From a virus: 64,000 nucleotides of DNA. The stretch covers positions 1 to 64,000 of IMG/VR virus record IMGVR_UViG_3300021425_004462; one strand, given 5' to 3'. The notes beneath the pieces are model-generated. The model made no database searches. It had not been told where the DNA came from and saw nothing but the letters and a program-made list of their open reading frames with translations. The position numbers and the translations under genes are program-made. Positions 1-64,000 of the stretch are shown one piece after another. Every line of letters begins with the position of its first letter. Within the stretch, counting starts at the first letter, position 1.

Positions 1-54
1 AGCCTCTCTGGTGATTCTAGCCTCTCTGGTGATTCTAGCCTCTCTGGTGATTCT
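1..54 (+). repeat. 18-bp minisatellite, three units, cut by window edge
   Basis: Three exact copies of agcctctctggtgattct encode SLSGDS in frame. The array probably continues upstream. It uses gattct where the second array (589-732) uses gactct, so the two arrays have diverged from each other but are uniform internally. Confidence 0.9.
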
Positions 55-1815
55 ATAATACAGGAGACCGGACAAAAAAGTTGGTTTACATTTGATGCAG
101 CTCAAGTATTAGTTCCCAGCTCTGATAGCTATGAATATCGGATACGTTTTACGAATGCTAAATTTGACAAAGTAGCATTCCAAAGCGCTATAGATGTATC
201 TGCCTTTGATCAAATAAATTTGGACTTCTTGATAGTTAAAACTTCTTTTACAGGTGCAGCATCCCAAAATTATGGCAATGGAGAGTTTGGTTACCCGGTT
301 TTAGCTTACGATATGGTTAGAGAGTCTGACGAAACTTTGGCTTGGGAAGCGTCTGATAACGAAGGTTTGAATAATGCTGTTTTCAGTGGAGGAGCTTTCC
401 CTAATTCTGAAAATATTATTCAAGGCAGTTCAAATACTGGCGAGGAACCTTTTGGCTTTTGGTTGGGTGGAGAAGGTGTGAAAATAATTCTTAGGATTTC
501 CAATACAGATACGCAGGAATGGACAGATGTCTATGTATATCAAACAATTGTAGATGCTACAGTCGTTTATGGTTCAGGCAGTAACTCTGGTGACTCTAGC
601 CTCTCGGGTGACTCTAGCCTCTCGGGTGACTCTAGCCTCTCTGGGGACTCTAGCCTCTCTGGTGACTCTAGCCTCTCTGGTGACTCTAGCCTCTCTGGTG
701 ACTCTAGCCTCTCTGGTGACTCTAGCCTCTCAGGCGACCAAGATCCAGCTGTTGTCGCCGAAGAAACTATTGCAAACCCAGAAAACGTACTTGGCGTATC
801 AGGAAATAATGAAGTCGTTACATCTGTAGGTACTGCGAGGGGTTCTGATTTTGATAATATTACCGTTACTTCTGTAACAACACTTGGAAATGACATCTTA
901 AGTCTTTCGGCAGCATCTGCCTCTCTACCTAATTCATTATCTGGAAACAATTCCATTTTGTCATTTGGTACTAATGCAGGGAGTTATAGGAATGAAAATA
1001 AGTATTTTATAAATACTATGAGTCCTGTACTTATGCTTACTGCAGATTTGGGGCTTATAATTAAAGATTTGACAGGACAGAGAATTTATGGACTACAATA
1101 TATTTTTCAAACAACTGGAACTAGCGAAATTAATGTTGGCAGTCAGAGCATTAGCTTGACTTTTGCAGATGCAGATAATATGTTGGTTACAGATGTATTA
1201 ACACTACTTGCCGACAAATTGAATGAAACATGGAGTTTCGCAGTAATTAAGCTTGAAGCTGAAGAAGTCTCCGTTCCTGACTCAGGTACAGCTTTCGGAG
1301 ACCAATCAGGAGAAATCACGTTATCAGGATATACAAGTTCTGGACCAACAAATATAACTTGTGAAATTGTAACTGATACAAGCACAATTGGCCAAAACAC
1401 TTCATCATCAACTTCTATATCTACCGGAAGTTCTCTCATGCAGAATCCTGCAGATACTTTGTTTAAAATATATAAGCAACTTGACGATGGGCCAAGTTAT
1501 CATAACATAAGCGCAGGTTGGACCATTCAAGGCTCAGGTAGTTATGGAATCGGGGTTCATTTAGATGCAAATCATGTTATAATAATAAGTAGTGAAGCAG
1601 GAGACGCTATTTCAGGAGGAGGATCATTCAGTGATAAAGGCAGTAGCGGTTCAATTAACTCAAGCACATCATCAACCGCAACTTATTTTACTATCGATAA
1701 AGCTAAGGATCCAGCAGGATTTTTAGCAGATATTAAATCTTTATATCAAGCTCAGGATGGCGCAGCTACAGATAAGTGGTCTTATGCGATATTAAAAGTA
1801 ACTTCTGTTTCATAA
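1..1815 (+). CDS. Repeat-bearing tail-fibre-like virion protein (5' truncated)
   Basis: The reading frame is open from base 1, so the true start lies before the window; at least 604 residues are present. It opens with three SLSGDS hexapeptides, runs through a beta-rich, Ser/Thr/Gly-rich region, has a second SLSGDS array (bases 589-732), and ends in a beta-rich tail. Composition, low Cys content and the neighbouring virion genes fit a fibre or adhesin, with the hexapeptide array as a flexible stalk. No enzymatic motif is visible. The function is inferred from context; I cannot name a family. Confidence 0.7.
   Translation, partial: SLSGDSSLSGDSSLSGDSIIQETGQKSWFTFDAAQVLVPSSDSYEYRIRFTNAKFDKVAFQSAIDVSAFDQINLDFLIVKTSFTGAASQNYGNGEFGYPVLAYDMVRESDETLAWEASDNEGLNNAVFSGGAFPNSENIIQGSSNTGEEPFGFWLGGEGVKIILRISNTDTQEWTDVYVYQTIVDATVVYGSGSNSGDSSLSGDSSLSGDSSLSGDSSLSGDSSLSGDSSLSGDSSLSGDSSLSGDQDPAVVAEETIANPENVLGVSGNNEVVTSVGTARGSDFDNITVTSVTTLGNDILSLSAASASLPNSLSGNNSILSFGTNAGSYRNENKYFINTMSPVLMLTADLGLIIKDLTGQRIYGLQYIFQTTGTSEINVGSQSISLTFADADNMLVTDVLTLLADKLNETWSFAVIKLEAEEVSVPDSGTAFGDQSGEITLSGYTSSGPTNITCEIVTDTSTIGQNTSSSTSISTGSSLMQNPADTLFKIYKQLDDGPSYHNISAGWTIQGSGSYGIGVHLDANHVIIISSEAGDAISGGGSFSDKGSSGSINSSTSSTATYFTIDKAKDPAGFLADIKSLYQAQDGAATDKWSYAILKVTSVS
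589..732 (+). repeat. 18-bp minisatellite, eight in-frame units
   Basis: Eight consecutive 18-bp units of the ggtgactctagcctctct type encode repeated SGDSSL. They differ only at single positions (ctctcg, ctctct, ctctca; one unit begins gggg). The period is a multiple of three, so gain or loss of units would lengthen or shorten the protein without a frameshift. Confidence 0.95.
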
Positions 1816-1828
1816 AGCTATTTTTCAG

Positions 1829-1851
1829 GTGTATCTATATTACAGATACCC
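1829..1851 (+). promoter_or_regulatory. Possible class B motif before phoH
   Basis: GTGTATCTATATT lies upstream of the ATG at 1852, but the hexamer-to-start distance (14 bases) is longer than in the other class B sites, and the hexamer TATCTA is poor. Confidence 0.35.
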
Positions 1852-2586
1852 ATGCCTCGCAGAAAAAAGAAACCCGAGATTATCGACGAGTCTGATATTC
1901 AGAAAATAGAAGCTGATTTGCATAAAACAAATATTAAATTAAAAAAGATCAGTCTAACTGAAAAACAGTTAAAGTTATTAAAAATTATCTTTGATAAAGA
2001 TAGTAAAATAATATTTATTAGTGGTCCAGCAGGAACAAGTAAAACATATATAGCAATATATGGTGCATTACAATTATATAACATGAATAATGATCGCGGC
2101 ATCACATATGTCCGCACAATTGCAGAAAGTGGCGAAAAGAGTCTTGGCGCATTACCTGGAGAAATGGCGGAAAAAATAAATCCGTACATGATGCCAATGA
2201 ATGAAAAGCTCGATGAATTATTGATTCCTGGTCAAGCGAGTACATTAAAAGATAAAGAAATTGTTAAAGGTATGCCAATCAACTACTTGCGTGGCGCTAG
2301 CTGGAAAAACGAAATTGTAATCGCGGATGAATCCCAAAATTTCACCTTCAAGGAGCTGACTACGTTGATGACTAGGCTTGGTGAAGGTAGCAAATTATTG
2401 ATTTGCGGCGACCCCATGCAGAGTGATATTAATGGAAAGAGTGGTTTCGCGGAAATGTACGCATTATTTAATGACGAAGATAGTCGTGAACAAGGAGTAC
2501 ATACTTTTTATTTTGGAGCAGAAGATATTAAAAGAAGTGAAATATTAAAATACGTAATACATAAAATACAATCTCATAAAAAATAA
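1852..2586 (+). CDS. phoH: PhoH-family ATPase
   Basis: This 244-residue protein has the PhoH-type P-loop core. After a basic N-terminus comes a Walker A motif GPAGTSKT (about residue 59), then a conserved SLGALPGEMAEK segment, a Walker B-like IVIADESQN, and the sensor-like LICGDPMQSD. PhoH proteins are cytoplasmic ATPases that are common in marine phages; their role there is unsettled (RNA metabolism or phosphate stress have been proposed). The length matches the short phage form. It sits between tail-fibre genes, 36 bases after the previous stop. Confidence 0.93.
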   Translation: MPRRKKKPEIIDESDIQKIEADLHKTNIKLKKISLTEKQLKLLKIIFDKDSKIIFISGPAGTSKTYIAIYGALQLYNMNNDRGITYVRTIAESGEKSLGALPGEMAEKINPYMMPMNEKLDELLIPGQASTLKDKEIVKGMPINYLRGASWKNEIVIADESQNFTFKELTTLMTRLGEGSKLLICGDPMQSDINGKSGFAEMYALFNDEDSREQGVHTFYFGAEDIKRSEILKYVIHKIQSHKK

Positions 2587-2736
2587 ATATTTTTATATTT
2601 AGAAATATATATAATAATGAAATTTTTGATCGGTAAAAATTATTTTAAAACTTAAAGATTTAGTTATTGTTGATCAAAAAAAGCCTTAGGCGATGTTATT
2701 GCATGTAAGTTAATTTTAATTAATTCTTAAAAAAAG

Positions 2737-2750
2737 GTGTAAAATCTTTT
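2737..2750 (+). promoter_or_regulatory. Class B promoter-like motif
   Basis: gtgTAAAATcttttATG: a GTG-TAAAAT element whose hexamer ends five bases before the ATG at 2751. No Shine-Dalgarno sequence fits between hexamer and start. It lies at the end of an otherwise featureless AT-rich gap (2587-2736). Confidence 0.65.
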
Positions 2751-3086
2751 ATGGCAACATTTAAAAGCTCAGGATCAATAACTATGAGTGAGGTTCGAAC
2801 GTTTTTGCGAACAAAAGGGGCTACTGTGCCTGATTATAATGTAAGTTTAGCGTCATTGTTTGCCACTGTAGCAAGTCAAGGTATAACAACTCCTGGCGGA
2901 AATACTTCTGCTCCACATGCTATGAGCGAATTTTATGGAATGAATTATTCCACAACTTCACCTGGAACTCCAATCATCACTCTTCTCGGAGAGTCAGAAG
3001 TAAACCTTGAGCCTGGTAGCGCCCTACCTCCTCATATTGATGGTATAGGGCCAGACGATATTACTATAGATATGCCATCAAGTTAA
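2751..3086 (+). CDS. Small virion-associated protein, unknown
   Basis: This 111-residue protein has an N-terminal pattern typical of small phage adhesin or tail proteins: SGSITMSEVRTFL near the start and a matching MSEFYGM around residue 62, flanking a Gly/Thr/Ser-rich linker. The C-terminus is acidic and Pro-rich. Such SxS/MSxFYG cassettes recur in virion proteins, but no defined family can be assigned. It has its own class B motif and is followed by a GTG-started gene 19 bases on. Confidence 0.55.
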   Translation: MATFKSSGSITMSEVRTFLRTKGATVPDYNVSLASLFATVASQGITTPGGNTSAPHAMSEFYGMNYSTTSPGTPIITLLGESEVNLEPGSALPPHIDGIGPDDITIDMPSS

Positions 3087-3105
3087 TAGGTGTCAGAAGC
3101 TAAAA

Positions 3106-3417
3106 GTGAATTTAATTATAGAATCTTGCTTATCAGAACCTCCGAGTGAAATTAGTTGCTTTCGTGATATTACATTATTTGCTCGAACATATATCTTTGA
3201 TGATATTTTACTAGAATGTCCACCAGGAACGCGCACTGCTTATTGGAATTGGTTAAAGAGTTACGGCGCGCATGATTTCATATCTTACCTCATAAGGAAC
3301 ACCGATACTGAGCAGGGATATACAATAAAAACGGCCAACGATGCAAATATCACCGTTGACCGTATTGATGTCCGAAATTTAAATAATATTATTGTACGCC
3401 TGAATTCTCTGAAGTAA
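3106..3417 (+). CDS. Hypothetical protein
   Basis: A 103-residue protein starting at GTG 3106; the frame is closed by a stop at 3067 and no ATG lies between. It contains a WNWLKSYGAHDFISYL segment and a C-terminus rich in Asn, Ile and Val. No family recognised. It follows the small virion gene closely and converges with the minus-strand gene at 3389-3679, overlapping it by 29 bases at the 3' ends. Confidence 0.55.
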   Translation: MNLIIESCLSEPPSEISCFRDITLFARTYIFDDILLECPPGTRTAYWNWLKSYGAHDFISYLIRNTDTEQGYTIKTANDANITVDRIDVRNLNNIIVRLNSLK

Positions 3418-3679
3418 CTTCAGGGGAATTATTTGCACTTTCTAGTAAATTTTTAAATTCTTCGTCAGATAAACCATCTACCGCTTGCTTGGCTCTGTTG
3501 ATCGATTGGCTTTGAAGTAACTGAATTAATGTATTTACTGGAACGCCAGATAGTAAATCCACAACTGTTGCATTTTTGAGTAAGTCATTTGCTACAAATG
3601 TAATTACCTTTTCGGTATCTTGTTCAGAATGTTCGTTAGTATTTGCTTGTTCGGTTTTTTCTGCTGTTTCTGTTGTCAT
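3389..3679 (-). CDS. Hypothetical acidic protein
   Basis: A 96-residue protein with a Glu/Thr-rich, probably disordered N-terminus (residues 1-24), then a predicted helical section (VITFVANDLLKNATVVDLL, LDEEF-like SDEEFKNLLES). No membrane segment or known motif. It lies six bases downstream of the small membrane protein at 3686-3892 and is probably co-transcribed with it. No function can be assigned. Confidence 0.55.
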   Translation of the reverse strand: MTTETAEKTEQANTNEHSEQDTEKVITFVANDLLKNATVVDLLSGVPVNTLIQLLQSQSINRAKQAVDGLSDEEFKNLLESANNSPEVTSENSGVQ

Positions 3680-3685
3680 AATATA

Positions 3686-3892
3686 TTATTGTTGATTAAA
3701 TTGATTATTATATAATTGTTGATTGTTATTTCTATAAATTTGATTAGTGAATAAATTATGAAATAATACTTGTTGTTGTAGTCTATTGATTTCTTTATTT
3801 TGATGCTTTACTAATTCATTCTGATCCCATGCAAACCACATAATAAAAAACAAAGCCAATAATAGGCTCACGATAGTTAAATGATCATTCAT
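3686..3892 (-). CDS. Small single-pass membrane protein
   Basis: A 68-residue protein: one hydrophobic segment (about residues 5-23, IVSLLLALFFIMWFAW), then a short coiled-coil region and an Asn/Gln-rich tail. A longer frame starts at 3910, but that start overlaps the class B motif gtgTTATTAtaactt, whose hexamer ends six bases before the ATG at 3892, so I chose 3892. The layout (N-terminal membrane anchor, helical tail) would suit an i-spanin-like or other envelope accessory protein, but there is no supporting neighbour. Confidence 0.5.
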   Translation of the reverse strand: MNDHLTIVSLLLALFFIMWFAWDQNELVKHQNKEINRLQQQVLFHNLFTNQIYRNNNQQLYNNQFNQQ

Positions 3893-3907
3893 TAAGTTAT
3901 AATAACA
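3893..3907 (-). promoter_or_regulatory. Class B promoter-like motif (variant)
   Basis: Read on the minus strand: gtgTTATTAtaacttATG, hexamer ending six bases before the ATG at 3892. It is the weakest sequence match of the class, but its spacing agrees with the others and it decides the start of this gene. Confidence 0.5.
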
Positions 3908-3933
3908 CATTTTTTATAAAAATAAACTTATAA

Positions 3934-3950
3934 GTGTATAATAAATATAG
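3934..3950 (+). promoter_or_regulatory. Class B promoter-like motif with leader
   Basis: GTGTATAATAAATATAG precedes the 881-residue fibre gene. Unlike most class B sites, the hexamer TATAAT ends 28 bases before the ATG at 3971, so the mRNA would carry a short leader. No clear Shine-Dalgarno sequence is present. Confidence 0.55.
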
Positions 3951-3970
3951 TGGCATTAAAATAAAACAAA

Positions 3971-6616
3971 ATGGCAATATCAAAAGATCTTTCTAACATT
4001 TCTGCTCCGTTTTTCCCTGGTTGGTCTTGGGAAGTTCTCGAAACATATACAGGCGGCGGGGTGAATATAATTGATGATGGCGACTGCCGTTTTCACTTCC
4101 TAGTAGATATACCTAGCGATTTTCCTGGAGAATTTACTGGTGAAGCTGGAGATTTATTGACTCCCGGACTATTCAAACATGGGACCGAGAGGACGATTTC
4201 CTATAGATATTATACCAACTGGAGGTATCTAAGCGCATGGCACATCAGAAATGGAGCAAAAGCTAATGAGGGGGGGTTTGACAGGTTTTATAATAATATT
4301 TTTAGATGGAAAAATTTTTCGAACTCGAACATTAATGATTTTGATGCATGGGGAGACTATCTGGATGTTAATAGCCTTCCAAATACTACGTTACCTGATG
4401 GATATCCTGGTTTCGAGACAGCTGTTGTTTATGAGCAGGGTAATGCTACACTCGGCTTGCCTTATAATATGGGGGCAGACGCTGGCCCTAATAGCGACTT
4501 AAATCATAATTATCCTCCATATAAATATCATTGTGATGCTAGCGATTTGACCGATGTTCATGATATTGCAAAATATTTAGATAGACCCAATCCAGAGTCA
4601 ACTACAACATATACGCAGAATATGTCGACTTCTACTAATATGTTTGTGGACGCTTTTGACCTAGACCAGTCACCGGGCAAACCATCAAGTAATTCAAGTA
4701 CTTCTGACAAAGAAGCATGGATTCGCTCTAGGTTGCAAATAGGGCAATACGATATAACTTATAAAACATATTGGGGTCTTCCAACTGTAACGTACCAAGG
4801 AGAAATTACATGGATTATAAAAAATGTAACACCTCAGCATCTTTACGATCCGACTTTTTTGGGGGTATATCCTGAACCTTCTTTATATGCCTATATACTG
4901 ACTCCTGCAGAAATAAAGCCAGTAATATTGTATCCTTCCGCAATAAATTATGGTGGCGGCGACATAGAGTATAATCAACCATCTACCTCATTATCTCCAG
5001 GAGGCATACAGTTTTGGAGTAATGACGATGAGGTTTTGGCAGGATCAAGCGTTAGTTGGTGTGGTGGCGGTGGCGGTGGCGGCGGTACATCACCTTCTTC
5101 CACATATTATTCAGACGCAGGAGCAACTGCAGAAGATGGCCAAGGTAATAATATTACTTCATATATTACTAAAATAGTTCAAAAATATAATACAGGCACT
5201 AGCTCTTGGGATACAATCGCGGAAATTAATGATCCTCATGTAAATCCTTGGGATGTTCCTTATATCAGTAGACAAGAAGGGGATAAATATAAAATTATAT
5301 ACAATGTAAAAGATGTAAATAATATTGCAGCGGAGTCAAAAACTCGATTAATTAATATCATTACAACAAGTCTTGACTTACCTGACCCTCCTGACCCTGG
5401 GGAGTTCTTGGGTAATGACCCAAACTCTACAGTGAATCAAAGTAACTATGAGTGGTACGATTATGCATCGATTGACAATACAAACTTTTACGGCTATAAT
5501 ACTTCAGTTCCAGCTTTTAGGGGTTCTTGGGTAAGATATAGGCTTGATTCAACAGAGGACGCGACAGACAACTTTGGGGCATATGACGATTACGGTATGA
5601 GATATAATGTTGTCTTTCATGAGGAGCCTTTTAGTGACATCTTTGAGCATCTCGGATACGGGCACTCTATTTTTGGTGCCAACAGAAGATATTATACAAA
5701 AAAAATAATTGATTTGTGGTTCACGGACGGAGTGTATGCGCCTATGAGCGATGATGTAATAACGGGCGGAAATTACATTCAAGCTGATCATGCATTCCTT
5801 AGCCAGAGAATAGGCGATGAATCAGAATATGCTGTATCACTGCCTATCTACAATGAAGATGGCTCTAAAGACACAGATAGGATGGTCTTTGATTCCATTG
5901 CATCGTCATACCGCATGTCTTTTGACGGGTTTGATATGGATTTATGGCAGAATGGAACTACGATGCGTCCAGGCTTTAGAAATCCAGTTGCTCCAGATTT
6001 CTGGGATCTAAGTGACCTTGGTAGAAATGTTCAATGGTATGTATCAGAAACACTTTCGAGTGACGGTGAATTTTTTGAAGACCCTAATGATCCAAATGGA
6101 TATGGTATGGTTAACGGAAAAGAATTTGCGGGTATTGAAAATTATGATTTTTTATCTCTTGACGGATATATGTATTATAAAGGTGAGTTAAAGATGACTC
6201 TGGAGCAAGCACAGGCAATTAACCCAAATGTCAGTACTTATGGGTGGAATAAAAATAGTCTGACAGGCGAGGACGCTATATGGACAAGAAACGGTTCATC
6301 AGAAATTTACCGAACTTTTAGAAGAACCGTCGCTAGGAAACCTTTAAACTCTGACCATACTGTTCAAACTGTGGTAGACGCATTAAAGGAAAGACGTTCT
6401 AATAGAACAGTTACTGGCGTTATAGCTCACAACGGGTACCATACATTGCATATAGACGGAGCAATACAAAAGTTTCAATCTGGTGAGTGGTATTATCCAA
6501 GCAACAGTCCAATGTTTGGGAAAAATTATTCTAATGTAGATATAAGTTCACCTTGTTTTGCTAATAATCTGCAGGGTTATTACTATGCAAAAGATTTTAC
6601 AATAGGTTCAACATAA
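3971..6616 (+). CDS. Large tail-fibre/tailspike-like protein with Ig-like domain
   Basis: An 881-residue virion protein. The N-terminal 360 residues are aromatic-rich and unassigned. A run of eight glycines (bases 5063-5086) then leads into an Ig-like module resembling DUF5011/HYR domains (about residues 378-465, containing DPHVNPWDVPYIS and YKIIYNVKDV). The C-terminal ~390 residues match the next gene domain by domain (FDGFDMDLWQ, ARKPLNSDHTVQTV, KERRSNRTV, FQSGEWYYPSNSPM, YAKDFTIGST). A host-binding fibre or decoration role is inferred. The shared C-terminus suggests a common assembly or attachment domain. The gene ends seven bases before its paralog. Confidence 0.75.
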   Translation: MAISKDLSNISAPFFPGWSWEVLETYTGGGVNIIDDGDCRFHFLVDIPSDFPGEFTGEAGDLLTPGLFKHGTERTISYRYYTNWRYLSAWHIRNGAKANEGGFDRFYNNIFRWKNFSNSNINDFDAWGDYLDVNSLPNTTLPDGYPGFETAVVYEQGNATLGLPYNMGADAGPNSDLNHNYPPYKYHCDASDLTDVHDIAKYLDRPNPESTTTYTQNMSTSTNMFVDAFDLDQSPGKPSSNSSTSDKEAWIRSRLQIGQYDITYKTYWGLPTVTYQGEITWIIKNVTPQHLYDPTFLGVYPEPSLYAYILTPAEIKPVILYPSAINYGGGDIEYNQPSTSLSPGGIQFWSNDDEVLAGSSVSWCGGGGGGGGTSPSSTYYSDAGATAEDGQGNNITSYITKIVQKYNTGTSSWDTIAEINDPHVNPWDVPYISRQEGDKYKIIYNVKDVNNIAAESKTRLINIITTSLDLPDPPDPGEFLGNDPNSTVNQSNYEWYDYASIDNTNFYGYNTSVPAFRGSWVRYRLDSTEDATDNFGAYDDYGMRYNVVFHEEPFSDIFEHLGYGHSIFGANRRYYTKKIIDLWFTDGVYAPMSDDVITGGNYIQADHAFLSQRIGDESEYAVSLPIYNEDGSKDTDRMVFDSIASSYRMSFDGFDMDLWQNGTTMRPGFRNPVAPDFWDLSDLGRNVQWYVSETLSSDGEFFEDPNDPNGYGMVNGKEFAGIENYDFLSLDGYMYYKGELKMTLEQAQAINPNVSTYGWNKNSLTGEDAIWTRNGSSEIYRTFRRTVARKPLNSDHTVQTVVDALKERRSNRTVTGVIAHNGYHTLHIDGAIQKFQSGEWYYPSNSPMFGKNYSNVDISSPCFANNLQGYYYAKDFTIGST
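5063..5086 (+). repeat. Eight-glycine codon run (linker)
   Basis: Alternating ggt/ggc codons encode Gly8 directly after a Cys, between the N-terminal part and the Ig-like module of the 881-residue fibre protein. It looks like a flexible hinge. Confidence 0.85.
6468..6515 (+). repeat. 48-bp perfect direct repeat, copy 1
   Basis: Bases 6468-6515 are identical to 8293-8340 over 48 bp; both encode KFQSGEWYYPSNSPM in the C-terminal domains of the two neighbouring fibre paralogs. Flanking sequence has diverged. Confidence 0.9.
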
Positions 6617-6623
6617 AATAGTA

Positions 6624-8450
6624 ATGGCCACATCAACTTATATAGTCAAGGCTCAATATGGGCGTTTTATTATAGACAATAGTTCTTTTTTAGCTATTTT
6701 TATTCCTGCTGGGGGTAGTATAATTTTTGATCAAAGTGACGCAAGTAATGCTGGTCATCCTATTAAAATTTCTACTACAAAAGATGGAACACACGCAAGC
6801 GGAAGTGAATATACTACTGGAGTAGTTGTTACTGGCACCGCTGGTTCTGCTGGCGCAAAAGTTCAATTCACTCCAGAAACAGATGGTATTTATTACTACT
6901 ATTGCGGCAACCATCCTAATATGGGAAGCAGTATAAGTTTTATTAAAACCGTTTTCACTGATTTGGGCGCAACTGCATACGATGCAGATGAAGGGAATTT
7001 AACAACTTCAATAAAAAAAGAAGTATATAAAGGCGGTGATTTATTAGCTACAATTACAAGCCCTCACGTTAATCCATGGGAAGTCGCTAATATAAGCTTG
7101 CCTCCGACCGCAACAGAAAATGCATCTTATACCATAAAATATAATGTAACTGATGCCTCTGCCGCAGTCGCTCAAGAGTACGTAAGGAATATAAATATTA
7201 ATATCATTACCACCAACCTCGATTTACCTGATGAGCCTGAGCCTGGGGAATTTGTGGCGGCAAAGAGTAGTACTAGGTGGAGGCTTCAGACAAGGACTTT
7301 GGAGGTAGACTCATCCTATGGGGCAGGCACTTTGATGTGGAGAGAAATGTTGATTAAATATGAAGGAGGGTCAGACGAATTGGGAGATTATGGGACCACG
7401 CAATCAAGTAACGGTAGATATTATTTTTGGGTTCCAGAATTTGAACAAGGCGAGGGGTGGGGCGGGCAAGATAATGTTAGCGCTTTAAAGGGTCATAGTA
7501 ATTTATTTTCTAACAGAAGATTTCTGAATAAAAATGGTATGGATTTATTTTTTCCTTTTGGAATATATAAACCCATGAATAATGCTGCGCAAAAAGTTAT
7601 ATACGCGAGCAGAGGGAGTCCTCAATATCTTGACTTAACAAATAGGCATGGAACTAACATTTCTGACTATGTAGATAGTATAATTCCTGTGTATAATTAT
7701 GATGGGACTAGTGGTACTGATCCAAGTTCTAGCCAATTTTTGACTGTCAGTCAAGTCACCGACCCACCAGCATATGATGACTCCGAATACAGTATGACTT
7801 TTGATGGTTTTGATGCAGATTTATGGCAATTTTCAACAACTATGGTTCCTGGTTTTAGATATAAAACTGGATCAAGTGCGCAATACCACCTCCTTGGACA
7901 ATCTTACGAGTTATGGTACTCAAGGTCTTTTGCTAAAGATGGTGCATATAATGATTCGGGTGAAATACATAATATTCCCTTGGCGGTAGCAGCAGGCTTA
8001 GAATTAGAAAATAATCCTCACTTGGAGTTTGATGGCTATATGTATTACAGGGGAAATCAGGCAACAACTAGTGGCAGTGATGCTCCGATCGGCGACGAAC
8101 TATATGCGGGTAATAGCCATGATAGTACCACCTATAGAAGGTTTACTTATGATATAGCAAGAAAGCCGCTGGGTTCAGACCATACCTTGAAAACTGTAGC
8201 GGACGCTCTAAAAGAAAGAAGGTCTAATAGGACCGTCATTAAAAACCCAGCATATTCTAGGACCAGTTCTTACTGGATTGATGGAGCAGTAAAAAAGTTT
8301 CAATCTGGTGAGTGGTATTATCCAAGCAACAGTCCAATGTCTGGCACTAATTTTTCTAGTATAACCGCAAGCGCACCTTATTCTGTTGAGGGCAAACAAT
8401 TTCAAAATAGATACTATTTCGCAAAAGATTTCACAATAGGCTCAACATAA
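6624..8450 (+). CDS. Tail-fibre-like protein with cupredoxin and Ig-like domains
   Basis: A 608-residue paralog of the preceding gene. Residues 1-107 form a plastocyanin/azurin-like cupredoxin fold: a His in GHPIKIS (H45) and the C-G-N-H-P-N-M signature supply all four type 1 copper ligands (H45, C94, H97, M100). An Ig-like module follows (HVNPWEVANIS, YTIKYNVTD, about residues 112-200), then the ~390-residue C-terminal domain shared with the upstream gene (FDGFDADLWQ, ARKPLGSDHTLKTV, KERRSNRTV, AKDFTIGST). Cupredoxin-like modules occur in marine phage structural proteins; whether copper binds is unknown. The start is the only nearby ATG, eight bases after the previous stop. Confidence 0.78.
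   Translation: MATSTYIVKAQYGRFIIDNSSFLAIFIPAGGSIIFDQSDASNAGHPIKISTTKDGTHASGSEYTTGVVVTGTAGSAGAKVQFTPETDGIYYYYCGNHPNMGSSISFIKTVFTDLGATAYDADEGNLTTSIKKEVYKGGDLLATITSPHVNPWEVANISLPPTATENASYTIKYNVTDASAAVAQEYVRNININIITTNLDLPDEPEPGEFVAAKSSTRWRLQTRTLEVDSSYGAGTLMWREMLIKYEGGSDELGDYGTTQSSNGRYYFWVPEFEQGEGWGGQDNVSALKGHSNLFSNRRFLNKNGMDLFFPFGIYKPMNNAAQKVIYASRGSPQYLDLTNRHGTNISDYVDSIIPVYNYDGTSGTDPSSSQFLTVSQVTDPPAYDDSEYSMTFDGFDADLWQFSTTMVPGFRYKTGSSAQYHLLGQSYELWYSRSFAKDGAYNDSGEIHNIPLAVAAGLELENNPHLEFDGYMYYRGNQATTSGSDAPIGDELYAGNSHDSTTYRRFTYDIARKPLGSDHTLKTVADALKERRSNRTVIKNPAYSRTSSYWIDGAVKKFQSGEWYYPSNSPMSGTNFSSITASAPYSVEGKQFQNRYYFAKDFTIGST
8293..8340 (+). repeat. 48-bp perfect direct repeat, copy 2
   Basis: Identical to 6468-6515; see that entry. 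It lies at the matching position in the downstream paralog. Confidence 0.9.
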
Positions 8451-8464
8451 AACCAAGAATAAGT

Positions 8465-8947
8465 ATGGCAAATTTTAGAATAGATCAACTTCAACCTTTA
8501 GCTGCTAATAGTTTAGATGCTAGCAGCGATTTCTTAATAGTGCAAAAACCTAATGCGGGCACTTTCAAGATGAGCGCAAATAATTTAGTAAATAATAGTG
8601 CTCAAATTGGCATTGCTTTTTTAGAAAGCGCGCAAACAATAAATTCAAATCAAGGTGGGTTCCTTAGTTATGATGTTACAAACGCAGGAGTTCCGAGCTC
8701 GGCGAATAGTGTTTTTCTTTCTATTCAGCATAGAGGGGCTGCGCATCCAGAGATGAATTTCAGCTTTTATACCGCAAATCATAATGGCTCAGAGAATGCA
8801 TCCGCTAAGCATAATTTTATATTCAACGCTAGCACGGCATCGCAATGGACCCATAATTCACTATGGGTGCCTGTCATTAATCAAAATATTTATTACCACA
8901 TAAGTTCAGACAATACATGGCATGTCTTTCTTCACGCTTATATGTGA
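8465..8947 (+). CDS. Probable virion protein (small fibre/collar type)
   Basis: A 160-residue protein beginning ANFRIDQLQPL, with SDFLIVQKPNAGTFKMSANN, a pattern I recall from phage fibre N-termini that describe a data-like beta segment. The rest is beta-rich with SIQHRGAAHPEMNFSFY and a Trp-containing C-terminal end. No signal peptide or catalytic motif. It lies 14 bases after the fibre paralogs, and its stop codon overlaps the next start (TGATG), so it belongs to the same operon. Structural role inferred from context. Confidence 0.6.
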   Translation: MANFRIDQLQPLAANSLDASSDFLIVQKPNAGTFKMSANNLVNNSAQIGIAFLESAQTINSNQGGFLSYDVTNAGVPSSANSVFLSIQHRGAAHPEMNFSFYTANHNGSENASAKHNFIFNASTASQWTHNSLWVPVINQNIYYHISSDNTWHVFLHAYM

Positions 8948-9099
8948 TGCCTGTCCCCTCTCCAAAACCTAAAGAAAAAAATAGCGAATTTATGAATCGC
9001 TGTATGACATATTTATCAGATAAAAAAGAATTTAAAAATGCGAAGCAAAGGGCTGCCGTTTGTTATCAGCAAATTACTCGTAAAAGTAAAAAGTCTTGA
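8947..9099 (+). CDS. Small paired-Cys motif protein
   Basis: A 50-residue protein starting at ATG 8947, which overlaps the previous stop as TGATG. A longer frame from 8917 would overlap more deeply and is less likely. After a basic PKPKEK stretch it has FMNRCMTYLSDKKEF and then QRAAVCYQQ, that is F-x3-C, about 22 residues, R-x3-C. I recognise this pattern as a widespread small phage domain, often fused to or near head proteins. Two further proteins in this window carry it (22014-22526 and 39784-41211). Role unknown; a structural or core-packaged peptide is possible. Confidence 0.65.
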   Translation: MPVPSPKPKEKNSEFMNRCMTYLSDKKEFKNAKQRAAVCYQQITRKSKKS

Positions 9100-9124
9100 C
9101 TTTATAAATAAAATTTGAGATAAT
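9096..9124 (+). promoter_or_regulatory. Class A (sigma70-like) promoter
   Basis: TTGACT (9096-9101), 17-bp spacer, GATAAT (9119-9124); the ATG at 9131 begins six bases after the -10. No Shine-Dalgarno sequence is possible within that gap, so the transcript should be leaderless. Confidence 0.75.
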
Positions 9125-9130
9125 TCCAGT

Positions 9131-10489
9131 ATGAAGTATTGGGTGTTATTTTTAATTAGTGTTAGTTTATTTGCAAATGATTATTCTGCTGTTTTAATTA
9201 GTGGTCATTCGAAAAATCGTTGCGATTTAGTTTTCTTGCAGCACGCTAAAGAGCATGAAAATTTTTCAGAAAAAATGTTGGATATGTGGAATCAAGCTTG
9301 CGATTATTATCCCTTGTTTAAGAGATACAAGAACTTTTTTAACATACATGCTATTAATAGAAATGATTTAGATATCAATGAATGGTGGAATAGGAGTCAT
9401 ATGCTTAAAGATCATTTTGATAAAGTAGATCAAAACTTTTCAAAAAGAGATCTCGGGCTGCTTGTCAGAAATCTAGATTACATAAAAGGGGCGGCAGTTC
9501 AAAGGCAAGGTAAAGAGGGTAGGATTGGATATATTTCTAACGCTAATTTTCAAGTGTTCATTCACGAAATGGCACATATGATTGCTTCATTGTCAGATCT
9601 TTATGAAAGTCATCATAGTTATACCGGTTATTATCCTGAAAACATAATTCTTCCAGATGATAATTTAATATTTGAAGGACACGATCACCTAGATCCTAAA
9701 CCAAAAAAAGGTTTTGATAAATGGAGTCGGTGGTATGGATACGTAGATCCAATTACATCTATAGTAATTGATGGCCCTTACATGCACCACAAAGAGCCAT
9801 ATAAGGATGAAAGAGCTCTACATTATATATCAAACTTTTGGGCTCCCACGTCTCATGCAACAATTATGAAAAACAATGCGGCATATTTTGATGCAGTATC
9901 AAGGGAGGAGATGATAATTAGATTATATGATTTCTGTGAACCAATTGATTCTTGCTCCGACAATAATTTGACAATAAATGACAATGACGTACTCGAGGTA
10001 AATGTTATTGATGATAATGTTATTGATGTATTATGGTTAGTAAATGATGAACCAGTATCTAATGATAATTACTTAGACATATCTGCTCTAAATTTAAAAT
10101 CAGACGCAAATATAACGCTTGTTGCTTGGGACTCCACTTTAAACACAGATTATGAGTCAGAAGATAGGGGCGGGTGGGTTAGAAGGGATACCGATAATAG
10201 GCTTGTTCAAGAAATTATATATAAATATAAGTTAGGCGACTCTAATAAAAAATGGGACGCTTTGATTCCTATGGCTGTATCAAATTGGAAAAAATCTTTT
10301 TGGTTCGGTAATTTTGCAGCATTTTCCAATAACTGGATTTATCATGAAAAATTAAAATGGGCGTATGTATACCAAGCGAATATTGGCATGTGGTTATTTT
10401 TGGAAGATCACGGATGGGCTTGGACTGCTAGGGGTATTTATCCCTATATCTATGAATCAATAAACCAAGAGTGGTTATATATTAATTAG
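9131..10489 (+). CDS. Secreted M64-like zinc metallopeptidase with C-terminal Trp-rich domain
   Basis: A 452-residue protein with a signal peptide (residues 1-15, cleavage near SLFA-ND). The zinc site is HEMAHMIASLSDLYE (H145, E146, H149, probable third ligand D156), which resembles the HExxHxxxxLxDEY motif of the IgA-peptidase M64 family; the upstream VLISGHS and FNIHAINR stretches also fit that family. The last ~70 residues are a Trp/Tyr repeat domain (NWIYHEKLKWAYV, WLFLEDHGWAWT, IYPYIYES, EWLYIN), which I recall from the C-termini of surface proteins in opitutal Verrucomicrobia. It probably acts on or outside the cell envelope. It is transcribed from its own class A promoter and converges with the small gene at 10482-10679. 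Confidence 0.72.
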   Translation: MKYWVLFLISVSLFANDYSAVLISGHSKNRCDLVFLQHAKEHENFSEKMLDMWNQACDYYPLFKRYKNFFNIHAINRNDLDINEWWNRSHMLKDHFDKVDQNFSKRDLGLLVRNLDYIKGAAVQRQGKEGRIGYISNANFQVFIHEMAHMIASLSDLYESHHSYTGYYPENIILPDDNLIFEGHDHLDPKPKKGFDKWSRWYGYVDPITSIVIDGPYMHHKEPYKDERALHYISNFWAPTSHATIMKNNAAYFDAVSREEMIIRLYDFCEPIDSCSDNNLTINDNDVLEVNVIDDNVIDVLWLVNDEPVSNDNYLDISALNLKSDANITLVAWDSTLNTDYESEDRGGWVRRDTDNRLVQEIIYKYKLGDSNKKWDALIPMAVSNWKKSFWFGNFAAFSNNWIYHEKLKWAYVYQANIGMWLFLEDHGWAWTARGIYPYIYESINQEWLYIN

Positions 10490-10679
10490 GAGTCTTTCGA
10501 GACTTAATTCTTTTAATTTCTTCTGGCAAAATCTTGATCACTTTTTCTGGCTGATTGCCCATCATTAATTCTGCAGGAGTGGAACCATTTAGTCTATCAT
10601 TCTCTGTTTTTAACCACCTAGTAGATTGATAAGAATTTAAATTTTTGCTTAATATTTCAAGTATAGACTTATGTGACAT
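10482..10679 (-). CDS. Small protein resembling MbcA/ParS/Xre (DUF2384) antitoxin domain
   Basis: A 65-residue protein. The centre reads RWLKTENDRLNGSTPAELM and then QPEKVIKILPEE, which resembles the toxin-binding core of DUF2384 antitoxins (a W-L, then N-x-L-x-G-x-TP-x-E-L pattern). No partner RES-type toxin gene is adjacent, so if the match is real it is an orphan or serves another purpose. It has a class B motif directly upstream and overlaps the convergent peptidase gene by eight bases. Confidence 0.45.
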   Translation of the reverse strand: MSHKSILEILSKNLNSYQSTRWLKTENDRLNGSTPAELMMGNQPEKVIKILPEEIKRIKSRKTPN

Positions 10680-10693
10680 GTATTATATTACAC
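10680..10693 (-). promoter_or_regulatory. Class B promoter-like motif
   Basis: Minus strand gtgTAATATaatacATG; the hexamer TAATAT ends five bases before the ATG at 10679. Confidence 0.65.
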
Positions 10694-10707
10694 TATTTTT
10701 TATAAAA

Positions 10708-11316
10708 TTAAATTACAATGTATTTTATATGTTCTTGATTTGGATATTGTTCCAATAAAATGTGCTCACCTGTTTGAGGTTCGAATATATACCATCCTTG
10801 TGTCGTGAATACAATATTTAATGCATGTAAACCTCCTGCGGGTATTCCCCCGAATTCTTTTACTTGATCTACGATAACTAAGCCTACAGCAGGCTCTACT
10901 TTGTCGTTGCTTTTATAGCTCGATATCGAAAATAATGATTTGTATAGCATTGCAAAATTATCACAATCATGGCTTTCTCCTTGGTCGATCGGTAGTATTC
11001 CGTTTTCAAATTTCAACTTTTCAAACCAATTATTAAATTTTTTATATAAGAAAAAATCAACATATCTATATCTTGAATCTAATCTTAGAAATTGTAAGTC
11101 TTTGGGGGTATGTATTTTTACATTATTAAACCCTCTTCCGTATGCAAAATGATATGCAAAATCTCTGTTATCTAAAAAAGAATCTCTTTTTTCTTCTGTA
11201 GTTGGAATTGATTTTATTTCCTTTAGGTCTGTTTCAATGCAAGAACTTAATAGCCAAGTAGATAATACAACGCTAGAAAATACCGCAACGCACGATACGC
11301 AAAATTTATTTTTCAT
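10708..11316 (-). CDS. Transglutaminase/papain-like lipoprotein
   Basis: A 202-residue protein with a hydrophobic leader ending in a lipobox-like LSSC (about residue 26), so it is probably a lipoprotein. The catalytic-looking elements are DCDNFAMLYKSL (Cys), GGLHALNIVF (His) and WYIFEPQTGE (acidic residue), in the Cys-His-Asp/Glu order of transglutaminase-like cysteine proteases. It may act on peptidoglycan peptides or envelope proteins. A class B motif lies just upstream, back to back with the one driving 11358. Confidence 0.62.
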   Translation of the reverse strand: MKNKFCVSCVAVFSSVVLSTWLLSSCIETDLKEIKSIPTTEEKRDSFLDNRDFAYHFAYGRGFNNVKIHTPKDLQFLRLDSRYRYVDFFLYKKFNNWFEKLKFENGILPIDQGESHDCDNFAMLYKSLFSISSYKSNDKVEPAVGLVIVDQVKEFGGIPAGGLHALNIVFTTQGWYIFEPQTGEHILLEQYPNQEHIKYIVI

Positions 11317-11333
11317 TGTAATATAATATACAC
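11317..11333 (-). promoter_or_regulatory. Class B promoter-like motif
   Basis: Minus strand gtgTATATTatattacaATG, hexamer ending eight bases before the ATG at 11316. It is divergent from the plus-strand motif at 11344-11357. Confidence 0.55.
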
Positions 11334-11343
11334 TGAAATACTG

Positions 11344-11357
11344 GTGTATATAAATAC
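11344..11357 (+). promoter_or_regulatory. Class B promoter-like motif, T4-late-like
   Basis: gtgTATATAaatacATG. It also contains TATAAATA, the T4 late promoter consensus. The hexamer TATATA ends five bases before the ATG at 11358. Confidence 0.65.
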
Positions 11358-11792
11358 ATGGGTCCTATATTGAATACTATTATTGGTGCAGGAATCAAGT
11401 TAACATGTAATTTAGTTAATGCTTGGCTTGATCAAAAAAGGCAAGACCAATTGGCATTAGCTGCAAGAGATGAAAAAATGATGCAAGCTCTAATTAATAG
11501 TCAAAACGAGAACGCTAAAGACCCTTTCGTTAAAGTAACAAGAAGAATACTATTTATGAGTATTACATTTACAATGTGTTTTTTAATGATATATTATGCT
11601 ATGAACCCGCATATATCTTACGACCTAATTGTTCCTAAAGGAGAAGGATCTAGATTCGGTTTTTTTGGCTGGATTTTTGGAGCTAAAGATTGGGAGTTGG
11701 TAAAAATGACAGGTGGACTTATGCTTGCTTCGTTTATGGATTTATGTTTTATGGTTGTAGGTTTTTATGCAATACCAAGTAAAAGAAGATGA
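11358..11792 (+). CDS. Two-pass membrane protein, holin candidate
   Basis: A 144-residue protein: an amphipathic N-terminal helix, a charged helix (about residues 26-50), a first membrane segment (about 65-83, ILFMSITFTMCFLMIYYAM), a loop with a Gly/Phe/Trp patch (GFFGWIFGA), a second membrane segment (about 117-138) and a basic KRR end. Size, topology and placement beside envelope genes suit a holin, but no family match is recognised. Its stop overlaps the next start as ATGA, so the two are translationally coupled. Confidence 0.5.
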   Translation: MGPILNTIIGAGIKLTCNLVNAWLDQKRQDQLALAARDEKMMQALINSQNENAKDPFVKVTRRILFMSITFTMCFLMIYYAMNPHISYDLIVPKGEGSRFGFFGWIFGAKDWELVKMTGGLMLASFMDLCFMVVGFYAIPSKRR

Positions 11793-12037
11793 ATAAATTA
11801 TTTACACTATTAACCCTTTTCTGCACAGGGTGCGCGATAAAACAAAATGGTAACCCTCCTCCAGCGAAGGGATTTAAAAATTTAGATAAAAACAAAGATT
11901 CTGTAATAAGCTTGCAGGAATATAATGATATAGCAGCGCAAAGTTATGATTATCTAGGTCCAGCTATATGGATTGCTGTATTACTTGGCACTGTCTTCGT
12001 AATAGTTGCAACCGTTTCTTTTATATCCAAGAAATGA
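11789..12037 (+). CDS. Small EF-hand lipoprotein with C-terminal membrane segment
   Basis: An 82-residue protein. A short leader ends at a lipobox-like LFCTGC (C15). Residues 33-44 (DKNKDSVISLQE) form a textbook EF-hand loop with D1, N3, D5, V7, S9 and E12, so calcium binding is likely. A membrane helix follows (about 57-78). It is coupled on both sides by ATGA overlaps to the holin candidate and to the GAF protein, which suggests the three products act together at the membrane. Its role, for example in timing lysis or sensing calcium, is speculative. Confidence 0.6.
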   Translation: MNKLFTLLTLFCTGCAIKQNGNPPPAKGFKNLDKNKDSVISLQEYNDIAAQSYDYLGPAIWIAVLLGTVFVIVATVSFISKK

Positions 12038-12624
12038 CTTCGGGTTTAGATGTTATTAGTGTTTTAACTGGAGTTGTCTCTGCTGCTACTGCAGTCCTTG
12101 GTGTTTGGCTAAAAATAAAATATGACGAAAAAAGAGACAAGCAGCTTAATTATGACCCGCAACTTCATGGTAATGTTATTACGGCTTTGGATTTTGTTAT
12201 AGATGAAACAGATGCAGATAGGGCATATATATTAGAATTTCATAATGGAGAGCATTATTTTTCTGGAAGAAGTCAACAAAAACTTAGCTGTACTTACGAA
12301 GTGGTTAGTGAAGGTATATCTGTTGAGTCTCATAATATTCAGAATATAAGGGTGTCTAATTTTCATGGGTTAGTAAAATCAATATCACAAGGAGAAACTT
12401 TTACCTGTAAGGACGTAGATGAATATAAGGACGATATGTCATTTAAAGCTTTTTTGCAGGGTAAGGGAGTAAAAAGCATGTTTGCTCGACCAGTCAAAAC
12501 TTTAAACGGTAAAATAATCGGAGTTATTATATTAGAATATGTTAAAGAGTCTCGCAGATGGAGTCAAGAAGCTGAGGAATTTTTGAGCAAGCAAACTCGA
12601 ATTATTAGCGGCTATTTGATATAA
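12034..12624 (+). CDS. Membrane-anchored GAF-domain protein
   Basis: A 196-residue protein starting at ATG 12034, which overlaps the preceding stop (ATGA); the longer frame from 11968 is unlikely. A membrane helix (about residues 6-27) is followed by a basic stretch and a GAF-like domain (about 45-195): RAYILEFHNGEHYFSG, KLSCTYEVVSEGIS, GVKSMFARPV, GKIIGVIILEYV. GAF domains bind small ligands or act as sensory dimers. No output domain is attached. The holin-EF-hand-GAF order suggests a membrane sensor associated with lysis or superinfection, which is inference. Confidence 0.62.
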   Translation: MTSGLDVISVLTGVVSAATAVLGVWLKIKYDEKRDKQLNYDPQLHGNVITALDFVIDETDADRAYILEFHNGEHYFSGRSQQKLSCTYEVVSEGISVESHNIQNIRVSNFHGLVKSISQGETFTCKDVDEYKDDMSFKAFLQGKGVKSMFARPVKTLNGKIIGVIILEYVKESRRWSQEAEEFLSKQTRIISGYLI

Positions 12625-12651
12625 TTATTTTTTTGATTATAATAATATACT

Positions 12652-12993
12652 ATGGCTTTTTCTTATTGTCCCCATTGTGGGTTTAAAAATATGTACTCCG
12701 TGCAGGCGCCTAAATTTTGCGGTGGCTGTGGGGAGAGTTTAAATATATTATCTGCAGCTAAAACAAAAGCTGCTGCGCGTAAAGCCAACTTAACGAAAGT
12801 TGATTTGGTTGATGATCCTGATGGGGTTGATATTTATGAGGTTCCTCGTATTTCAAAACTATCATACAGTATCGAAAATGATAGAAATAAATTTAATTTA
12901 AAAGATCTAATTCCATTAGAAGCTTTTGAGGAATTTGAAGAAGATAAACCTACAAAAAAACCGAAAAAGCGTGGAAGACCAAGAAAGTCCTAG
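12652..12993 (+). CDS. Zinc-ribbon protein with AT-hook-like tail
   Basis: A 113-residue protein. The N-terminal zinc ribbon has two Cys pairs (CPHC at 6-9 and CGGC at 23-26). A charged middle part follows, then a basic tail PKKRGRPRKS with the GRP core of an AT-hook, implying minor-groove DNA binding. The 3' end overlaps the likely GTG start of the sigma factor gene by 23 bases, so the two are probably co-expressed and might cooperate in transcription. The pairing suggests a transcription accessory role but does not prove it. Confidence 0.65.
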   Translation: MAFSYCPHCGFKNMYSVQAPKFCGGCGESLNILSAAKTKAAARKANLTKVDLVDDPDGVDIYEVPRISKLSYSIENDRNKFNLKDLIPLEAFEEFEEDKPTKKPKKRGRPRKS

Positions 12994-13714
12994 TTTTACT
13001 TACGAAGATAAAGCGGAAGAAATTGATATAGAAATTAAAAAGAGAAGGGGTAAGTGGTTTTTGGACTCCCTTGCCTGGTTCGATTTTGAAGATGTAGAGC
13101 AAATTATAAAAGCTCATATTTATAAAAAATGGCATCAATGGGATCAAAGGAGATCTTTGAAGCCTTGGATTAATAAGATTATTACTAATCAAATGAAAAA
13201 TATTTTGCGTAATAACTATAGTAATTTTGTGAGACCTTGTTTGAATTGCCCGTTTAATCAATCAGGCCCTGCCCAAGATGGCTGCAGTCATTCTTTATGT
13301 GGTTTTACAAAAAGTGGGCTTCAAGATTCTTCTTGTCCGCTATACGCAAAATGGGAGCGCACTAAAAAATCTGCTTACGGAATAAAAATGGCTCTAGCTT
13401 TGGAAAATCATAGTCACGAGGTTGGACAAATGCAAGACGCAAGTTTTGATATTCAGCAATGTCAGGATAAGTTAAATCAGTATATGCAAAAAGACTTATC
13501 AGAAAAACAATTTACAGTATATAAACTACTTTTTATTGAGCATAAAAGCGAAGAAGAGGTGGCTGAAAAAATGGGCTATAAAACATCAGAAAAAGGAAGA
13601 AAGGCAGGCTATAAACAAATTAAAAATCTAAAAAAAATATTCAAACAAAAAGCTCAAGAAATACTTGAAAAAGAAGATATTATTCCTGTAAAAAATGTTA
13701 TGTTATGGAGCTAA
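12971..13714 (+). CDS. Phage RNA polymerase sigma factor with Cys-rich insert
   Basis: A 247-residue protein from GTG 12971; a TTG at 12926 would extend it deeper into the previous gene. Region 2-like sequence: IIKAHIYKKWHQWDQRRSL, PWINKIITNQMKNILRN, with the WI..I..N....LRN pattern of the sigma70 family. A cysteine-rich insert follows (CLNC, then C, C and CPLY within about 40 residues), probably a zinc knuckle. Region 4-like helix-turn-helix: YKLLFIEHKSEEEVAEKMGY through a basic helix. It could be the late sigma factor, analogous to T4 gp55, reading the class B motifs; that link is inference. It overlaps the next gene by 10 bases. Confidence 0.7.
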   Translation: MEDQESPSFTYEDKAEEIDIEIKKRRGKWFLDSLAWFDFEDVEQIIKAHIYKKWHQWDQRRSLKPWINKIITNQMKNILRNNYSNFVRPCLNCPFNQSGPAQDGCSHSLCGFTKSGLQDSSCPLYAKWERTKKSAYGIKMALALENHSHEVGQMQDASFDIQQCQDKLNQYMQKDLSEKQFTVYKLLFIEHKSEEEVAEKMGYKTSEKGRKAGYKQIKNLKKIFKQKAQEILEKEDIIPVKNVMLWS

Positions 13715-14757
13715 CTGATTCTCAGAAACAATTAATAATAGAAAACTCAAAAAAGATATCAGATCTTACGGAGTTAACTAGGCTTGCATTCCCTGATTGC
13801 GATAAAATTGATGGAAGAAGCAAGCAAGGAAGAGCTGTGAGAGCTTTCTTGGCTCAACAAGAAATTGAATACGAAACAAGACACCCTGAAGCCAAGCCCC
13901 CTATAGATTTAACCTTAGAGCAAAAACAATTTATTGATAATTCAATTAACGAAGGAATGACTTGTATGCAAGTCGCTTCAGTTCTGTTTCCTAATATGCG
14001 TGTGACTCATACAACAAAAGAATATCTTGCAGTGTTTGAGTATGTCGATGAAAATCAAAATTTGGAAACACCAGCTACAGAGAATGCTATAAACAAAAAA
14101 TATTCTCCGCCTAAAGCGCCAAGTAAGATAATTAAAAAAATAAATGATTATTGCCAAAAAGAAATTCAAGAAGATAAACTTAGCGTAACAGAAAGAAAAG
14201 GTGTTGAATCGTTGGGATCTTTTCTTGGTTCTCCTAGATTTGTTCAGGTTATTAATACATACGATAGCCAAGCAGATAGAGATTTATTTGAGGCTGAATT
14301 TGTTCGCGCAACATGGGATAAGCCGGATTTAACTAGCGATGAGATTAATTTATACATTAATGTATGTATGGATTATATACATTTAAAAAATATTCAAAGC
14401 GCAATTAATAAACTAAATAGAATGTTCGATGAGGCAGAAGATCAGCAAGATTTAACTGTGAGATTAGCTGAACTTTTAAAAACAAAAAGCGAAGAATACA
14501 ATCAATGCGAAAAAAGGATGGAATCATTAATTCAAAAGCTTCAAGGAGATAGATCGAAAAGAATATCCAGCCATCAAAGGCAGAACGCAAACATTTTAGC
14601 TCTTGTTCAATTATTTCAAGAGGAAGAGGAGAGGAAGGTCATGGTTAAAATTGCACAGTTGCAGAAGAAATCGGCAAAAGAAGAAGCAGATCATTTAGAG
14701 TCAATGCCTGACTGGAAGGCTCGTGTTTTAGGTATATCAAAAGAGGATGTCATCTAA
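13705..14757 (+). CDS. Terminase-region protein, small terminase candidate
   Basis: A 350-residue protein, mostly helical and charged, with two N-terminal helix-turn-helix-like repeats (ISDLTELTRLAFPD and GMTCMQVASVLFPN) and a long coiled-coil C-terminal half (about residues 235-335). Two DNA-binding-like helical repeats plus an oligomerising coiled coil just upstream of the terminase nuclease and large subunit would suit a small terminase subunit, but I recognise no family signature. It overlaps both neighbours (10 and 11 bases), so all are translated from one message. Confidence 0.5.
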   Translation: MELTDSQKQLIIENSKKISDLTELTRLAFPDCDKIDGRSKQGRAVRAFLAQQEIEYETRHPEAKPPIDLTLEQKQFIDNSINEGMTCMQVASVLFPNMRVTHTTKEYLAVFEYVDENQNLETPATENAINKKYSPPKAPSKIIKKINDYCQKEIQEDKLSVTERKGVESLGSFLGSPRFVQVINTYDSQADRDLFEAEFVRATWDKPDLTSDEINLYINVCMDYIHLKNIQSAINKLNRMFDEAEDQQDLTVRLAELLKTKSEEYNQCEKRMESLIQKLQGDRSKRISSHQRQNANILALVQLFQEEEERKVMVKIAQLQKKSAKEEADHLESMPDWKARVLGISKEDVI

Positions 14758-15667
14758 TACATGTAAGATTTGTGGCGCAGAATTTACTTCCGAGAGAAGT
14801 TTACATGCCCATTTGAAAAGTCACAAAATTATGCTTGCTGAATATTATACAAAATATTATCCAAGATATAATTTATTAAATGGTGACCCTTTGCCTTTTA
14901 AAAAAAAAGATGAATATTTTTCTAAAGACTTTTCTACTCATAATCAATTATTACAGTGGTGCGAAAGAGAGTCGGATGATATTGTAAAGCCATATATTTT
15001 GGGGCTTCTAAAAAAAAGAATTCTGGAAAAAAAATTAACAATTGCACCTTCGTCCTTAGAGTTAAAATTACACGAATTGCCAACTATAGAAATTTATAAA
15101 AAACATTTTGGATCATATACGGCTGCATGCAAAGAGGCGGGAGTTAAACCTATGTATGGTTCTCCTCTGCCTGATATATGGAAAAATAAAATTGACAACA
15201 TAGAAATATTTATTGATACGCGTGAACAACAGCCTCTGGTATTCCCTAGGTCACAGTCCCTAAAGTTAGAGTTTGGCGATTATGCTGTAGGGCAAGATCA
15301 TTATGATTATACTTATGTAGACCGTAAAGGCGAGCAAGATTTTAAGTCAACATTAAGCAAAAATAATTTAGAAAGATTTAAGCAAGAACTACAAAGAACA
15401 AAAGAATTTGATAGTTATTTATTTATTGTCACAGAAAGCCCTGTTTCCCAGATAGAAAAAAATAATAGGCGAAGTGCACATAAATCAAATTTAAAATATA
15501 TATATCATAACATGAGGGTTCTTAATCATGAATTCGCAGGATATTGTCAGTTTATATTTACTAAAAACAGAGAGCATAGCCAGAAAATTATTCCTAAGCT
15601 ATTGGTGTTAGGGAGAAAACTTTGGAATGTAGATTTGCAGTATTACATAGATAAGGATATTGTATAA
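14747..15667 (+). CDS. C2H2 zinc finger + ERCC4-type nuclease
   Basis: A 306-residue protein. Residues 6-26 form a classical C2H2 finger (CKICGAEF, then HAHLKSH). Helical linkers follow, the second resembling homing-endonuclease DNA-reading modules (FGSYTAACKEAGV). The C-terminal half is an ERCC4-like nuclease: IFIDTREQQPLVFP, GDYAVGQ and VDRKGEQDF, matching GD...ERKxxxD with Asp in place of Glu. It probably cuts DNA at branched or specific sites. It lies between the terminase genes, overlapping the large subunit start by one base (TAATG). It may take part in packaging or be a resident homing nuclease. Confidence 0.75.
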   Translation: MSSNTCKICGAEFTSERSLHAHLKSHKIMLAEYYTKYYPRYNLLNGDPLPFKKKDEYFSKDFSTHNQLLQWCERESDDIVKPYILGLLKKRILEKKLTIAPSSLELKLHELPTIEIYKKHFGSYTAACKEAGVKPMYGSPLPDIWKNKIDNIEIFIDTREQQPLVFPRSQSLKLEFGDYAVGQDHYDYTYVDRKGEQDFKSTLSKNNLERFKQELQRTKEFDSYLFIVTESPVSQIEKNNRRSAHKSNLKYIYHNMRVLNHEFAGYCQFIFTKNREHSQKIIPKLLVLGRKLWNVDLQYYIDKDIV

Positions 15668-17538
15668 TGGCTTGGGAAACGGGAAAACAGTTATCTAGAA
15701 AAAGCGAAGAGGACTTTAATGAAAAGTTGCTGAAGATTGAAGGTTTTTTAGAAGAGAAGGAAGCTAAGCTTTTACTTTATCAATTTCTAAGGGAAAATAT
15801 TACATTTACTGCAGATTTAGTTAGCGGAGTCAAGCTCTTCCCTTTTCAGCATATGGCAATCAAAGCTATGTTTGAAACTGATTATTTTATGGGTGTATGG
15901 TCTCGAGGAATGAGTAAATCATTTACTACTGCAATATATGCTTATCTCGACGCAATATTAAATCAAGGTGTTGAGATTGGTATACTCTCTAAATCTTTTC
16001 GTCAAGCAAAAATGATTTTTAAGAAAATCGAAGATATTGCATCGAAGCCTGGCGCTACATATTTATCTCAATGCATAACTCATAAATCAAAAAGTAATGA
16101 TGAATGGTTGCTTGAAATTGGTTCTAGTCGCATACGAGCTTTGCCACTTGGTGATGGTGAAAAGCTGCGGGGCTTTCGTTTTCACAGAATCATTATCGAC
16201 GAGTTTGCTCTTATGCCTGAAAGAATTTATAATGAGGTTATTATACCTTTCCTTAGTGTTGTTGAAAATCCAACACAAAGAGAAGAGTTGTATAATTTAG
16301 AGACAGATTTGATAGATAAAGGAGAAATGACTGAAGATGAGAGACATATTTGGCCGAATAATAAATTGATCGCATTATCTTCTGCAAGCTATAAGTTTGA
16401 ATATATGTATAAAGCATACGAACAATTTGAAGAGCTTATTATGAAGGGAGGGGACAAGCATTCTGATGCGCATAGGATCATTATGCAATTCAGTTATGAT
16501 TGCGCTCCAAAACAGCTATATGATAAAAATTTGATAGAGCAAGCAAAGTCTACAATGAGTCAAAGTCAATTCGATAGAGAGTTTGGGTCTATATTTACGG
16601 ATGACAGTAGCGGATACTTTAAAACTTCTAAAATGGCGGCATGCACTTTGCAGGATGGAGAAAGGCCGAATATTGAAGTGTGCGGAGAAGTCGGAGAAAA
16701 GTATATATTAGCATTCGATCCTAGTTGGGCTGAAAGCGAAAGCAGCGATGATTTCGCTATGATGGTGTTAAAATTAAATGACGATAAAAAAATTGGAACT
16801 GTAGTCCATAGTTATGCATTATCTGGAACAAACTTAAAGCAGCATATATTTTATTTTCATTATTTACTAACTCATTTTAATATTGTATCTATTGTCGGAG
16901 ATTATAATGGAGGGGTTCAGTTTATTAATGCTTGTAATGAAAGTAGTTTATTTAAAAAGAATAAAATTAATATTGGATGCTTGAATACTAATTTTGATGA
17001 TATTGAACACTATCAACAAAAGCTTCTAGAAGGTAAAAGAGAATACAATCTTGAAACAAGGCACATTTGTTATTTAAGAAAACCAACAAGCCAATGGATA
17101 AGACTAGCTAACGAGTTACTTCAAGCTAATTTTGATCATAGAAGGATCTATTTTGCATCGCGCGCAATTGACGATTCATATAACGAACAAAGAAAAAAGA
17201 AAATACCAATACAAGACTTAAAATTTTTAAGAACCTCTCAGAGTTTAGAAAGGCAAACTAACGCTGCAAAAATGATTGATTTTGTAGAGCATCAATTTGA
17301 TATGATTAATTTAATTAAAGCTCAGTGCGCTTTAATTCAGATAACTACTTCAGCAGGCGGAACTCAAACATTCGATTTGCCTCCAAATTTAAAAAGGCAA
17401 ACTGGTCCAGAAAAAGCGAGAAAAGATTCTTATTCTGCGTTAGTCCTTGGAAACTGGATGATTAAGTTATATTATGATATGATGAATGTTAAAGTGGAAA
17501 ATGTAAACTACACCTTTACTCCCATGTTTATAAACTGA
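15667..17538 (+). CDS. terL: Terminase large subunit
   Basis: A 623-residue DNA-packaging motor. The ATPase domain has the phage-type Walker A variant SRGMSKSF (about residues 79-86) and Walker B HRIIIDEFALMP (about 174-185). The RNase H-like nuclease domain begins at ILAFDPSWAES (about 350) and continues with VGDYNGGVQF and the terminal SYSALVLGNW. The length and the T4-like two-domain order are standard. The start overlaps the ERCC4 gene stop. It would dock on the portal (52001-53986) and cut concatemeric DNA. Confidence 0.94.
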   Translation: MAWETGKQLSRKSEEDFNEKLLKIEGFLEEKEAKLLLYQFLRENITFTADLVSGVKLFPFQHMAIKAMFETDYFMGVWSRGMSKSFTTAIYAYLDAILNQGVEIGILSKSFRQAKMIFKKIEDIASKPGATYLSQCITHKSKSNDEWLLEIGSSRIRALPLGDGEKLRGFRFHRIIIDEFALMPERIYNEVIIPFLSVVENPTQREELYNLETDLIDKGEMTEDERHIWPNNKLIALSSASYKFEYMYKAYEQFEELIMKGGDKHSDAHRIIMQFSYDCAPKQLYDKNLIEQAKSTMSQSQFDREFGSIFTDDSSGYFKTSKMAACTLQDGERPNIEVCGEVGEKYILAFDPSWAESESSDDFAMMVLKLNDDKKIGTVVHSYALSGTNLKQHIFYFHYLLTHFNIVSIVGDYNGGVQFINACNESSLFKKNKINIGCLNTNFDDIEHYQQKLLEGKREYNLETRHICYLRKPTSQWIRLANELLQANFDHRRIYFASRAIDDSYNEQRKKKIPIQDLKFLRTSQSLERQTNAAKMIDFVEHQFDMINLIKAQCALIQITTSAGGTQTFDLPPNLKRQTGPEKARKDSYSALVLGNWMIKLYYDMMNVKVENVNYTFTPMFIN

Positions 17539-17554
17539 GTGTAACACATTGCAA
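17539..17554 (+). promoter_or_regulatory. Class B promoter-like motif
   Basis: gtgTAACACattgcaaATG before the prohead protease gene; the hexamer ends seven bases before the ATG at 17555. The hexamer itself is a weaker match. Confidence 0.45.
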
Positions 17555-19162
17555 ATGTCATTACCATATAAATATAAAACAACATTCGATAATATCGTTC
17601 TTGCTTCAAGTGAGGTTGGGGAATCTGATATTAGCACAGCGTCATTAGAGTCATTAAGGCCGCTTATTCCAAAAAATATTGATCTAGAAAAAAACATAGA
17701 TCTACTAGCGGTTGCTTTTAACGCTGCTGTTGTAAACAAATTTAATAAAAATGGAGACGGAATTGATAGTGAAACTGCTGTAGCAGTTAAAGAATACTTT
17801 GTCCATAAGCCGACTAATATAGAGCATGATAGAGATAAAATTGTGGGCCATATTGTTTCTGCAGGATTCTCAAAATATGGTAATTCGTCTGAGCTTATGG
17901 ATGATGATTCTGCTCTTATTGAAGATCAGGCTTACAATATCGCTCTCGCAGCTGTTATTTATAGAACTGCAAGTAAAGAGTTTGCTGAGTTGGTCGAAAA
18001 CTCAACTAGTGCTGACAGTGATTATTACCAAACAGTATCTGCAAGTTGGGAGGTCGGTTTTAATGATTATGTTATTTCTGTGGGGGGAGATGATCTCTAT
18101 GAATCATCAATTATTTCTGATCCAGAAGAAATCAAAGCATACTCTCCATATTTAAAATCTTTAGGAGGAAAAGGAACGCTAAAAGATGGAAGAAAAGTGA
18201 ATAGATTAATAGTTGGAGATATTTATCCTCTAGGCATCGGCTTTACTTCAAATCCTGCAGCTGACGTAAAAGGTTTAATTGCTGAACAAAATAATAGACA
18301 AGAAGAAAAGTCAAGCAGAAACGAACCAATTGATAAGATTATTATTAAAAGCAAAAAAACTTCCCATTCTTCTGAAGAAAATGTACTAAACAAAGAACCA
18401 CATAATACTATTATGGATAAAGATCAAATAATTAATGAATTCCGAGCAGCTTTAGATGAAAAGCTTGGCAGCCAAGATTTCTCTGAAGAAAGCGTCGCTA
18501 GCATTTCCAAAGTGTTTATCGAAGCTATCCGAGAGAAAGGCGAGCAATACGTCGCCGATCTTGAAAAAGCTAAAGCTGAAAAAGAAGAGGCTGTTCAGGC
18601 TCAAAATTCTCTTCAAGAAAAAATGACTGAAGTAGAAGAACAGCTTAACGCGACAAAAGAAAAACTTTCCGCTCTTGAAGAAGAAAACTCTGCTAGAGAG
18701 GCAGAAGTAAGATTCAATGCAAGAATGGAAGCTCTCAACGAAGTTTACGAACTTGACGAAGAGGATTCTAAGATCGTTGCATCTGAACTTTCAACACTTG
18801 ATTCAACAGATGATAGCTTTGCAGCTTATCAAGAAAAATTAGCTAAAATTTGGAAGCATAAAAACAAAGAAGTTATAGCTGCTGAACAAAAAGCTTTTGA
18901 AGATAGAGTGGCTCAGGAAGTTCAAAAAAGACTTACTGAAACTCAAGCTAACACAGAAGAAGCTTCCCAAGAAGTTGTTGAGGTATCTGAGGCATCAAGC
19001 TCTGAAGAAACTGATGAAGCCGATGAGGTTTCTGAAGCTTTAGAAAATCTTGAAGTCGAAGAAGCGGCTGTTATTAATAATAACGAAGGTTCATCCGAAG
19101 GAGATTCTCTTAGAGATCGTTTCGCGAAAACTTTCAAACAATCAGTAAAAATTTCATACTAA
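17555..19162 (+). CDS. Prohead protease fused to scaffold
   Basis: A 535-residue protein from ATG 17555 (an in-frame TTG lies two codons upstream). The N-terminal ~225 residues are a herpesvirus/phage-type prohead protease, with the His in NIEHDRDKIVG (about 90) and the Ser in QTVSASWEVGF (about 162), then YPLGIGFTSNPAA. After a linker, residues ~287-535 form a highly charged coiled coil (KAEKEEAVQAQ, EEQLNATKEKL) with an acidic tail and a basic end, typical of a scaffold. An in-frame ATG at 18413 could also give a separate scaffold product. It would shape and mature the capsid built by the next genes. Confidence 0.88.
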   Translation: MSLPYKYKTTFDNIVLASSEVGESDISTASLESLRPLIPKNIDLEKNIDLLAVAFNAAVVNKFNKNGDGIDSETAVAVKEYFVHKPTNIEHDRDKIVGHIVSAGFSKYGNSSELMDDDSALIEDQAYNIALAAVIYRTASKEFAELVENSTSADSDYYQTVSASWEVGFNDYVISVGGDDLYESSIISDPEEIKAYSPYLKSLGGKGTLKDGRKVNRLIVGDIYPLGIGFTSNPAADVKGLIAEQNNRQEEKSSRNEPIDKIIIKSKKTSHSSEENVLNKEPHNTIMDKDQIINEFRAALDEKLGSQDFSEESVASISKVFIEAIREKGEQYVADLEKAKAEKEEAVQAQNSLQEKMTEVEEQLNATKEKLSALEEENSAREAEVRFNARMEALNEVYELDEEDSKIVASELSTLDSTDDSFAAYQEKLAKIWKHKNKEVIAAEQKAFEDRVAQEVQKRLTETQANTEEASQEVVEVSEASSSEETDEADEVSEALENLEVEEAAVINNNEGSSEGDSLRDRFAKTFKQSVKISY

Positions 19163-19180
19163 AAAAGAAAGAAAAAAATT

Positions 19181-19801
19181 ATGGCAAAAAGAATACTACC
19201 ATACCGAGACTACAGTGAGCACGACGTTGTTAATCTGTTCGCGCTTGAAATTGGCAGCGGAGACGATTTATCTACATTCGTTTCTAATGGCAGTGGAAAG
19301 TTCGACGCAGGAGTCGTTGTTTCTGTAAGCGCGGGAGACCTACCTGGTGAGGTTTCCGAATTGCGTGCTGCAAGCTCAGATAAACTTCGTGAATATCTGG
19401 GTGCTAGTTTTAGCGGTGCGCATATTGGATTCAACGGATACCCCGCTAACGGTATGACCGTTGCTCCTGCTGCTGCTGGCAGTCGTGGACTTGGAATCAC
19501 GCTTCGTGAGACCTTGGCTTTCGACGAGAATGGAGAAAAATTACTCTATTATAAACAAAAACTTGATGAAGCTCAAGGAGTGCTTCCTGGTCAAACAGTT
19601 CCTGTTTTGACTCGCGGATTAGTTCTTCTTACTGGTAGCGCAATCAACGGAACTCCATCTGTTGGAGATGATCTTGAGGTTAAAGCTGGTGGATTGTTAG
19701 GAACGCAAAGTTCTGGAGTAACAGTCGGTTCTGTAATCGCTATTGGAGAAGAAAGCGATGATAATACAGCTAAGAAATATCTCTGCAGAGTCAGCTTCTA
19801 A
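19181..19801 (+). CDS. Probable capsid decoration/head protein
   Basis: A 206-residue Gly/Ser/Ala-rich, beta-rich protein lying 18 bases after the scaffold and 18 before the major capsid gene. Stretches such as FNGYPANGMTVAPAAAG and a C-terminal barrel-like segment (VPVLTRGLVLLTG, VGDDLEVKAGG) resemble head-decoration proteins encoded in this position. An A/G-rich leader (aaaaaagaaagaaaaaaa) may serve in ribosome binding. Its codons are noticeably richer in GC (gac, cgt, ctt) than surrounding genes, as for the capsid gene, consistent with high expression. The role is inferred from position and composition. Confidence 0.65.
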   Translation: MAKRILPYRDYSEHDVVNLFALEIGSGDDLSTFVSNGSGKFDAGVVVSVSAGDLPGEVSELRAASSDKLREYLGASFSGAHIGFNGYPANGMTVAPAAAGSRGLGITLRETLAFDENGEKLLYYKQKLDEAQGVLPGQTVPVLTRGLVLLTGSAINGTPSVGDDLEVKAGGLLGTQSSGVTVGSVIAIGEESDDNTAKKYLCRVSF

Positions 19802-19819
19802 GAAAGGAATTAAAAAATA

Positions 19820-20962
19820 ATGAAAATTACTTTAGAAAGAACACCCGAGCAAGTCGAGCTTATTAAAGCTATGGCTTCGAAAAATAGAGATGTTGCTTAT
19901 GAAGCTCAAACTGCTTTGGCCGAATTTATTGGTCCAGTTTTGGCAGAAGTTGTTAATGCAGCTCCTACAGTAAGTAATATGTTTAATTCTCTTCAGTTTA
20001 ATTCTGATGAGAGCCCAAGCATTCCCTTGGATCTCTATCACGACATCACTGATGAAGATTACATTCAGGTTTGGAGTCAATCTGTTCCTGGAGGTCTTCC
20101 AACTAACCAAGTCGCTCCTTCACAAAGCGAGCTTAAGTTCACAACTTATACTCTCGACAGTGCATTGAGCTTCGATAAGCGCTACGCTTCTCGTTCAAGA
20201 CTTGACGTTGTAAGTAAAACATTTACCCGCATGGCGCAAGAAATCCTTCTTAAGCAAGAAAAGACTTCTGCGACCATGATTATGACCGCATTGGCTAACG
20301 CTACAACAAACACTGAAAAGCATGTTATTCGTTCTGCTCAAGCAAACCGTTTCTTACTTTCTGATCTTAATAAATTATTTACTAAGGCAAAAAGAATTAA
20401 CGCAGCTTGGACTGGCGGAACTCCTGCTGAACGCCGCGGACGCGGAATCACAGATCTTCTTGTTTCTCCTGAAATCGTAGAAGAAATTCGTGGCTTGGCT
20501 TACAATCCGATCAACACTAAAGGTCCTGACGGAGAAGAACCAACCGCATCGGGTCCTGGTATTGCTGGTACAGACACTATGCGTGATGCTATCTTCAATA
20601 GCGCTGGAATTCCTGAATTCTATGGCGTATCTATCCAAGAGTATAATGAAATGGGTGATGGTCAAAAATGGAATACTGTTTTCGATACAGCTGCTGGAGA
20701 GACAAAGTTTGATGCGCATTATGTAACTGGCGGAGAAGCAGCTGTATTTAACGGTACTAGCGAACAAATCCTTGTTGGAGTTGATCTTAGCCGTGAATCT
20801 ATGATTCGTGCAGTGGCAACTGATTCCGAGTCTGGAGACGAGTTCTCTCTCGTTGCAGATGACCAATTCGTAACACGTCAATCAAAAATTGGTTATTATG
20901 GTTCTCTTGAAGAGGGTCGTATGATCATCGACGATCGCGTGTTGATGGGTCTTATCGTTTAA
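19820..20962 (+). CDS. Major capsid protein (HK97-fold candidate)
   Basis: A 380-residue protein directly after protease-scaffold and decoration genes, preceding a strong terminator, with highly biased codon use. The N-terminal helix (residues 5-37) precedes a long beta-rich body. DLLVSPEIVEEIRGLAYNP matches the spine-helix/P-domain segment found in large-phage capsid proteins, and the C-terminus (SKIGYYGSLEEGRMIIDDRVLMGLIV) matches the usual A-domain ending. An AAGGA Shine-Dalgarno sequence lies 12 bases upstream of the ATG, unlike the leaderless genes elsewhere. Confidence rests on position, length and these segments. Confidence 0.87.
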   Translation: MKITLERTPEQVELIKAMASKNRDVAYEAQTALAEFIGPVLAEVVNAAPTVSNMFNSLQFNSDESPSIPLDLYHDITDEDYIQVWSQSVPGGLPTNQVAPSQSELKFTTYTLDSALSFDKRYASRSRLDVVSKTFTRMAQEILLKQEKTSATMIMTALANATTNTEKHVIRSAQANRFLLSDLNKLFTKAKRINAAWTGGTPAERRGRGITDLLVSPEIVEEIRGLAYNPINTKGPDGEEPTASGPGIAGTDTMRDAIFNSAGIPEFYGVSIQEYNEMGDGQKWNTVFDTAAGETKFDAHYVTGGEAAVFNGTSEQILVGVDLSRESMIRAVATDSESGDEFSLVADDQFVTRQSKIGYYGSLEEGRMIIDDRVLMGLIV

Positions 20963-20993
20963 TTCTAAACGAATTAACGTTTTATAAAAGGTC

Positions 20994-21023
20994 CACCTCA
21001 GGCAACTGGGGTGGATTTTTTAT
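20994..21023 (+). terminator. Rho-independent terminator after the capsid gene
   Basis: Nine-base-pair stem TCCACCTCA / TGGGGTGGA (one G-T pair), loop ggcaac, followed by six T. It lies 31 bases after the capsid stop. Confidence 0.9.
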
Positions 21024-21044
21024 TTAAATTCTTTATAATAATGT

Positions 21045-21057
21045 GTATAAATATATC
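21045..21057 (+). promoter_or_regulatory. Class B promoter-like motif with leader and SD
   Basis: GTGTATAAATATA contains TATAAATA. The start at 21077 lies 20 bases downstream, with two AAGG elements in between (aaggtaaaagg), so this transcript would have a leader with a ribosome binding site. Confidence 0.6.
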
Positions 21058-21076
21058 AAGGTAAAAGGTTATTACT

Positions 21077-21472
21077 ATGGCAAATAAAAAACAATCGAGT
21101 AAATCTAAATCTTCCAAGAAAAAATTAGCAGATTTAGAACAAACAAATGGCAAGGTATATGAAGATCAAGTAGCTCGCGCAAGAGAGCTTGAAGATCTTC
21201 TTGGAATACCTAAGATTAACCCTTTCAAAACTAATGACAAAAAAGTCTTTCAAGAAATGCTTCAAGATATGAATTTAACAGATCTACAGGCCTTTGCAGT
21301 AAAAGTGGGCGTTTTTCCTTCTGGAAACAAAACCGTACTAAAAAACAAAATTAAACGAGCATTTGATTCAAGTTTGCATGGAAAGGGTAGCGTTCAAATC
21401 ATGGGGGATCCTATGAAGCTAGATCCGAAGAACCCAAAACATAAAGAAGTTATTGACTATTTAAATAATTAA
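21077..21472 (+). CDS. SAP-like domain protein
   Basis: A 131-residue protein. The N-terminus is Lys/Ser-rich. Residues ~70-101 read LTDLQAFAVKVGVFPSGNK and continue to a basic helix (TVLKNKIKRAF), a good match to the SAP helix-extended loop-helix DNA-binding motif. It is the first gene after the capsid terminator and is followed by the next gene after one base. Possible roles are DNA binding at the head vertex or in the core; this is inference from domain and place. Confidence 0.6.
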   Translation: MANKKQSSKSKSSKKKLADLEQTNGKVYEDQVARARELEDLLGIPKINPFKTNDKKVFQEMLQDMNLTDLQAFAVKVGVFPSGNKTVLKNKIKRAFDSSLHGKGSVQIMGDPMKLDPKNPKHKEVIDYLNN

Positions 21473-21473
21473 A

Positions 21474-21992
21474 ATGGCACACGATTTATTTCCAGATACA
21501 AATTTAGGAAAGCTTGCGGTAGATATATATGATCAAGAGATTGGTTTTCAGGAACATGGAGAATCTAGAAATAAAGAGATTGGTTTAATATCTGGTTGGC
21601 TTGAGGGTCATCTTGGCGAACTAAATAATTTAATTTTTACTTCTTTTAGTGGGCAAAATCCAGAAGCTTTTAATTTAGAAGAACAAGGAATACTTAGAGA
21701 AATGTATCTCTCTGAGTACAACCGAAAAGCTCATAGACGTGTTTTAAGAGGTATTGATGGTAGTGATGGCAGTCCAGACTTTAGAATGATAAAAGAAGGA
21801 GATTCTGTCATTCAAAGATCAGATAAAAATGCTACAGCAAAAAATTACCAACAGGCCTATAATGCTTCTAGGGAAAGAGTTAAAGAATTAGTTGCTGCAT
21901 ATAATATATATGGAGCTAAACCAAATCAAGTTGTAGGAAAGGATTCTCCCGTGACAGGTAGATATCCAGGTGTTGACGGATATTATTCATAA
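21474..21992 (+). CDS. Head-completion/neck candidate, unknown
   Basis: A 172-residue, mainly helical protein with no recognised motif. Segments include IYDQEIGFQEHGESRNKEI and EQGILREMYLSEYNRKAHR, and a Gly/Asp-rich turn followed by a predicted helix (SRERVKELVAAYNIYG). Its size and its place after the capsid gene fit an adaptor or head-completion protein. It lies one base after the SAP-like gene. No firm function. Confidence 0.5.
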   Translation: MAHDLFPDTNLGKLAVDIYDQEIGFQEHGESRNKEIGLISGWLEGHLGELNNLIFTSFSGQNPEAFNLEEQGILREMYLSEYNRKAHRRVLRGIDGSDGSPDFRMIKEGDSVIQRSDKNATAKNYQQAYNASRERVKELVAAYNIYGAKPNQVVGKDSPVTGRYPGVDGYYS

Positions 21993-21996
21993 TCTA

Positions 21997-22013
21997 GTGT
22001 AAATAAATAAATT
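21997..22013 (+). promoter_or_regulatory. Class B promoter-like motif
   Basis: gtgTAAATAaataaattATG; hexamer TAAATA, ending eight bases before the ATG at 22014. Confidence 0.55.
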
Positions 22014-22526
22014 ATGAGCGAATCAAATGCAGAAATAAATTACAATAATAAAATTATTAAATCCGAACTATACCATCTCTGGAAGAAGTCTAGAATAATG
22101 TACGATATGATTAAGGATGATCGTGATTTACAGGACTGGCAAAAAAAGAATATCCAGCAAGCAAGAGACTTATTAGATAAAGCTTTAATGTATAGCGAAT
22201 ATGATAATATGTTTCCCGAAAGAAAAGATGAAGAAATTGATGAACCTGCCAAAAATAATTTCTTATCGAATGAGGATAAAAGATATCCTACTCCAGCTGC
22301 GCAAGAAAGTGGGGATCAATTTGTTACAAGATGCATATTGGACGCAAATATGAAGAGAAGATATCCAGTGCAAGGAGATAGATTTTCTGCATGTATGACA
22401 TTGTTTAATGAAAATAAAAATAATGTAAGCGAGGACTTGCATAATAATCCTGGGGAAAAATTTGAAGATCCTATGGAAACTAAAGATCCTGATTTAAAGG
22501 ATCCTGTCAAGCCTATACTTCCTTGA
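22014..22526 (+). CDS. Paired-Cys motif protein, unknown
   Basis: A 170-residue protein. The helical N-terminal half contains SELYHLWKKSRIMYDMI and LQDWQKKNIQQARDLLDKA. The middle carries the paired-Cys module also found at 8947-9099 and 39784-41211: FVTRCILDANMKRRYP, then DRFSACMTLF. The C-terminus is Pro/Asp-rich and probably disordered. It ends by convergent overlap (14 bases) with the Clp ATPase gene. Probably a head or core protein, given its neighbours. Confidence 0.55.
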   Translation: MSESNAEINYNNKIIKSELYHLWKKSRIMYDMIKDDRDLQDWQKKNIQQARDLLDKALMYSEYDNMFPERKDEEIDEPAKNNFLSNEDKRYPTPAAQESGDQFVTRCILDANMKRRYPVQGDRFSACMTLFNENKNNVSEDLHNNPGEKFEDPMETKDPDLKDPVKPILP

Positions 22527-24969
22527 TTTTAAAAGATACTTTCTCTTTTAGATAGGAGAATTTAATTTGTTGATTATCGTCTAATTCTTTAGAAAGAAGG
22601 AGTTTTGATAATTCATTTTCTAAATTCTTTTGAATAAGTCGTTTTACAGGTCTTGCACCCATTTTCTGTTTAACAGCTTCAGCGGCAATATAATTTACAA
22701 AAGAAGGCGTTGCTCTAATAGATATTTTTCTATCTTTTAGCTTTTCTGATACATTATTTATTTCTAATTTAACTATTTTCTTTAATTGATCTACATTAAA
22801 ATCCTGAAACAATATTATCTCATTTAATCTATTTAGAAATTCAGGCTTAAAGAATACTTTTAATTCTGCTATAAGCTTTTGCTTGATTTGGTCTCCTGAC
22901 TCTAGTTGATTGAAGCCTATCATTGGTTTGGATACTTTTTCACTACCTATATTGCCTGTTAATATAACAATGCAATTATTAAAATTAACTTTACGCCCTG
23001 AATTATCTGTGACAAAACCTTCTTCGAGAATTTGTAGTAATATATTTAATACATCGGGGTGAGCTTTTTCGACTTCGTCAAAAAGAATAACGCTGTAAGG
23101 GTTTCTTCGAACTTTTTCTGTAAGCTCCCCGCCCTCTTCGTAACCTACATATCCCGGCGATGCACCAATTAATCTACTGGCAGATATCTTCTCTGAAAAC
23201 TCACTCATGTCTAGCTGGATGAGTTTGTCTTGTCCACCATAAATAAATTCTGCAATGCATTTTGCTGTGTATGTTTTTCCTGTTCCGCTTGCGCCGACAA
23301 GCAAAAAACTACCTACAGGTTTTCTTGGGTCTCTCAACCCGGATTTTGACCTTAAAATACACTCTGAAATTTCTTCTAGAGCTTTTGTTTGACCAATTAT
23401 TCTTTTCTTTAAAGAATTAAATAATCCTAACATTTTTTCAGAATCTTTTTGAGACATATCCTCAACAGGAACCCCTGTTCTTGAGGACACTACTTCAAAA
23501 ATATCTTTATCTGTAACTTCGATTCTTGTTTTAATTGTTTTTTTTGCCCATTTTTCAATAACGCTATCATATTCTTCTAAAAGATCTATTTGTTTTTCTC
23601 CGTTTTTTATGCTTTTAGAACTTAATAAATTATTCCTAGACTCATCAACAGCAATCTCTTCTAGCTCTTTTTCAATTTCTTTGGCTCTTTTGGGTCTAGT
23701 AATATTTTTAATTTTTACTTTAGATCCAGCTTGGTCCATGATATCTAAAGCTTTATCTGGAAACTGCTTTTCTAATAGATATCTTGCGCTTAAATCTACA
23801 ATCAATTTAAGAACTTCTTTAGAATAATGTATAGAATGAAAGCTTTCGTATTTCTTTTTTACTCCTGAAATTATTTCAAGAGTTTCTTCCTTAGAGGGCT
23901 CTTTCACCTTAATGGATTGAAACCTTCTGTCTAAAGCGCCATCTTTTAGTATTGTTTTTTTGTATTCATTTTGAGTAGTTGCCCCAATGCATTTTATTTC
24001 TCCTCTGGCAAGAAGTGGTTTTAATAAATTAGCTGCATCCATACCGCCTTCTGCATTTCCAGCTCCAACGAGAGTATGTATTTCGTCTATAAATAAAATA
24101 ATATTTGGATCTTTTTTCGCTTCATCAATTATACCTTTTAACCTTTCTTCGAACTGACCTCTATATTTTGTGCCAGCTATGAGTGATCCTAGATCTAAAG
24201 AGTATATTATTTTTCCTAAAAGAAAATCTGGAGATTCACTTTTGACTATTTTTTGAGCTAAACCTTCTACGATAGCAGTTTTTCCTACTCCAGGTTCCCC
24301 AAGAAGCACTGGATTATTTTTAGTTCTTCTACAAAGAATTTCGCAAGCCATATCGATCTCTTCTTGTTTTCCTATAATATTATCAAATTTACCTTTTAAT
24401 GCTAAAACATTAAAATTAACCGCATGCTTATCAAGCAAGTTTGATGATTCTTTTGTTTTTGCAGTAGATTTTTGAGGTGGAGATTGAGAAGCTTTTTGAT
24501 TGTGAACGTATGCATGATCTTTTGATAAATGCAAATATTCTCTGACTTCTGTAATAATGTCTTCCGCGGAAACATTAAACAAAGAAAAGTAAAAGGGGAT
24601 GTTTGAGTTTTCATATTTTAATAAAGCAAGTAATATATGCTCTATTCCTACGTATTCGTGCTCAAGTTTCTCACTAATTGATGCTGAAACCTTTAATACT
24701 AAATGAAAATGTTCATCATATTCTGGCTGAGTCTCTAAATCATCTACTGAGGGCATTTGCACAAAATTTTCTTCTAGTTGAGATTTAATTTGAATACGAT
24801 CTATATTTAGCAGAAATAATATTTCACTCAGAATCCCTGCATTTAATTGAATCATTCCATAAAAAAGATGCTCTAAGGAAACTTCCTTGTGGTAATATGA
24901 TTCTGCAGTAGATTTAGCTTTATTTATAGCTTGCTGCGCCCGAGGAGTAAAGTTGGGTTTTGGTATCAT
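22513..24969 (-). CDS. ClpA/ClpC-type AAA+ unfoldase
   Basis: A complete two-ring Hsp100 ATPase of 818 residues. N-domain repeats (about 1-145) recognise substrates. D1 has Walker A GEPGVGKT (about 225) and Walker [15 protein letters not shown] short middle region without a long ClpB-type coiled coil points to ClpA/C. D2 has Walker A GASGTGKT and Walker [14 protein letters not shown]. The MIGF tripeptide-type loop before the D2 C-terminal part would dock a ClpP peptidase, presumably the host one, since no ClpP gene is here. I chose ATG 24969 because the class B hexamer ends seven bases before it; an ATG two codons upstream touches the motif. It probably redirects host proteolysis. Confidence 0.9.
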
Positions 24970-24985
24970 TTTCATGTTATTACAC
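24970..24985 (-). promoter_or_regulatory. Class B promoter-like motif
   Basis: Minus strand gtgTAATAAcatgaaaATG: hexamer TAATAA ends seven bases before the ATG at 24969. Confidence 0.6.
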
Positions 24986-24991
24986 TCTAAA

Positions 24992-27550
24992 CTATTTAAC
25001 TTCAGACATTTTCATATATATCTTTTCGTCCATTATACTCAATGAATCTAGAAAAACAATATCTTCACCTTTTCTTCCGTATGCCACTATTATACTCTTT
25101 TTTGATGGAGTTTTATTCTTTGAATCAAAATATCTATCATAGTAATTACCTCTGCGGGAGTTTAAAAGCATAGCGTCATATTTACCATGTTCATCTGTAA
25201 TTGATAATTTCATATATTTATTTCCATTTCTAGATGTTCTTTTAATGCAGTCTTCAACAACTCCAATAAATTTACCTTTATCATCTGAATTCATGAGGTT
25301 TAAGTCTCTTGAGTCTTTTAACGACTCATAAGAGTCCATAAAACATGATTTTAATGAAGAGCTATGGCTATATCCTAGAAGCTCTGTTTCAAAATACCAA
25401 TTAGCAAATCCTTGATACATTTTATTTTTATCGTAAATCTCTTTATATAAATCGTATTTTTTCTTAAATGTTTTGAATCTAGATTCTTTCATTAAAGGTT
25501 TACCATCGTCTCCTACTAGATCTCCTTTTTTAGCGTCTGCTATACAGTTTAGAAGTTTATATTCATACTTTTCTCCAAGAGCGATAAAGTTCCGCTTTTC
25601 TCTATCTGTTAATAAATTAAATGCTTGGGCCTCTAAAACCATCAACGACCTGTTTTTACCTTTACTCTCTAAGGCTCCAGCTTGAATTAATGCGCTCAAT
25701 ATACCAATATTTAATCCAGCTTGCTTTGCCGCGAGAAAAATATCATATTTCGTTGGGGTTTCGCTTGAGCGAAAGTTTTTGAGGGAATGTAAAGACTTTT
25801 CGCTTACCCCTTTGATGCTATTTAATCCAAATCGTATATCTTTACCTTCAATTGAAAAATCCATACCAGATTTAGCTAAGTCTGGAGAAAGTAATTTTAT
25901 TCCAAAATGAGAAAGCTCTTGACAAACTTTAGCTATTTCCTCTTGTGGAGATGGCTCGTATTTAGTCATCTTGAGAAGAGATATAAAGAATTGCTGTGGA
26001 TAATTAAATTTTAAATAAGCTGTCCATGCGGATAAAGTTGCATAGGCTAGAGAGTGGGATTTATTAAAAGAGTAATTAGCGCTATCTTCTGCTACGCTCC
26101 ACAAGATGTGCGATATCTCTCTAGGTAAATCATTTTCCTCTACTTTGTCTTCAATCTTCTTTTTCCAAGCTGGCATTTGTTCTACTTTTTTCTTACCGAC
26201 AATTCTTCTTAATTGTTCCGCTTCATCAAGAGTAAATCCAACTTTAACTGCCATTTGCATCAATTGCTCTTGGTAAAGTGGGATTCCTCCTGTATAATCC
26301 AAAACATCACTAAAGAACTCGTGAATAACCTGCGCTTCTTCTGTTTCAGAATATGTAGCATAATTATCTAAAAATTCTAGAGCTCCAGGCCTACCAATCG
26401 CTACAACCGCACTAAGTTGCTCTAGGTCCCTTGGTTTAATCTTTTTGCAAACCCTATAGTTTGTATCGGATTCAAGCTGAAAAAGCCCGTGAGGCGTTCT
26501 GAGTGTCTGCAATGGCTTATATACATCTGAATCATTTAGATCTACAGTAGAAATGTCTATGTCTAGATTTTTGCAGACATCATAAATAACGCTCAAGGTT
26601 CTTAATCCTAAAATATCGAACTTAACCATTAATTCTGCAACCCAATTCATATCGTATCCTGTAACCAAAGCTCCGTCATTTGATTTTTGAATTGGACAAA
26701 TATCTGTGATTTTTTGAAAAGAAATTGCAATACCGCTAGGATGAACTCCCGTATTTTTGTTTAAACCTTCTAATTTAAGAGCGATCTCAAATACTTCTGG
26801 ATTGGCTGCTGCCCAATCTGCGAATTTTTCACTTTCTTCTATTGCAGAAGAAATTGGCATAACAACTCCAAACTTTTTGGGGATAGTGTCACTAACTTCA
26901 TTGACCTCTTGCTCAGAAAATTCTCCAACAATTTTTCCACACTCTTTCACGCAAAGCTTTCCACTTAAGGTATTTAGCGTTAATATTTTAGCTGTACGAG
27001 CGGGATGTTTTTTTTCAATATATTCTATAACTTCAGCTCTTCTTTCATAAGCTATGTCGTTATCTACATCAGCTAAAAGACTTCCATCTAAATAGATTTC
27101 TCCATCTTTTTCTATTTTTCTTGCCCTACTTTTTGAAACAAAACGCTCAAAGAAAAGGCTGTACTTGACCGGATCTACATTTGTAACCCCAATTAGATAC
27201 AAAACCAAAGAGCCTGCAGCAGACCCTCTTCCTGGACCTGTCGGTATATCATTTTCGTGACAATAGTTTATTATGTCCCAGTTTAATAAAATATAATCTA
27301 TAAATCCTAATTCATCTAATATCTTTAATTCAGATTTTGCTCTTTCAAAATATTCTTTTTTATTTTTTAGCTTATCTATTCCTCTGTCATATACTCCTTT
27401 GTGACATAATTTGCGTAGAAAGTCTAGGTTAGAAATGTCTTCTGATGCTTCGAGCATTTCATAGTATTTCTTTTCAATTTTAATTTCTGGTAATTTTACG
27501 CCAGGAGGCGCACAGTCTTGGTAGTCTGTAAATTGTTCTGTAAAACTCAT
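24992..27550 (-). CDS. dnaE: DNA polymerase III alpha-type catalytic subunit (C-family), PHP domain absent
   Basis: An 852-residue replicative polymerase of family C. It begins directly in the polymerase core: GPGRGSAAGS (about 105), YSLFFERFVS, catalytic ADVDND (D161, D163), the third Asp region VKFDILGL, GLFQLES, YQEQLMQMA and SFNKSHSLAYA. A helix-hairpin-helix/tau-binding-like part and an OB fold (FIGVVEDCIKRTSRNG) follow. The N-terminal PHP domain is missing and is encoded separately two genes upstream. I chose ATG 27550: it overlaps the exonuclease stop as TAATG and has GGGAG 12 bases upstream; an in-frame ATG at 27568 is also possible. Confidence 0.93.
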   Translation of the reverse strand: MSFTEQFTDYQDCAPPGVKLPEIKIEKKYYEMLEASEDISNLDFLRKLCHKGVYDRGIDKLKNKKEYFERAKSELKILDELGFIDYILLNWDIINYCHENDIPTGPGRGSAAGSLVLYLIGVTNVDPVKYSLFFERFVSKSRARKIEKDGEIYLDGSLLADVDNDIAYERRAEVIEYIEKKHPARTAKILTLNTLSGKLCVKECGKIVGEFSEQEVNEVSDTIPKKFGVVMPISSAIEESEKFADWAAANPEVFEIALKLEGLNKNTGVHPSGIAISFQKITDICPIQKSNDGALVTGYDMNWVAELMVKFDILGLRTLSVIYDVCKNLDIDISTVDLNDSDVYKPLQTLRTPHGLFQLESDTNYRVCKKIKPRDLEQLSAVVAIGRPGALEFLDNYATYSETEEAQVIHEFFSDVLDYTGGIPLYQEQLMQMAVKVGFTLDEAEQLRRIVGKKKVEQMPAWKKKIEDKVEENDLPREISHILWSVAEDSANYSFNKSHSLAYATLSAWTAYLKFNYPQQFFISLLKMTKYEPSPQEEIAKVCQELSHFGIKLLSPDLAKSGMDFSIEGKDIRFGLNSIKGVSEKSLHSLKNFRSSETPTKYDIFLAAKQAGLNIGILSALIQAGALESKGKNRSLMVLEAQAFNLLTDREKRNFIALGEKYEYKLLNCIADAKKGDLVGDDGKPLMKESRFKTFKKKYDLYKEIYDKNKMYQGFANWYFETELLGYSHSSSLKSCFMDSYESLKDSRDLNLMNSDDKGKFIGVVEDCIKRTSRNGNKYMKLSITDEHGKYDAMLLNSRRGNYYDRYFDSKNKTPSKKSIIVAYGRKGEDIVFLDSLSIMDEKIYMKMSEVK

Positions 27551-28194
27551 TATACTTCTATCTCCCATATCATTTTTTTGAATACTTCGTAGTTAACTCT
27601 AATGTCATATAATGCATCATGCAATTTTTTCTCATCAAAGTCAACATCAAAATCTTTGCAGCACTGCTTGAGGTTACAACTTAAACCTCTTTCAATCAAA
27701 TGGTTAAGTCGATATTGCCATGCTAAAAAATTATCATCTTTATCCAGCCTTATTCTCTTTTTAAGAGCTTTTGCAAGACATAAGGTGTCCACTAAATGCT
27801 CTGTATAGCTAAAGTCGGTTTCTGAGTTTTCATCAATAAGTTTGCGATGAACATTATGCATGTAAACATCAAATCCTAGTAAGTTGTGGCCGACTTTAAG
27901 ATAGGAGTCGTCATACAAATATTTCTCGAAGTGGTCTAAGGCAGCTTTGGGGCATGTGGCCTTTTTCTTATATTTTGCCTCAGTAAAGCCAGTGATCTTT
28001 GCTGCGTCAGGTGATACATTTAATTCATCCCATTTGAGCCAGTAATCTTTTTGCTCTACAATTTTATTATTTTCTATTACAAGAAATGCTAATTGCCATG
28101 GTTTATTATTTGATACAAGATTTAAATTACATGTTTCATAATCAAACAGTAAATACTTTTTATTCTTTTGAAATCTAAGCAGTGATTCTTTCAT
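27550..28194 (-). CDS. DnaQ-like 3'-5' proofreading exonuclease
   Basis: A 214-residue DEDDh exonuclease: ExoI motif LLFDYETCNL (D18, E20), ExoII GHNLLGFDVYMH, ExoIII HDALYDIRVNY (His and Asp). It removes mismatched 3' ends for the polymerase encoded just downstream, with which its stop overlaps (TAATG). I chose ATG 28194 because a strong Shine-Dalgarno sequence, GGAAGG, precedes it; starts up to 28236 lie inside the upstream gene. Overlap with the PHP gene is 20 bases. Gene order PHP, Exo, Pol mirrors the domain order of PolC. Confidence 0.9.
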   Translation of the reverse strand: MKESLLRFQKNKKYLLFDYETCNLNLVSNNKPWQLAFLVIENNKIVEQKDYWLKWDELNVSPDAAKITGFTEAKYKKKATCPKAALDHFEKYLYDDSYLKVGHNLLGFDVYMHNVHRKLIDENSETDFSYTEHLVDTLCLAKALKKRIRLDKDDNFLAWQYRLNHLIERGLSCNLKQCCKDFDVDFDEKKLHDALYDIRVNYEVFKKMIWEIEV

Positions 28195-28948
28195 TTTTTT
28201 CCTTCCAACTTTCGAAGCAAAATTCATTGCTACCAAAGTGGTCTAAGTTTGGTTTTGATAATGTTTTATTGCCGAAAGTACGGCCTGTAATGCACTTGTA
28301 GGTTTGTAGCGCCTGCACATCTTTTTTCTTATTATAATAAATACTCTTCGTTTGTTGTAATGTCAGATTATTTTTATTTGCATATTCTTCAACCTTACTT
28401 GCTACGAAGTTGTCAAAAGGTAATGAATTATTTTCTATAAAAAGCGTTGGCTTGCAAAAATCAAAATTTGGGGTGCAATTGCAAAATTTAATTAAATTAT
28501 TAAATATAAAGGAATCATAAAACGGAATTGCCATTAATAGATCTTTATTGTTCCAGAATCTTTTAAGTGTTTTTCTGTCTACGCAGTTATAGTTTTCTGT
28601 ATAAGCTGCGCTAGAAATATTATTTAATAATTTACATCCTTTTGAGTTTTTTGCGAAAATAATAATTTTGTGAGAGCATTGTTGATTTTCTTCTTTGGGG
28701 TTAACTTTCGCATCTTCCTTCATATCAATCCTTAATCCAAAAATTAATTTCAATCCAAGATTATCCGCTTGCTTTTTGGCTTGCAGGAATCCTGTTAAAG
28801 AATCTTCTACAAGAACTACTTCTTTTAAATTATTTTCTTTGGCAATTGTAAAAACACTATCTGACTTCCCTTCTTTATGTGTAATTGGATCTTCAAGCGT
28901 TAATATACTTTTGCCAATAGAAAAGTGGCTTTTGAATAATGGTATCAT
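28175..28948 (-). CDS. Stand-alone degenerate PHP-like domain of the replicase
   Basis: A 257-residue protein resembling the N-terminal PHP domain of DnaE/PolC: FKSHFSIGKSILTLED at the position of the HxHTxYSLLDG motif, AKENNLKEVVLVEDSLTGF at the position of the AxxxGxxAxTDHGxxxG motif, then GLKLIFGLRID and KNSKGCKLLNNISS. Most metal-binding His/Asp residues of active PHP domains are absent, so it is probably structural. It starts at ATG 28948 behind a class A promoter, with the longer TTG-started frame inside the -35. It heads the replicase operon PHP-Exo-Pol. Confidence 0.75.
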   Translation of the reverse strand: MIPLFKSHFSIGKSILTLEDPITHKEGKSDSVFTIAKENNLKEVVLVEDSLTGFLQAKKQADNLGLKLIFGLRIDMKEDAKVNPKEENQQCSHKIIIFAKNSKGCKLLNNISSAAYTENYNCVDRKTLKRFWNNKDLLMAIPFYDSFIFNNLIKFCNCTPNFDFCKPTLFIENNSLPFDNFVASKVEEYANKNNLTLQQTKSIYYNKKKDVQALQTYKCITGRTFGNKTLSKPNLDHFGSNEFCFESWKEKNERITA

Positions 28949-28955
28949 GCTATCT

Positions 28956-28984
28956 ATTCTATAATAAATACAGTTCAATGTCAA
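28956..28984 (-). promoter_or_regulatory. Class A promoter of the replicase operon
   Basis: Minus strand TTGACA (28984-28979), 17-bp spacer, TAGAAT (28961-28956); the ATG at 28948 begins seven bases after the hexamer, a near-leaderless layout. Confidence 0.75.
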
Positions 28985-29017
28985 GAAAGAAAAGTTGTTA
29001 ACAGCTGTATATTCCTA

Positions 29018-29046
29018 TTGACAATTACCCCCTCAAATGTTAATAT
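29018..29046 (+). promoter_or_regulatory. Class A promoter of nrdA
   Basis: TTGACA (29018-29023), 17-bp spacer, TAATAT (29041-29046); ATG at 29059, 12 bases after the hexamer, with no Shine-Dalgarno sequence. It is divergent from the replicase promoter 33 bases away. Confidence 0.8.
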
Positions 29047-29058
29047 TTTAAACACAAT

Positions 29059-31494
29059 ATGGATATAAAAGTAAAAAAACGAAACGGACGTCTTCAAGAC
29101 TTTAATGTCGAGAAAATTAATGCCAATGTTGAACGCGCATGTGATGATATCGCTGATGTGTCAGTAAGTGAAATCGTGTTAGATGCTCAGCTTCAACTAT
29201 ATGACAAAATAACGACTAAGGAGATTGACACAGCTCTTATATTAAGTGCTCGAGAAAAAATAGAAAAGGAGCCTAACTATAGTTATGCTGCAGCTAGACT
29301 GTTATTGAATACAGTTTATAAAGAAGTTTTTAAAGAAGGTGTTGATAGCGACGCATTTGAACTTCAATACAGAAAGAGCTTTATTCAAGGAATAAAAAAG
29401 CTTGTCAAAAGCGGTAAGCTTAATAGTAGAATGTTGGAGTATGATTTAGGGAAGCTTTCTGAGGCTATTCGTATTCGTAGAGATAACTCTTTTAAATACT
29501 TAGGTATACAAATTTTAACAGATAGATATTTTATCAGAGAAGATGGTAAAATTATGGAGGCTCCTCAATCTTTTTGGATGAGGGTAGCTATGGGCCTAGC
29601 CTTAAACGAAGAAGATAAAGAGGATTGGGCTATTAAATATTATGATATGTTTAGTCAATTCTTGTATACTTCTTCTACTCCAACTCTTTTTAATAGTGGA
29701 ACAGTGAGATCTCAGTTGAGTTCTTGTTATTTAAATACTTTTGATGATAGTATTGATGGTATTTTTGACGGAGCTTGGCAGGAAGCGCGTAAAAGTAAAT
29801 ACGCTGGAGGTCTAGGTCTTGACGTAACCCCTTTTAGATCAACAGGTTCGCACATTAAGGGCACTAATGGGATTTCTAGCGGACTTGTTCCTTGGCTTAA
29901 AATTTATAACGACCTTCTTGTGGCAGTAAATCAAGGAGGTAAAAGACCTGGGGCTGGATGCGCTTACTTAGAGCCTTGGCATTTGGATTTTGAGGACTTT
30001 TTAAATTTAAGAAGAAACACTGGAGATGACCGATTAAGGTGTCATGATATGAATACCGCTTCTTGGATTCCTGATGAATTTATGAGAAGAGTTCAAAACG
30101 AAGATGCTTGGTACTTTTTTGATCCAAAAGAATCGGGCTTGCATGATTTGTTTGGCGAAGAATTTGATAAAAAGTATAATGAACTATGTAATCAAGCAGA
30201 AGACGGTCTGATTAAAAATTACAGAGTAACTCCAGCTAAGGAGTTATGGAAAAAAATGCTAAAGGTCTTATTTGAAACCTCTCATCCATGGAATACATTC
30301 AAAGATCCATGTAATATTAGATATACAAATCAACATGAAGGGGTTGTTCACAGTAGTAATCTTTGTACAGAAATAACCTTGCACACTAAAGCTTCTCAAT
30401 ACGAAAAAGGCGAAAAAACCAGTATTGGAGAAACTGCGGTCTGTAATCTTGGTTCAGTAAATCTTTTAAATCATTTAAATGATGATAACACCTTAGATTA
30501 TGATAAATTAAAAAATACTATTCACACTGCGATTAGAGCATTAGATAGTGTTGTCGATCTTAATTTTTATCCAACTAAAGAAGCAGAAGCTAGTAATTTG
30601 AAGCATCGTCCTATTGGTTTAGGCATGATGGCTCTTCATGATATTTGTCACAGAATGAATATTAATATTGACAGTGATGAAGCTGTAGAGTTTAATGATA
30701 AATTATTTGAATTTTATTCTTATCATGCAATATATGCTAGTTCATTGTTAGCAAAAGAAAAAGGTAAATACGATACATTTGAGGGGTCTCTCTGGAGCAG
30801 AAATATTCTACCTATTGACTCTAATAATAGATTGATGAACTATCGCACAAAATCTAAAGAATCTGAAAGAGGCGAGGGAGAGAGCATGAAAGATGAATGG
30901 TTAGAGTTAAGGGCTCATATTTCTAAGTTTGGAATGAGAAATAGTAATGTAATGGCAATAGCTCCGACTGCAACTATAGGTTATATAAATGGAGTAGAGC
31001 AAAGTATTGAACCTAACTTTTCCGTATTGTTTGTATACGAAAACAAAAGCGGAAATTTCTTTATTACGAATGAGCACTTTATTAATGATATGAAAAATGC
31101 TGGGTTATGGAATAGCAAAATAGCCAAGCTTGTGAAAAGCGTCGACGGAGACCTGTCTTTGCTCAATGGAGATATTCCGCCTGAATTAAAAAAGAAGTAT
31201 AAAACAGCATTTGATCGAGATATGTTTAAGTTGATTGAATGTAATGCAGCTCGCCAAAAATGGATAGATCAAGCAGTAAGTTTTAATCTTTATAATAAAT
31301 CAACTTCTTTAAAGTATTTAAATGATGTTTATATGTCTTGTTGGGAGGCTGGGTTAAAAACAACTTATTATCTTCGTAATCGCGCTGCATCCAAAGTAGA
31401 GAAAGCTCATAATGATGAAAGTAAAAAACAAGGGCCTTCCGCTTGTAGTATAGAGGCAATGAAAAACGGGGGTGAATGTGAAAGCTGTCAGTAA
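29059..31494 (+). CDS. nrdA: Ribonucleoside-diphosphate reductase, class I alpha subunit
   Basis: A complete 811-residue catalytic subunit that converts ribonucleotides to deoxyribonucleotides. It has an N-terminal ATP-cone (KKRNGRLQDFNVEKI, residues ~6-90), active-site cysteines in QLSSCYL, NLCTEI (with Asn and Glu) and AVCNLGSVNL, the APTATIGYINGVEQSIEPN loop, the radical-transfer tyrosine pair in KTTYYLRNRA, and the C-terminal reducible CESC pair. An intact ATP-cone implies dATP feedback control. No intron or intein is present. Its stop overlaps the next small gene (TAATG), and nrdB follows. Confidence 0.96.
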   Translation: MDIKVKKRNGRLQDFNVEKINANVERACDDIADVSVSEIVLDAQLQLYDKITTKEIDTALILSAREKIEKEPNYSYAAARLLLNTVYKEVFKEGVDSDAFELQYRKSFIQGIKKLVKSGKLNSRMLEYDLGKLSEAIRIRRDNSFKYLGIQILTDRYFIREDGKIMEAPQSFWMRVAMGLALNEEDKEDWAIKYYDMFSQFLYTSSTPTLFNSGTVRSQLSSCYLNTFDDSIDGIFDGAWQEARKSKYAGGLGLDVTPFRSTGSHIKGTNGISSGLVPWLKIYNDLLVAVNQGGKRPGAGCAYLEPWHLDFEDFLNLRRNTGDDRLRCHDMNTASWIPDEFMRRVQNEDAWYFFDPKESGLHDLFGEEFDKKYNELCNQAEDGLIKNYRVTPAKELWKKMLKVLFETSHPWNTFKDPCNIRYTNQHEGVVHSSNLCTEITLHTKASQYEKGEKTSIGETAVCNLGSVNLLNHLNDDNTLDYDKLKNTIHTAIRALDSVVDLNFYPTKEAEASNLKHRPIGLGMMALHDICHRMNINIDSDEAVEFNDKLFEFYSYHAIYASSLLAKEKGKYDTFEGSLWSRNILPIDSNNRLMNYRTKSKESERGEGESMKDEWLELRAHISKFGMRNSNVMAIAPTATIGYINGVEQSIEPNFSVLFVYENKSGNFFITNEHFINDMKNAGLWNSKIAKLVKSVDGDLSLLNGDIPPELKKKYKTAFDRDMFKLIECNAARQKWIDQAVSFNLYNKSTSLKYLNDVYMSCWEAGLKTTYYLRNRAASKVEKAHNDESKKQGPSACSIEAMKNGGECESCQ

Positions 31495-31763
31495 TGAACA
31501 GACACAAGCATCTAAAGGCTTTCAAAGAAGCGATTCTTCGTTGTAAATTAATTAGAAAAGACTTAAGGAAGATAAATTCTAATATAGATTCAGTAAATTA
31601 CCGCAAGCAAAGAGATTTCGCTGAAACAGCCTATTTGCAAACACTAGAAGAAATTATCGATCAGGGGAAAAAATATTTAAGCTTAAATGCAGAAGCTGAT
31701 GAATCGATAAGAGTTGCAATTGATATAGAAAAATATCAAAATCTTTTGGATAAATTAATATAA
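31494..31763 (+). CDS. Small helical protein between nrdA and nrdB
   Basis: An 89-residue, highly charged helical protein (KAFKEAILRCKLIRKDLRKI, then YLQTLEEIIDQGKKYLSL). It is coupled to nrdA by a TAATG overlap and ends 43 bases before nrdB, which has its own promoter. No thioredoxin or glutaredoxin motif is visible, so it is not the usual electron donor. A role linked to the reductase is suggested only by coupling. Confidence 0.55.
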   Translation: MNRHKHLKAFKEAILRCKLIRKDLRKINSNIDSVNYRKQRDFAETAYLQTLEEIIDQGKKYLSLNAEADESIRVAIDIEKYQNLLDKLI

Positions 31764-31771
31764 ACTTAATC

Positions 31772-31800
31772 TTGACTTTGATCGTTATTTATTATACAAT
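31772..31800 (+). promoter_or_regulatory. Class A promoter of nrdB
   Basis: TTGACT (31772-31777), 17-bp spacer, TACAAT (31795-31800); ATG at 31807 six bases after the hexamer, so the transcript would be leaderless. Confidence 0.8.
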
Positions 31801-31806
31801 AAAACT

Positions 31807-32820
31807 ATGAATGATAAAACAGGAGAATTACTAACAGAAAATATAGCGGGGGTAAATAGAATTTTACCACACAAACATAAATATGCATGGGATCTATTTT
31901 TAAAAAGTTGTGCAAATAACTGGATGCCTACTGAAATCAGTATGCAAAATGACATTAAACAATGGAAAAATGATGAAATTACTGAAGACGAAAAATTACT
32001 CGTTAAACGCTGCCTTGGGTTCTTTGCGGGATCTGAGTCTTTGGTTGGTAATAATCTGCTGCTTTCGGCTTTTAGATTTATTACTGATGCTGAATGCCGT
32101 CAGTATATACTTCGTCAAGCTTTTGAGGAAAGCCTTCATAACCTTACGGTAGTTTATATTTGTGATAGCCTAGATCTTAATATAGAAGAAGTTTTCGCTG
32201 CTTATGAAACAATTCCAAGTATTAAAGCTAAAGATGACTTTTTAATGGGCATTACTAATGATATTAGTCGTCAAGATTTTGACGCTCATACTATAGAGGG
32301 CAAGCAAGAAATTTTACGCAATTTTTTGACTTATTGGATTGTTTGCGAAGGAACATTCTTTTTTAGCGGATTTGCAATGTTATTGGCTTTAGGTAGACAA
32401 AACAAACTTCAAGGAATATCTGACCAAATTAAATATACTCTAAGGGACGAAAGTTCTCATATTGCGTTCGGAACTTATTTAATTAACACCTTGATTGATC
32501 AAAATCCAGAAATATGGACAAAAGAAATTCAAAATGAATTTGTGGAGCATATGAAAAAAGCTGTAGAGCTTGAAATAGCTTATGCTCACGATGTTCTTCC
32601 TACAGGAATACTTGGGCTAAATGCAGACATGTTTGTTGACTATATGCACTACATTGGAAATCGTAGATTAGAGGGTATTGGCTTAGACTATCGCTTTCCT
32701 AGCGATAAAAATCCTTTCCCTTGGCTTAGTGAGGTTGTTGATGTTCAAGCAATGGGAAATTTCTTTGAAAGAAGAGTTAGAGAGTATCAACAAAGCGGAT
32801 CTTTAGAAGACGATTTCTAA
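31807..32820 (+). CDS. nrdB: Ribonucleotide reductase beta subunit, class Ic-like
   Basis: A 337-residue radical-generating subunit. The metal ligands are E77 (GSESLVGNN), E108 and H111 (FEESLHNLTV), then WIVCEGTFFFSGF and RDESSHIAFG. The position four residues after H111, which holds the radical Tyr in classical R2, is Val115. The surrounding sequence closely follows the Chlamydia trachomatis R2 as I remember it (AESLVGNN, LRQAFEE, LYICESL, ILRDE), which is the Mn/Fe class Ic type with Phe there. So a Tyr-free metal cofactor is expected. Convergent overlap of 18 bases with the polyketide synthase gene. Confidence 0.92.
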   Translation: MNDKTGELLTENIAGVNRILPHKHKYAWDLFLKSCANNWMPTEISMQNDIKQWKNDEITEDEKLLVKRCLGFFAGSESLVGNNLLLSAFRFITDAECRQYILRQAFEESLHNLTVVYICDSLDLNIEEVFAAYETIPSIKAKDDFLMGITNDISRQDFDAHTIEGKQEILRNFLTYWIVCEGTFFFSGFAMLLALGRQNKLQGISDQIKYTLRDESSHIAFGTYLINTLIDQNPEIWTKEIQNEFVEHMKKAVELEIAYAHDVLPTGILGLNADMFVDYMHYIGNRRLEGIGLDYRFPSDKNPFPWLSEVVDVQAMGNFFERRVREYQQSGSLEDDF

Positions 32821-33885
32821 TAAAGAAGATTCAACTGTTACTCCTGGACCAAAAGTTGCAGAAAAAATATTTTTCTCACCGTTTGAGCGATTTTCCAAAA
32901 TCTCTTTTAGTACAAATAAAATAGTGGGGCTACTCATATTTCCGTATTCTTTAAGAATATTTCTAGAATGTTTTAAATCTGCATCAGGTTTAAATTTTTG
33001 AAACGAATCAAGTATTGCCCTTCCCCCAGGGTGAATTGCCCAACAATCTATAGAGTTCTCTATTTCCAATATATGCTCGAGAGCTTCATTTATATTTTCG
33101 GATATAAAACTTGGAAGATCTGAATTTAAGGTTAAATCAAAACCATTGTCTCCGATTTTCCATGCTAAATTTTTTCCATCATCATTTATGACATGAGAAT
33201 TGAATGATTTAACTTCTAGAAATGGTTGTGTTTTTGTTAATTTTTCATCAGAAGAAACTATGCAGGCCGCACACCCATCAGAGAAAATAGAGTTTCCTAT
33301 AATATAGTTGGGATCATCTGTTAGTTTCATGTGAAGCGTACACATCTCAATGCAAACAACTAAAACCTTAGCATCTTTATTGCTCTTACAAAATTCTGAT
33401 GCGGTTTTTAATGCGGGAAATGCAGCTTGACATCCCATAAATCCAATATTTACCCTTTCTATGTTTTTATTTAAATTAAATTCATTTATTATCTCTATAT
33501 CTAAACCTGGATTATAAAAACCTGTACATGAAACGGTTATAAGGTGGGTAATTTCTTGTAGGTTTATTTTGTTTGAAATTTTTGATATCGCCTTGAAGGC
33601 GAGGGGTCCGCTATTTTTTTTATATATATTATTTCTTTCTGAAGTAGAAGGGTTATGCAAAGTCTTGTTTTCATTTCTATGAAAAAGTTCTGTTTCCGTA
33701 GTTGAAAGCCTTAAGTCTTTTAATACGGAATATCTATTTTTAATACCAGATTTTTTGATTGCTTGTTTAATTAAAAGCTTGTATCTTCTGTCATCTTGAA
33801 ATTCATTGATGAAATTGTAAATTTCTTCTTGACTACCTTTATGTTCAGGGTTTGAGGTTTCTATGCAGTTTATATAAATTCCCAT
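32803..33885 (-). CDS. Type III polyketide synthase (chalcone synthase-like)
   Basis: A 360-residue homodimer-type thiolase-fold enzyme. The catalytic triad is complete: Cys152 in GFMGCQAAFPAL, His in CWAIHPGGRAILD (about 291), Asn in EYGNMSSPTILFVL (about 324), plus the terminal GPG loop (FGPGVTVE). Such enzymes condense acyl-CoA with malonyl-CoA to make alkylresorcinols, pyrones or similar lipids. It lies 37 bases downstream of the DUF1501 gene on the same strand, and no separate promoter is seen, so they are probably co-transcribed. It is almost certainly host-derived cargo. Confidence 0.92.
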   Translation of the reverse strand: MGIYINCIETSNPEHKGSQEEIYNFINEFQDDRRYKLLIKQAIKKSGIKNRYSVLKDLRLSTTETELFHRNENKTLHNPSTSERNNIYKKNSGPLAFKAISKISNKINLQEITHLITVSCTGFYNPGLDIEIINEFNLNKNIERVNIGFMGCQAAFPALKTASEFCKSNKDAKVLVVCIEMCTLHMKLTDDPNYIIGNSIFSDGCAACIVSSDEKLTKTQPFLEVKSFNSHVINDDGKNLAWKIGDNGFDLTLNSDLPSFISENINEALEHILEIENSIDCWAIHPGGRAILDSFQKFKPDADLKHSRNILKEYGNMSSPTILFVLKEILENRSNGEKNIFSATFGPGVTVESSLLEIVF

Positions 33886-33922
33886 AAAATATATTATGGA
33901 AATTTAAAATGAATTCAATAAA

Positions 33923-35215
33923 TTACCCTAAAATGTCTAATAGAGGCTCTCCCTTGTGTGCTATAGTAAAAGGTCTTCCTGAGGGAGAGTATTGGTAGTC
34001 ATTTAATGGTAAACCCAAAGTGTGTGCAATTGTCGCATTTAAGTCTTCTGGTTTAATAGGTTTGCCTTCTGTAGGAGTTCGACCCGTTTTGTCGGTCTCT
34101 CCATAAGTCATTCCACCTTTAATTCCTCCTCCTGCTAAAAAAGCTGTAAAGCAATAAGGCCAGTGATCTCTTCCGTCTCTTCCGTTAATATTTGGAGTTC
34201 TTCCGAATTCAGAAGTTAAAACTACCAAGGTATCGGAAAGCATACCTCTTCGATTTAAATCAATTAGCAGACCACTTAATGCGTGATCAATATCGGTGCA
34301 ATTTGCTGCTACTCTGTCAAAGTTATTATCGTGCGTATCCCATCCTCCCCTTGTTACTTCAACATATCTTACGCCATGCTCTACAAGCCTTCTTGCTAAT
34401 AAGCATCCTTTTGCAAAATTAGTTTGCCCATAAAGATTACTTGTTGACTCAGGCTCTTTTGTGATATCAAAAGCGTTTAAATCATTACTGTTCATTAATT
34501 TAATTGCATCTTTATATAAGTCAGAATAAGCTCTTACTTTTTTCTGTGGAAACTGAGTAGAGAAATTTTCATTTAAAGCTTCTGCAATAGATATTCTACT
34601 TTGGAAATGTTCATGATCCAAGTATGAGGCCATTTTACTATTAGCTAATCCTGAGCTTGGATTATTAATTGGCAATGCTCCATATTTAGATTCTAAAAAA
34701 CCAGCGCCGCCTCCGCCGCCACCTATTTTAACATTGCTGGGTATTGTTCTGTTGATTGAGCCAGAAAGTTTAGATACCCAGCTACCAAATGTAGGGTGAA
34801 CAATTGTACCTCTTTTAAGATAGCTTGTGTGCATTAAATAACTGGCTTGCTCATGCGCTCCTTGGCTTGTGTTCATTGTTTTAATTATTGCTGCATGATG
34901 CATAAGCTCGGCAGTTTTTGGCAAGTTTTCAGAAAGAATTACTCCATCTGCGCTTGTTGGTATAGATTTGGTGGGACCTTGAATATCTGGAGCGTCTGGC
35001 TTTGGTCCAAATGTATCAAGGTGAGACATAGCTCCTCCCATATTTAAATAAATTACGTGCCTTGCTGTAGGAACTCTTGCTCCTGGATTTAGCGCACTAA
35101 CACTATTATGTATATATGCTCCTGCCATTGGCATAAGTCCTACCCCAAAACATGCTTTTGCGGCATGAGCTATAAATTCTCTTCTTCCTAGTTCATCTAT
35201 TGTATTAAAGTTCAT
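33923..35215 (-). CDS. DUF1501 family protein (PVC-type)
   Basis: A 430-residue protein of the DUF1501 family (sulfatase/alkaline phosphatase-like fold). It has a Tat-like signal GRREFIAHAAKACFGVG (about residues 10-26), then RHVIYLNMGGAMSHLDTFGPK, QGAHEQASYLMHTSY, GGWDTHDNNFDRV, VVLTSEFGRTP and GRDHWPYCFTAFLAGGG, the metal-site-like segments of the family. In Planctomycetota and Verrucomicrobiota such genes usually pair with DUF1549/DUF1553 genes, as here (35631-37901), and are thought to act in the periplasm. The enzymatic role is unknown. Cargo from a PVC host. Confidence 0.9.
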   Translation of the reverse strand: MNFNTIDELGRREFIAHAAKACFGVGLMPMAGAYIHNSVSALNPGARVPTARHVIYLNMGGAMSHLDTFGPKPDAPDIQGPTKSIPTSADGVILSENLPKTAELMHHAAIIKTMNTSQGAHEQASYLMHTSYLKRGTIVHPTFGSWVSKLSGSINRTIPSNVKIGGGGGGAGFLESKYGALPINNPSSGLANSKMASYLDHEHFQSRISIAEALNENFSTQFPQKKVRAYSDLYKDAIKLMNSNDLNAFDITKEPESTSNLYGQTNFAKGCLLARRLVEHGVRYVEVTRGGWDTHDNNFDRVAANCTDIDHALSGLLIDLNRRGMLSDTLVVLTSEFGRTPNINGRDGRDHWPYCFTAFLAGGGIKGGMTYGETDKTGRTPTEGKPIKPEDLNATIAHTLGLPLNDYQYSPSGRPFTIAHKGEPLLDILG

Positions 35216-35230
35216 AATAGATTATTACAC
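35216..35230 (-). promoter_or_regulatory. Class B promoter-like motif before DUF1501
   Basis: Minus strand gtgTAATAAtctattATG, hexamer ending six bases before the ATG at 35215. A TTGACT lies 15 bp upstream of the hexamer, so it could also work weakly as class A. Confidence 0.65.
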
Positions 35231-35234
35231 AATT

Positions 35235-35263
35235 TTGAGAAAAGTCAACACAAAGTGTATGAT
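35235..35263 (+). promoter_or_regulatory. Class A promoter, hybrid with GTG element
   Basis: TTGAGA (35235-35240), 17-bp spacer, TATGAT (35258-35263) preceded by GTG; the GTG start at 35269 begins five bases later. It overlaps the divergent DUF1501 promoter region. Confidence 0.6.
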
Positions 35264-35268
35264 ATATT

Positions 35269-35655
35269 GTGCAGTTTTTATTACTTATCTTCTTAACTTG
35301 CAGTATTTTATGCGCTAAATTACAGATTAAAGATTATTTGGATGATTGCGATTGGTGCAAGAATCAGCTTAAAAGCACTCAACCTTTAGATATTGGTGAA
35401 TGGAGTATGAGATGCCAAAAAAAGCCGAAACCAATATGGTTTAATTATAGAAATATAGGCAGAGTCTATGGAACTTATAAAGAAAAAACTTCTATGTGTT
35501 GGATTTATTCTGAGAAATTAGGCTGGATATATAACACTCCTCAATACAAAGATTATATTTATACTCACAAACTTGGATGGATATATATAAAAGATGGTAA
35601 GGTTTATGTTTTTAAAAAGAAAAAGTGGGATTATTTTACAAATATAAATTCATGA
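35269..35655 (+). CDS. Small secreted Trp/Tyr-repeat protein
   Basis: A 128-residue protein with GTG start and a signal peptide (LLLIFLTCSILCA, residues 3-15). The mature part has repeated Trp/Tyr units: MCWIYSEKLGWIYNT, YIYTHKLGWIYIKDG, then VFKKKKWDYF, like the C-terminal domain of the M64 peptidase at 9131-10489. I recall such GW-Y repeats from verrucomicrobial surface proteins. It sits on the opposite strand between the DUF1501 and DUF1549/1553 genes and overlaps the latter by 25 bases at its 3' end. Confidence 0.6.
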   Translation: MQFLLLIFLTCSILCAKLQIKDYLDDCDWCKNQLKSTQPLDIGEWSMRCQKKPKPIWFNYRNIGRVYGTYKEKTSMCWIYSEKLGWIYNTPQYKDYIYTHKLGWIYIKDGKVYVFKKKKWDYFTNINS

Positions 35656-37901
35656 GTGTTAATTAATGTCCATATTATTTCTTTGTATGCATCTTTAGTA
35701 TTTTTTATATTATCTGTAAAAATTTTAATTTCTTTAGTAGAAGGTTCTCTATTTAATATATATTTATATCCTATTGTAATTTTATCACTCAATGACTTTT
35801 GAGACTCTATTGCTTTTATAATTTCAAAGTTTTTATTTTTTAATAATCTAGTTTCAACAAATCCATTCAGGAGATTTAATACTTGTGTCGCAGAGGCACT
35901 TTTATTTGCGTTTTCTATCTGCTCCCTATCTGAACCACCAAACTCACGAATAAGGTGCCCTATGGGCGCAGGAGAGGGTAGTTCTGAGGCTCTAACTGAA
36001 TTGCGGTCTTTCACAAAGTTTTGCTTATACTCTTTTTTCTTATTTTCCATTTGAGATTTGAATTTATCAACACAAGACTCACAACAAAAAGCTACAGTTT
36101 CTCCGTTTTCATTTAGGGCTAATAATGTTGGGTCAATTGCTCTACCCGGTTTGATTGGACAGTCTGTGTTTATTGGCTTACTGAATTTAGACTTGCTTTG
36201 AGTTTTAGGTCTTTCAGTTTTGTTTATTTTTGCCATCAATTCTGAAAACAATTCTTCTCCTGTCATTTCTGAAAAATTTTGAAAATTTTGATATCCTTTT
36301 GTGTTTTGCTCTAATTTTCTAGAATCAACATTATTTACTGTCAAATTAACTAAAGAGTCCCAGATTTGCTCTCCACTCATTCTTTCAAGTATAGGTCCTT
36401 GATAGAAATATGGTACTGCATTTTTAGATTGATTTTCGCTGTCTGGGCCAGCTACAACCCATTTCACTTCTACAGGCATAGACTGATCTTTGTTGTCTTT
36501 AGGGATAACGTCTCTAACCACAGACTGACGCTGAAAAGTTTTTGTATTATATAATATTCTAAGAAATTCCTTAAGGTCATAATTTAATGCAACCATAACT
36601 TTTTCGAGATGAAGTTGAAGTTTTGGGTCCGTAGCTAATGTGTCGTCAAACATATTGTCTATGGGCTCAATTAATGCTAGTCCAAAAGCTTCTTTCCAGA
36701 GTCGATTGACAATGACTGCTGTAAATCTTGGGTTTGAATCTGAAGCTAGCCAGTTTGCATAAATTTCTCTAGATCCTGATTGAGGAGCTTTTGTTTTAAT
36801 ATCTATCTCTTCTCCAAAAATAGTTTTACCCATTAACGATTGGTTTGGTTTTGCGTTGTCGTATTGATAATCTTTCGGAAGATTTATCTTTCCATTACCC
36901 ATGCTGGCTAGTCCGGTTTGAAGAATATCTTGTATATCTCTCACGCCGTTTTGTAATTGCCTTGATTTTTGCGGCTCATCATTATTTTCTAACTTGCGTC
37001 TTTCATCTCTCGCTAATCTGTTTAATACGGTTAAATTTTCTGGACTTTTGGTTCTTAAGTTAGTTGAGCCACTCGTAAAAGCTGCCATTTCATAAAATTG
37101 CTTTTGAGTCCATCGATCAAATGGATGATCGTGGCACTGGGCACATTCTAAGCTAGTACCTAAAAATACTCTAACTGTATTTGCCATACTGTCTAATGGC
37201 ATGTTTACATCACGAGCAAAATAACTAACTCCTTCATTACCTTTGATCCATAATGGGCCAGAAGAAGAAAGCATCTCTCTCACCCATTCATCATAAGGCT
37301 TGTTGTTAGAGATGAAATCTTTGACATAATTTTTATATGGAACACCAGATATTCTATTATTTAATCTGTCTTTAATTCTTAATATATCTGCCCAGAAATT
37401 AAACCAATGACTTACATATCCTTCACTACCTAATAATTGATCAATTAGCTGCGATCTTTTGTTTTTATCTTTTCTATTTAAAAAAGTATCTACTTCTGTT
37501 AAAGATGGAGTTCTGCCTATAACCTTTAAGTATGATCTGCGTAAAAATGTAGCGTCGTCAACTTCTTTATTTGGTCGAAGATTATATCCTCTAAGTTTTG
37601 TTTCGATCAAGCTATCAATATAATTGGCATGAGTTTTTAAATCTTTCTCTGATAGCGGTTTTTTGAATTTAGGCAAAGCTTCGTGACTGGGCGGAAAGTT
37701 ATTTTTAATATAAGCTTGATTATCTTCTGTTAAAGAATCTATCGCTATTCTGAATAACTGTAAATCACTAGATCTTTTTATTAAAGCGTGGGTTGCATTC
37801 GCCTCAAGAATATCTCCTTTAAGATCTTTTCCGTTATTAAAATAAAGCGTATCGCCGAAGCAATAAATTGATGATAAGAATAATAAAATTAGTTTTTTCA
37901 T
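35631..37901 (-). CDS. DUF1549/DUF1553 (PSCyt2/PSD1) protein with metal-binding insert
   Basis: A 756-residue protein. Signal peptide at 1-16 (KKLILLFLSSIYCFG); I chose the ATG at 37901 for this reason, the longer frame running through a terminator. DUF1549 core: FLRRSYLKVIGRTP, WFNFWADILRIKD and the signature FLGTSLECAQCHDHPFDRW (about 247-265). DUF1553 follows: SREIYANWLASDSNPRFTAV, VNRLWKEAFG. An inserted TRASH/YHS-like metal site lies near residue 615-650 (DCPIKPGRAIDP, VAFCCESCVDKF). Such genes accompany DUF1501 genes in Planctomycetota and Verrucomicrobiota; the function is unknown but periplasmic. Confidence 0.88.
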   Translation of the reverse strand: MKKLILLFLSSIYCFGDTLYFNNGKDLKGDILEANATHALIKRSSDLQLFRIAIDSLTEDNQAYIKNNFPPSHEALPKFKKPLSEKDLKTHANYIDSLIETKLRGYNLRPNKEVDDATFLRRSYLKVIGRTPSLTEVDTFLNRKDKNKRSQLIDQLLGSEGYVSHWFNFWADILRIKDRLNNRISGVPYKNYVKDFISNNKPYDEWVREMLSSSGPLWIKGNEGVSYFARDVNMPLDSMANTVRVFLGTSLECAQCHDHPFDRWTQKQFYEMAAFTSGSTNLRTKSPENLTVLNRLARDERRKLENNDEPQKSRQLQNGVRDIQDILQTGLASMGNGKINLPKDYQYDNAKPNQSLMGKTIFGEEIDIKTKAPQSGSREIYANWLASDSNPRFTAVIVNRLWKEAFGLALIEPIDNMFDDTLATDPKLQLHLEKVMVALNYDLKEFLRILYNTKTFQRQSVVRDVIPKDNKDQSMPVEVKWVVAGPDSENQSKNAVPYFYQGPILERMSGEQIWDSLVNLTVNNVDSRKLEQNTKGYQNFQNFSEMTGEELFSELMAKINKTERPKTQSKSKFSKPINTDCPIKPGRAIDPTLLALNENGETVAFCCESCVDKFKSQMENKKKEYKQNFVKDRNSVRASELPSPAPIGHLIREFGGSDREQIENANKSASATQVLNLLNGFVETRLLKNKNFEIIKAIESQKSLSDKITIGYKYILNREPSTKEIKIFTDNIKNTKDAYKEIIWTLINTHEFIFVK

Positions 37902-37924
37902 TGTAGGATTATAATATTTATAAA

Positions 37925-37936
37925 CTATAATTACAC
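37925..37936 (-). promoter_or_regulatory. Class B motif abutting a terminator, before DUF1549/1553
   Basis: Minus strand gtgTAATTATAG begins directly after the T-tract of the terminator. The ATG at 37901 is farther off, and a second AT-rich TATAAATA lies between, so which element is used is uncertain. Confidence 0.45.
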
Positions 37937-37962
37937 AAAAAAGCCACCCATTTCTGGGTGGC
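37937..37962 (-). terminator. Rho-independent terminator of the outer-membrane barrel gene
   Basis: Eight-base-pair perfect stem gccaccca / tgggtggc with a four-base loop; on the minus strand six T follow. It lies 24 bases after the barrel gene stop. Confidence 0.9.
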
Positions 37963-37986
37963 GATATGGAACGTTTATTAGATTTC

Positions 37987-38637
37987 TTAAAAAGAAAAAC
38001 TAAGTCCTGCAGACAATAAATCTTCTCCGTCCATAGATTCAGAGTCGACTCTAGCATATCCTACAGAAGCTTCGATAGAATCAGTTAGATCTTTTGAAAG
38101 AATCGCTCCGACTTGATAGTAATCGTTGTTTTGAAGATCATACCTATCTGCATTACCAACTGATCCGCCCACAGTTAGGTTTGCGAATTGCAAATTAAAA
38201 CCATGAGATACCCCTCCTTCGAATACATAGTTATTATCACTAGTATCTCTTTGAATTAATACATAAGGCGACAATGCAGTATTCAAGCTCAATCTCACAA
38301 CTGCATCAAGTTGGCTTTTACCGTTTACAGCTTCTTCATGCTCAAAGCCTACATAAGCTTTGAGTAGATCTGTAAATTTAGAAGAAGCTCCTACAGAAAA
38401 AATATAAACACTTTGTCCATCAGAGAGTTCATCGAAAGAAGACGCCGAACCCTCAAGGGTTAAGCTTTCAATTTCTTGACTATAACCCACCGAAGCAGAA
38501 AGATTTTCTTCTGTCAATAAGGAGCCTTTGTTGAATGTATCAGTTCCGTATTCAAGAGATACAGAACCTGATCCAGCATAAGCCGCGTTAATAATAAGCG
38601 CCGTAATGGCAGTAAGGGTAATTAATAATTTTTTCAT
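37987..38637 (-). CDS. Outer-membrane beta-barrel protein
   Basis: A 216-residue protein with a Sec signal peptide (residues 1-21, ending AAYA). The mature part consists of alternating amphipathic strands separated by Asp/Ser-rich turns, at a length suiting an 8-10-strand barrel, and ends in LSAGLSFSF, whose terminal Phe and alternating pattern form a BAM insertion signal. It is probably placed in the host outer membrane, where it might block superinfection, alter uptake or replace a host porin. It has its own class A promoter and terminator, so it is expressed as a single gene. Confidence 0.75.
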   Translation of the reverse strand: MKKLLITLTAITALIINAAYAGSGSVSLEYGTDTFNKGSLLTEENLSASVGYSQEIESLTLEGSASSFDELSDGQSVYIFSVGASSKFTDLLKAYVGFEHEEAVNGKSQLDAVVRLSLNTALSPYVLIQRDTSDNNYVFEGGVSHGFNLQFANLTVGGSVGNADRYDLQNNDYYQVGAILSKDLTDSIEASVGYARVDSESMDGEDLLSAGLSFSF

Positions 38638-38649
38638 AATTAAAGTAGG

Positions 38650-38677
38650 ATTATATATTATATATCAAAAAAGTCAA
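38650..38677 (-). promoter_or_regulatory. Class A promoter of the outer-membrane barrel gene
   Basis: Minus strand TTGACT (38677-38672), 16-bp spacer, TATAAT (38655-38650), with the ATG 12 bases further at 38637. The -35 overlaps the 3' end of the HSP20 gene. Confidence 0.78.
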
Positions 38678-39126
38678 TCAATTTTTATTTTATTTAGAGA
38701 TTTTCCTTTTCTGCGAGGTATTGTGATTTCTAATATACCATTATTCATAGAGGCAGATATTTTATCAGAATCTAATTCTGATGTGAGCTTGAATGTATTC
38801 TTGAATCCATCTTTAAAGATTTGTTGCTGAATGTACTCTCCTTCAATAGATTCTTCTTTTGGGGTTTTATAAGAAACAGAAAGCTTTCCGTTGTCGCATT
38901 CGATGTTGATATCTTCCTTGGGTATTCCTGGAGTTAGTAGTTCTATTATGGTTTCTTTTTCTCGCGCTATAACATTAGCTTGAACTGGGTAATCATCTAG
39001 CTCATTGAAATAATTTGTTTCTTCAGGTAGTGAGAAATTAAGGAATAAATCATTTAATAGATTATTCATTGTTGTTTTTGTTTTACTTGAATCTGGTCTG
39101 TAATTTTTTTTGAAGTAATATGACAT
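38674..39126 (-). CDS. Small heat-shock protein (HSP20/alpha-crystallin)
   Basis: A 150-residue chaperone. The variable N-terminus is followed by the alpha-crystallin domain (about residues 47-135): VQANVIAREKETIIELLTPG, EDINIECDNGKLSVSY, and the consensus MNNGILEITIPRRKG near the C-terminus. It holds unfolding proteins without ATP. It is common in large marine phages of the T4 type. It lies 37 bases upstream of the outer-membrane protein gene, which has its own promoter. An AT-rich region precedes the ATG, with no clear class A or B site. Confidence 0.93.
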   Translation of the reverse strand: MSYYFKKNYRPDSSKTKTTMNNLLNDLFLNFSLPEETNYFNELDDYPVQANVIAREKETIIELLTPGIPKEDINIECDNGKLSVSYKTPKEESIEGEYIQQQIFKDGFKNTFKLTSELDSDKISASMNNGILEITIPRRKGKSLNKIKID

Positions 39127-39184
39127 AATTATATATTGTTGAGGGTTAAAATATTATAACCTATATTTGCAAAAGTTATGCCAA

Positions 39185-39781
39185 TTATTTTTTAAAAAGA
39201 AAGTTTCTCCATTCTGGACGCTCTGATTGGAACGGATGAAAGAATGGATACGGATAAGAAGGCTTTAAATCCTCACCTTTATAGTTTTTGTAAGGATATA
39301 TGGCAGCTTTTTTTGAGTTGCAGGGTTGGCAAGTTAATGTGACATTATGACTCTCTTTTGTGCCACCTTTACTTTTTGGATAAATATGTTCTATTGTTGT
39401 ATCTTTTATATCAAACTTATCTCCACAAATTTGACATCTACCTTTATATCTTTTATGTAAATATCTTAAATTAGGTTTTTCTTTTGTTTGGTATACCCAT
39501 TTTGCGGTAGTGAGTAATATAGTGGGTACGGGGTATAGTTTGTTCGATGAAGACATAAATGGCTGATTCTTGTAATAAGAAGCTCGCTCTTCATCTATCC
39601 ACTCTTCCCAAAATAACGGCTCTCCTGATTGAGATAAAACTTTAACTGAAGAATTTTTATCAAAAACAGAGCCGCAAGATATTAATTTCCTAATACCTTC
39701 TTTCGCTGTAGTGATATTGATTGGAGTCCAGAAGTGAGAGAGTATTAATACTACTCTATCTTTTCCTTGTATGAGATCCAA
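39185..39781 (-). CDS. HNH endonuclease
   Basis: A 198-residue protein. The HNH domain occupies the C-terminal half: RCQICGDKFD, TTIEHIYPKSKGG, HNVTLTCQPCNSKKA, with two CxxC zinc pairs and the E-H...H-N-V active-site pattern. The N-terminal part is unassigned. The start appears to be TTG 39781, two bases after the previous stop; no ATG occurs before residue ~77. It may be a free-standing homing-type nuclease or a packaging-related HNH protein. Confidence 0.82.
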   Translation of the reverse strand: MDLIQGKDRVVLILSHFWTPINITTAKEGIRKLISCGSVFDKNSSVKVLSQSGEPLFWEEWIDEERASYYKNQPFMSSSNKLYPVPTILLTTAKWVYQTKEKPNLRYLHKRYKGRCQICGDKFDIKDTTIEHIYPKSKGGTKESHNVTLTCQPCNSKKAAIYPYKNYKGEDLKPSYPYPFFHPFQSERPEWRNFLFKK

Positions 39782-39783
39782 TA

Positions 39784-41211
39784 TTATTTATTTTCGTGGT
39801 GTCCGCCTTTAGAGGATTTGGGCTTTTCATGGGTGTAGCCCATTTTTTTCATCTTAAGGTGATCTTCTAAAGTTTTGGCTTTATAGCCTTTTCCTGTCTT
39901 GGGGTCATACATCATATGGGGTTCAAAATCTTCTTTGGCATAATCTTTTTTCATTTTTTTAGATTGAGCTTTTTTAATTGCTTCTTTTGAAGGATAGTCT
40001 TTATCTCCTGGCTTCGCAGGTTTATAGTTTTTGCCCATTCTTTTTTTCTTTTTTTGAATGTTTTCCCAAAGTCCTGCATCAGAAGTTTTTTCTTGTTTTT
40101 TAAGAATTGCGTCTTGTAATGGCTTGGGTAATTTTTTTTGCTTTTCTGTTAGGCCCGCTTCTCCTTTTTCATATAAAGAGCTTTTCATTTTATCGTATTG
40201 CATGGCACATGTAGCATATGTTTTATCTTTATCCATTCCTGCTGTATTGACTAAATCCTTATCGTAGCTCGCACAATGATCCATGAATGGTTTTTTCATA
40301 TAATCTTCAGCGGCTTCAGAAGATTCTTGAGGCGCTTCTGACTTTTCTTCTTCTCCTTTAGTCATTTTAGTAACACTTTTTTTACTCCACATTTTACAGC
40401 TCCAATAGCGGGCTTTTGTTTTTGGCCCAGGGTTTTCGCAGTTGTGGCGAGCTCTAAAATTCTTGCGACGACCAGGGTCATCACGTTTGATTTCCATATT
40501 TGGATCACCAAAATTTACTTTAACAACATTTCCTTTTTCGTTTTTAACGTAAACAGAAAACTTTTTTGGACCTTTGGGTGTTCTAAAAGGTTTGTTTAGT
40601 TTTTTTCCTTTATTCGATTCTGCCGCCCAACTTTCTTCGCTCACATACTCTTCGAAGCCTAGCTCATCAACATCAATAAAAATTGTACTCCACATTTCAT
40701 CTGTAAACTCCGGATCTTCTTGAAGCTGGTGGTTATAAATATCTAACTTCGCTTCAATGAAATCTTCTTCTGTGAAAAAGTTTTCTTCTCGCACTCCATC
40801 ATCAATAAGAACGTTCGCAGAAGCTTTAGCAATATCTTGATCAGCTTTCCTGTAGGAGTCTTTTACTTTGCCGCCTCTCACCATTTTTAAAAATGTATTT
40901 ACTCGAGCCATGGCCCATTGACCTCTACTTTTGCCTGGTCTATGGCTGGATGAAAATGCTCCTGCCCCTCTGCGATAAACTTTCTTTAATTGTGAAAGCG
41001 TAACCTTTTTGCTGTATTTTGAATTATGTTCTTTAACTTTTGATTTGAGAGACTCTAATACTTTTTCTGAAAAGGTAATTTTTCCGCCTTTTTCTCCTGC
41101 GCTTCCTGGCTTATTTTTATCTGAGCCTTTGCGTTTTTCTGATTTTTTTGCGGGTGTTTGCGCTGAACTCTTTGGTCCAGGACGTTTAGCTGAGTGAGAT
41201 TCGTTTTCCAT
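39784..41211 (-). CDS. Basic phage protein with DUF5824-like and paired-Cys modules
   Basis: A 475-residue, Lys-rich protein. After a disordered basic start come VTLSQLKKVYRRGAGAFSSS and RPGKSRGQWAMARVNTFL, a module I recognise from phage proteins as DUF5824-like. In the centre lie GDPNMEIKRDDPGRRKNFRA and KARYWSCKMW, another motif common in large-phage head proteins. Next is the paired-Cys module (FMDHCASYDKDL, then YATCAMQYDK). The C-terminus is a basic tail. It probably binds DNA and may be packaged in the head core. Its class B motif includes the stop codon of the upstream fcl gene. Confidence 0.65.
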   Translation of the reverse strand: MENESHSAKRPGPKSSAQTPAKKSEKRKGSDKNKPGSAGEKGGKITFSEKVLESLKSKVKEHNSKYSKKVTLSQLKKVYRRGAGAFSSSHRPGKSRGQWAMARVNTFLKMVRGGKVKDSYRKADQDIAKASANVLIDDGVREENFFTEEDFIEAKLDIYNHQLQEDPEFTDEMWSTIFIDVDELGFEEYVSEESWAAESNKGKKLNKPFRTPKGPKKFSVYVKNEKGNVVKVNFGDPNMEIKRDDPGRRKNFRARHNCENPGPKTKARYWSCKMWSKKSVTKMTKGEEEKSEAPQESSEAAEDYMKKPFMDHCASYDKDLVNTAGMDKDKTYATCAMQYDKMKSSLYEKGEAGLTEKQKKLPKPLQDAILKKQEKTSDAGLWENIQKKKKRMGKNYKPAKPGDKDYPSKEAIKKAQSKKMKKDYAKEDFEPHMMYDPKTGKGYKAKTLEDHLKMKKMGYTHEKPKSSKGGHHENK

Positions 41212-41226
41212 ATTTATTTATTACAC
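41212..41226 (-). promoter_or_regulatory. Class B promoter-like motif built on the fcl stop
   Basis: Minus strand gtgTAATAAataaatATG: hexamer six bases before the ATG at 41211. The GTG is the last codon of fcl and TAA its stop. Confidence 0.65.
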
Positions 41227-42177
41227 AAATTTTTCTTTATTTTCTATGTACCATGAGTATGTTTTTTTGATTCCGTCTCTGAGTGATGTTGCAGGCTTGT
41301 ATCCCATTTTTAATAATTTATTATTGTCCATTTTTTTGCGATAAGTTCCATCTGGTTTAGATGAGTCGAATAATATATCTCCTTTATAGTTAACTATATC
41401 TTGTATTATATTAGTTAATTCAAGAATAGAAACTTCATCTTCAGAGCCGCAATTAATATGAGAAATTTTTTGATCATATATGTCTTTAGCCTCGACATTT
41501 TCTAAGCAATATTTTAATGCATCAGCTAAATCATCGACGTATAAAAATTCACGCAAGGGCTTTCCTGTGCCCCATACTTCGATATTCTTTTCGTTATTTT
41601 CTTTTGCTTCGTGAACTTTTCTGATGAGAGCTGGTAGCACATGAGAGCTTTTTAAATCAAAGTTATCTCTAGGGCCATACATATTGCAAGGCATAACTGA
41701 ATAAAAATTATTTTTATATTGATCATAGAAGCTTTCGCATAATTTGATTGCTGCTATTTTTGCAATTGCATATGGTTCATTGGTTTTCTCTAACACATCG
41801 GTTAGAAGGCTATCTTCTGTGATTGGTATTTTTGCATCTCTAGGGTATATGCAAGAGCTGCCGAGATTTATAAGTTTGTGAACATTATACACATGGGAAG
41901 CGTGAATTAAATTACTTGCTATCTGCAGGTTTTGATATATAAAATCTGCACGGTAGATATTGTTTGCAAGAATTCCTCCGACTTTTGCTGCACAAATTAT
42001 GACTACATCAGGCCTTTCTTGCCCAAAGAATTTATTAACTTCTGCTTGATTGGTTAGATCTAATTCCTTTCGGGTTTTGGTTAATAAATTTTTATAACTA
42101 TTTTTAGTAAGATTATCTAGAACCGCAGACCCTACCATTCCGTTGTGCCCGGCAATGAAGATTTTTTTATTATTCAT
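41221..42177 (-). CDS. fcl: GDP-L-fucose synthase
   Basis: A 318-residue short-chain-dehydrogenase enzyme (epimerase/reductase) that converts GDP-4-keto-6-deoxymannose to GDP-L-fucose with NADPH. Rossmann motif GHNGMVGSAV (residues ~9-18), catalytic Ser in NLGSSCIYP, YAIAK (Tyr-x3-Lys), then NMYGPRDNFD and the GKPLREFLYVDDLADA segment typical of the family. It completes the pathway begun by gmd, with which it overlaps by four bases (ATGA). The fucose donor probably feeds the glycosyltransferases at 57-63 kb. Confidence 0.95.
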   Translation of the reverse strand: MNNKKIFIAGHNGMVGSAVLDNLTKNSYKNLLTKTRKELDLTNQAEVNKFFGQERPDVVIICAAKVGGILANNIYRADFIYQNLQIASNLIHASHVYNVHKLINLGSSCIYPRDAKIPITEDSLLTDVLEKTNEPYAIAKIAAIKLCESFYDQYKNNFYSVMPCNMYGPRDNFDLKSSHVLPALIRKVHEAKENNEKNIEVWGTGKPLREFLYVDDLADALKYCLENVEAKDIYDQKISHINCGSEDEVSILELTNIIQDIVNYKGDILFDSSKPDGTYRKKMDNNKLLKMGYKPATSLRDGIKKTYSWYIENKEKFV

Positions 42178-43205
42178 CGACTTAATTGCATGTAGTCATT
42201 TTGATACATTTTTTTAACTAAACCTTTAAAATCAGTCTTCCTGGTCCAACCCATTTCTTTTTCTGCTAAACTGCAGTCTCCGCATAATTCATGGACTTCT
42301 GCAGGTCGATAGAATTTAGGGTTTACCTCAAAAATTAATTCACCATCTAAGGTATAGTATTTTTCATTATCCTCAGATCCAGAGGATTCAAATTGAATTC
42401 CTGCACATTTTAAAGTTTCATTTAAAAACTCTCTAACAGTGTGCATTTCGCCGCTACCTAGAACGTAATTTTTAGGTTTTTCTTGATTTAACATGAGCCA
42501 AACGCCTTCCATGAAATCTTCTGCGTCACTCCAATCTCTTTTAGCTTCTAGGTTTCCAAGTTTTAAAACAGGTATTTGCTTTTTATCTTCTATAGCTAAT
42601 TTTATTCTAGCTACTGTATGGCTAATTTTTCTTGTTACAAAATCCAATCCTCTCCTTGACCCTTCATGGTTGAACAGCCAACCTTGAACTGCATACAGGT
42701 CATAGGATTCTCTATAGACCCTGACAATATGTCTAGCTGCGCATTTTGCAGCTCCATATGGACTTTGAGGTCTAAGAGGGTGAGTTTCGTCTTGAGGGCT
42801 GCAAATTACATCTCCAAATTCCTCTGAAGATCCCGCATTGTAAAACTTACAACTTGGCGCAAACCTACGTATTGATTCTAAGATATGTAAAACTGCATCA
42901 GCGTCTGTATCCCATGTTTGAATTGGGTAGTCCCAACTTCCCGCTACAAATGACTGTGCAGCAAAATTTATAAAAAAATCTGGGTGAATATCGATAATTA
43001 CATCTCTAATACTGTGTGCATCATTTAAATCCATATTAATTAATTCAAATCTAGATTGATTTTCTAAGTGCAAAATGTTCTCGTGGTTTTTTACGCTCAA
43101 ACGGCGAGCTGTGCCGTATATTTTATAATCTGTATTTTGTAAAAGATAATCAACCATATGGCTGCCATCTTGGCCCGTTACTCCTGTTACTATAATTTTT
43201 TTCAT
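42174..43205 (-). CDS. gmd: GDP-mannose 4,6-dehydratase
   Basis: A 343-residue NADP-dependent dehydratase giving GDP-4-keto-6-deoxy-D-mannose. Motifs: GVTGQDGSHMVDYLL, NFAAQSFVAGSWDYP, NAGSSEEFGD, SPYGAAKCAA (Tyr-x3-Lys), NHEGSRRGLDFVTRKI and YRPAEVHELCGD, in the normal order and at near-normal length. It is coupled by ATGA overlaps to the Nudix gene upstream and fcl downstream, forming a GDP-fucose module. Comparable gmd-fcl pairs exist in large cyanophages. Confidence 0.95.
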   Translation of the reverse strand: MKKIIVTGVTGQDGSHMVDYLLQNTDYKIYGTARRLSVKNHENILHLENQSRFELINMDLNDAHSIRDVIIDIHPDFFINFAAQSFVAGSWDYPIQTWDTDADAVLHILESIRRFAPSCKFYNAGSSEEFGDVICSPQDETHPLRPQSPYGAAKCAARHIVRVYRESYDLYAVQGWLFNHEGSRRGLDFVTRKISHTVARIKLAIEDKKQIPVLKLGNLEAKRDWSDAEDFMEGVWLMLNQEKPKNYVLGSGEMHTVREFLNETLKCAGIQFESSGSEDNEKYYTLDGELIFEVNPKFYRPAEVHELCGDCSLAEKEMGWTRKTDFKGLVKKMYQNDYMQLSR

Positions 43206-43597
43206 TTTAACATTAAAATTGAATTTATTGTGTTTTCTGTCATTGGTGTTGGTAAAGAATTTTCTTGTATATTATAATACCCCCATTCGTCATGTTCAAA
43301 AAAATCTTTTGCATTTTCATCTGGAAAAATTAGATCATGCAATTCCGAGTGAAAGACTGCGAATTTATGCGTTCTGCTCATATCGTAAGACGTTAAAAAC
43401 TTTGTGTTTTCTGATTTAATAGTAATTAGAGTTTCTTCATAGACTTCTCTGATTGCAGCTAGTTTTGGGTCTTCATCTAGTTCTATCATGCCACAAGGCA
43501 TTGACCAATGCCCTGCAAAGTTATGACAAATATGGCTGCGCCGACCTAGGAGTACTAGATTATTAAAAGTTAATAATACTCCCGCTGCTTTATACAT
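43202..43597 (-). CDS. Nudix hydrolase
   Basis: A 131-residue protein. The Nudix box is GMIELDEDPKLAAIREVYEE (about residues 36-55), matching Gx5Ex7RExxEE, with TLI in place of the usual xGU ending. Such enzymes split nucleoside diphosphates linked to another group. Given the ATGA coupling to gmd, a nucleotide sugar such as GDP-mannose is a likely substrate, but specificity cannot be read from sequence. It overlaps the RecB-like nuclease gene by eight bases. Confidence 0.88.
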   Translation of the reverse strand: MYKAAGVLLTFNNLVLLGRRSHICHNFAGHWSMPCGMIELDEDPKLAAIREVYEETLITIKSENTKFLTSYDMSRTHKFAVFHSELHDLIFPDENAKDFFEHDEWGYYNIQENSLPTPMTENTINSILMLK

Positions 43598-44669
43598 CTA
43601 AAAAGTCATCTAATTTTTCTTTGTTTTGCCAGTGCGGACATCCATCGTAATTCATTTTTACTATTTCATCTCCATCTTCTAGCTCAAGCTCGTGTTTGCA
43701 ATCAATAAATGCGCTTTTTTTAATTTTACCTTCAGAATCTTTTAATACATAATATTCCATAGGTTTGCGGTATGGACAAATAAAAGCTTTTATTGGTTCT
43801 CCATTTTTATCCAAAACGGGTTGACCTCTTGACATTTTATAACCATCTTTTCCGCAAGCTAAAGGTCCTCCGAAAGTTCCATCTCTTGGAAAATCTTGTT
43901 TAGCAGCAAGGTTGCTAATTGCGGCATTTTCATCAAAATTATCAAGATACTCTTGAAATTGAGTTAATTGATACTCAAAACCTTCGAGTTCTTCAGGTGT
44001 AATTTTATCCATACGCAAATAGCCTTTTCCATAATTACCTAAGAGATCTTTATCTAGATCAAATCTCAGAAACAAAAATTCGCTTTGGGGGTCTGTTTCT
44101 GGCATGAGGTGTTTTACTGCCAGGCAATATATTAAATTCTGTAAATTATCTGTTACCTCCTTACCTTTAAAAACTGACTTGCTACTTTTAAAATCTCGAA
44201 TAACGACAGAATTGTCTTTGTATACAAAAAGTTTATCTATATATCCGCGAATTGCATACCTAATTCCTTGTTCTTCTTTATGTATTTCTAGGTCAAAAAA
44301 TTGTTCTGATTCAGCTTTTACTGGCTTTTCTTCGCTGTCGCCAAAGAAGTCGCACCTTAAGCCGTTAACTATCATTTCATCTATTAATTCAAGATTCTCT
44401 GAGTCGTTTACAGAAAGTTCTTCGGCTTCCTTTTTCACTTGCGCTGCTACAACTTCTGTATTCCAAATTGTACCTTCTTTTACTATTTTGTTGAATTCTC
44501 TTTTATGTTTGTCACCTAATAGCTCAAATACATTGTGGCAAATAGTTCCTCGACTTGATCCATCATTTCCTGAATCTGGAAGTTTTAATTTGTAGTTGCA
44601 CCAATAAGTCCAGCTACAAGTTTGTGCGGTTTTTATTCTACTTGCGGATAATTTAGTTAACTCACTCAT
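43590..44669 (-). CDS. PD-(D/E)XK nuclease, RecB/Cas4-like
   Basis: A 359-residue protein. It starts LSASRIKTAQTCSWTYWCNY, the usual entry of RecB-type nucleases, with GTICHNVFELL (catalytic-region His). The active site is IRGYIDKLFVYKD (Asp), then VIRDFKSSKS (D-x-K), and QNLIYCLAV (Q-x3-Y). A C-terminal set of Cys residues (C about 272, 294, 328, 345) might hold an iron-sulfur cluster or zinc. Probably a DNA-end processing exonuclease in recombination-dependent replication. It overlaps the primase gene by eight bases. Confidence 0.83.
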   Translation of the reverse strand: MSELTKLSASRIKTAQTCSWTYWCNYKLKLPDSGNDGSSRGTICHNVFELLGDKHKREFNKIVKEGTIWNTEVVAAQVKKEAEELSVNDSENLELIDEMIVNGLRCDFFGDSEEKPVKAESEQFFDLEIHKEEQGIRYAIRGYIDKLFVYKDNSVVIRDFKSSKSVFKGKEVTDNLQNLIYCLAVKHLMPETDPQSEFLFLRFDLDKDLLGNYGKGYLRMDKITPEELEGFEYQLTQFQEYLDNFDENAAISNLAAKQDFPRDGTFGGPLACGKDGYKMSRGQPVLDKNGEPIKAFICPYRKPMEYYVLKDSEGKIKKSAFIDCKHELELEDGDEIVKMNYDGCPHWQNKEKLDDFLDV

Positions 44670-45699
44670 TGGCTATAATTTTTTTATTTTTTAATAAAGT
44701 TTTAGGCAATGATTTATGTATTTGATTTATCTTTTCTAGAATAAAAGATCTTTGCTTTTCAGGATTAATGGATTGTAACTTTTCATTCCATAATTTAAAG
44801 TCTGATTCAGACATTTCTCCGAAGTCTTTTTTATTTGGTAGGCATATTGAAATTTGATTCGGGTCATAGTAATTAAGTAGTTTTAAATAATTTTTAATAC
44901 TTGCATTTAATCCACGATTTTCTGATGAATGCTGGTCGTTGTTTAAAGATATGATTATATTGGAAACATTTAAAGCTAACGTCGAGCATATAAGTTTTGA
45001 AGATATGTCTAATCCAAAAGTAACTAAAACGTTTTTATATCCATTTTCATTTAAGTTAAGCATATCACCAATACTCTCGACAAAAATCACTGATTGAGAT
45101 TCATTTATACTTTGCTTTGTTTCTTCGCTTACATATAATGGGTATATCCAACCTTTCTTCTTTCCTATATGCTTCCATTTTGGGCGACCGTCTAGATTCG
45201 ACATGTCTCTACCTGAGAAGCCATGTATTTGATTATACTCATTATAAATTGGAAAAACAAATCTTTTATTTAATTTGCCGCTAGTAGCGAATCCACCTTT
45301 TAACGATTTTAACACTTCTGTAGAAATACCTTTATCATTATAAAATTTATAATGAGGTAATAATTTTTTAAGGCAATCTTCTGGGTATATTTCTTCCATT
45401 TCTAATTTCTCCGAAAAAGTTAATCTATTATAATTTGCACCAATATCTTCTTCATCAACATATTGTTTTATTTGCTTTGGATCATTTGTACCTAATGTTA
45501 TTTCTACGAGACGTTTAAATGGAGAGAAGGCGCTGTTTTGCACATGATCTTTCCAGACCCCCGTATTCTTGTATATTTGTATTGCAGTTTTATTATCTCC
45601 GTTCCTAAAAACTGCATTAGTTTGCCAATAAGCTCCTCTATCTGAAAGTTTATAGCCTAAACTAAGAAGTGATTCTTTAAGTTTTTCTTGAGATATCAT
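44662..45699 (-). CDS. DnaG-like primase (TOPRIM)
   Basis: A 345-residue protein. The N-terminal domain (YWQTNAVFRNGDNKTA, WKDHVQNSAFSPFKRLV) resembles the zinc-binding domain of phage primases but lacks all Cys residues before about residue 107. A central part (LKSLKGGFATSGKLNKRFVF) resembles the RNA polymerase domain. The TOPRIM motifs follow: VIFVESIGDMLNL and IIISLNNDQ, where the usual first Asp of DxD is Asn. It makes RNA primers for the helicase, whose gene overlaps its start (TAATG). Confidence 0.78.
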   Translation of the reverse strand: MISQEKLKESLLSLGYKLSDRGAYWQTNAVFRNGDNKTAIQIYKNTGVWKDHVQNSAFSPFKRLVEITLGTNDPKQIKQYVDEEDIGANYNRLTFSEKLEMEEIYPEDCLKKLLPHYKFYNDKGISTEVLKSLKGGFATSGKLNKRFVFPIYNEYNQIHGFSGRDMSNLDGRPKWKHIGKKKGWIYPLYVSEETKQSINESQSVIFVESIGDMLNLNENGYKNVLVTFGLDISSKLICSTLALNVSNIIISLNNDQHSSENRGLNASIKNYLKLLNYYDPNQISICLPNKKDFGEMSESDFKLWNEKLQSINPEKQRSFILEKINQIHKSLPKTLLKNKKIIANE

Positions 45700-47213
45700 T
45701 AAATATTTGGAAGTTCCTCCATAAATCCTTGTACTGCTTCAACTCCTTCGGAATCCATATGGTCAACCAAGTCTTGAAGGTCTCCACGCTCTTCAAGTGC
45801 AAAATTTTCCATATGAAGGTTGATGTAGTTTTTTCTTTTGCTTCCATCAGGCATTTCTACTGGTTGTAGTGCCCTATGAACATCTTTGCCTAGCCATCTG
45901 TATTTTAAGCAGATTAACTTATGCGTACCAAAGCCTTCAGGCTCTGATTGAATTTCGTCCATTGTTTTCTGTCGTAATAAAAACAAGTGGGAACAGAATT
46001 GCGTAATTTGATCAGAAAGGGAAACAATACTTTCATCATCGACTACATTTTCGGCGCTACGATTATTTGTAATACCGAGTCTATTACTCTGAACACTAGT
46101 TAGCATTGCAACTGTCGGGGCATCATTAAAGCATAATTCTTTTTGGATTAATTGCTTAAACTTATCAACCATTCTACCCACGGTTTCCCATGAGCTTGCT
46201 CCGTTTTGCCTTTCATATGTTGTTTTAATGTAATCGAAGCTAAAGATCATTTTATTCCCGCGACCTATTTCCGAATAATAGAATCTACGAATAATATTCA
46301 ACATACTATCGATGCTATGACCTGCGACGTTATAATAGTAGAATTTAAAGTTTTTAATCTTGTTCCATGTCTGTCTGACTTTATCAACAATCTCTTGTCC
46401 TGCCTGTCTCCACCTACCTGTTTCAAGTAAGTGCATTGGTACTCCAGATAAAGCAGAGCATTGTCTTATTATAAGTTCTTCTTTACTCATCTCTCCATTA
46501 TCAAAATGAAGTACTGGGACGTGCCCATTAATTGAAGATACTTTTGTGCAAAAGTCCATACAAAATTGCGTTTTACCTACCCCTGCCCTTGCGACTACAA
46601 CGGTTATGTTTCCTGGGCGCAATAAAGAACCATATAATTCATTTACTCTTTGATGCGGGCCCATTAAACCAAATTCATCAATAGGGTTATTGCCCCTGTC
46701 TTCGATAAAATCTTCCATTTCATCAAATAAGTTTTCTGGCTTATTTGACCCTATTTCATAAAGGTTAACTTTATCGTTATATATTTTATCTGCTTCACTG
46801 ACAATGTCGTCAAATGAAGCGCTACTAGATAATGATTTCATATTTTTAGCAACTTGTAAAGAGGAGTTATGTATCTCTCTTCGGACTGTTATTTTTTTAA
46901 GCTCTTGCGCCGCCTTTAAGACACCTTCTTTAGAGATCTGCCTTAAAGATAAGGCTTTGATATAATCTGCGATATTTATGTTATCCTCGAAGGATATATT
47001 TAAAGATTGAACTCTTTGGGTTAGAATTACTTCATCTAAAGACTCTGCTTGCTCTAGACTTTGTCTTAAAACACAAAAAATGGTTTTATTTACAATAGTG
47101 TTACTGTCAAAAAAATCTTTTTCATCTATGAAGGAGGCAATTAGAGGATAAGATTCTGGGTATTTTATTAGGCCCGCTATTAAGTGTTGTTCTAGTTCAT
47201 ATGAATATACCAT
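45699..47213 (-). CDS. dnaB: Replicative DNA helicase, DnaB family
   Basis: A 504-residue hexameric helicase. The N-terminal helical domain (about 1-110: ELEQHLIAGLIKYPESYPLI) is DnaB-type. The RecA-like C-terminal domain has Walker A ARAGVGKTQ (about 208-216), the LHFDNGEMS segment, Walker B-like MIFSFDYIK and LTSVQSNR. It unwinds the fork ahead of the split replicase and pairs with the primase immediately downstream. It is transcribed from its own class A promoter. Confidence 0.93.
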   Translation of the reverse strand: MVYSYELEQHLIAGLIKYPESYPLIASFIDEKDFFDSNTIVNKTIFCVLRQSLEQAESLDEVILTQRVQSLNISFEDNINIADYIKALSLRQISKEGVLKAAQELKKITVRREIHNSSLQVAKNMKSLSSSASFDDIVSEADKIYNDKVNLYEIGSNKPENLFDEMEDFIEDRGNNPIDEFGLMGPHQRVNELYGSLLRPGNITVVVARAGVGKTQFCMDFCTKVSSINGHVPVLHFDNGEMSKEELIIRQCSALSGVPMHLLETGRWRQAGQEIVDKVRQTWNKIKNFKFYYYNVAGHSIDSMLNIIRRFYYSEIGRGNKMIFSFDYIKTTYERQNGASSWETVGRMVDKFKQLIQKELCFNDAPTVAMLTSVQSNRLGITNNRSAENVVDDESIVSLSDQITQFCSHLFLLRQKTMDEIQSEPEGFGTHKLICLKYRWLGKDVHRALQPVEMPDGSKRKNYINLHMENFALEERGDLQDLVDHMDSEGVEAVQGFMEELPNI

Positions 47214-47219
47214 GTTCGT

Positions 47220-47248
47220 ATGGTATCATATATTATGAATTTAGTCAA
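47220..47248 (-). promoter_or_regulatory. Class A promoter of the helicase-primase operon
   Basis: Minus strand TTGACT (47248-47243), 17-bp spacer, TACCAT (47225-47220); ATG at 47213 six bases after the hexamer. The -35 lies inside the 3' end of the preceding gene. Confidence 0.7.
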
Positions 47249-47526
47249 GAGATTTCTTCATCACCAAAATCATTTAGGGGATCCAAGTGTATTTCTTGTG
47301 CAGAAACTTGTTCTAAGTATTGCTCAAGGGCTTTTCGTAATCCCATTTCTATAATTGGAGAATTAGCTTTTGTAATAATTGAGGGTAAACCTTCTTGGTT
47401 TACATATGATAAAATAAATCCGCTGTCTCCACCTGTGGACCCTGAGAATTCGAAAAGTTGGGTAATAATATTTTCAGGCAAGTTAAATGGCTCCAGTTTT
47501 TCTGGGTCAATGTGTTCTTCATTCAT
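47245..47526 (-). CDS. Hypothetical acidic protein
   Basis: A 93-residue acidic protein with FNLPENIITQLFEFSGSTGG, then QEGLPSIITKANSPIIEMGL and a helical LRKALEQYLEQV. No motif recognised; not membrane-bound. It carries its own class B motif, although flanked by replication genes with class A promoters. Its end overlaps the -35 of the helicase promoter. Confidence 0.55.
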   Translation of the reverse strand: MNEEHIDPEKLEPFNLPENIITQLFEFSGSTGGDSGFILSYVNQEGLPSIITKANSPIIEMGLRKALEQYLEQVSAQEIHLDPLNDFGDEEIS

Positions 47527-47541
47527 AATATGTTATTACAC
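47527..47541 (-). promoter_or_regulatory. Class B promoter-like motif
   Basis: Minus strand gtgTAATAAcatattATG, hexamer six bases before the ATG at 47526. It begins four bases after the stop of the upstream nuclease gene. Confidence 0.68.
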
Positions 47542-47544
47542 ATA

Positions 47545-47955
47545 TTAAAGATGAACACCAAAGTTTTCGAATAGTTTTTCATTTAATTTATCTTCTTCGT
47601 ATATTTCAATTAACTGAATATCATTTAGTTCGCAAAATTTAAGTTTGTCTTGATCTCTTTTTAATTGATTAATATAATTAATCTTATTCTTTCCATGGAA
47701 GAAGGGGACGTATTTTGTATGCTGTTTTCCTTGCACTTCAACCGCAATTTTTTTATTTGCATTATAAAAATCTAAAGAAAGTTTTGTTCCTGCAACAGGA
47801 AACTCTTCAAATACAATATGGTTGCTCCAATATTCTTTAAGAAACTGTTTGGTTCTGTATTGTATTTTACTTCGACTTGGCCCATCCCAGTTAATTAAAT
47901 AATTTTTAGCCTTTTTAACAGTTCTAGTTCCTCCAAATAAAGTCTTAAAGCGCAT
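47545..47955 (-). CDS. Small PD-(D/E)XK-like endonuclease
   Basis: A 136-residue protein. The core is TKLSLDFYNANKKIAVEVQG (Asp, then E-V-Q) followed by KRDQDKLKFCELNDIQLIEI, the layout of small DUF559/Vsr-like PD-(D/E)XK nucleases, with Gln replacing the usual Lys. It overlaps the RecA/UvsX gene by 11 bases, so it is part of the recombination operon. Possible roles are junction or nick processing. Confidence 0.68.
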   Translation of the reverse strand: MRFKTLFGGTRTVKKAKNYLINWDGPSRSKIQYRTKQFLKEYWSNHIVFEEFPVAGTKLSLDFYNANKKIAVEVQGKQHTKYVPFFHGKNKINYINQLKRDQDKLKFCELNDIQLIEIYEEDKLNEKLFENFGVHL

Positions 47956-49051
47956 TAGTTAAATTCTTAAAATCTTGATACAGAAAATCCGAAAGTTTTT
48001 CGTTTTCTTCTAGATAATCAATCAACCTTTGCTCTCCTTGAAATTTTTCATTTATTTCTAGCTTTTTATCAGAAAGTTCTTTAATTAAATCTTCCGAAAC
48101 AGATATCCACGCGCCTTTCTTTTCTATTAAATTAAAAAGATATAACATGTCAAGAATTTCTCTAGCTCTCCATACTGACTTACCGTCTTTTTGTCCGTAT
48201 TTAATTGGATACCTTACTGAAGATCCAGTTTTTTCATTTACACTTTTCCTGAATTTAATCTTACAGTAATGCCCTATAGGTTCACCTTTATCATCTAATT
48301 TTGTTGCGGTTGGGTTTTTAAAAATTAAATCAGAAGTATAACGCTCTTCAAATTCTAGAATAAAGTTCGCGTAGTGCTTGATTGCATTACCTCCTGCCTG
48401 CTTGACTTTTGGGCCTCCTCTAGACGCGTAGGGATTAGTTGCTACTTCAACTCTAACTTGACTAGTTAAAATCATTGTGTGACCCATTTTTGTTATAGGT
48501 AAAACCATTTTCTTTAAAAATACAGAAGTTATTAATGCTCCTCCTGCAACTTGCTCTGATTCTGCGAAAGGCTTATCAATATCATTTACTCTGCATAATG
48601 CATCAACACTATCGATTATGAACATATATTTCTTGTTGTGCTCATTATGAAAAACCAATTCTCTTATTAATTCGAAGACTTTTTCAAATACATTACAATC
48701 AAAAACGAAGAATTTTTCTGGATCTGTGTCTATTCCTGATCTTTCGATCATCTCGGGACTAAACCTTCCCTCGCTTTTGATATAAATTATCATACCTTCT
48801 TTTTTAAACATTTTTTGAAAGTTTTTAGCGAAAGCCATAGCACAGCTAGTTTTCCCCCCTTCATTTATACCTGTAAATCGATGCGCTCCACCAGGTAAAC
48901 CTCCTCCTAATGCTATATCTAGATTCAAGCTTCCGCTTGGAATTTTATATTCTTCACTTTCATGAAAATTATAATGATATTTTTGATTATCTTTGTCCGA
49001 TAAGAATTTAGATATTTGATCTGTAGTTTTAATTTCTTTAGTTTTGCTCAT
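47945..49051 (-). CDS. uvsX: RecA/UvsX-like recombinase
   Basis: A 368-residue strand-exchange ATPase. Walker A is GINEGGKTS (about 60-68), preceded by PSGSLNLDIALGGGLPGG. Next come IYIKSEGRFSPEMIERSGID, the Walker B stretch MFIIDSVDALC, and the L1/L2 region (LTSQVRVEVATNPYASRG, KQAGGNAIKHYA). The sequence organisation is of the bacterial RecA/phage UvsX type. It catalyses recombination-dependent replication and repair. It overlaps an upstream small gene and a downstream nuclease gene, all on one message from the class A promoter near 49395. Confidence 0.93.
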   Translation of the reverse strand: MSKTKEIKTTDQISKFLSDKDNQKYHYNFHESEEYKIPSGSLNLDIALGGGLPGGAHRFTGINEGGKTSCAMAFAKNFQKMFKKEGMIIYIKSEGRFSPEMIERSGIDTDPEKFFVFDCNVFEKVFELIRELVFHNEHNKKYMFIIDSVDALCRVNDIDKPFAESEQVAGGALITSVFLKKMVLPITKMGHTMILTSQVRVEVATNPYASRGGPKVKQAGGNAIKHYANFILEFEERYTSDLIFKNPTATKLDDKGEPIGHYCKIKFRKSVNEKTGSSVRYPIKYGQKDGKSVWRAREILDMLYLFNLIEKKGAWISVSEDLIKELSDKKLEINEKFQGEQRLIDYLEENEKLSDFLYQDFKNLTNAL

Positions 49052-49376
49052 CTATAAATTGCCTGATTGTTTTTGTCTTTTTAGATACTAACTTATCTTC
49101 TCCAAATTTCTTGCCAATTTTAATATTTTCTTTTGGAGGTATTTTATAATTAAATTCTCTATATTTTTTTCTTATCTTTTTTAAGCCCATGGGACTTCTT
49201 AGCAATGCTAGAGAATTAGATTTAGGTAGCGAGACCTTTTCCCAAAATTCTATTTGAGGGAACATTTCTAATAAATCATTTAGAATTTTCATTTCCCTTG
49301 CCCAAAAAAATCTTTTTTGAGTTTTAGGCTCTTCTACTAATTTTTTTATTAGATCTTTTTTATGAGTCTGCTTCAC
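49038..49376 (-). CDS. Hypothetical basic protein heading the recombination operon
   Basis: A 112-residue basic protein (KKDLIKKLVEEPKTQKRFFW, FPQIEFWEKVSLPKSNSLAL). It starts at GTG 49376; an ATG four bases upstream is out of frame and gives only seven codons. It overlaps the UvsX gene by 14 bases. Its basic character and its coupling to UvsX suggest a DNA-binding helper, but no family is recognised. Confidence 0.55.
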   Translation of the reverse strand: MKQTHKKDLIKKLVEEPKTQKRFFWAREMKILNDLLEMFPQIEFWEKVSLPKSNSLALLRSPMGLKKIRKKYREFNYKIPPKENIKIGKKFGEDKLVSKKTKTIRQFIDEQN

Positions 49377-49382
49377 TCATAA

Positions 49383-49411
49383 ACATTAACATATATATAT
49401 TTTTTTGTCAA
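49383..49411 (-). promoter_or_regulatory. Class A promoter of the recombination operon
   Basis: Minus strand TTGACA (49411-49406), 17-bp spacer, TAATGT (49388-49383); the GTG at 49376 begins six bases after the hexamer. Confidence 0.75.
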
Positions 49412-51489
49412 GAAATAAATTCGTATGTTGGCTTTTGCTGTCTATATGATCTATTATCTAATCTTGAGTCAAGATATTTTCTTATGCTTGTGTCAAAAAC
49501 TTTTCTCATTAAGGGGGTTTCTTGGTTTGGGCATAAATCATCTATCTCTGCAGCAAGCGCTTGACAATTTAGTATGTCAGCTTTAGAAAAATCTATTTCT
49601 CTTGTAAACTTATGAGAGCCCTTTAGTGATGATGGGATTACAACTTCAAAGCCGTTGGGCGTATTGGATTTTATTATTAAATCTTTTTCCTTGGATGAAT
49701 TCAATTGATTTAAGGCTTTTTCTTTTTCTTTTTCTAGTGAATCAATTGACTTTTGTAGTTCTGATATTTGATTCTGATGTGTTTTTAGATTTTTATTTTC
49801 TTCACTTAATTGTTTTTTTTCCTTATTTAATCTTTGTATGTTTTGGTCTTTGTAAGTTATTTTTTGGTTTAATTCTTTAATTAATATTTTATTTTGAGAA
49901 TTTTCTTTTAATGTGTCACTTTCTTTAGATTTCAGTAAATCAATTTCTGATAATATGTCTTGAAGTTTTAACTCGCAAGACTGCATATCTTTCTTTGTTG
50001 CAGAAAGAGCTTCTTTATGATTATTATGTTTAATTGCAATTTTTTTAATTTCTTGAATATCTGTTTTAAATTTTGAAGCTTTATCTAAAACTTTTTTCTT
50101 TTCTATTTTAAGTTCTTCTAATTCAACTTTTCTCTTTTCTCGCTTAGCTTCTAGTTTAGCTATCTCTTCCTTAATTGGTGAATGTTGTTCAATTTCTAGA
50201 GCATATTTTTCAGCTTCTATTTTAGCTTCTCTTGAGGACTCTTTGTATTTTTCAAGCTCTTGTTTGTATAAATTGATTTGAGATTCTTTTAATTCAATGA
50301 TCTTCTCTTCTTGTTCGAGGTCTTTTTTCTTTTCTCTAAGCTGACTTTCTTGTTCTTCAAGTTCTTTGGATAAAATTTTAATCTCAGCATTTTTTGTGAT
50401 TATTTGACTTTCATCTATTTGTAAGCCTGGAAATCTTTTCATTAAGCTGATATGAGCAGCAAGAACAAGTAATACCGCAAGGGGGTCAAATACGAAAATA
50501 AGTATTATTATAACTATTCTTACTGCTTTACCCATATCGAACTCTACCCCAGTGAAATCAGATATAAGTTCAGCAACATATTTAATGGGTCCAACTTCAG
50601 CTTCTAGTTGCCTTGAGCCATCGTCATAATTGAATTTTTCTTTTTCTAATTCATCAATTTTATTTAAAGATTCAGCTATCTTATTATTATATTCTTCTAT
50701 TTTATTTTTGACTTCATCAGGTTTATCAAATCCAATGGATTGATATTCTTGTATTCTTTTTCTGATGTCTGAAATTAAAGAAGATGTCTCGTTTCTGTAT
50801 TTAGATATACGCGCTTCTATTTCACTTTTCTTTTTACTTAATTCAGCTCTTTCCTCTGCTTGGTCTGCAGTAATTTGCTCTAGATCCTTCTTTTTGCTAG
50901 AAAAAAGCCCTCCAGATTTACTTTTAATAGAATTAAGTTCTTCGTTTAATTTATCAATTCTAGATTCAATAGGAATTAACATTTTGTTGTCCAACTCAAT
51001 ATCTTTTTCTAGTTGTTTCGTAAGTTGATCTATCTTTTTTTGTTCTAAATTGATATTTTCTTGGCTTTTGTCGTTTAAGTTTTGATTGCTATTTTCTGCC
51101 TGAGTGATTAGATCTTTTTGTCTTAAAATGAAATCTTTTTCTCTTTGTATTTTATTTTCTACTTGAGTGGCTAGCGCGATATTTTTCTCGGCATTAGCCT
51201 CGTGCTCTATGTGAGACTTAGAAAGGAATCCAAAAATTCCCATGCTGGTAATCCCCATGAGAACTAGTATTGCCGAAAATAAATATATTTTTATAGTTTT
51301 TGGAGCGGAACTCCAATTATTGTGAAGCCATATTGCTGCAATAATTTTTCCAACTTCTAAGGCTGCACCCATAGCTATAACGGCTTCTATTGAGCCGGGG
51401 AAAATTGTAGCTAAACCTATTATGCTAAAATAAGCCGCTATACAAGAAATACTTAATGCGGATAATAATGTCAATATTGCAAAGATCAT
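49408..51489 (-). CDS. Large membrane-anchored coiled-coil protein
   Basis: A 693-residue protein with three N-terminal membrane helices (about residues 2-25, 34-56 and 67-92), a long charged coiled coil (100-315), a further hydrophobic helix pair (about 325-352, IVIIILIFVFDPLAVLLVLA), another long coiled coil (360-610) and a C-terminal globular part. I recall similar DUF-less membrane coiled-coil proteins in large marine myophages. It could organise the host membrane or replication site or act in superinfection exclusion; that is open. Its ATG overlaps the preceding stop (ATGA). Confidence 0.6.
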   Translation of the reverse strand: MIFAILTLLSALSISCIAAYFSIIGLATIFPGSIEAVIAMGAALEVGKIIAAIWLHNNWSSAPKTIKIYLFSAILVLMGITSMGIFGFLSKSHIEHEANAEKNIALATQVENKIQREKDFILRQKDLITQAENSNQNLNDKSQENINLEQKKIDQLTKQLEKDIELDNKMLIPIESRIDKLNEELNSIKSKSGGLFSSKKKDLEQITADQAEERAELSKKKSEIEARISKYRNETSSLISDIRKRIQEYQSIGFDKPDEVKNKIEEYNNKIAESLNKIDELEKEKFNYDDGSRQLEAEVGPIKYVAELISDFTGVEFDMGKAVRIVIIILIFVFDPLAVLLVLAAHISLMKRFPGLQIDESQIITKNAEIKILSKELEEQESQLREKKKDLEQEEKIIELKESQINLYKQELEKYKESSREAKIEAEKYALEIEQHSPIKEEIAKLEAKREKRKVELEELKIEKKKVLDKASKFKTDIQEIKKIAIKHNNHKEALSATKKDMQSCELKLQDILSEIDLLKSKESDTLKENSQNKILIKELNQKITYKDQNIQRLNKEKKQLSEENKNLKTHQNQISELQKSIDSLEKEKEKALNQLNSSKEKDLIIKSNTPNGFEVVIPSSLKGSHKFTREIDFSKADILNCQALAAEIDDLCPNQETPLMRKVFDTSIRKYLDSRLDNRSYRQQKPTYEFIS

Positions 51490-51725
51490 TGCGGCTTATA
51501 GTTCGAGTTGGGCGGCTGTATTTTGTTAGTAGGATCTACCGTTGATAAACTAGGCCTATTTGAGTTAGCAAAATCGCCTTTGTTATCATTTCCGTAGTAA
51601 CCTTTTTCTCCTTTTTGAAGAGAAGGGTTGTTTTTTTGTTGGCTTGGATAGTCATATTGACCTGGAGATGACTCTCTATTGTCATTCGGGTATCTGAAAT
51701 TTGGGTCTTCGTTTGGTTTACTCAT
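51486..51725 (-). CDS. Small disordered Asn/Pro/Ser-rich protein
   Basis: A 79-residue, low-complexity protein (PNEDPNFRYPNDNRESSPGQ and further Asn/Gln/Ser/Pro stretches), with no hydrophobic segment. It is coupled by ATGA to the coiled-coil membrane protein and preceded by a class B motif. It is probably intrinsically disordered. Function unknown. Confidence 0.55.
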   Translation of the reverse strand: MSKPNEDPNFRYPNDNRESSPGQYDYPSQQKNNPSLQKGEKGYYGNDNKGDFANSNRPSLSTVDPTNKIQPPNSNYKPQ

Positions 51726-51739
51726 ATTAGTCTTTACAC
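51726..51739 (-). promoter_or_regulatory. Class B promoter-like motif
   Basis: Minus strand gtgTAAAGActaatATG: hexamer TAAAGA, five bases before the ATG at 51725. GTG overlaps the end of the upstream gene. Confidence 0.55.
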
Positions 51740-51906
51740 TCTAAGTCGGTTATTTTCGCGGTAATTGTTTGCCCGTTCTCTAATTCGATAGTTGCAAAGA
51801 TAGCTCCGTCATCTGGCCCTCCGATTTCTTCATATTCATGTATGATTTTTCCGACCATTTCTACGCCATTAACTCTAACTATGCACATTTTGGGTTTTTT
51901 ATTCAT
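51727..51906 (-). CDS. Small beta-rich protein, unknown
   Basis: A 59-residue protein. The longer frame starts at 51945, but a class B motif lies within it and ends just before the ATG at 51906, so the shorter start is preferred. The sequence (KMCIVRVNGVEMVGKIIHEY, then FATIELENGQTITAKITDLE) looks like a small beta-barrel, possibly SH3- or Sm-like. No family assigned. It is divergent from the portal gene. Confidence 0.55.
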   Translation of the reverse strand: MNKKPKMCIVRVNGVEMVGKIIHEYEEIGGPDDGAIFATIELENGQTITAKITDLECKD

Positions 51907-51921
51907 TATTCTTATATACAC
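51907..51921 (-). promoter_or_regulatory. Class B promoter-like motif
   Basis: Minus strand gtgTATATAagaataATG: hexamer TATATA, six bases before the ATG at 51906. It decides the start of this gene. Confidence 0.65.
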
Positions 51922-51986
51922 TATCATTGTCTTTAGAAAGTTCAAAAGTTAACTTTGGACTTTTATTAGACTTTGCTTTAACTTTT

Positions 51987-52000
51987 GTGTATTATAATTG
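51987..52000 (+). promoter_or_regulatory. Class B promoter-like motif before the portal gene
   Basis: gtgTATTATaattgATG: hexamer TATTAT, five bases before the ATG at 52001. Confidence 0.68.
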
Positions 52001-53986
52001 ATGAGCAAGAGAAAATACGTAAAGCGTTCGGATTATTGGAATAAATTTAATAAACAATCTGAGCCAGATTTGAATTCTTTAATTAATATACCTATTTCAG
52101 AGCCTTTTAGTTCGGGCGAGCCTTATTACTCGGAGTCGACGGCCTCTAGCTATATGAGAACTGAATCTAAATCAGATGGCCTAGCTTCGAGGAGAAACTC
52201 TGTTCATAAAAGTAATAAAAAGTTTAGGTTTTCTAATATAGCTGGAGGAATGCTTCCTTATGTTTATGGTAATGATGGGGTTAATGTAAGAGATACAATA
52301 GAGCTTTGTCAGAAAGCTTATGCCAATATATCTGTTTTTAGAAATGCTATTGATGTAATGTCTGAGTTTGCTAATTCAAATCTTTATCTTGAGGGAGGGA
52401 CTCAAAAATCTAGAGACTTTATATACAAATGGTTTGATAAGGTTAACTTGTGGAACCTTAAAGATCAATATTTCAGGGAATACTATAGAAGTGGTAATAT
52501 ATTTTTATATAGAGTAGATGGAGAATTTTCTAAAACAGATTTTGATAAATTGAGTAAAATATATGGGTCAACGATATCTTTGAAGCCTGGCAAATTGCCC
52601 GTAAAGTATATCGTTCTAAATCCTTACGATATTGTGGCGGCGAGAGGGTCTTCGTTTGAAACTGCATTGTATGAAAAAATATTATCTGAATATGATATTG
52701 AAAGATTAAAAAATCCAAAGACTGAATATGATCAACAAGTCTATGAAGCTTTAGATGATGCTACTAAAGAAAAAATTAAAAATGGAAAGTATAATCAAGA
52801 CGGAATTAGGGTAAAATTAGATCCTGGGCATTTAGTATATTCTTTTTATAAAAAACAAGATTATGAGCCTTTTGCAATTCCTTTTGGGTATCCCGTATTG
52901 GATGATATTAATTTTAAATTAGAGTTAAAGAAGATTGATCAAGCTATTTGTAGAACAATAGAAAATGTAATTCTTCTCATCACAATGGGCGCAGAGCCTG
53001 ATAAGGGCGGCATTAATCCTAGAAATATGGAAGCGATGCAAAATTTATTTAAAAACGAAAGCGTAGGAAGGGTGCTTGTGAGCGATTATACAACTAAGGC
53101 TCAATTTATTATTCCTGATATTGGTAAAGTTGTTGGTCCTGCAAAATATGAAGTTATTAATAATGACATTAAAGAGGGTTTGCAGAATGTTATTGTTGGT
53201 GATGAACGATATAGTAATACTCAGGTTAAGGCTAAAATATTTTTAGAAAGATTGAAGGAATCTAGAAACGCTTTTATTTACGATTTTCTTCAACCGCAAA
53301 TTAAAATGATTTGCCAAAACTTGGGATTCAGGAAGTATCCTAAAGTAAAATTTGAAGAAACAGATATAAAAGATGAAGTGCAACTTCAAAGAGTTGCAAC
53401 AAGATTGATGGAGTTAGGAATTATAACTCCGCAACAAGGTATGACCGCTTTAGAGAAAGGTATATATCCTGATCCTGAAGAATTAGAATCTGCTCAAAGA
53501 GAGTATGTTGAACAAAGGAAAGACGGTTTGTATAATCCTATAGTTGGAGGGGTACCAATGATAACTCCCGGAACAGATGACTCTCCGACTTCTAAAGAAA
53601 ATCAAGTTAAGAATGAAGTTGGTAGGCCGGTAGGGACTTCAGATATTCCTCAGGAATCAACTGCGGCTTTATTTAGTAGAGAAAATATACAAGATGTAAT
53701 TTATAGTTCTGAAAACCTTCAGAGGTTTGCTGTTTTAGAAATGAAAAATAAACTTGGAAAAAAGAGACTTAAGAAGGGAGAAAAAAATATGGTTGATGAG
53801 CTTTGTCAATCAGTTATACTTTCGACGGATACAGATAATTGGGAGAATCAAATAGAGGAATGTATTAATGATCCAAATAATATAGAAAGTTTGTACCCTA
53901 TGGCTGGGGTTCAGGATTTAGCATCTGAGCATGGGCTTGATCTATATTCTGCTGCATTGTTATATCACAGTAAGAAAAGGACTTAA
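52001..53986 (+). CDS. Portal protein
   Basis: A 661-residue protein that forms the dodecameric head vertex for DNA passage. Recognisable T4 gp20-like features are NISVFRNAIDVMSEFANSN, YFREYYRSGNIFLYRVDG, PGHLVYSFYKKQDYEPFAIP, the clip/stem region (LKKIDQAICRTIENVILLIT) and VIVGDERYSNTQVKAKIFL. The disordered N- and C-termini are Ser- and Glu-rich. I chose ATG 52001 (a TTG precedes it). It is far (about 34 kb) from the terminase genes, next to fibre genes. Confidence 0.88.
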   Translation: MSKRKYVKRSDYWNKFNKQSEPDLNSLINIPISEPFSSGEPYYSESTASSYMRTESKSDGLASRRNSVHKSNKKFRFSNIAGGMLPYVYGNDGVNVRDTIELCQKAYANISVFRNAIDVMSEFANSNLYLEGGTQKSRDFIYKWFDKVNLWNLKDQYFREYYRSGNIFLYRVDGEFSKTDFDKLSKIYGSTISLKPGKLPVKYIVLNPYDIVAARGSSFETALYEKILSEYDIERLKNPKTEYDQQVYEALDDATKEKIKNGKYNQDGIRVKLDPGHLVYSFYKKQDYEPFAIPFGYPVLDDINFKLELKKIDQAICRTIENVILLITMGAEPDKGGINPRNMEAMQNLFKNESVGRVLVSDYTTKAQFIIPDIGKVVGPAKYEVINNDIKEGLQNVIVGDERYSNTQVKAKIFLERLKESRNAFIYDFLQPQIKMICQNLGFRKYPKVKFEETDIKDEVQLQRVATRLMELGIITPQQGMTALEKGIYPDPEELESAQREYVEQRKDGLYNPIVGGVPMITPGTDDSPTSKENQVKNEVGRPVGTSDIPQESTAALFSRENIQDVIYSSENLQRFAVLEMKNKLGKKRLKKGEKNMVDELCQSVILSTDTDNWENQIEECINDPNNIESLYPMAGVQDLASEHGLDLYSAALLYHSKKRT

Positions 53987-53988
53987 TC

Positions 53989-55083
53989 ATGGGCGCCTTC
54001 GAGACTTTCGTAAATGCTAACTTAGGTATAAGAAAGCCTTTGATCCTTGACGTAGGACATCCTACTGAAAGCTCTAAGGCGGCAGGTATTGTTGGCTCTG
54101 AGTATGTTGATACTCAAACTAATAATGTTTACGAAAAAACTGGAGAAAATAATCTAGAAGATTGGGTTTATGTTAGAACCCTAGGTGACTCGCTAAGAAT
54201 AGACGTCATTAATTTAGATCAACGGGTTGATGAATTAGAGGAGCTGAATAAGGACACTTTAATTTTAAATAAAAGTTCTGCTGCTCAAAATTTTTCATCA
54301 ACCGTTAATTTACCGAATAATATTACCGATTTAAATATAAGCTATGAATCCTTAGGTAATGATGTAGTTTATTTATCCTCTCCTAGGGTTTTTGCTTCGC
54401 TGAGATTTGACTCGGAGCCGAATTCTTTTTATGTATATAATATATTTAATGTAACAACAAGTGATTTTAGTATACAGTTTTCCGATAATGTAATTGAGCC
54501 TGATTGTAAATTAGATATACTTATTTCTGCGTCTGCAAGTCAAATTAGTGGGTACGTAGAGGGAACGACTGGAGATACTGGTGGGACAACTGGAGATACT
54601 GGAGATACTGGAGGAGTAACTGGAGATATTAGCGGGACTTCCTTCGTTTGGTTTAATGAGGTTGATGACCGCTTAATTATAAGAAATACTGTTTTAAAAA
54701 CTGAAGACCCTGCATTAACTTATTGGGAGTACGACGGAAACTATATTAAGCCTCTAGAGTCTGGTTCTTTGTTTAGTGGAGATTACTCTCAGTTTTTTAT
54801 TGAAACGGGTCAAAATATTACTTTATTTGATGAAGCAACAGACGAGTCTTATACTATTAATGACGGCGAAGCTCCTGTAGGAGGTGATGCCCAATCTGTG
54901 ACATTCTTTTCCTCAGAAGATCAAACATTAACAATGCTAGAGTCTCCAGAAGTTTTAACAGATCCTGCTATAGAACTTTTTGAAACAGGAAATAACTCCT
55001 TGATTCCTTTGGGGTCGCCACAAGAAACGCAAGTAGATTCTCAATATTTCCAAGAAACAGGAGATTATGTAACTATAATTTAA
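53989..55083 (+). CDS. Tail-fibre-like protein with GDT collagen-type repeats
   Basis: A 364-residue protein three bases after the portal gene. N-terminal domain (about 1-75) contains SSKAAGIVGSEYVDTQTNN and a coiled-coil-like RVDELEELNKD. A collagen-like stretch follows (GTTGDTGGTTGDTGDTGG, about residues 190-215). The C-terminal part contains repeated acidic beta units with FIETGQNITLF and FQETGDYVTII. I infer a trimeric fibre or collar protein. The IIQETGQ-type motif also occurs near the start of the first gene. Confidence 0.65.
   Translation: MGAFETFVNANLGIRKPLILDVGHPTESSKAAGIVGSEYVDTQTNNVYEKTGENNLEDWVYVRTLGDSLRIDVINLDQRVDELEELNKDTLILNKSSAAQNFSSTVNLPNNITDLNISYESLGNDVVYLSSPRVFASLRFDSEPNSFYVYNIFNVTTSDFSIQFSDNVIEPDCKLDILISASASQISGYVEGTTGDTGGTTGDTGDTGGVTGDISGTSFVWFNEVDDRLIIRNTVLKTEDPALTYWEYDGNYIKPLESGSLFSGDYSQFFIETGQNITLFDEATDESYTINDGEAPVGGDAQSVTFFSSEDQTLTMLESPEVLTDPAIELFETGNNSLIPLGSPQETQVDSQYFQETGDYVTII
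54562..54627 (+). repeat. GDTG collagen-like coding repeat
   Basis: Imperfect 9-bp units of actggagat encode TGD triplets with Gly at every third position, like a short collagen-type trimeric rod. Confidence 0.75.
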
Positions 55084-55089
55084 AAAAAT

Positions 55090-55103
55090 GTGTATAATAT
55101 AAC
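55090..55103 (+). promoter_or_regulatory. Class B promoter-like motif
   Basis: gtgTATAATataacATG: consensus TATAAT, five bases before the ATG at 55104. No -35 at the usual distance. Confidence 0.72.
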
Positions 55104-55619
55104 ATGTCAACAAAAAGTATAATTCCTAGAGGTAGCGGAGAAGGTGGGCTTGGTCTTAATGATGTTAGGTGGGGCGAAGCTTATTTTGATAACGGTCATT
55201 TCAATAGTTTAGAAATTAGCGGGAAAAGAGTTCTCGTTGAAGGTGATGCTCAAGGAGGGTCTTCTCAGGATTTGAGTAATTTTCATGAAAAAAATTCTGA
55301 TGGAGGATTGACTGTTACTGGACAGGTAAATCTTTCGGGGCATATTATCCCGCTAGAAAACGCTCAATTCGATTTGGGTTCTGCAGAGAAAAAAATCAGA
55401 CATCTGTTTTTGAGTGATAATTCTATGTTTATAGGGGACCAGTCAATTTCTGTGGATGATAATAAGAATTTATTACTACCTTCTGGAATAAAACTGGGAG
55501 GAGAAAATGGTTTAAGTATAACTCAAAACCAAGATGGAAGAATAGTTTTCCCAGAGCAGGGATTTGTTATTGGCGGGGGAGACGGTTCTAACGAATTGAT
55601 TGATGGTGGGTATTTTTAA
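55104..55619 (+). CDS. Short tail-fibre-like protein
   Basis: A 171-residue protein. KSIIPRGSGEGGLGLNDVRW and YFDNGHFNSLEISG resemble the N-terminal adaptor of marine phage fibres, and FDLGSAEKKIRHLFLSDN followed by MFIGDQSISVDD matches the LGS..KRWRDLYL...I.IGD module found in such fibres. The C-terminus is Gly-rich. A host-contact or attachment role is inferred. Its stop lies three bases from the convergent J-domain gene. Confidence 0.7.
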   Translation: MSTKSIIPRGSGEGGLGLNDVRWGEAYFDNGHFNSLEISGKRVLVEGDAQGGSSQDLSNFHEKNSDGGLTVTGQVNLSGHIIPLENAQFDLGSAEKKIRHLFLSDNSMFIGDQSISVDDNKNLLLPSGIKLGGENGLSITQNQDGRIVFPEQGFVIGGGDGSNELIDGGYF

Positions 55620-55621
55620 TC

Positions 55622-56302
55622 TTATATTGGTTTTAAATTTTTTGTCAATATTTCAAATATAGAATTTTTTATACCTTCGTTACCTTTTCCCCATTTATAC
55701 ATAACGTCATTTCTAATTTGACCCATTTGCTGTTCTATCTTTTGAATTTCTTTTTTGAGTAGATCTATGATTTCCGGAGATATTTTTTTGATATCTATAT
55801 TTAATTCTAGGGCGACTTTAAGTATTTTTCTAAAATCTCCATTCTGTTTTCCCTCCACGACTTCATTGTAGAGGTCTAGCCTTTCTTCTAGTTCTTCCCC
55901 TGTTAGATCTTTGTTTAAGTCTGGATGGGTTTTCTTGACCACTTCTCTGAATAAGTTATTCACTTCTTCATTTGATAATTCAGTAGATCTATCTTTTTTA
56001 TCAGGAACGGATTCAAAGGGGTGTTTTATTTTTTTATTGTCGCAGTACTCTATCATTTTTGCTATGAAGTCTCTACGTATTTCTTCAAATTCTTCAACTA
56101 ATTCTTCGTGCTCTAGATTTAAATATATTGCTTTGTGTCGTAATTTATTAAATATTTTTTTTAGTTTTTTTTGAGCTTCTGGTGCAGAATATTTAACGGG
56201 TAAATTTTCTTTTGTATATTTTTTATTGCTAGGTTCGTGTTTACCTAGCGGATGTTTTTCTCTTTCTGAAAACAAATCGTCAAACAAATCTTTTCTATTC
56301 AT
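55622..56302 (-). CDS. J-domain (DnaJ-like) protein
   Basis: A 226-residue, charged helical protein. The J-domain signature HPD lies at residues 126-128 in LFREVVKKTHPDLNKD, followed by a helix (LEERLDLYNEVVEGKQ), the usual helix II-HPD-helix III layout. The N-terminal half is helical and unassigned, and the C-terminal part is coiled coil. J-domains stimulate Hsp70 ATPase, so it would recruit host DnaK, perhaps for assembly or replication. A class B motif precedes the ATG. Confidence 0.75.
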   Translation of the reverse strand: MNRKDLFDDLFSEREKHPLGKHEPSNKKYTKENLPVKYSAPEAQKKLKKIFNKLRHKAIYLNLEHEELVEEFEEIRRDFIAKMIEYCDNKKIKHPFESVPDKKDRSTELSNEEVNNLFREVVKKTHPDLNKDLTGEELEERLDLYNEVVEGKQNGDFRKILKVALELNIDIKKISPEIIDLLKKEIQKIEQQMGQIRNDVMYKWGKGNEGIKNSIFEILTKNLKPI

Positions 56303-56316
56303 ATATTATTTTACAC
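56303..56316 (-). promoter_or_regulatory. Class B promoter-like motif abutting a terminator
   Basis: Minus strand gtgTAAAATaatatATG: hexamer TAAAAT, five bases before the ATG at 56302. Its GTG directly follows the terminator T-tract. Confidence 0.65.
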
Positions 56317-56342
56317 AAAAAAAGGCGACCCAAAGGGTCGCC
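56317..56342 (-). terminator. Rho-independent terminator of the repeat-fibre gene
   Basis: Eight-base-pair perfect stem ggcgaccc / gggtcgcc, three-base loop, seven T on the minus strand. It lies 30 bases after the fibre gene stop. Confidence 0.9.
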
Positions 56343-56372
56343 CGAGATAACTAAATATCTTTCTCGTAGATG

Positions 56373-57104
56373 TTACGCAATAGAAGCGATGAGCTCTACT
56401 GTATAATTTGAAGAAGGTGTGCTGTCTGCAAATGTTACAGTGGCTGCAGTCGTGCTTACTGAACTAACCATGCATGCGATAATTGGATCACTAGAATTAG
56501 AGCTTTTGAGCTGAGCTACAACGATTGGAGTTGAGCTAAATGTGCGACCAAAGCTAATTGATCCGGAATTGTCGACACCGTTACCTACGCTTGTGCTAAC
56601 TGCGACTACATCATTAGTTGATATATTGTGAGCCAAGCTAGAAATGTCAACATCAAGGTCAGATGTTCCATCTGAGTTTATAGCAGCAAGACTGGAGATA
56701 TCAACATTAACATCTGACAAGTTGTCGGTGTCTACAGCATTTAAGCTAGAAATGTCAGCATTAAGATCTGACAAGTTGTCGGTGTCTACAGAATTTAAGC
56801 TAGAAATGTCAGCATTAAGATCTGACAAGTTGTCGGTGTCTACAGCATTTAAGCTAGAAATGTCAGCATTAAGATCTGACAAGTTGTCGGTGTCTACAGC
56901 ATTTAAGCTAGAAATGTCAGCATTAAGATCTGACAAGTTGTCGGTGTCTACGGTTTGAAGGCTGGAGATATCCGCTTCAATTGTGCCGCGTGACATAAGT
57001 GTGCTGCCTTGTGCACTTTTGATTTCAAAAGCGCCAGCAGAACTCGCTTCAAGGAGGAGATTACCTCCAAGATTTAATGACTCGGTACGAAATACTTTTG
57101 CCAT
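56373..57104 (-). CDS. Fibre protein with 18-residue repeats and lectin-like C-terminus
   Basis: A 243-residue protein from ATG 57104, where a class B motif ends; a longer frame from 57122 lies inside the motif. A short N-terminal domain (SLNLGGNLLLEASSAGAFEI) is followed by about six repeats of 18 residues (DTDNLSDLNADISSLNAV), residues ~40-155, likely a trimeric coiled or beta-helical rod. The C-terminal ~75 residues (GSISFGRTFSSTPIVVAQLK, ending VELIASIA) resemble the H-type lectin-like tip of phage fibres. A glycan-binding tail fibre is inferred. Confidence 0.75.
   Translation of the reverse strand: MAKVFRTESLNLGGNLLLEASSAGAFEIKSAQGSTLMSRGTIEADISSLQTVDTDNLSDLNADISSLNAVDTDNLSDLNADISSLNAVDTDNLSDLNADISSLNSVDTDNLSDLNADISSLNAVDTDNLSDVNVDISSLAAINSDGTSDLDVDISSLAHNISTNDVVAVSTSVGNGVDNSGSISFGRTFSSTPIVVAQLKSSNSSDPIIACMVSSVSTTAATVTFADSTPSSNYTVELIASIA
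56716..56931 (-). repeat. 54-bp tandem repeat, four near-identical units
   Basis: Units start at 56716, 56770, 56824 and 56878 with an exact 54-bp period; they differ at only a base or so (gaattt versus gcattt). Partial degenerate units flank them on both sides. Each encodes one 18-residue DTDNLSDLNADISSLNAV unit of the fibre. Confidence 0.95.
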
Positions 57105-57118
57105 ATATTGATATACAC
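57105..57118 (-). promoter_or_regulatory. Class B promoter-like motif
   Basis: Minus strand gtgTATATCaatatATG: hexamer TATATC, five bases before the ATG at 57104; it decides that start. Confidence 0.62.
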
Positions 57119-57149
57119 GCAAAAATTATTAAATTGAGAATTTTTATTT

Positions 57150-59129
57150 TTATTTAAAGTTGCTCCAATAGCTTATAAATATTTTTTTTAATTGAAGTGG
57201 GTACGACATAAAATGTAATATAAATGTGTTATTATTTACAAATCTGGGGTCAGTATTGAATTCGTTCATTTCAAATATTTTTCTATTAAATCCCGCCGAA
57301 TCTGATCTTTTAAGTATTTGACAAAATATTTCTTGATCTCCTCCACTAGCATATAATGAAGATTTATCCCCCTGGAAATCTCGCCATCTTTTTATTAAGT
57401 TTTTTGTATATTGGTGCGATTTAAATAATAATACTCCGCTGTTTAGCATGGAATTGTTGCCAATATCCTTGGTTGCTAAGATAAATTTTTTAGGAGCTTT
57501 TTGGATTATGCTTTCAAATCTTTTTTCTGGATTAAAGATTAATGTATCGGAATCCATCCATACTATATATTCATGATTATCAATATGATTTAGTAGCGCT
57601 TGCGCTTTCGACCAGTTTGGATTAGATTCTTTTTCAAGTTTTTCGCGGTAAATATAAAATGTATAACCTTGCTTTTCGCAATATTCTTTTATGCATTTTT
57701 CTGAGTAAATGGCATAGTCAGATATTTCTTTTGTGTATAAACTAACTATAGCTATTTTTTGATTTGGATTATATGTGTTGAATTTATTTTTGGGAATTTC
57801 TGCTTTGGGTAATTGATTCGAGATATATTTTAGGAAATTGTAATCTTTGAAATTTTTCCATTGATCTTTGAGTTCAATAAATTGTTGTTGTTTTGTTTTT
57901 AAAAGAGGATTGATTGCGTGTTGAATTAAATTTTCATCACAACAAAAGCATATATTATATGTCTTGCGGGTTGTAATTATTTCTTTAATTTTTTGTTTAA
58001 TGTTTGATTTTTGCTTGTCCCACCAAGAAGCTAGCTTTAGGCGGTACTCATTCTGCCACTCATTTTTTTTTGACAATACCATAATTTCATCTGCAGCTTT
58101 ATCCCAATCAGAAAATTGTATCAATGGGTGATCACTGCCAAATAAATCGTTCCAATATTCATCTGCCTCGATAATAGGAATGCTCCCACCCTCAATAGCT
58201 TCATATAATCTGAACGTATCTGGATTGGTGCGTCCCTTGGGGCAGATAGTAAAAATAGATTGTTCAATTATTTTTTTATACCTTATAATATCAATACTAT
58301 CGTTGGATAGCCAGGACTTATTTACGTTAAGGAAATAAGGAGCGTCAATTTTGCTAAGACTTTTTATTATGTTTTTTCTATTTCCTTTTTTATAAGTTTG
58401 ACCCATGAAGTTCCAGATGTATTTTTTTTGGGTCATATTAAAATATTTTTCATTCATTATTCGTGGGTACATTTTTCGATCTTCCTTTATAATAGTTCGA
58501 ATACCACTATCTTTAGAACTGGTAGATCCTTTATATTCAACATTCATTTCGAAACCTCGAATCAGGAAGTTGTTTAGTTTGTGATATCTAAAACAAAAAA
58601 AAGTAAATATATCTCCATACCAATGTTTTATTTCTTCTGGAATATATGTAAAGTCAGCTTTAAAAAAGCAGAAAAACATTCCAGGTCCATGGTTGATTAC
58701 TGTCTTATAAGGTGTTAGCTCTTTATGGTTGGGGAAATTACTATAATGAAACTCGTGATTTTTATCTGTCACAAGTTTTCCGTTTATGCTATTTGGGTCC
58801 ATGAATATACCTCCAACTTTGTTGGGTATATTATTTAATATAAAATTAAATATATCGCAATCGATTAAGTTGTCGTCATTAATGATGCAACACAATTCGT
58901 TTTTAGCTCTATCTACTCCAAGGTTGGCGCTTGCATTAAAGTATAAACCTGTGCTTTGTCGTAGAATTTTAACTTTATTAAAGCTGTATATCCATTCGGG
59001 AGTATTTTCGATTCTATTGTCGATAATTAATATTTCATCAATATCACCTGTGTTGTCTAAATCACAAATTAATTTTTGCATTAATTTATTGGCTTGCCAA
59101 ACGGTGGGAATTATTACTGAAAATTTCAT
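57150..59129 (-). CDS. Three-domain glycosyltransferase (GT2, exostosin part, GT34-like)
   Basis: A 659-residue protein from ATG 59129, which overlaps the upstream stop (ATGA). Residues ~1-215 form a GT2-like fold: MKFSVIIPTVWQANKLM, LYFNASANLGVDRA, CIINDDNLID. Residues ~230-390 are the C-terminal half of an exostosin-like (GT47) domain: KKYIWNFMGQTYKKGNRKN, FTICPKGRTNPDTFRLYEAI, GSIPIIEADEYW. Residues ~455-640 are GT34-like with DxD in EYIVWMDSDTLIF and SGGDQEIFCQIL. The exostosin N-terminal half is at the end of the upstream protein. Probably builds a branched glycan on host or virion. Confidence 0.82.
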   Translation of the reverse strand: MKFSVIIPTVWQANKLMQKLICDLDNTGDIDEILIIDNRIENTPEWIYSFNKVKILRQSTGLYFNASANLGVDRAKNELCCIINDDNLIDCDIFNFILNNIPNKVGGIFMDPNSINGKLVTDKNHEFHYSNFPNHKELTPYKTVINHGPGMFFCFFKADFTYIPEEIKHWYGDIFTFFCFRYHKLNNFLIRGFEMNVEYKGSTSSKDSGIRTIIKEDRKMYPRIMNEKYFNMTQKKYIWNFMGQTYKKGNRKNIIKSLSKIDAPYFLNVNKSWLSNDSIDIIRYKKIIEQSIFTICPKGRTNPDTFRLYEAIEGGSIPIIEADEYWNDLFGSDHPLIQFSDWDKAADEIMVLSKKNEWQNEYRLKLASWWDKQKSNIKQKIKEIITTRKTYNICFCCDENLIQHAINPLLKTKQQQFIELKDQWKNFKDYNFLKYISNQLPKAEIPKNKFNTYNPNQKIAIVSLYTKEISDYAIYSEKCIKEYCEKQGYTFYIYREKLEKESNPNWSKAQALLNHIDNHEYIVWMDSDTLIFNPEKRFESIIQKAPKKFILATKDIGNNSMLNSGVLLFKSHQYTKNLIKRWRDFQGDKSSLYASGGDQEIFCQILKRSDSAGFNRKIFEMNEFNTDPRFVNNNTFILHFMSYPLQLKKIFISYWSNFK

Positions 59130-61030
59130 TTTAAAAAATTTTTCTTGCAACCTAATGGAATAAATGAAACGTTATCAGCGACAGCGTCGCTTCTGTAGTA
59201 TTGTCGAAATACATGTTTGAAATTTTTGTAATGATCTATCTCTGCGTAGCAATGTTCGTCACTAAGGTGAACTAATATGCAGTTTTTACATTTATTGAAA
59301 TATTCCTTCAGTGATTTAATTCGGTTTTTTAAAAATTGTCTAACATTTTCTTCATAAAGGTTTACATTTTTTGCATATATATCACTATATACTATAACGC
59401 TATTTTCTTGAGGGTTTTTCATTTCGATATCAAATACTTTTTCGGGATTCATGTCTTGAAATAATTCTAATATAAAATCTTCTTCATATAAGTTATTGTT
59501 TAAGAATACAATTTTTGCCTCAATAGGTTTTGTGATGGACCGCTTTAGTTTATGGAGATCTATCGTGTTTCCCTTTGTGTACATTTTATTATTAAAATCT
59601 TCTGATAAAGAGTTTATGAAAACATTTTTTCTGCCTTGACTAAGGAAGTAATCTAAGTATTTAAAATCTCCATAATCTTCCTTTTTGCCACAAGGAGGTA
59701 GGGGTCTTCCTGGAATTTTAATCCATAGATTTGGAATATTGAATGCATCAGCACAAATTAATCCATGTAGTGAGCTACTTACTATAGCAGAGCAAGAGTA
59801 GATTTTATCTATAACATTTTGCCATTTATCTGTGGGGTTAATTAAATGGAATCTATCGTCATCTCTGATTAAATTTTTAAAAATATCTATATTAGAAATG
59901 TGTGGCACTAATCCTATTTTTTTTCCCAGCTCTTTATTTTTTTTAGGCTTGTAAAACATGGGTAAAAGTAAAGCCGGGTCACCGAGGTAGGTATTGCTAA
60001 CATCCATTCCTGCTGAGCGTACACATTGGAGTGTTAATGGCCCCCTAACGCATCTGAATTCATTATTGAAATTTGGTATCTTTTCTGAGTGGTGGTGTAG
60101 ACCTGCACCGCAGACGATTTCTTTTTCTTTGAGATCGCCTAGAGTTGAACCTATTAGTTTAATTTGTTTATATTCACCTTTACAATTAAATTTTACGCTA
60201 TCTCCGAATAAAAACTTAGCGATGGGCACGTTTAACTCGTCTCCAAAATTGCCGAAACCTTTTTTATAACGCCAGTACGAAACGTTAGTAACTTCTTTGG
60301 ATGAAAATTTTTCTTTATCGTGTCTTATATCTGAGTTTTTATCAATTTCAGGGTTGTCATTTTTTTCATGTAATTGATATGACATTAATGGGTTCAGGTG
60401 GTAAATAGAATTTGGCGCAGAGAATAATTTGTTTTGATTGAAAAATTTTTGCATAAAGTTATCTAGGGCCTCATTTATTCCTCCTTGTTCTACCCACTGA
60501 CATAAAGTGGATGCTGCTTGCTTGCTTAGTATGTATGAGCTTGCGTTCATATGCCAATAATGATCATTTTCTGAGAAGAAATTATTTTTTTTAATATTAA
60601 AGAAGTGGTTATTGTATTCTTTTGTTACCTTATGATAATGAGGTTTATTCCAGGGTTGGCAGCCACCTAGGTATATTAAGTTATAATTATTAGGTATATA
60701 ATTACTGTAAACTTGATTCCAGGAATTGGTAAACCCTTTTTTAAAGACTACATCGTCTTCTAGTATTAAATAATTATCGGCCTCTCTATCTAGTGTTAGC
60801 TGTTTCCATAACCTGTAATGACTTAGAGCGCATGCTATTTCTGCTTTTGTTAGCTTATTGAAAGATTTTTTAAAAATATTTTTTATTTCTTGATTAAGTT
60901 CTAATTCTTTTGCGTTAATAGCTGGAAACCTTTCCGCTGAAAATGGTAGGTTTTTGTTTATATGATCTAACCTATCTTTTCGTCTATCAAGGTTTATAAA
61001 AAAAGATCTACTTATTCGATTTAATTTCAT
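59126..61030 (-). CDS. GT25 + polysaccharide pyruvyltransferase + exostosin N-terminal half
   Basis: A 634-residue fusion. Residues 1-210: GT25 (SRSFFINLDRRKDRL, ERFPAINAKEL, EIACALSHYRLW, YLILEDDVVF). Residues ~250-470: pyruvyltransferase-like (FGNFGDELNVPIAKFLFG, VRGPLTLQCVRSAGM, YLGDPALLLP, IVSSSLHGLICADA). Residues ~500-634: ENVRQFLKNRIKSLKEYF, CILVHLSDEHCYAEID, VFRQYYRSDAV, SFIPLGCKKNFL, the usual N-terminal half of exostosin-like transferases, which stops at the gene end. It transfers sugars and perhaps pyruvate to a surface polysaccharide. It overlaps the DUF2827 gene by 23 bases. Confidence 0.82.
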   Translation of the reverse strand: MKLNRISRSFFINLDRRKDRLDHINKNLPFSAERFPAINAKELELNQEIKNIFKKSFNKLTKAEIACALSHYRLWKQLTLDREADNYLILEDDVVFKKGFTNSWNQVYSNYIPNNYNLIYLGGCQPWNKPHYHKVTKEYNNHFFNIKKNNFFSENDHYWHMNASSYILSKQAASTLCQWVEQGGINEALDNFMQKFFNQNKLFSAPNSIYHLNPLMSYQLHEKNDNPEIDKNSDIRHDKEKFSSKEVTNVSYWRYKKGFGNFGDELNVPIAKFLFGDSVKFNCKGEYKQIKLIGSTLGDLKEKEIVCGAGLHHHSEKIPNFNNEFRCVRGPLTLQCVRSAGMDVSNTYLGDPALLLPMFYKPKKNKELGKKIGLVPHISNIDIFKNLIRDDDRFHLINPTDKWQNVIDKIYSCSAIVSSSLHGLICADAFNIPNLWIKIPGRPLPPCGKKEDYGDFKYLDYFLSQGRKNVFINSLSEDFNNKMYTKGNTIDLHKLKRSITKPIEAKIVFLNNNLYEEDFILELFQDMNPEKVFDIEMKNPQENSVIVYSDIYAKNVNLYEENVRQFLKNRIKSLKEYFNKCKNCILVHLSDEHCYAEIDHYKNFKHVFRQYYRSDAVADNVSFIPLGCKKNFLK

Positions 61031-62129
61031 TTATTAATTTACTATATATATTTATATTTTTATATTCAAACGGACTAAATTGACTTAGGTGGGATCGAGC
61101 TTGCTGTGTATATTCACTTAAAGTTTTTTGATGATTTAAGATTGCATTATATAATTGATTGGATCCCATTTTGATGTCGTGTTTGCTATAATAATATCCT
61201 ATATCACATAGACTGGGGCAATTATGGATTAGGGGTAAGCCCATATATAATTGCTCGAAATTCGCATAATTGAATTCATTATCATTCTGGTGGCTAATAA
61301 CTGTACTACCAAACTTACTTAATGCATCGAGTGACCCCCATCTGTTATTAAAAAAACAGAAATTTTTCTTGCTTAAGATATTTAGTCTTTTTACGAAATT
61401 TTCAAAATATTTTCCAGTCCTGATTTTTTCTGCGCAAAAAGTATTGATAGCTCCTAAAGTGCCGGGCCTTTCGGTTTCAAGTCTTTCGCAAATCATTAAG
61501 GGGACAAAGCATGTTTTTATTGTATTTAAGTTTGGTTCGAAAATGCAGATTTTATTAACATAGTCAGGCTTAAAGAATGGATTTAAGTTTTTTTTATTTA
61601 GATCTTTAATTTTATCTTGAACAAAAGATGGTTCCCATATCATGGGAGTTACTATAACATCATCCATCCCGTAGTATGTTTTTATGTATTCTATACCAGA
61701 GGAGTGATGTGGAAGGATCCATATTTGATCTATATACTTATTGGTATCTTTGGGATTAATTTGTATATCTTGATTTTTATATCTTTCGTCAAATAAAGTA
61801 TTATATGTATCTATGTATAATTTATGACCAAAATGAGCTATGATAATTTTTAATTTAGGATTACGATCCTTTAATTCTTTATATATTTTTGCGGGGATAT
61901 CGTATCCCGCGATAATTAGAATGTCTAGTTTTTCGTTTTTATCGATAATTAAATCTTGTAGTAGCATACCCTTGTGCTTAAAATGCATTTTATTTTTGGG
62001 TATATCTTTAGTAATATAATAGCATTCATGACCTATTCTTTTGAATAAATCATAAAGGAAGACAATATTTTGCTGCATTCCATTTGCCCAGAATGCAATG
62101 GACATATCGAGGGTAATTCCTATTTTCAT
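61008..62129 (-). CDS. DUF2827-like glycosyltransferase, copy 2
   Basis: A 373-residue protein of the DUF2827 type: KIGITLDMSIAFWANGMQQN at the N-terminus, NKICIFEPNLNTIKTCFVPL in the middle, and YANFEQLYMGLPLIHNCP near the C-terminus, with the GT-B-like two-lobe layout. It is a paralog of the neighbouring gene at 62126-63202, coupled by an ATGA overlap. Probably a sugar transferase in the same glycan pathway. Confidence 0.8.
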   Translation of the reverse strand: MKIGITLDMSIAFWANGMQQNIVFLYDLFKRIGHECYYITKDIPKNKMHFKHKGMLLQDLIIDKNEKLDILIIAGYDIPAKIYKELKDRNPKLKIIIAHFGHKLYIDTYNTLFDERYKNQDIQINPKDTNKYIDQIWILPHHSSGIEYIKTYYGMDDVIVTPMIWEPSFVQDKIKDLNKKNLNPFFKPDYVNKICIFEPNLNTIKTCFVPLMICERLETERPGTLGAINTFCAEKIRTGKYFENFVKRLNILSKKNFCFFNNRWGSLDALSKFGSTVISHQNDNEFNYANFEQLYMGLPLIHNCPSLCDIGYYYSKHDIKMGSNQLYNAILNHQKTLSEYTQQARSHLSQFSPFEYKNINIYSKLINEIKSNK

Positions 62130-63202
62130 GACAATAATTTTTTATATTTCTCTATCACGAATGGATTGTTAGGTGAGAATTTATTAAGTATAGTTTCAGA
62201 TTGTTTCTTGTATTCTTCTAAATTTTTATCGTGAAAAGTTAACGCTAGCCTTAGTGCTTCAGCGCCTTTTTTCGTATCATATTCAGGGTAGAAATAACCA
62301 GCTGATTTTATATATTCAGAGTTATGCACTAGGGGGATATTGAAATATAATGCTTCAAGATAAGTATAATTCAGCCCGTTTAATAATTGATTTGATAGTG
62401 ATACTGAAATTTTGTTCGCAAATAAATTAGTTACTCTTTGCCTGTGATTGAAATTCACTTTTCCACCTTTTTGTATATCTAGTTGCCACATCATTCTTTT
62501 GAAGAAATTAGCTTCTTTTAGTTTTGATGTGCAATAAACATTTAATGATTCAAATAAACTTTTATCTTCCGAGTAAAGTTCTTCTGCTATCATGATTGAA
62601 GGTAGGCAGTGTTTTGTTGTGTTTAAGTTTGGTTCAAAAATTCCTATATGCTTGGGCTTATCTTTTGAATAAAAGCAACTTTTACCGGCTTTATTCCATA
62701 TCTTTTCATGCATTTTCATATATTGCGAACTCCATATATATGGAAGTTCGAGGACTTTTTCATTTTTGTAATAAGTTCTGAAATAATTGAAGGAAAATTT
62801 GTAATGAGGTGATACCCAATTTTCGTCAACTCTATATGGGATTAAGGGGGATGTTGTATTCCAGCTTGATTGTTCTATGTCAGCTAATAATCTATTTCCA
62901 TAGTGGACATGAATGTTCCTGCATGCAGGTTTAAGTTCTTTTATCTTATCTATTATTGAATGCTTTAGCATCCATGTAGTTTGTAGGACAGCATATAGAT
63001 CATCTATATAATCTAGTATTTCATGCTCTTCTAATATTAATATATCTGTAGGTGGGTCTACGCAATCATCTATTTTGTGATTTACTGCAATTATAGGCTC
63101 GAAGCCTATGTTTTGTAAAAGTTCAGCCAGGAATACAATGTTTTGTTGCAAGCCATTGCTGAAAATTCCGTTTTTGTAATTCGCGGTCAATAATATTCTC
63201 AT
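62126..63202 (-). CDS. DUF2827-like glycosyltransferase, copy 1
   Basis: A 358-residue first gene of the glycosyltransferase operon. DUF2827-type segments: ANYKNGIFSNGLQQNIVFLA, RNIHVHYGNRLLADIE, KHIGIFEPNLNTTKHCLPSI, and LNYTYLEALYFNIPLVHNSE, in the same order as in the downstream paralog. The class B motif directly upstream of its ATG probably drives all four glycosyltransferase genes down to 57150. Confidence 0.8.
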   Translation of the reverse strand: MRILLTANYKNGIFSNGLQQNIVFLAELLQNIGFEPIIAVNHKIDDCVDPPTDILILEEHEILDYIDDLYAVLQTTWMLKHSIIDKIKELKPACRNIHVHYGNRLLADIEQSSWNTTSPLIPYRVDENWVSPHYKFSFNYFRTYYKNEKVLELPYIWSSQYMKMHEKIWNKAGKSCFYSKDKPKHIGIFEPNLNTTKHCLPSIMIAEELYSEDKSLFESLNVYCTSKLKEANFFKRMMWQLDIQKGGKVNFNHRQRVTNLFANKISVSLSNQLLNGLNYTYLEALYFNIPLVHNSEYIKSAGYFYPEYDTKKGAEALRLALTFHDKNLEEYKKQSETILNKFSPNNPFVIEKYKKLLS

Positions 63203-63217
63203 TGACTAAATTTACAC
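63203..63217 (-). promoter_or_regulatory. Class B promoter-like motif of the glycosyltransferase operon
   Basis: Minus strand gtgTAAATTtagtcaATG: hexamer TAAATT, six bases before the ATG at 63202; it begins two bases after the stop of the upstream fibre gene. Confidence 0.6.
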
Positions 63218-63219
63218 AA

Positions 63220-64000
63220 TTAATCTTCAGAAATAACAAAAGAAGCTGGATTTAATGTTGATGTATTTGCGGATCTATTTAGTTTATCTAAATTAAAAAT
63301 AAAACTTCCGTCTGAATCCGTAAGTCCGCTTGAATTGCATATTGTAAATTTATTATTCACATCGTAAGAATTATCTAATTGTATTCCATCAGAATAAGAT
63401 TGATAGGTATATATTGTTCCTCCATTTGGAGCTGTACCGCCTTCAGAAACATTTTCAAAAGTTACGTTACTAGTGTTTGAAACAGTAGTTCCTATGTTAG
63501 CAAGGCCTGCCCCTAAGCTATTTGGGGAAGCATTGACTGTTCTGGATGAGAATCCTGCAAGGGTATAATTTGGATTAGTTAAAATTGAATTTGTTGTAAT
63601 TCCCGCTAAATTAGTTGCAGTTACACTCCATGAAAAAGTTCCTTTTGTATCAGAGTCTGAAACTGTAATTGTATAAGAATTGCTTGTTTTTCCTGTTCCA
63701 GAACTATTTATAGTAAGAGTAGATTGGTTGCTTTGGGACGAATCTAGAGTTAAAGTTGGAGTGTTTAGCATTAACTGTGAACTTTCAAGATCGAAATTGT
63801 CTGATATTCCTGACGGTGAGCTTGATAGTTTTAAAGACAAATTGTTTATTGATAAAGTTAGTGGTGCGTTCGCTATATTTACTACATCTTGGAGTTGGAT
63901 AGTTATACCATTTGATGTTTTTGTTCCTGATAGGGTGAAATTGTCAATAGATATATTATATGAACCACCTAGTCTAGAAACCTCTTTTTTAACTAAAGCG
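63220..64000 (-). CDS. Beta-rich fibre-like virion protein (start beyond window)
   Basis: The minus-strand frame is open to base 64000, so the N-terminus lies outside the window; at least 259 residues are visible. The sequence is Ser/Thr/Asn-rich with regular beta patterns (LTLDSSQSNQSTLTINSSG, YTITVSDSDTKGTFSWSVTA, NKFTICNSSGL, ending NPASFVISED). It has no cysteine-based or catalytic motif. A structural adhesin or fibre is inferred. It is followed closely by the glycosyltransferase operon. Confidence 0.65.
   Translation of the reverse strand, partial: ALVKKEVSRLGGSYNISIDNFTLSGTKTSNGITIQLQDVVNIANAPLTLSINNLSLKLSSSPSGISDNFDLESSQLMLNTPTLTLDSSQSNQSTLTINSSGTGKTSNSYTITVSDSDTKGTFSWSVTATNLAGITTNSILTNPNYTLAGFSSRTVNASPNSLGAGLANIGTTVSNTSNVTFENVSEGGTAPNGGTIYTYQSYSDGIQLDNSYDVNNKFTICNSSGLTDSDGSFIFNLDKLNRSANTSTLNPASFVISED

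Follow-up and report, generated by a model that had tools for sequence, protein, structure and literature searches.

What are genes of the DUF1501 and DUF1549/DUF1553 families, which are typical of PVC bacteria, doing in a phage genome? The window (the whole stretch of DNA analysed, bases 1–64,000 of a 122,059-bp virus record) carries phage genes for the terminase large subunit (TerL), DNA polymerase, primase, a DnaB-like helicase, a UvsX-like recombinase and ribonucleotide reductase (RNR), and the two genes in question lie in its midst (Table 1). The first-pass annotation described them as complete, equipped with export signals and phage-style class B promoters, and placed around a third secreted protein gene, and argued that they are used during infection and are not accidental cargo. 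The structural points are borne out below. Use during infection is supported and very probable but, in the absence of expression data, still inferred.

Table 1. Coordinates of the module, its flanks and two phage hallmark genes in the window
Feature	Position	Strand	Remarks
Terminase large subunit (TerL)	15667–17538
DNA polymerase	24992–27568
Phage nrdB	31807–32820	+	PF00268, phrog_86; left flank of module; same neighbour in relatives
Type III polyketide synthase (PKS; chalcone synthase-like)	32803–33885	−	PF02797/PF00195, E about 1e-22; between DUF1501 and nrdB
DUF1501 protein, 430 aa	33923–35215	−	PF07394, E = 2.3e-109; twin-arginine (Tat) signal
DUF1501 promoter region	35216–35268	−	TTGACT-N16-AATAAT plus GTGTAATAA about 15 nt before ATG
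Small secreted protein ORF, 128 aa	35269–35655	+	GTG start (uncertain); between DUF1501 and DUF1549/1553, opposite strand
DUF1549/DUF1553 (PSCyt2-PSD1) protein, 756 aa	35631–37901	−	PF07583, PF07587; Sec-like signal; CAQCH
DUF1549/1553 upstream region	37902–37962	−	Terminator-like hairpin 37943–37962, then GTGTAATTA-type promoter
Outer-membrane beta-barrel-like protein	37987–38637	−	Upstream neighbour of module; PF24653 Phage_OMP, E = 3.8e-4
Phage Hsp20	38674–39126	−	PF00011, phrog_432; right flank of module

Is the locus real? Chance is excluded. The family matches of the nrdB gene on the left flank prove the phage context, and a prophage boundary can be ruled out, as phage genes flank both sides and no integrase (PF00589) was found in 10 large records of the lineage. 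Pattern searches based on the DUF1501 protein located 34 viral loci, and patterns of the DUF1549 protein gave 23, on contigs of up to 206 kb. In more than 20 independent contigs the module is flanked by phage genes, its neighbours being phage DNA polymerase, Clp ATPase, RNR, primase, and gmd/fcl or DUF5824. An assembly chimera, or decay of the genes in related phages, had been named beforehand as findings that would refute their use by the phage; the contiguity seen in these contigs disposes of the first, and the second fails because all 51 family matches above cut-off, described next, are open and stop-free.

A survey independent of the module genes covered 49 contigs longer than 40 kb, picked solely by their related DNA polymerase. 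Intact DUF1501 is present in 30 of them and PSCyt2 (DUF1549) above cut-off in 21, always together with DUF1501; nine of the 30 carriers have DUF1501 without DUF1549. The 19 contigs without a visible DUF1501 may be fragments, and absence cannot be proved from them. Other virus records contain more distant DUF1501 genes (34–44%), and two of these records (224 kb and 85 kb) have strong TerL matches.

The viral copies are maintained intact. Nei-Gojobori dN/dS is 0.02–0.03 for DUF1501 in comparisons with the window copy and 0.04–0.06 for DUF1549. Many of the dS values are saturated, but the pair formed by the window and its closest relative, L046, is not (dS 0.42 and 0.35), and gives 0.024 for DUF1501 and 0.044 for DUF1549. 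Judged by these ratios, strong purifying selection on the module genes is established. Third-position GC of the viral copies is at the phage level, 0.24–0.30, vs 0.39 in hosts.

Phage-style control is also apparent. There are 28 copies of GTGTAWWA in the genome. A sense-strand copy lies no more than 60 bp upstream of 16 of 109 genes, DUF1501 included, where 0.75 would be expected; the antisense control gives five. AT-rich intergenic sequence somewhat inflates this contrast. The DUF1549 copy in the window has the looser motif GTGTAATTA rather than GTGTAWWA. Within the window clade, most viral copies of DUF1501 and DUF1549 have a GTGTA-type motif upstream, whereas such a motif is very rare before host copies; this agrees with the class B promoters of the first-pass annotation. 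The DUF1501 promoter region is divergent from the small ORF, which is retained in the same place at 55–89% identity in four relatives and for which no family was matched.

What do the two proteins look like? Membership of DUF1501 is unambiguous (366.6 bits against a curated cut-off of 27, with positions 1–390 of the 390 in PF07394 covered). The protein qualifies by motif as a Tat substrate, with RREFI (RR-x-F) before a hydrophobic stretch and the pair R11-R12 identical in 20 of 20 aligned copies; export itself is inferred. The predicted structure (pLDDT 68.5) resembles the alkaline-phosphatase/sulfatase superfamily, with Foldseek matches to sulfatases at E = 2e-6 and probability 1.0, but the TM score is only 0.39. 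Identity as a formylglycine (type I) sulfatase was considered and rejected: the C/S-x-P/A-x-R activation motif is absent from the window protein and from every DUF1501 copy above 60% identity, so the name ‘sulfatase’ is unwarranted. The DUF1549/1553 protein has both of its domains above cut-off and in order (PSCyt2, PF07583, E = 2.2e-45, 155.6 bits; PSD1, PF07587, E = 1.3e-25, 90.7 bits), together with the CxxCH of PSCyt2. Its length is counted from an internal ATG, the longest open reading frame extending to 38057, and its N-terminus is hydrophobic and Sec-like, an export signal at the motif level only. The CAQCH haem-c motif lies at residues 253–257, and C253, C256 and H257 are invariant in 14 of 14 aligned viral copies (CAQCH or CAMCH). 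A c-type cytochrome character is suggested by this motif alone, and covalent haem attachment is inferred. The structure model of this protein is poor (pLDDT 49) and not usable. A sequence search of the PDB with both proteins gave no real relative.

Has anything similar been described in phages? Among 50,697 annotated phage records in INPHARED there are no matches to DUF1501 or DUF1549/1553, and the literature searched gives no phage role for either, in keeping with the first-pass annotation; the sole phage mention found is a weak CDD match of a 61-aa protein (PMC5418858). Phages carrying host genes are of a known kind; the DUF1501 family, the host group and an exported module with a haem motif are undescribed in phages in the sources searched. 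The identity of the module as a defence system was also tried and rejected, with no PADLOC match.

Where did the genes come from? Among cellular DUF1501 proteins the closest are those of marine Opitutales (Verrucomicrobiota), at 73–82% identity, whereas other PVC copies are mostly at 30–52%. Host genomes contain from 6 to 58 DUF1501 genes (14 genomes examined), and exactly one ortholog of the phage type is found in 36 of 42 genomes of the family that includes host L064 (63–82% identity). The source is demonstrably this one single-copy, family-core ortholog. The annotation had spoken of the two families generally, as genes that usually sit together; the kinship with PVC bacteria stands, but it narrows to a specific host ortholog, and the two genes need not occur together, since some third of the carriers have DUF1501 only. 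In hosts the gene order is DUF1549/1553, DUF1501 and PSCyt1, the last with two to three CxxCH haem motifs, and sufS is near the module in most loci. This locus is related to the PVC ‘DUF1501 module’ (PMC4452313) and to PSCyt genes (PMC5615132). The phages retain its first two genes with the same order, direction, domains and CxxCH. A search for PSCyt1 in 25 viral records, in contrast, gave nothing, although a positive control search detects the host copies. The viral DUF1549 is also shorter, with one TRASH/YHS-like Cys insert (as in the window) or none, whereas the sister host clade has mostly two.

Comparison of the gene trees with host homologs, as proposed earlier, shows repeated exchange with marine Opitutales. 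Starred branches of the extended DUF1501 tree force at least six virus/host changes, those of another DUF1501 tree at least four, and those of the DUF1549 tree at least two. The viral clade of the window and host clade L064/L266 are sisters (99/96), as are viruses L320/L322 and host L288 (100/100), and viruses L309/L337/L314 group with hosts L067/L068 (support of the wider group, 100/99). The cassette also moves from phage to phage, because phages whose DNA polymerase is only 63% identical to that of the window have 91% identical DUF1501 and 87–88% identical DUF1549 (contig 3300033273_000833, for example, with 63, 91 and 88%, respectively), while those with 82–86% identical polymerase have DUF1501 at just 71–79%. 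On the strength of trees and identities, transfer both between host and phage and between phages, more than once, can be regarded as established. As for direction, transfer from host to phage is inferred from the wide occurrence of the family among PVC bacteria. Of the criteria for a phage auxiliary metabolic gene, host origin is satisfied by viral clades interleaved with Opitutales orthologs, and intactness under purifying selection in phages is satisfied as well; for expression in infection and an effect on host metabolism, promoter motifs are the only hint. The phages very probably infect marine Opitutales, and the finding allows a prediction of which family serves as host to this widespread lineage of large marine phages; MB11C04 (PMC8857213) is a candidate for that family from the literature, and is not claimed as such.

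Why would a phage keep such genes? In cyanophages, psbA/psbD cassettes sustain a host function during infection. By analogy, we take the module, a host-derived auxiliary cassette of a lineage of large marine tailed phages, to renew a host-core periplasmic module during infection, a reading with about an even chance of being right. DUF1501 would be exported via Tat and the DUF1549/1553 protein via Sec, with attachment of haem c, both predictions resting on motifs; the exported proteins would join PSCyt1 made by the host in the periplasm, and a core hydrolase/electron-transfer function of the envelope might so be kept running after host expression stops. As with psbA/psbD, the logic would be renewal under shutdown of host expression. 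The likeness extends to a host-core gene present in phages, repeated host–phage and phage–phage exchange, strong conservation, and the likely upkeep of a host machine. The differences are that the host is a non-photosynthetic member of the Verrucomicrobiota, that the biochemistry of the exported proteins is unknown and that the phages do not carry the partner cytochrome. DUF1501 may be viewed as the indispensable piece, since it is retained alone in nine of 30 carriers. A complete working complex has not been shown, the phages lacking PSCyt1 and some of them DUF1549. The function of the PSCyt and DUF1501 families is stated to be unknown (PMC5615132, PMC4452313), DUF1501 being without any characterization (PMC4452313); as the function is unknown in any organism, the periplasmic role is only inferred.

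Each PVC genome encodes many DUF1501 and PSCyt/PSD proteins, whose function is not known. That phages repeatedly choose the same single-copy ortholog marks this copy as important, and offers a small, testable gene pair. Could the module be a core but labile machine of energy supply or biogenesis in the Verrucomicrobiota envelope, which several phage lineages must renew to finish infection? The proposal is tentative and falls short of an even bet. If true, it would constitute a non-photosynthetic counterpart of psbA and expose the function of a gene family that is among the largest uncharacterized ones in PVC bacteria.

Other roles need to be weighed against the renewal of a host module. Exported DUF1501 might remodel the surface of the infected cell, for example by removing a phosphate- or sulfate-type group from an envelope glycan or by transferring one, and would thereby block superinfection or aid release, with DUF1549 as a helper. 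The Tat motif and the hydrolase-like fold, with LtaS and YejM superfamily members among the Foldseek matches, are compatible with this, as are the adjoining outer-membrane-like gene, conserved in the lineage with copies 28–88% identical in relatives (its Phage_OMP match is below the curated cut-off), the sugar-nucleotide genes (gmd, fcl-like) present in module-bearing phages, and the phages that keep DUF1501 alone. Surface-exclusion genes usually diversify, however, and the phage copy is an ortholog of a host single-copy core gene with very low dN/dS. In addition, a partner with a cytochrome motif would be unnecessary, and PADLOC matched no defence family. Surface remodelling is unlikely, but one cannot exclude it.

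Less probable again is a part in substrate catabolism, in which the module would aid oxidation of sugars, from sulfated or methyl-pentose glycans, that feed the infection. Carbohydrate metabolism has been suggested for PSCyt proteins of freshwater Verrucomicrobia, whose genes are tied to carbohydrate-binding modules and sulfatases (PMC5615132), and FGE-like and sulfatase genes lie near one host locus. The phage-type copy, however, is a core gene throughout the family, next to sufS, and not part of a variable glycan-use locus, and viral DUF1501 has no CxPxR sulfatase motif. A role in the virion or its assembly, or in counter-defence, independent of the host function, is very doubtful: the module shares its GTGTA-type promoter with very large, presumed late open reading frames (e.g. 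103617–110039), but the export signals, the near-host sequence and the absence of PADLOC or PHROG matches do not fit. Accidental host cargo or an assembly chimera, to which PVC-typical families and the 19 of 49 contigs without visible DUF1501 might have pointed, can be dismissed for practical purposes, having already been refuted at the level of the lineage by the many contigs with the module between phage genes, the lack of stops, the low dN/dS (0.02–0.06) and the repeated acquisition.

A further gene at the locus, the type III PKS, had not been listed in the first-pass annotation. It lies downstream of DUF1501, at a distance of only 38 nt. In the closest relative, L046, nrdB follows DUF1501 after about 50 nt without a PKS, so the gene represents an insertion in the window phage. 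It was considered as a part of the cassette and ruled out, being unique to this phage; it is absent from the relatives, and no match was found on any other viral contig searched. A homolog is present in one of 42 genomes of the host family, and is weak (31%). Among annotated phages, a type III PKS match was obtained only for Streptomyces phage ZL12, a distant one (24% identity); neither DUF1501 nor DUF1549 had a match in that phage collection. The window protein aligns with PKS18 at E = 4e-44 and retains Cys, His and Asn at the catalytic positions.

In several related phages, the DUF1501 gene, or the DUF1549-DUF1501 pair, is preceded at a distance of about 7-73 nt by a full-length tmRNA gene, and these genes near the cassette match RF00023 with scores of 102-131 bits. 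Among the other large virus records with DUF1501 that were tested, 14 of 17 have a tmRNA above the cut-off; the RF00023 search found none above the cut-off in the record of the phage studied here. The presence of tmRNA in marine phages was already known (PMC9004378). Its position next to the DUF1501/DUF1549 cassette may mark a capture site.

tmRNA genes in related viral contigs that carry DUF1501
Feature	Location	Rfam match
tmRNA	L034:9619-9981	RF00023
tmRNA	L026:9617-9984	RF00023
tmRNA	L025:6207-6570	RF00023
tmRNA	L029:9588-9984	RF00023
tmRNA	L044:9463-9896	RF00023
tmRNA	L325:4546-4979	RF00023

Upstream of the module in the window is an outer-membrane beta-barrel-like protein (37987-38637), which evolves rapidly across the lineage (28-88%). 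The type III polyketide synthase gene (window 32803-33885) is carried by a tailed phage, the only member of the lineage to have it. In the related phage L053 (13331-17640), a divergent second DUF1501 (35%) lies behind the first, next to two unassigned genes, of which one or both encode a protein whose N-terminus is secretion-like.

A GDP-mannose dehydratase and an NAD-dependent, fcl-like epimerase are found among window positions 41221-43205 and 57150-63202 and record positions 72586-84357, stretches that also contain long runs of open reading frames judged by eye to be glycosyltransferase-like. Together, these genes suggest that the phage makes its own glycan. A manA RNA motif (RF01745, 77 bits) is present in the related phage L044 (20788-20989).
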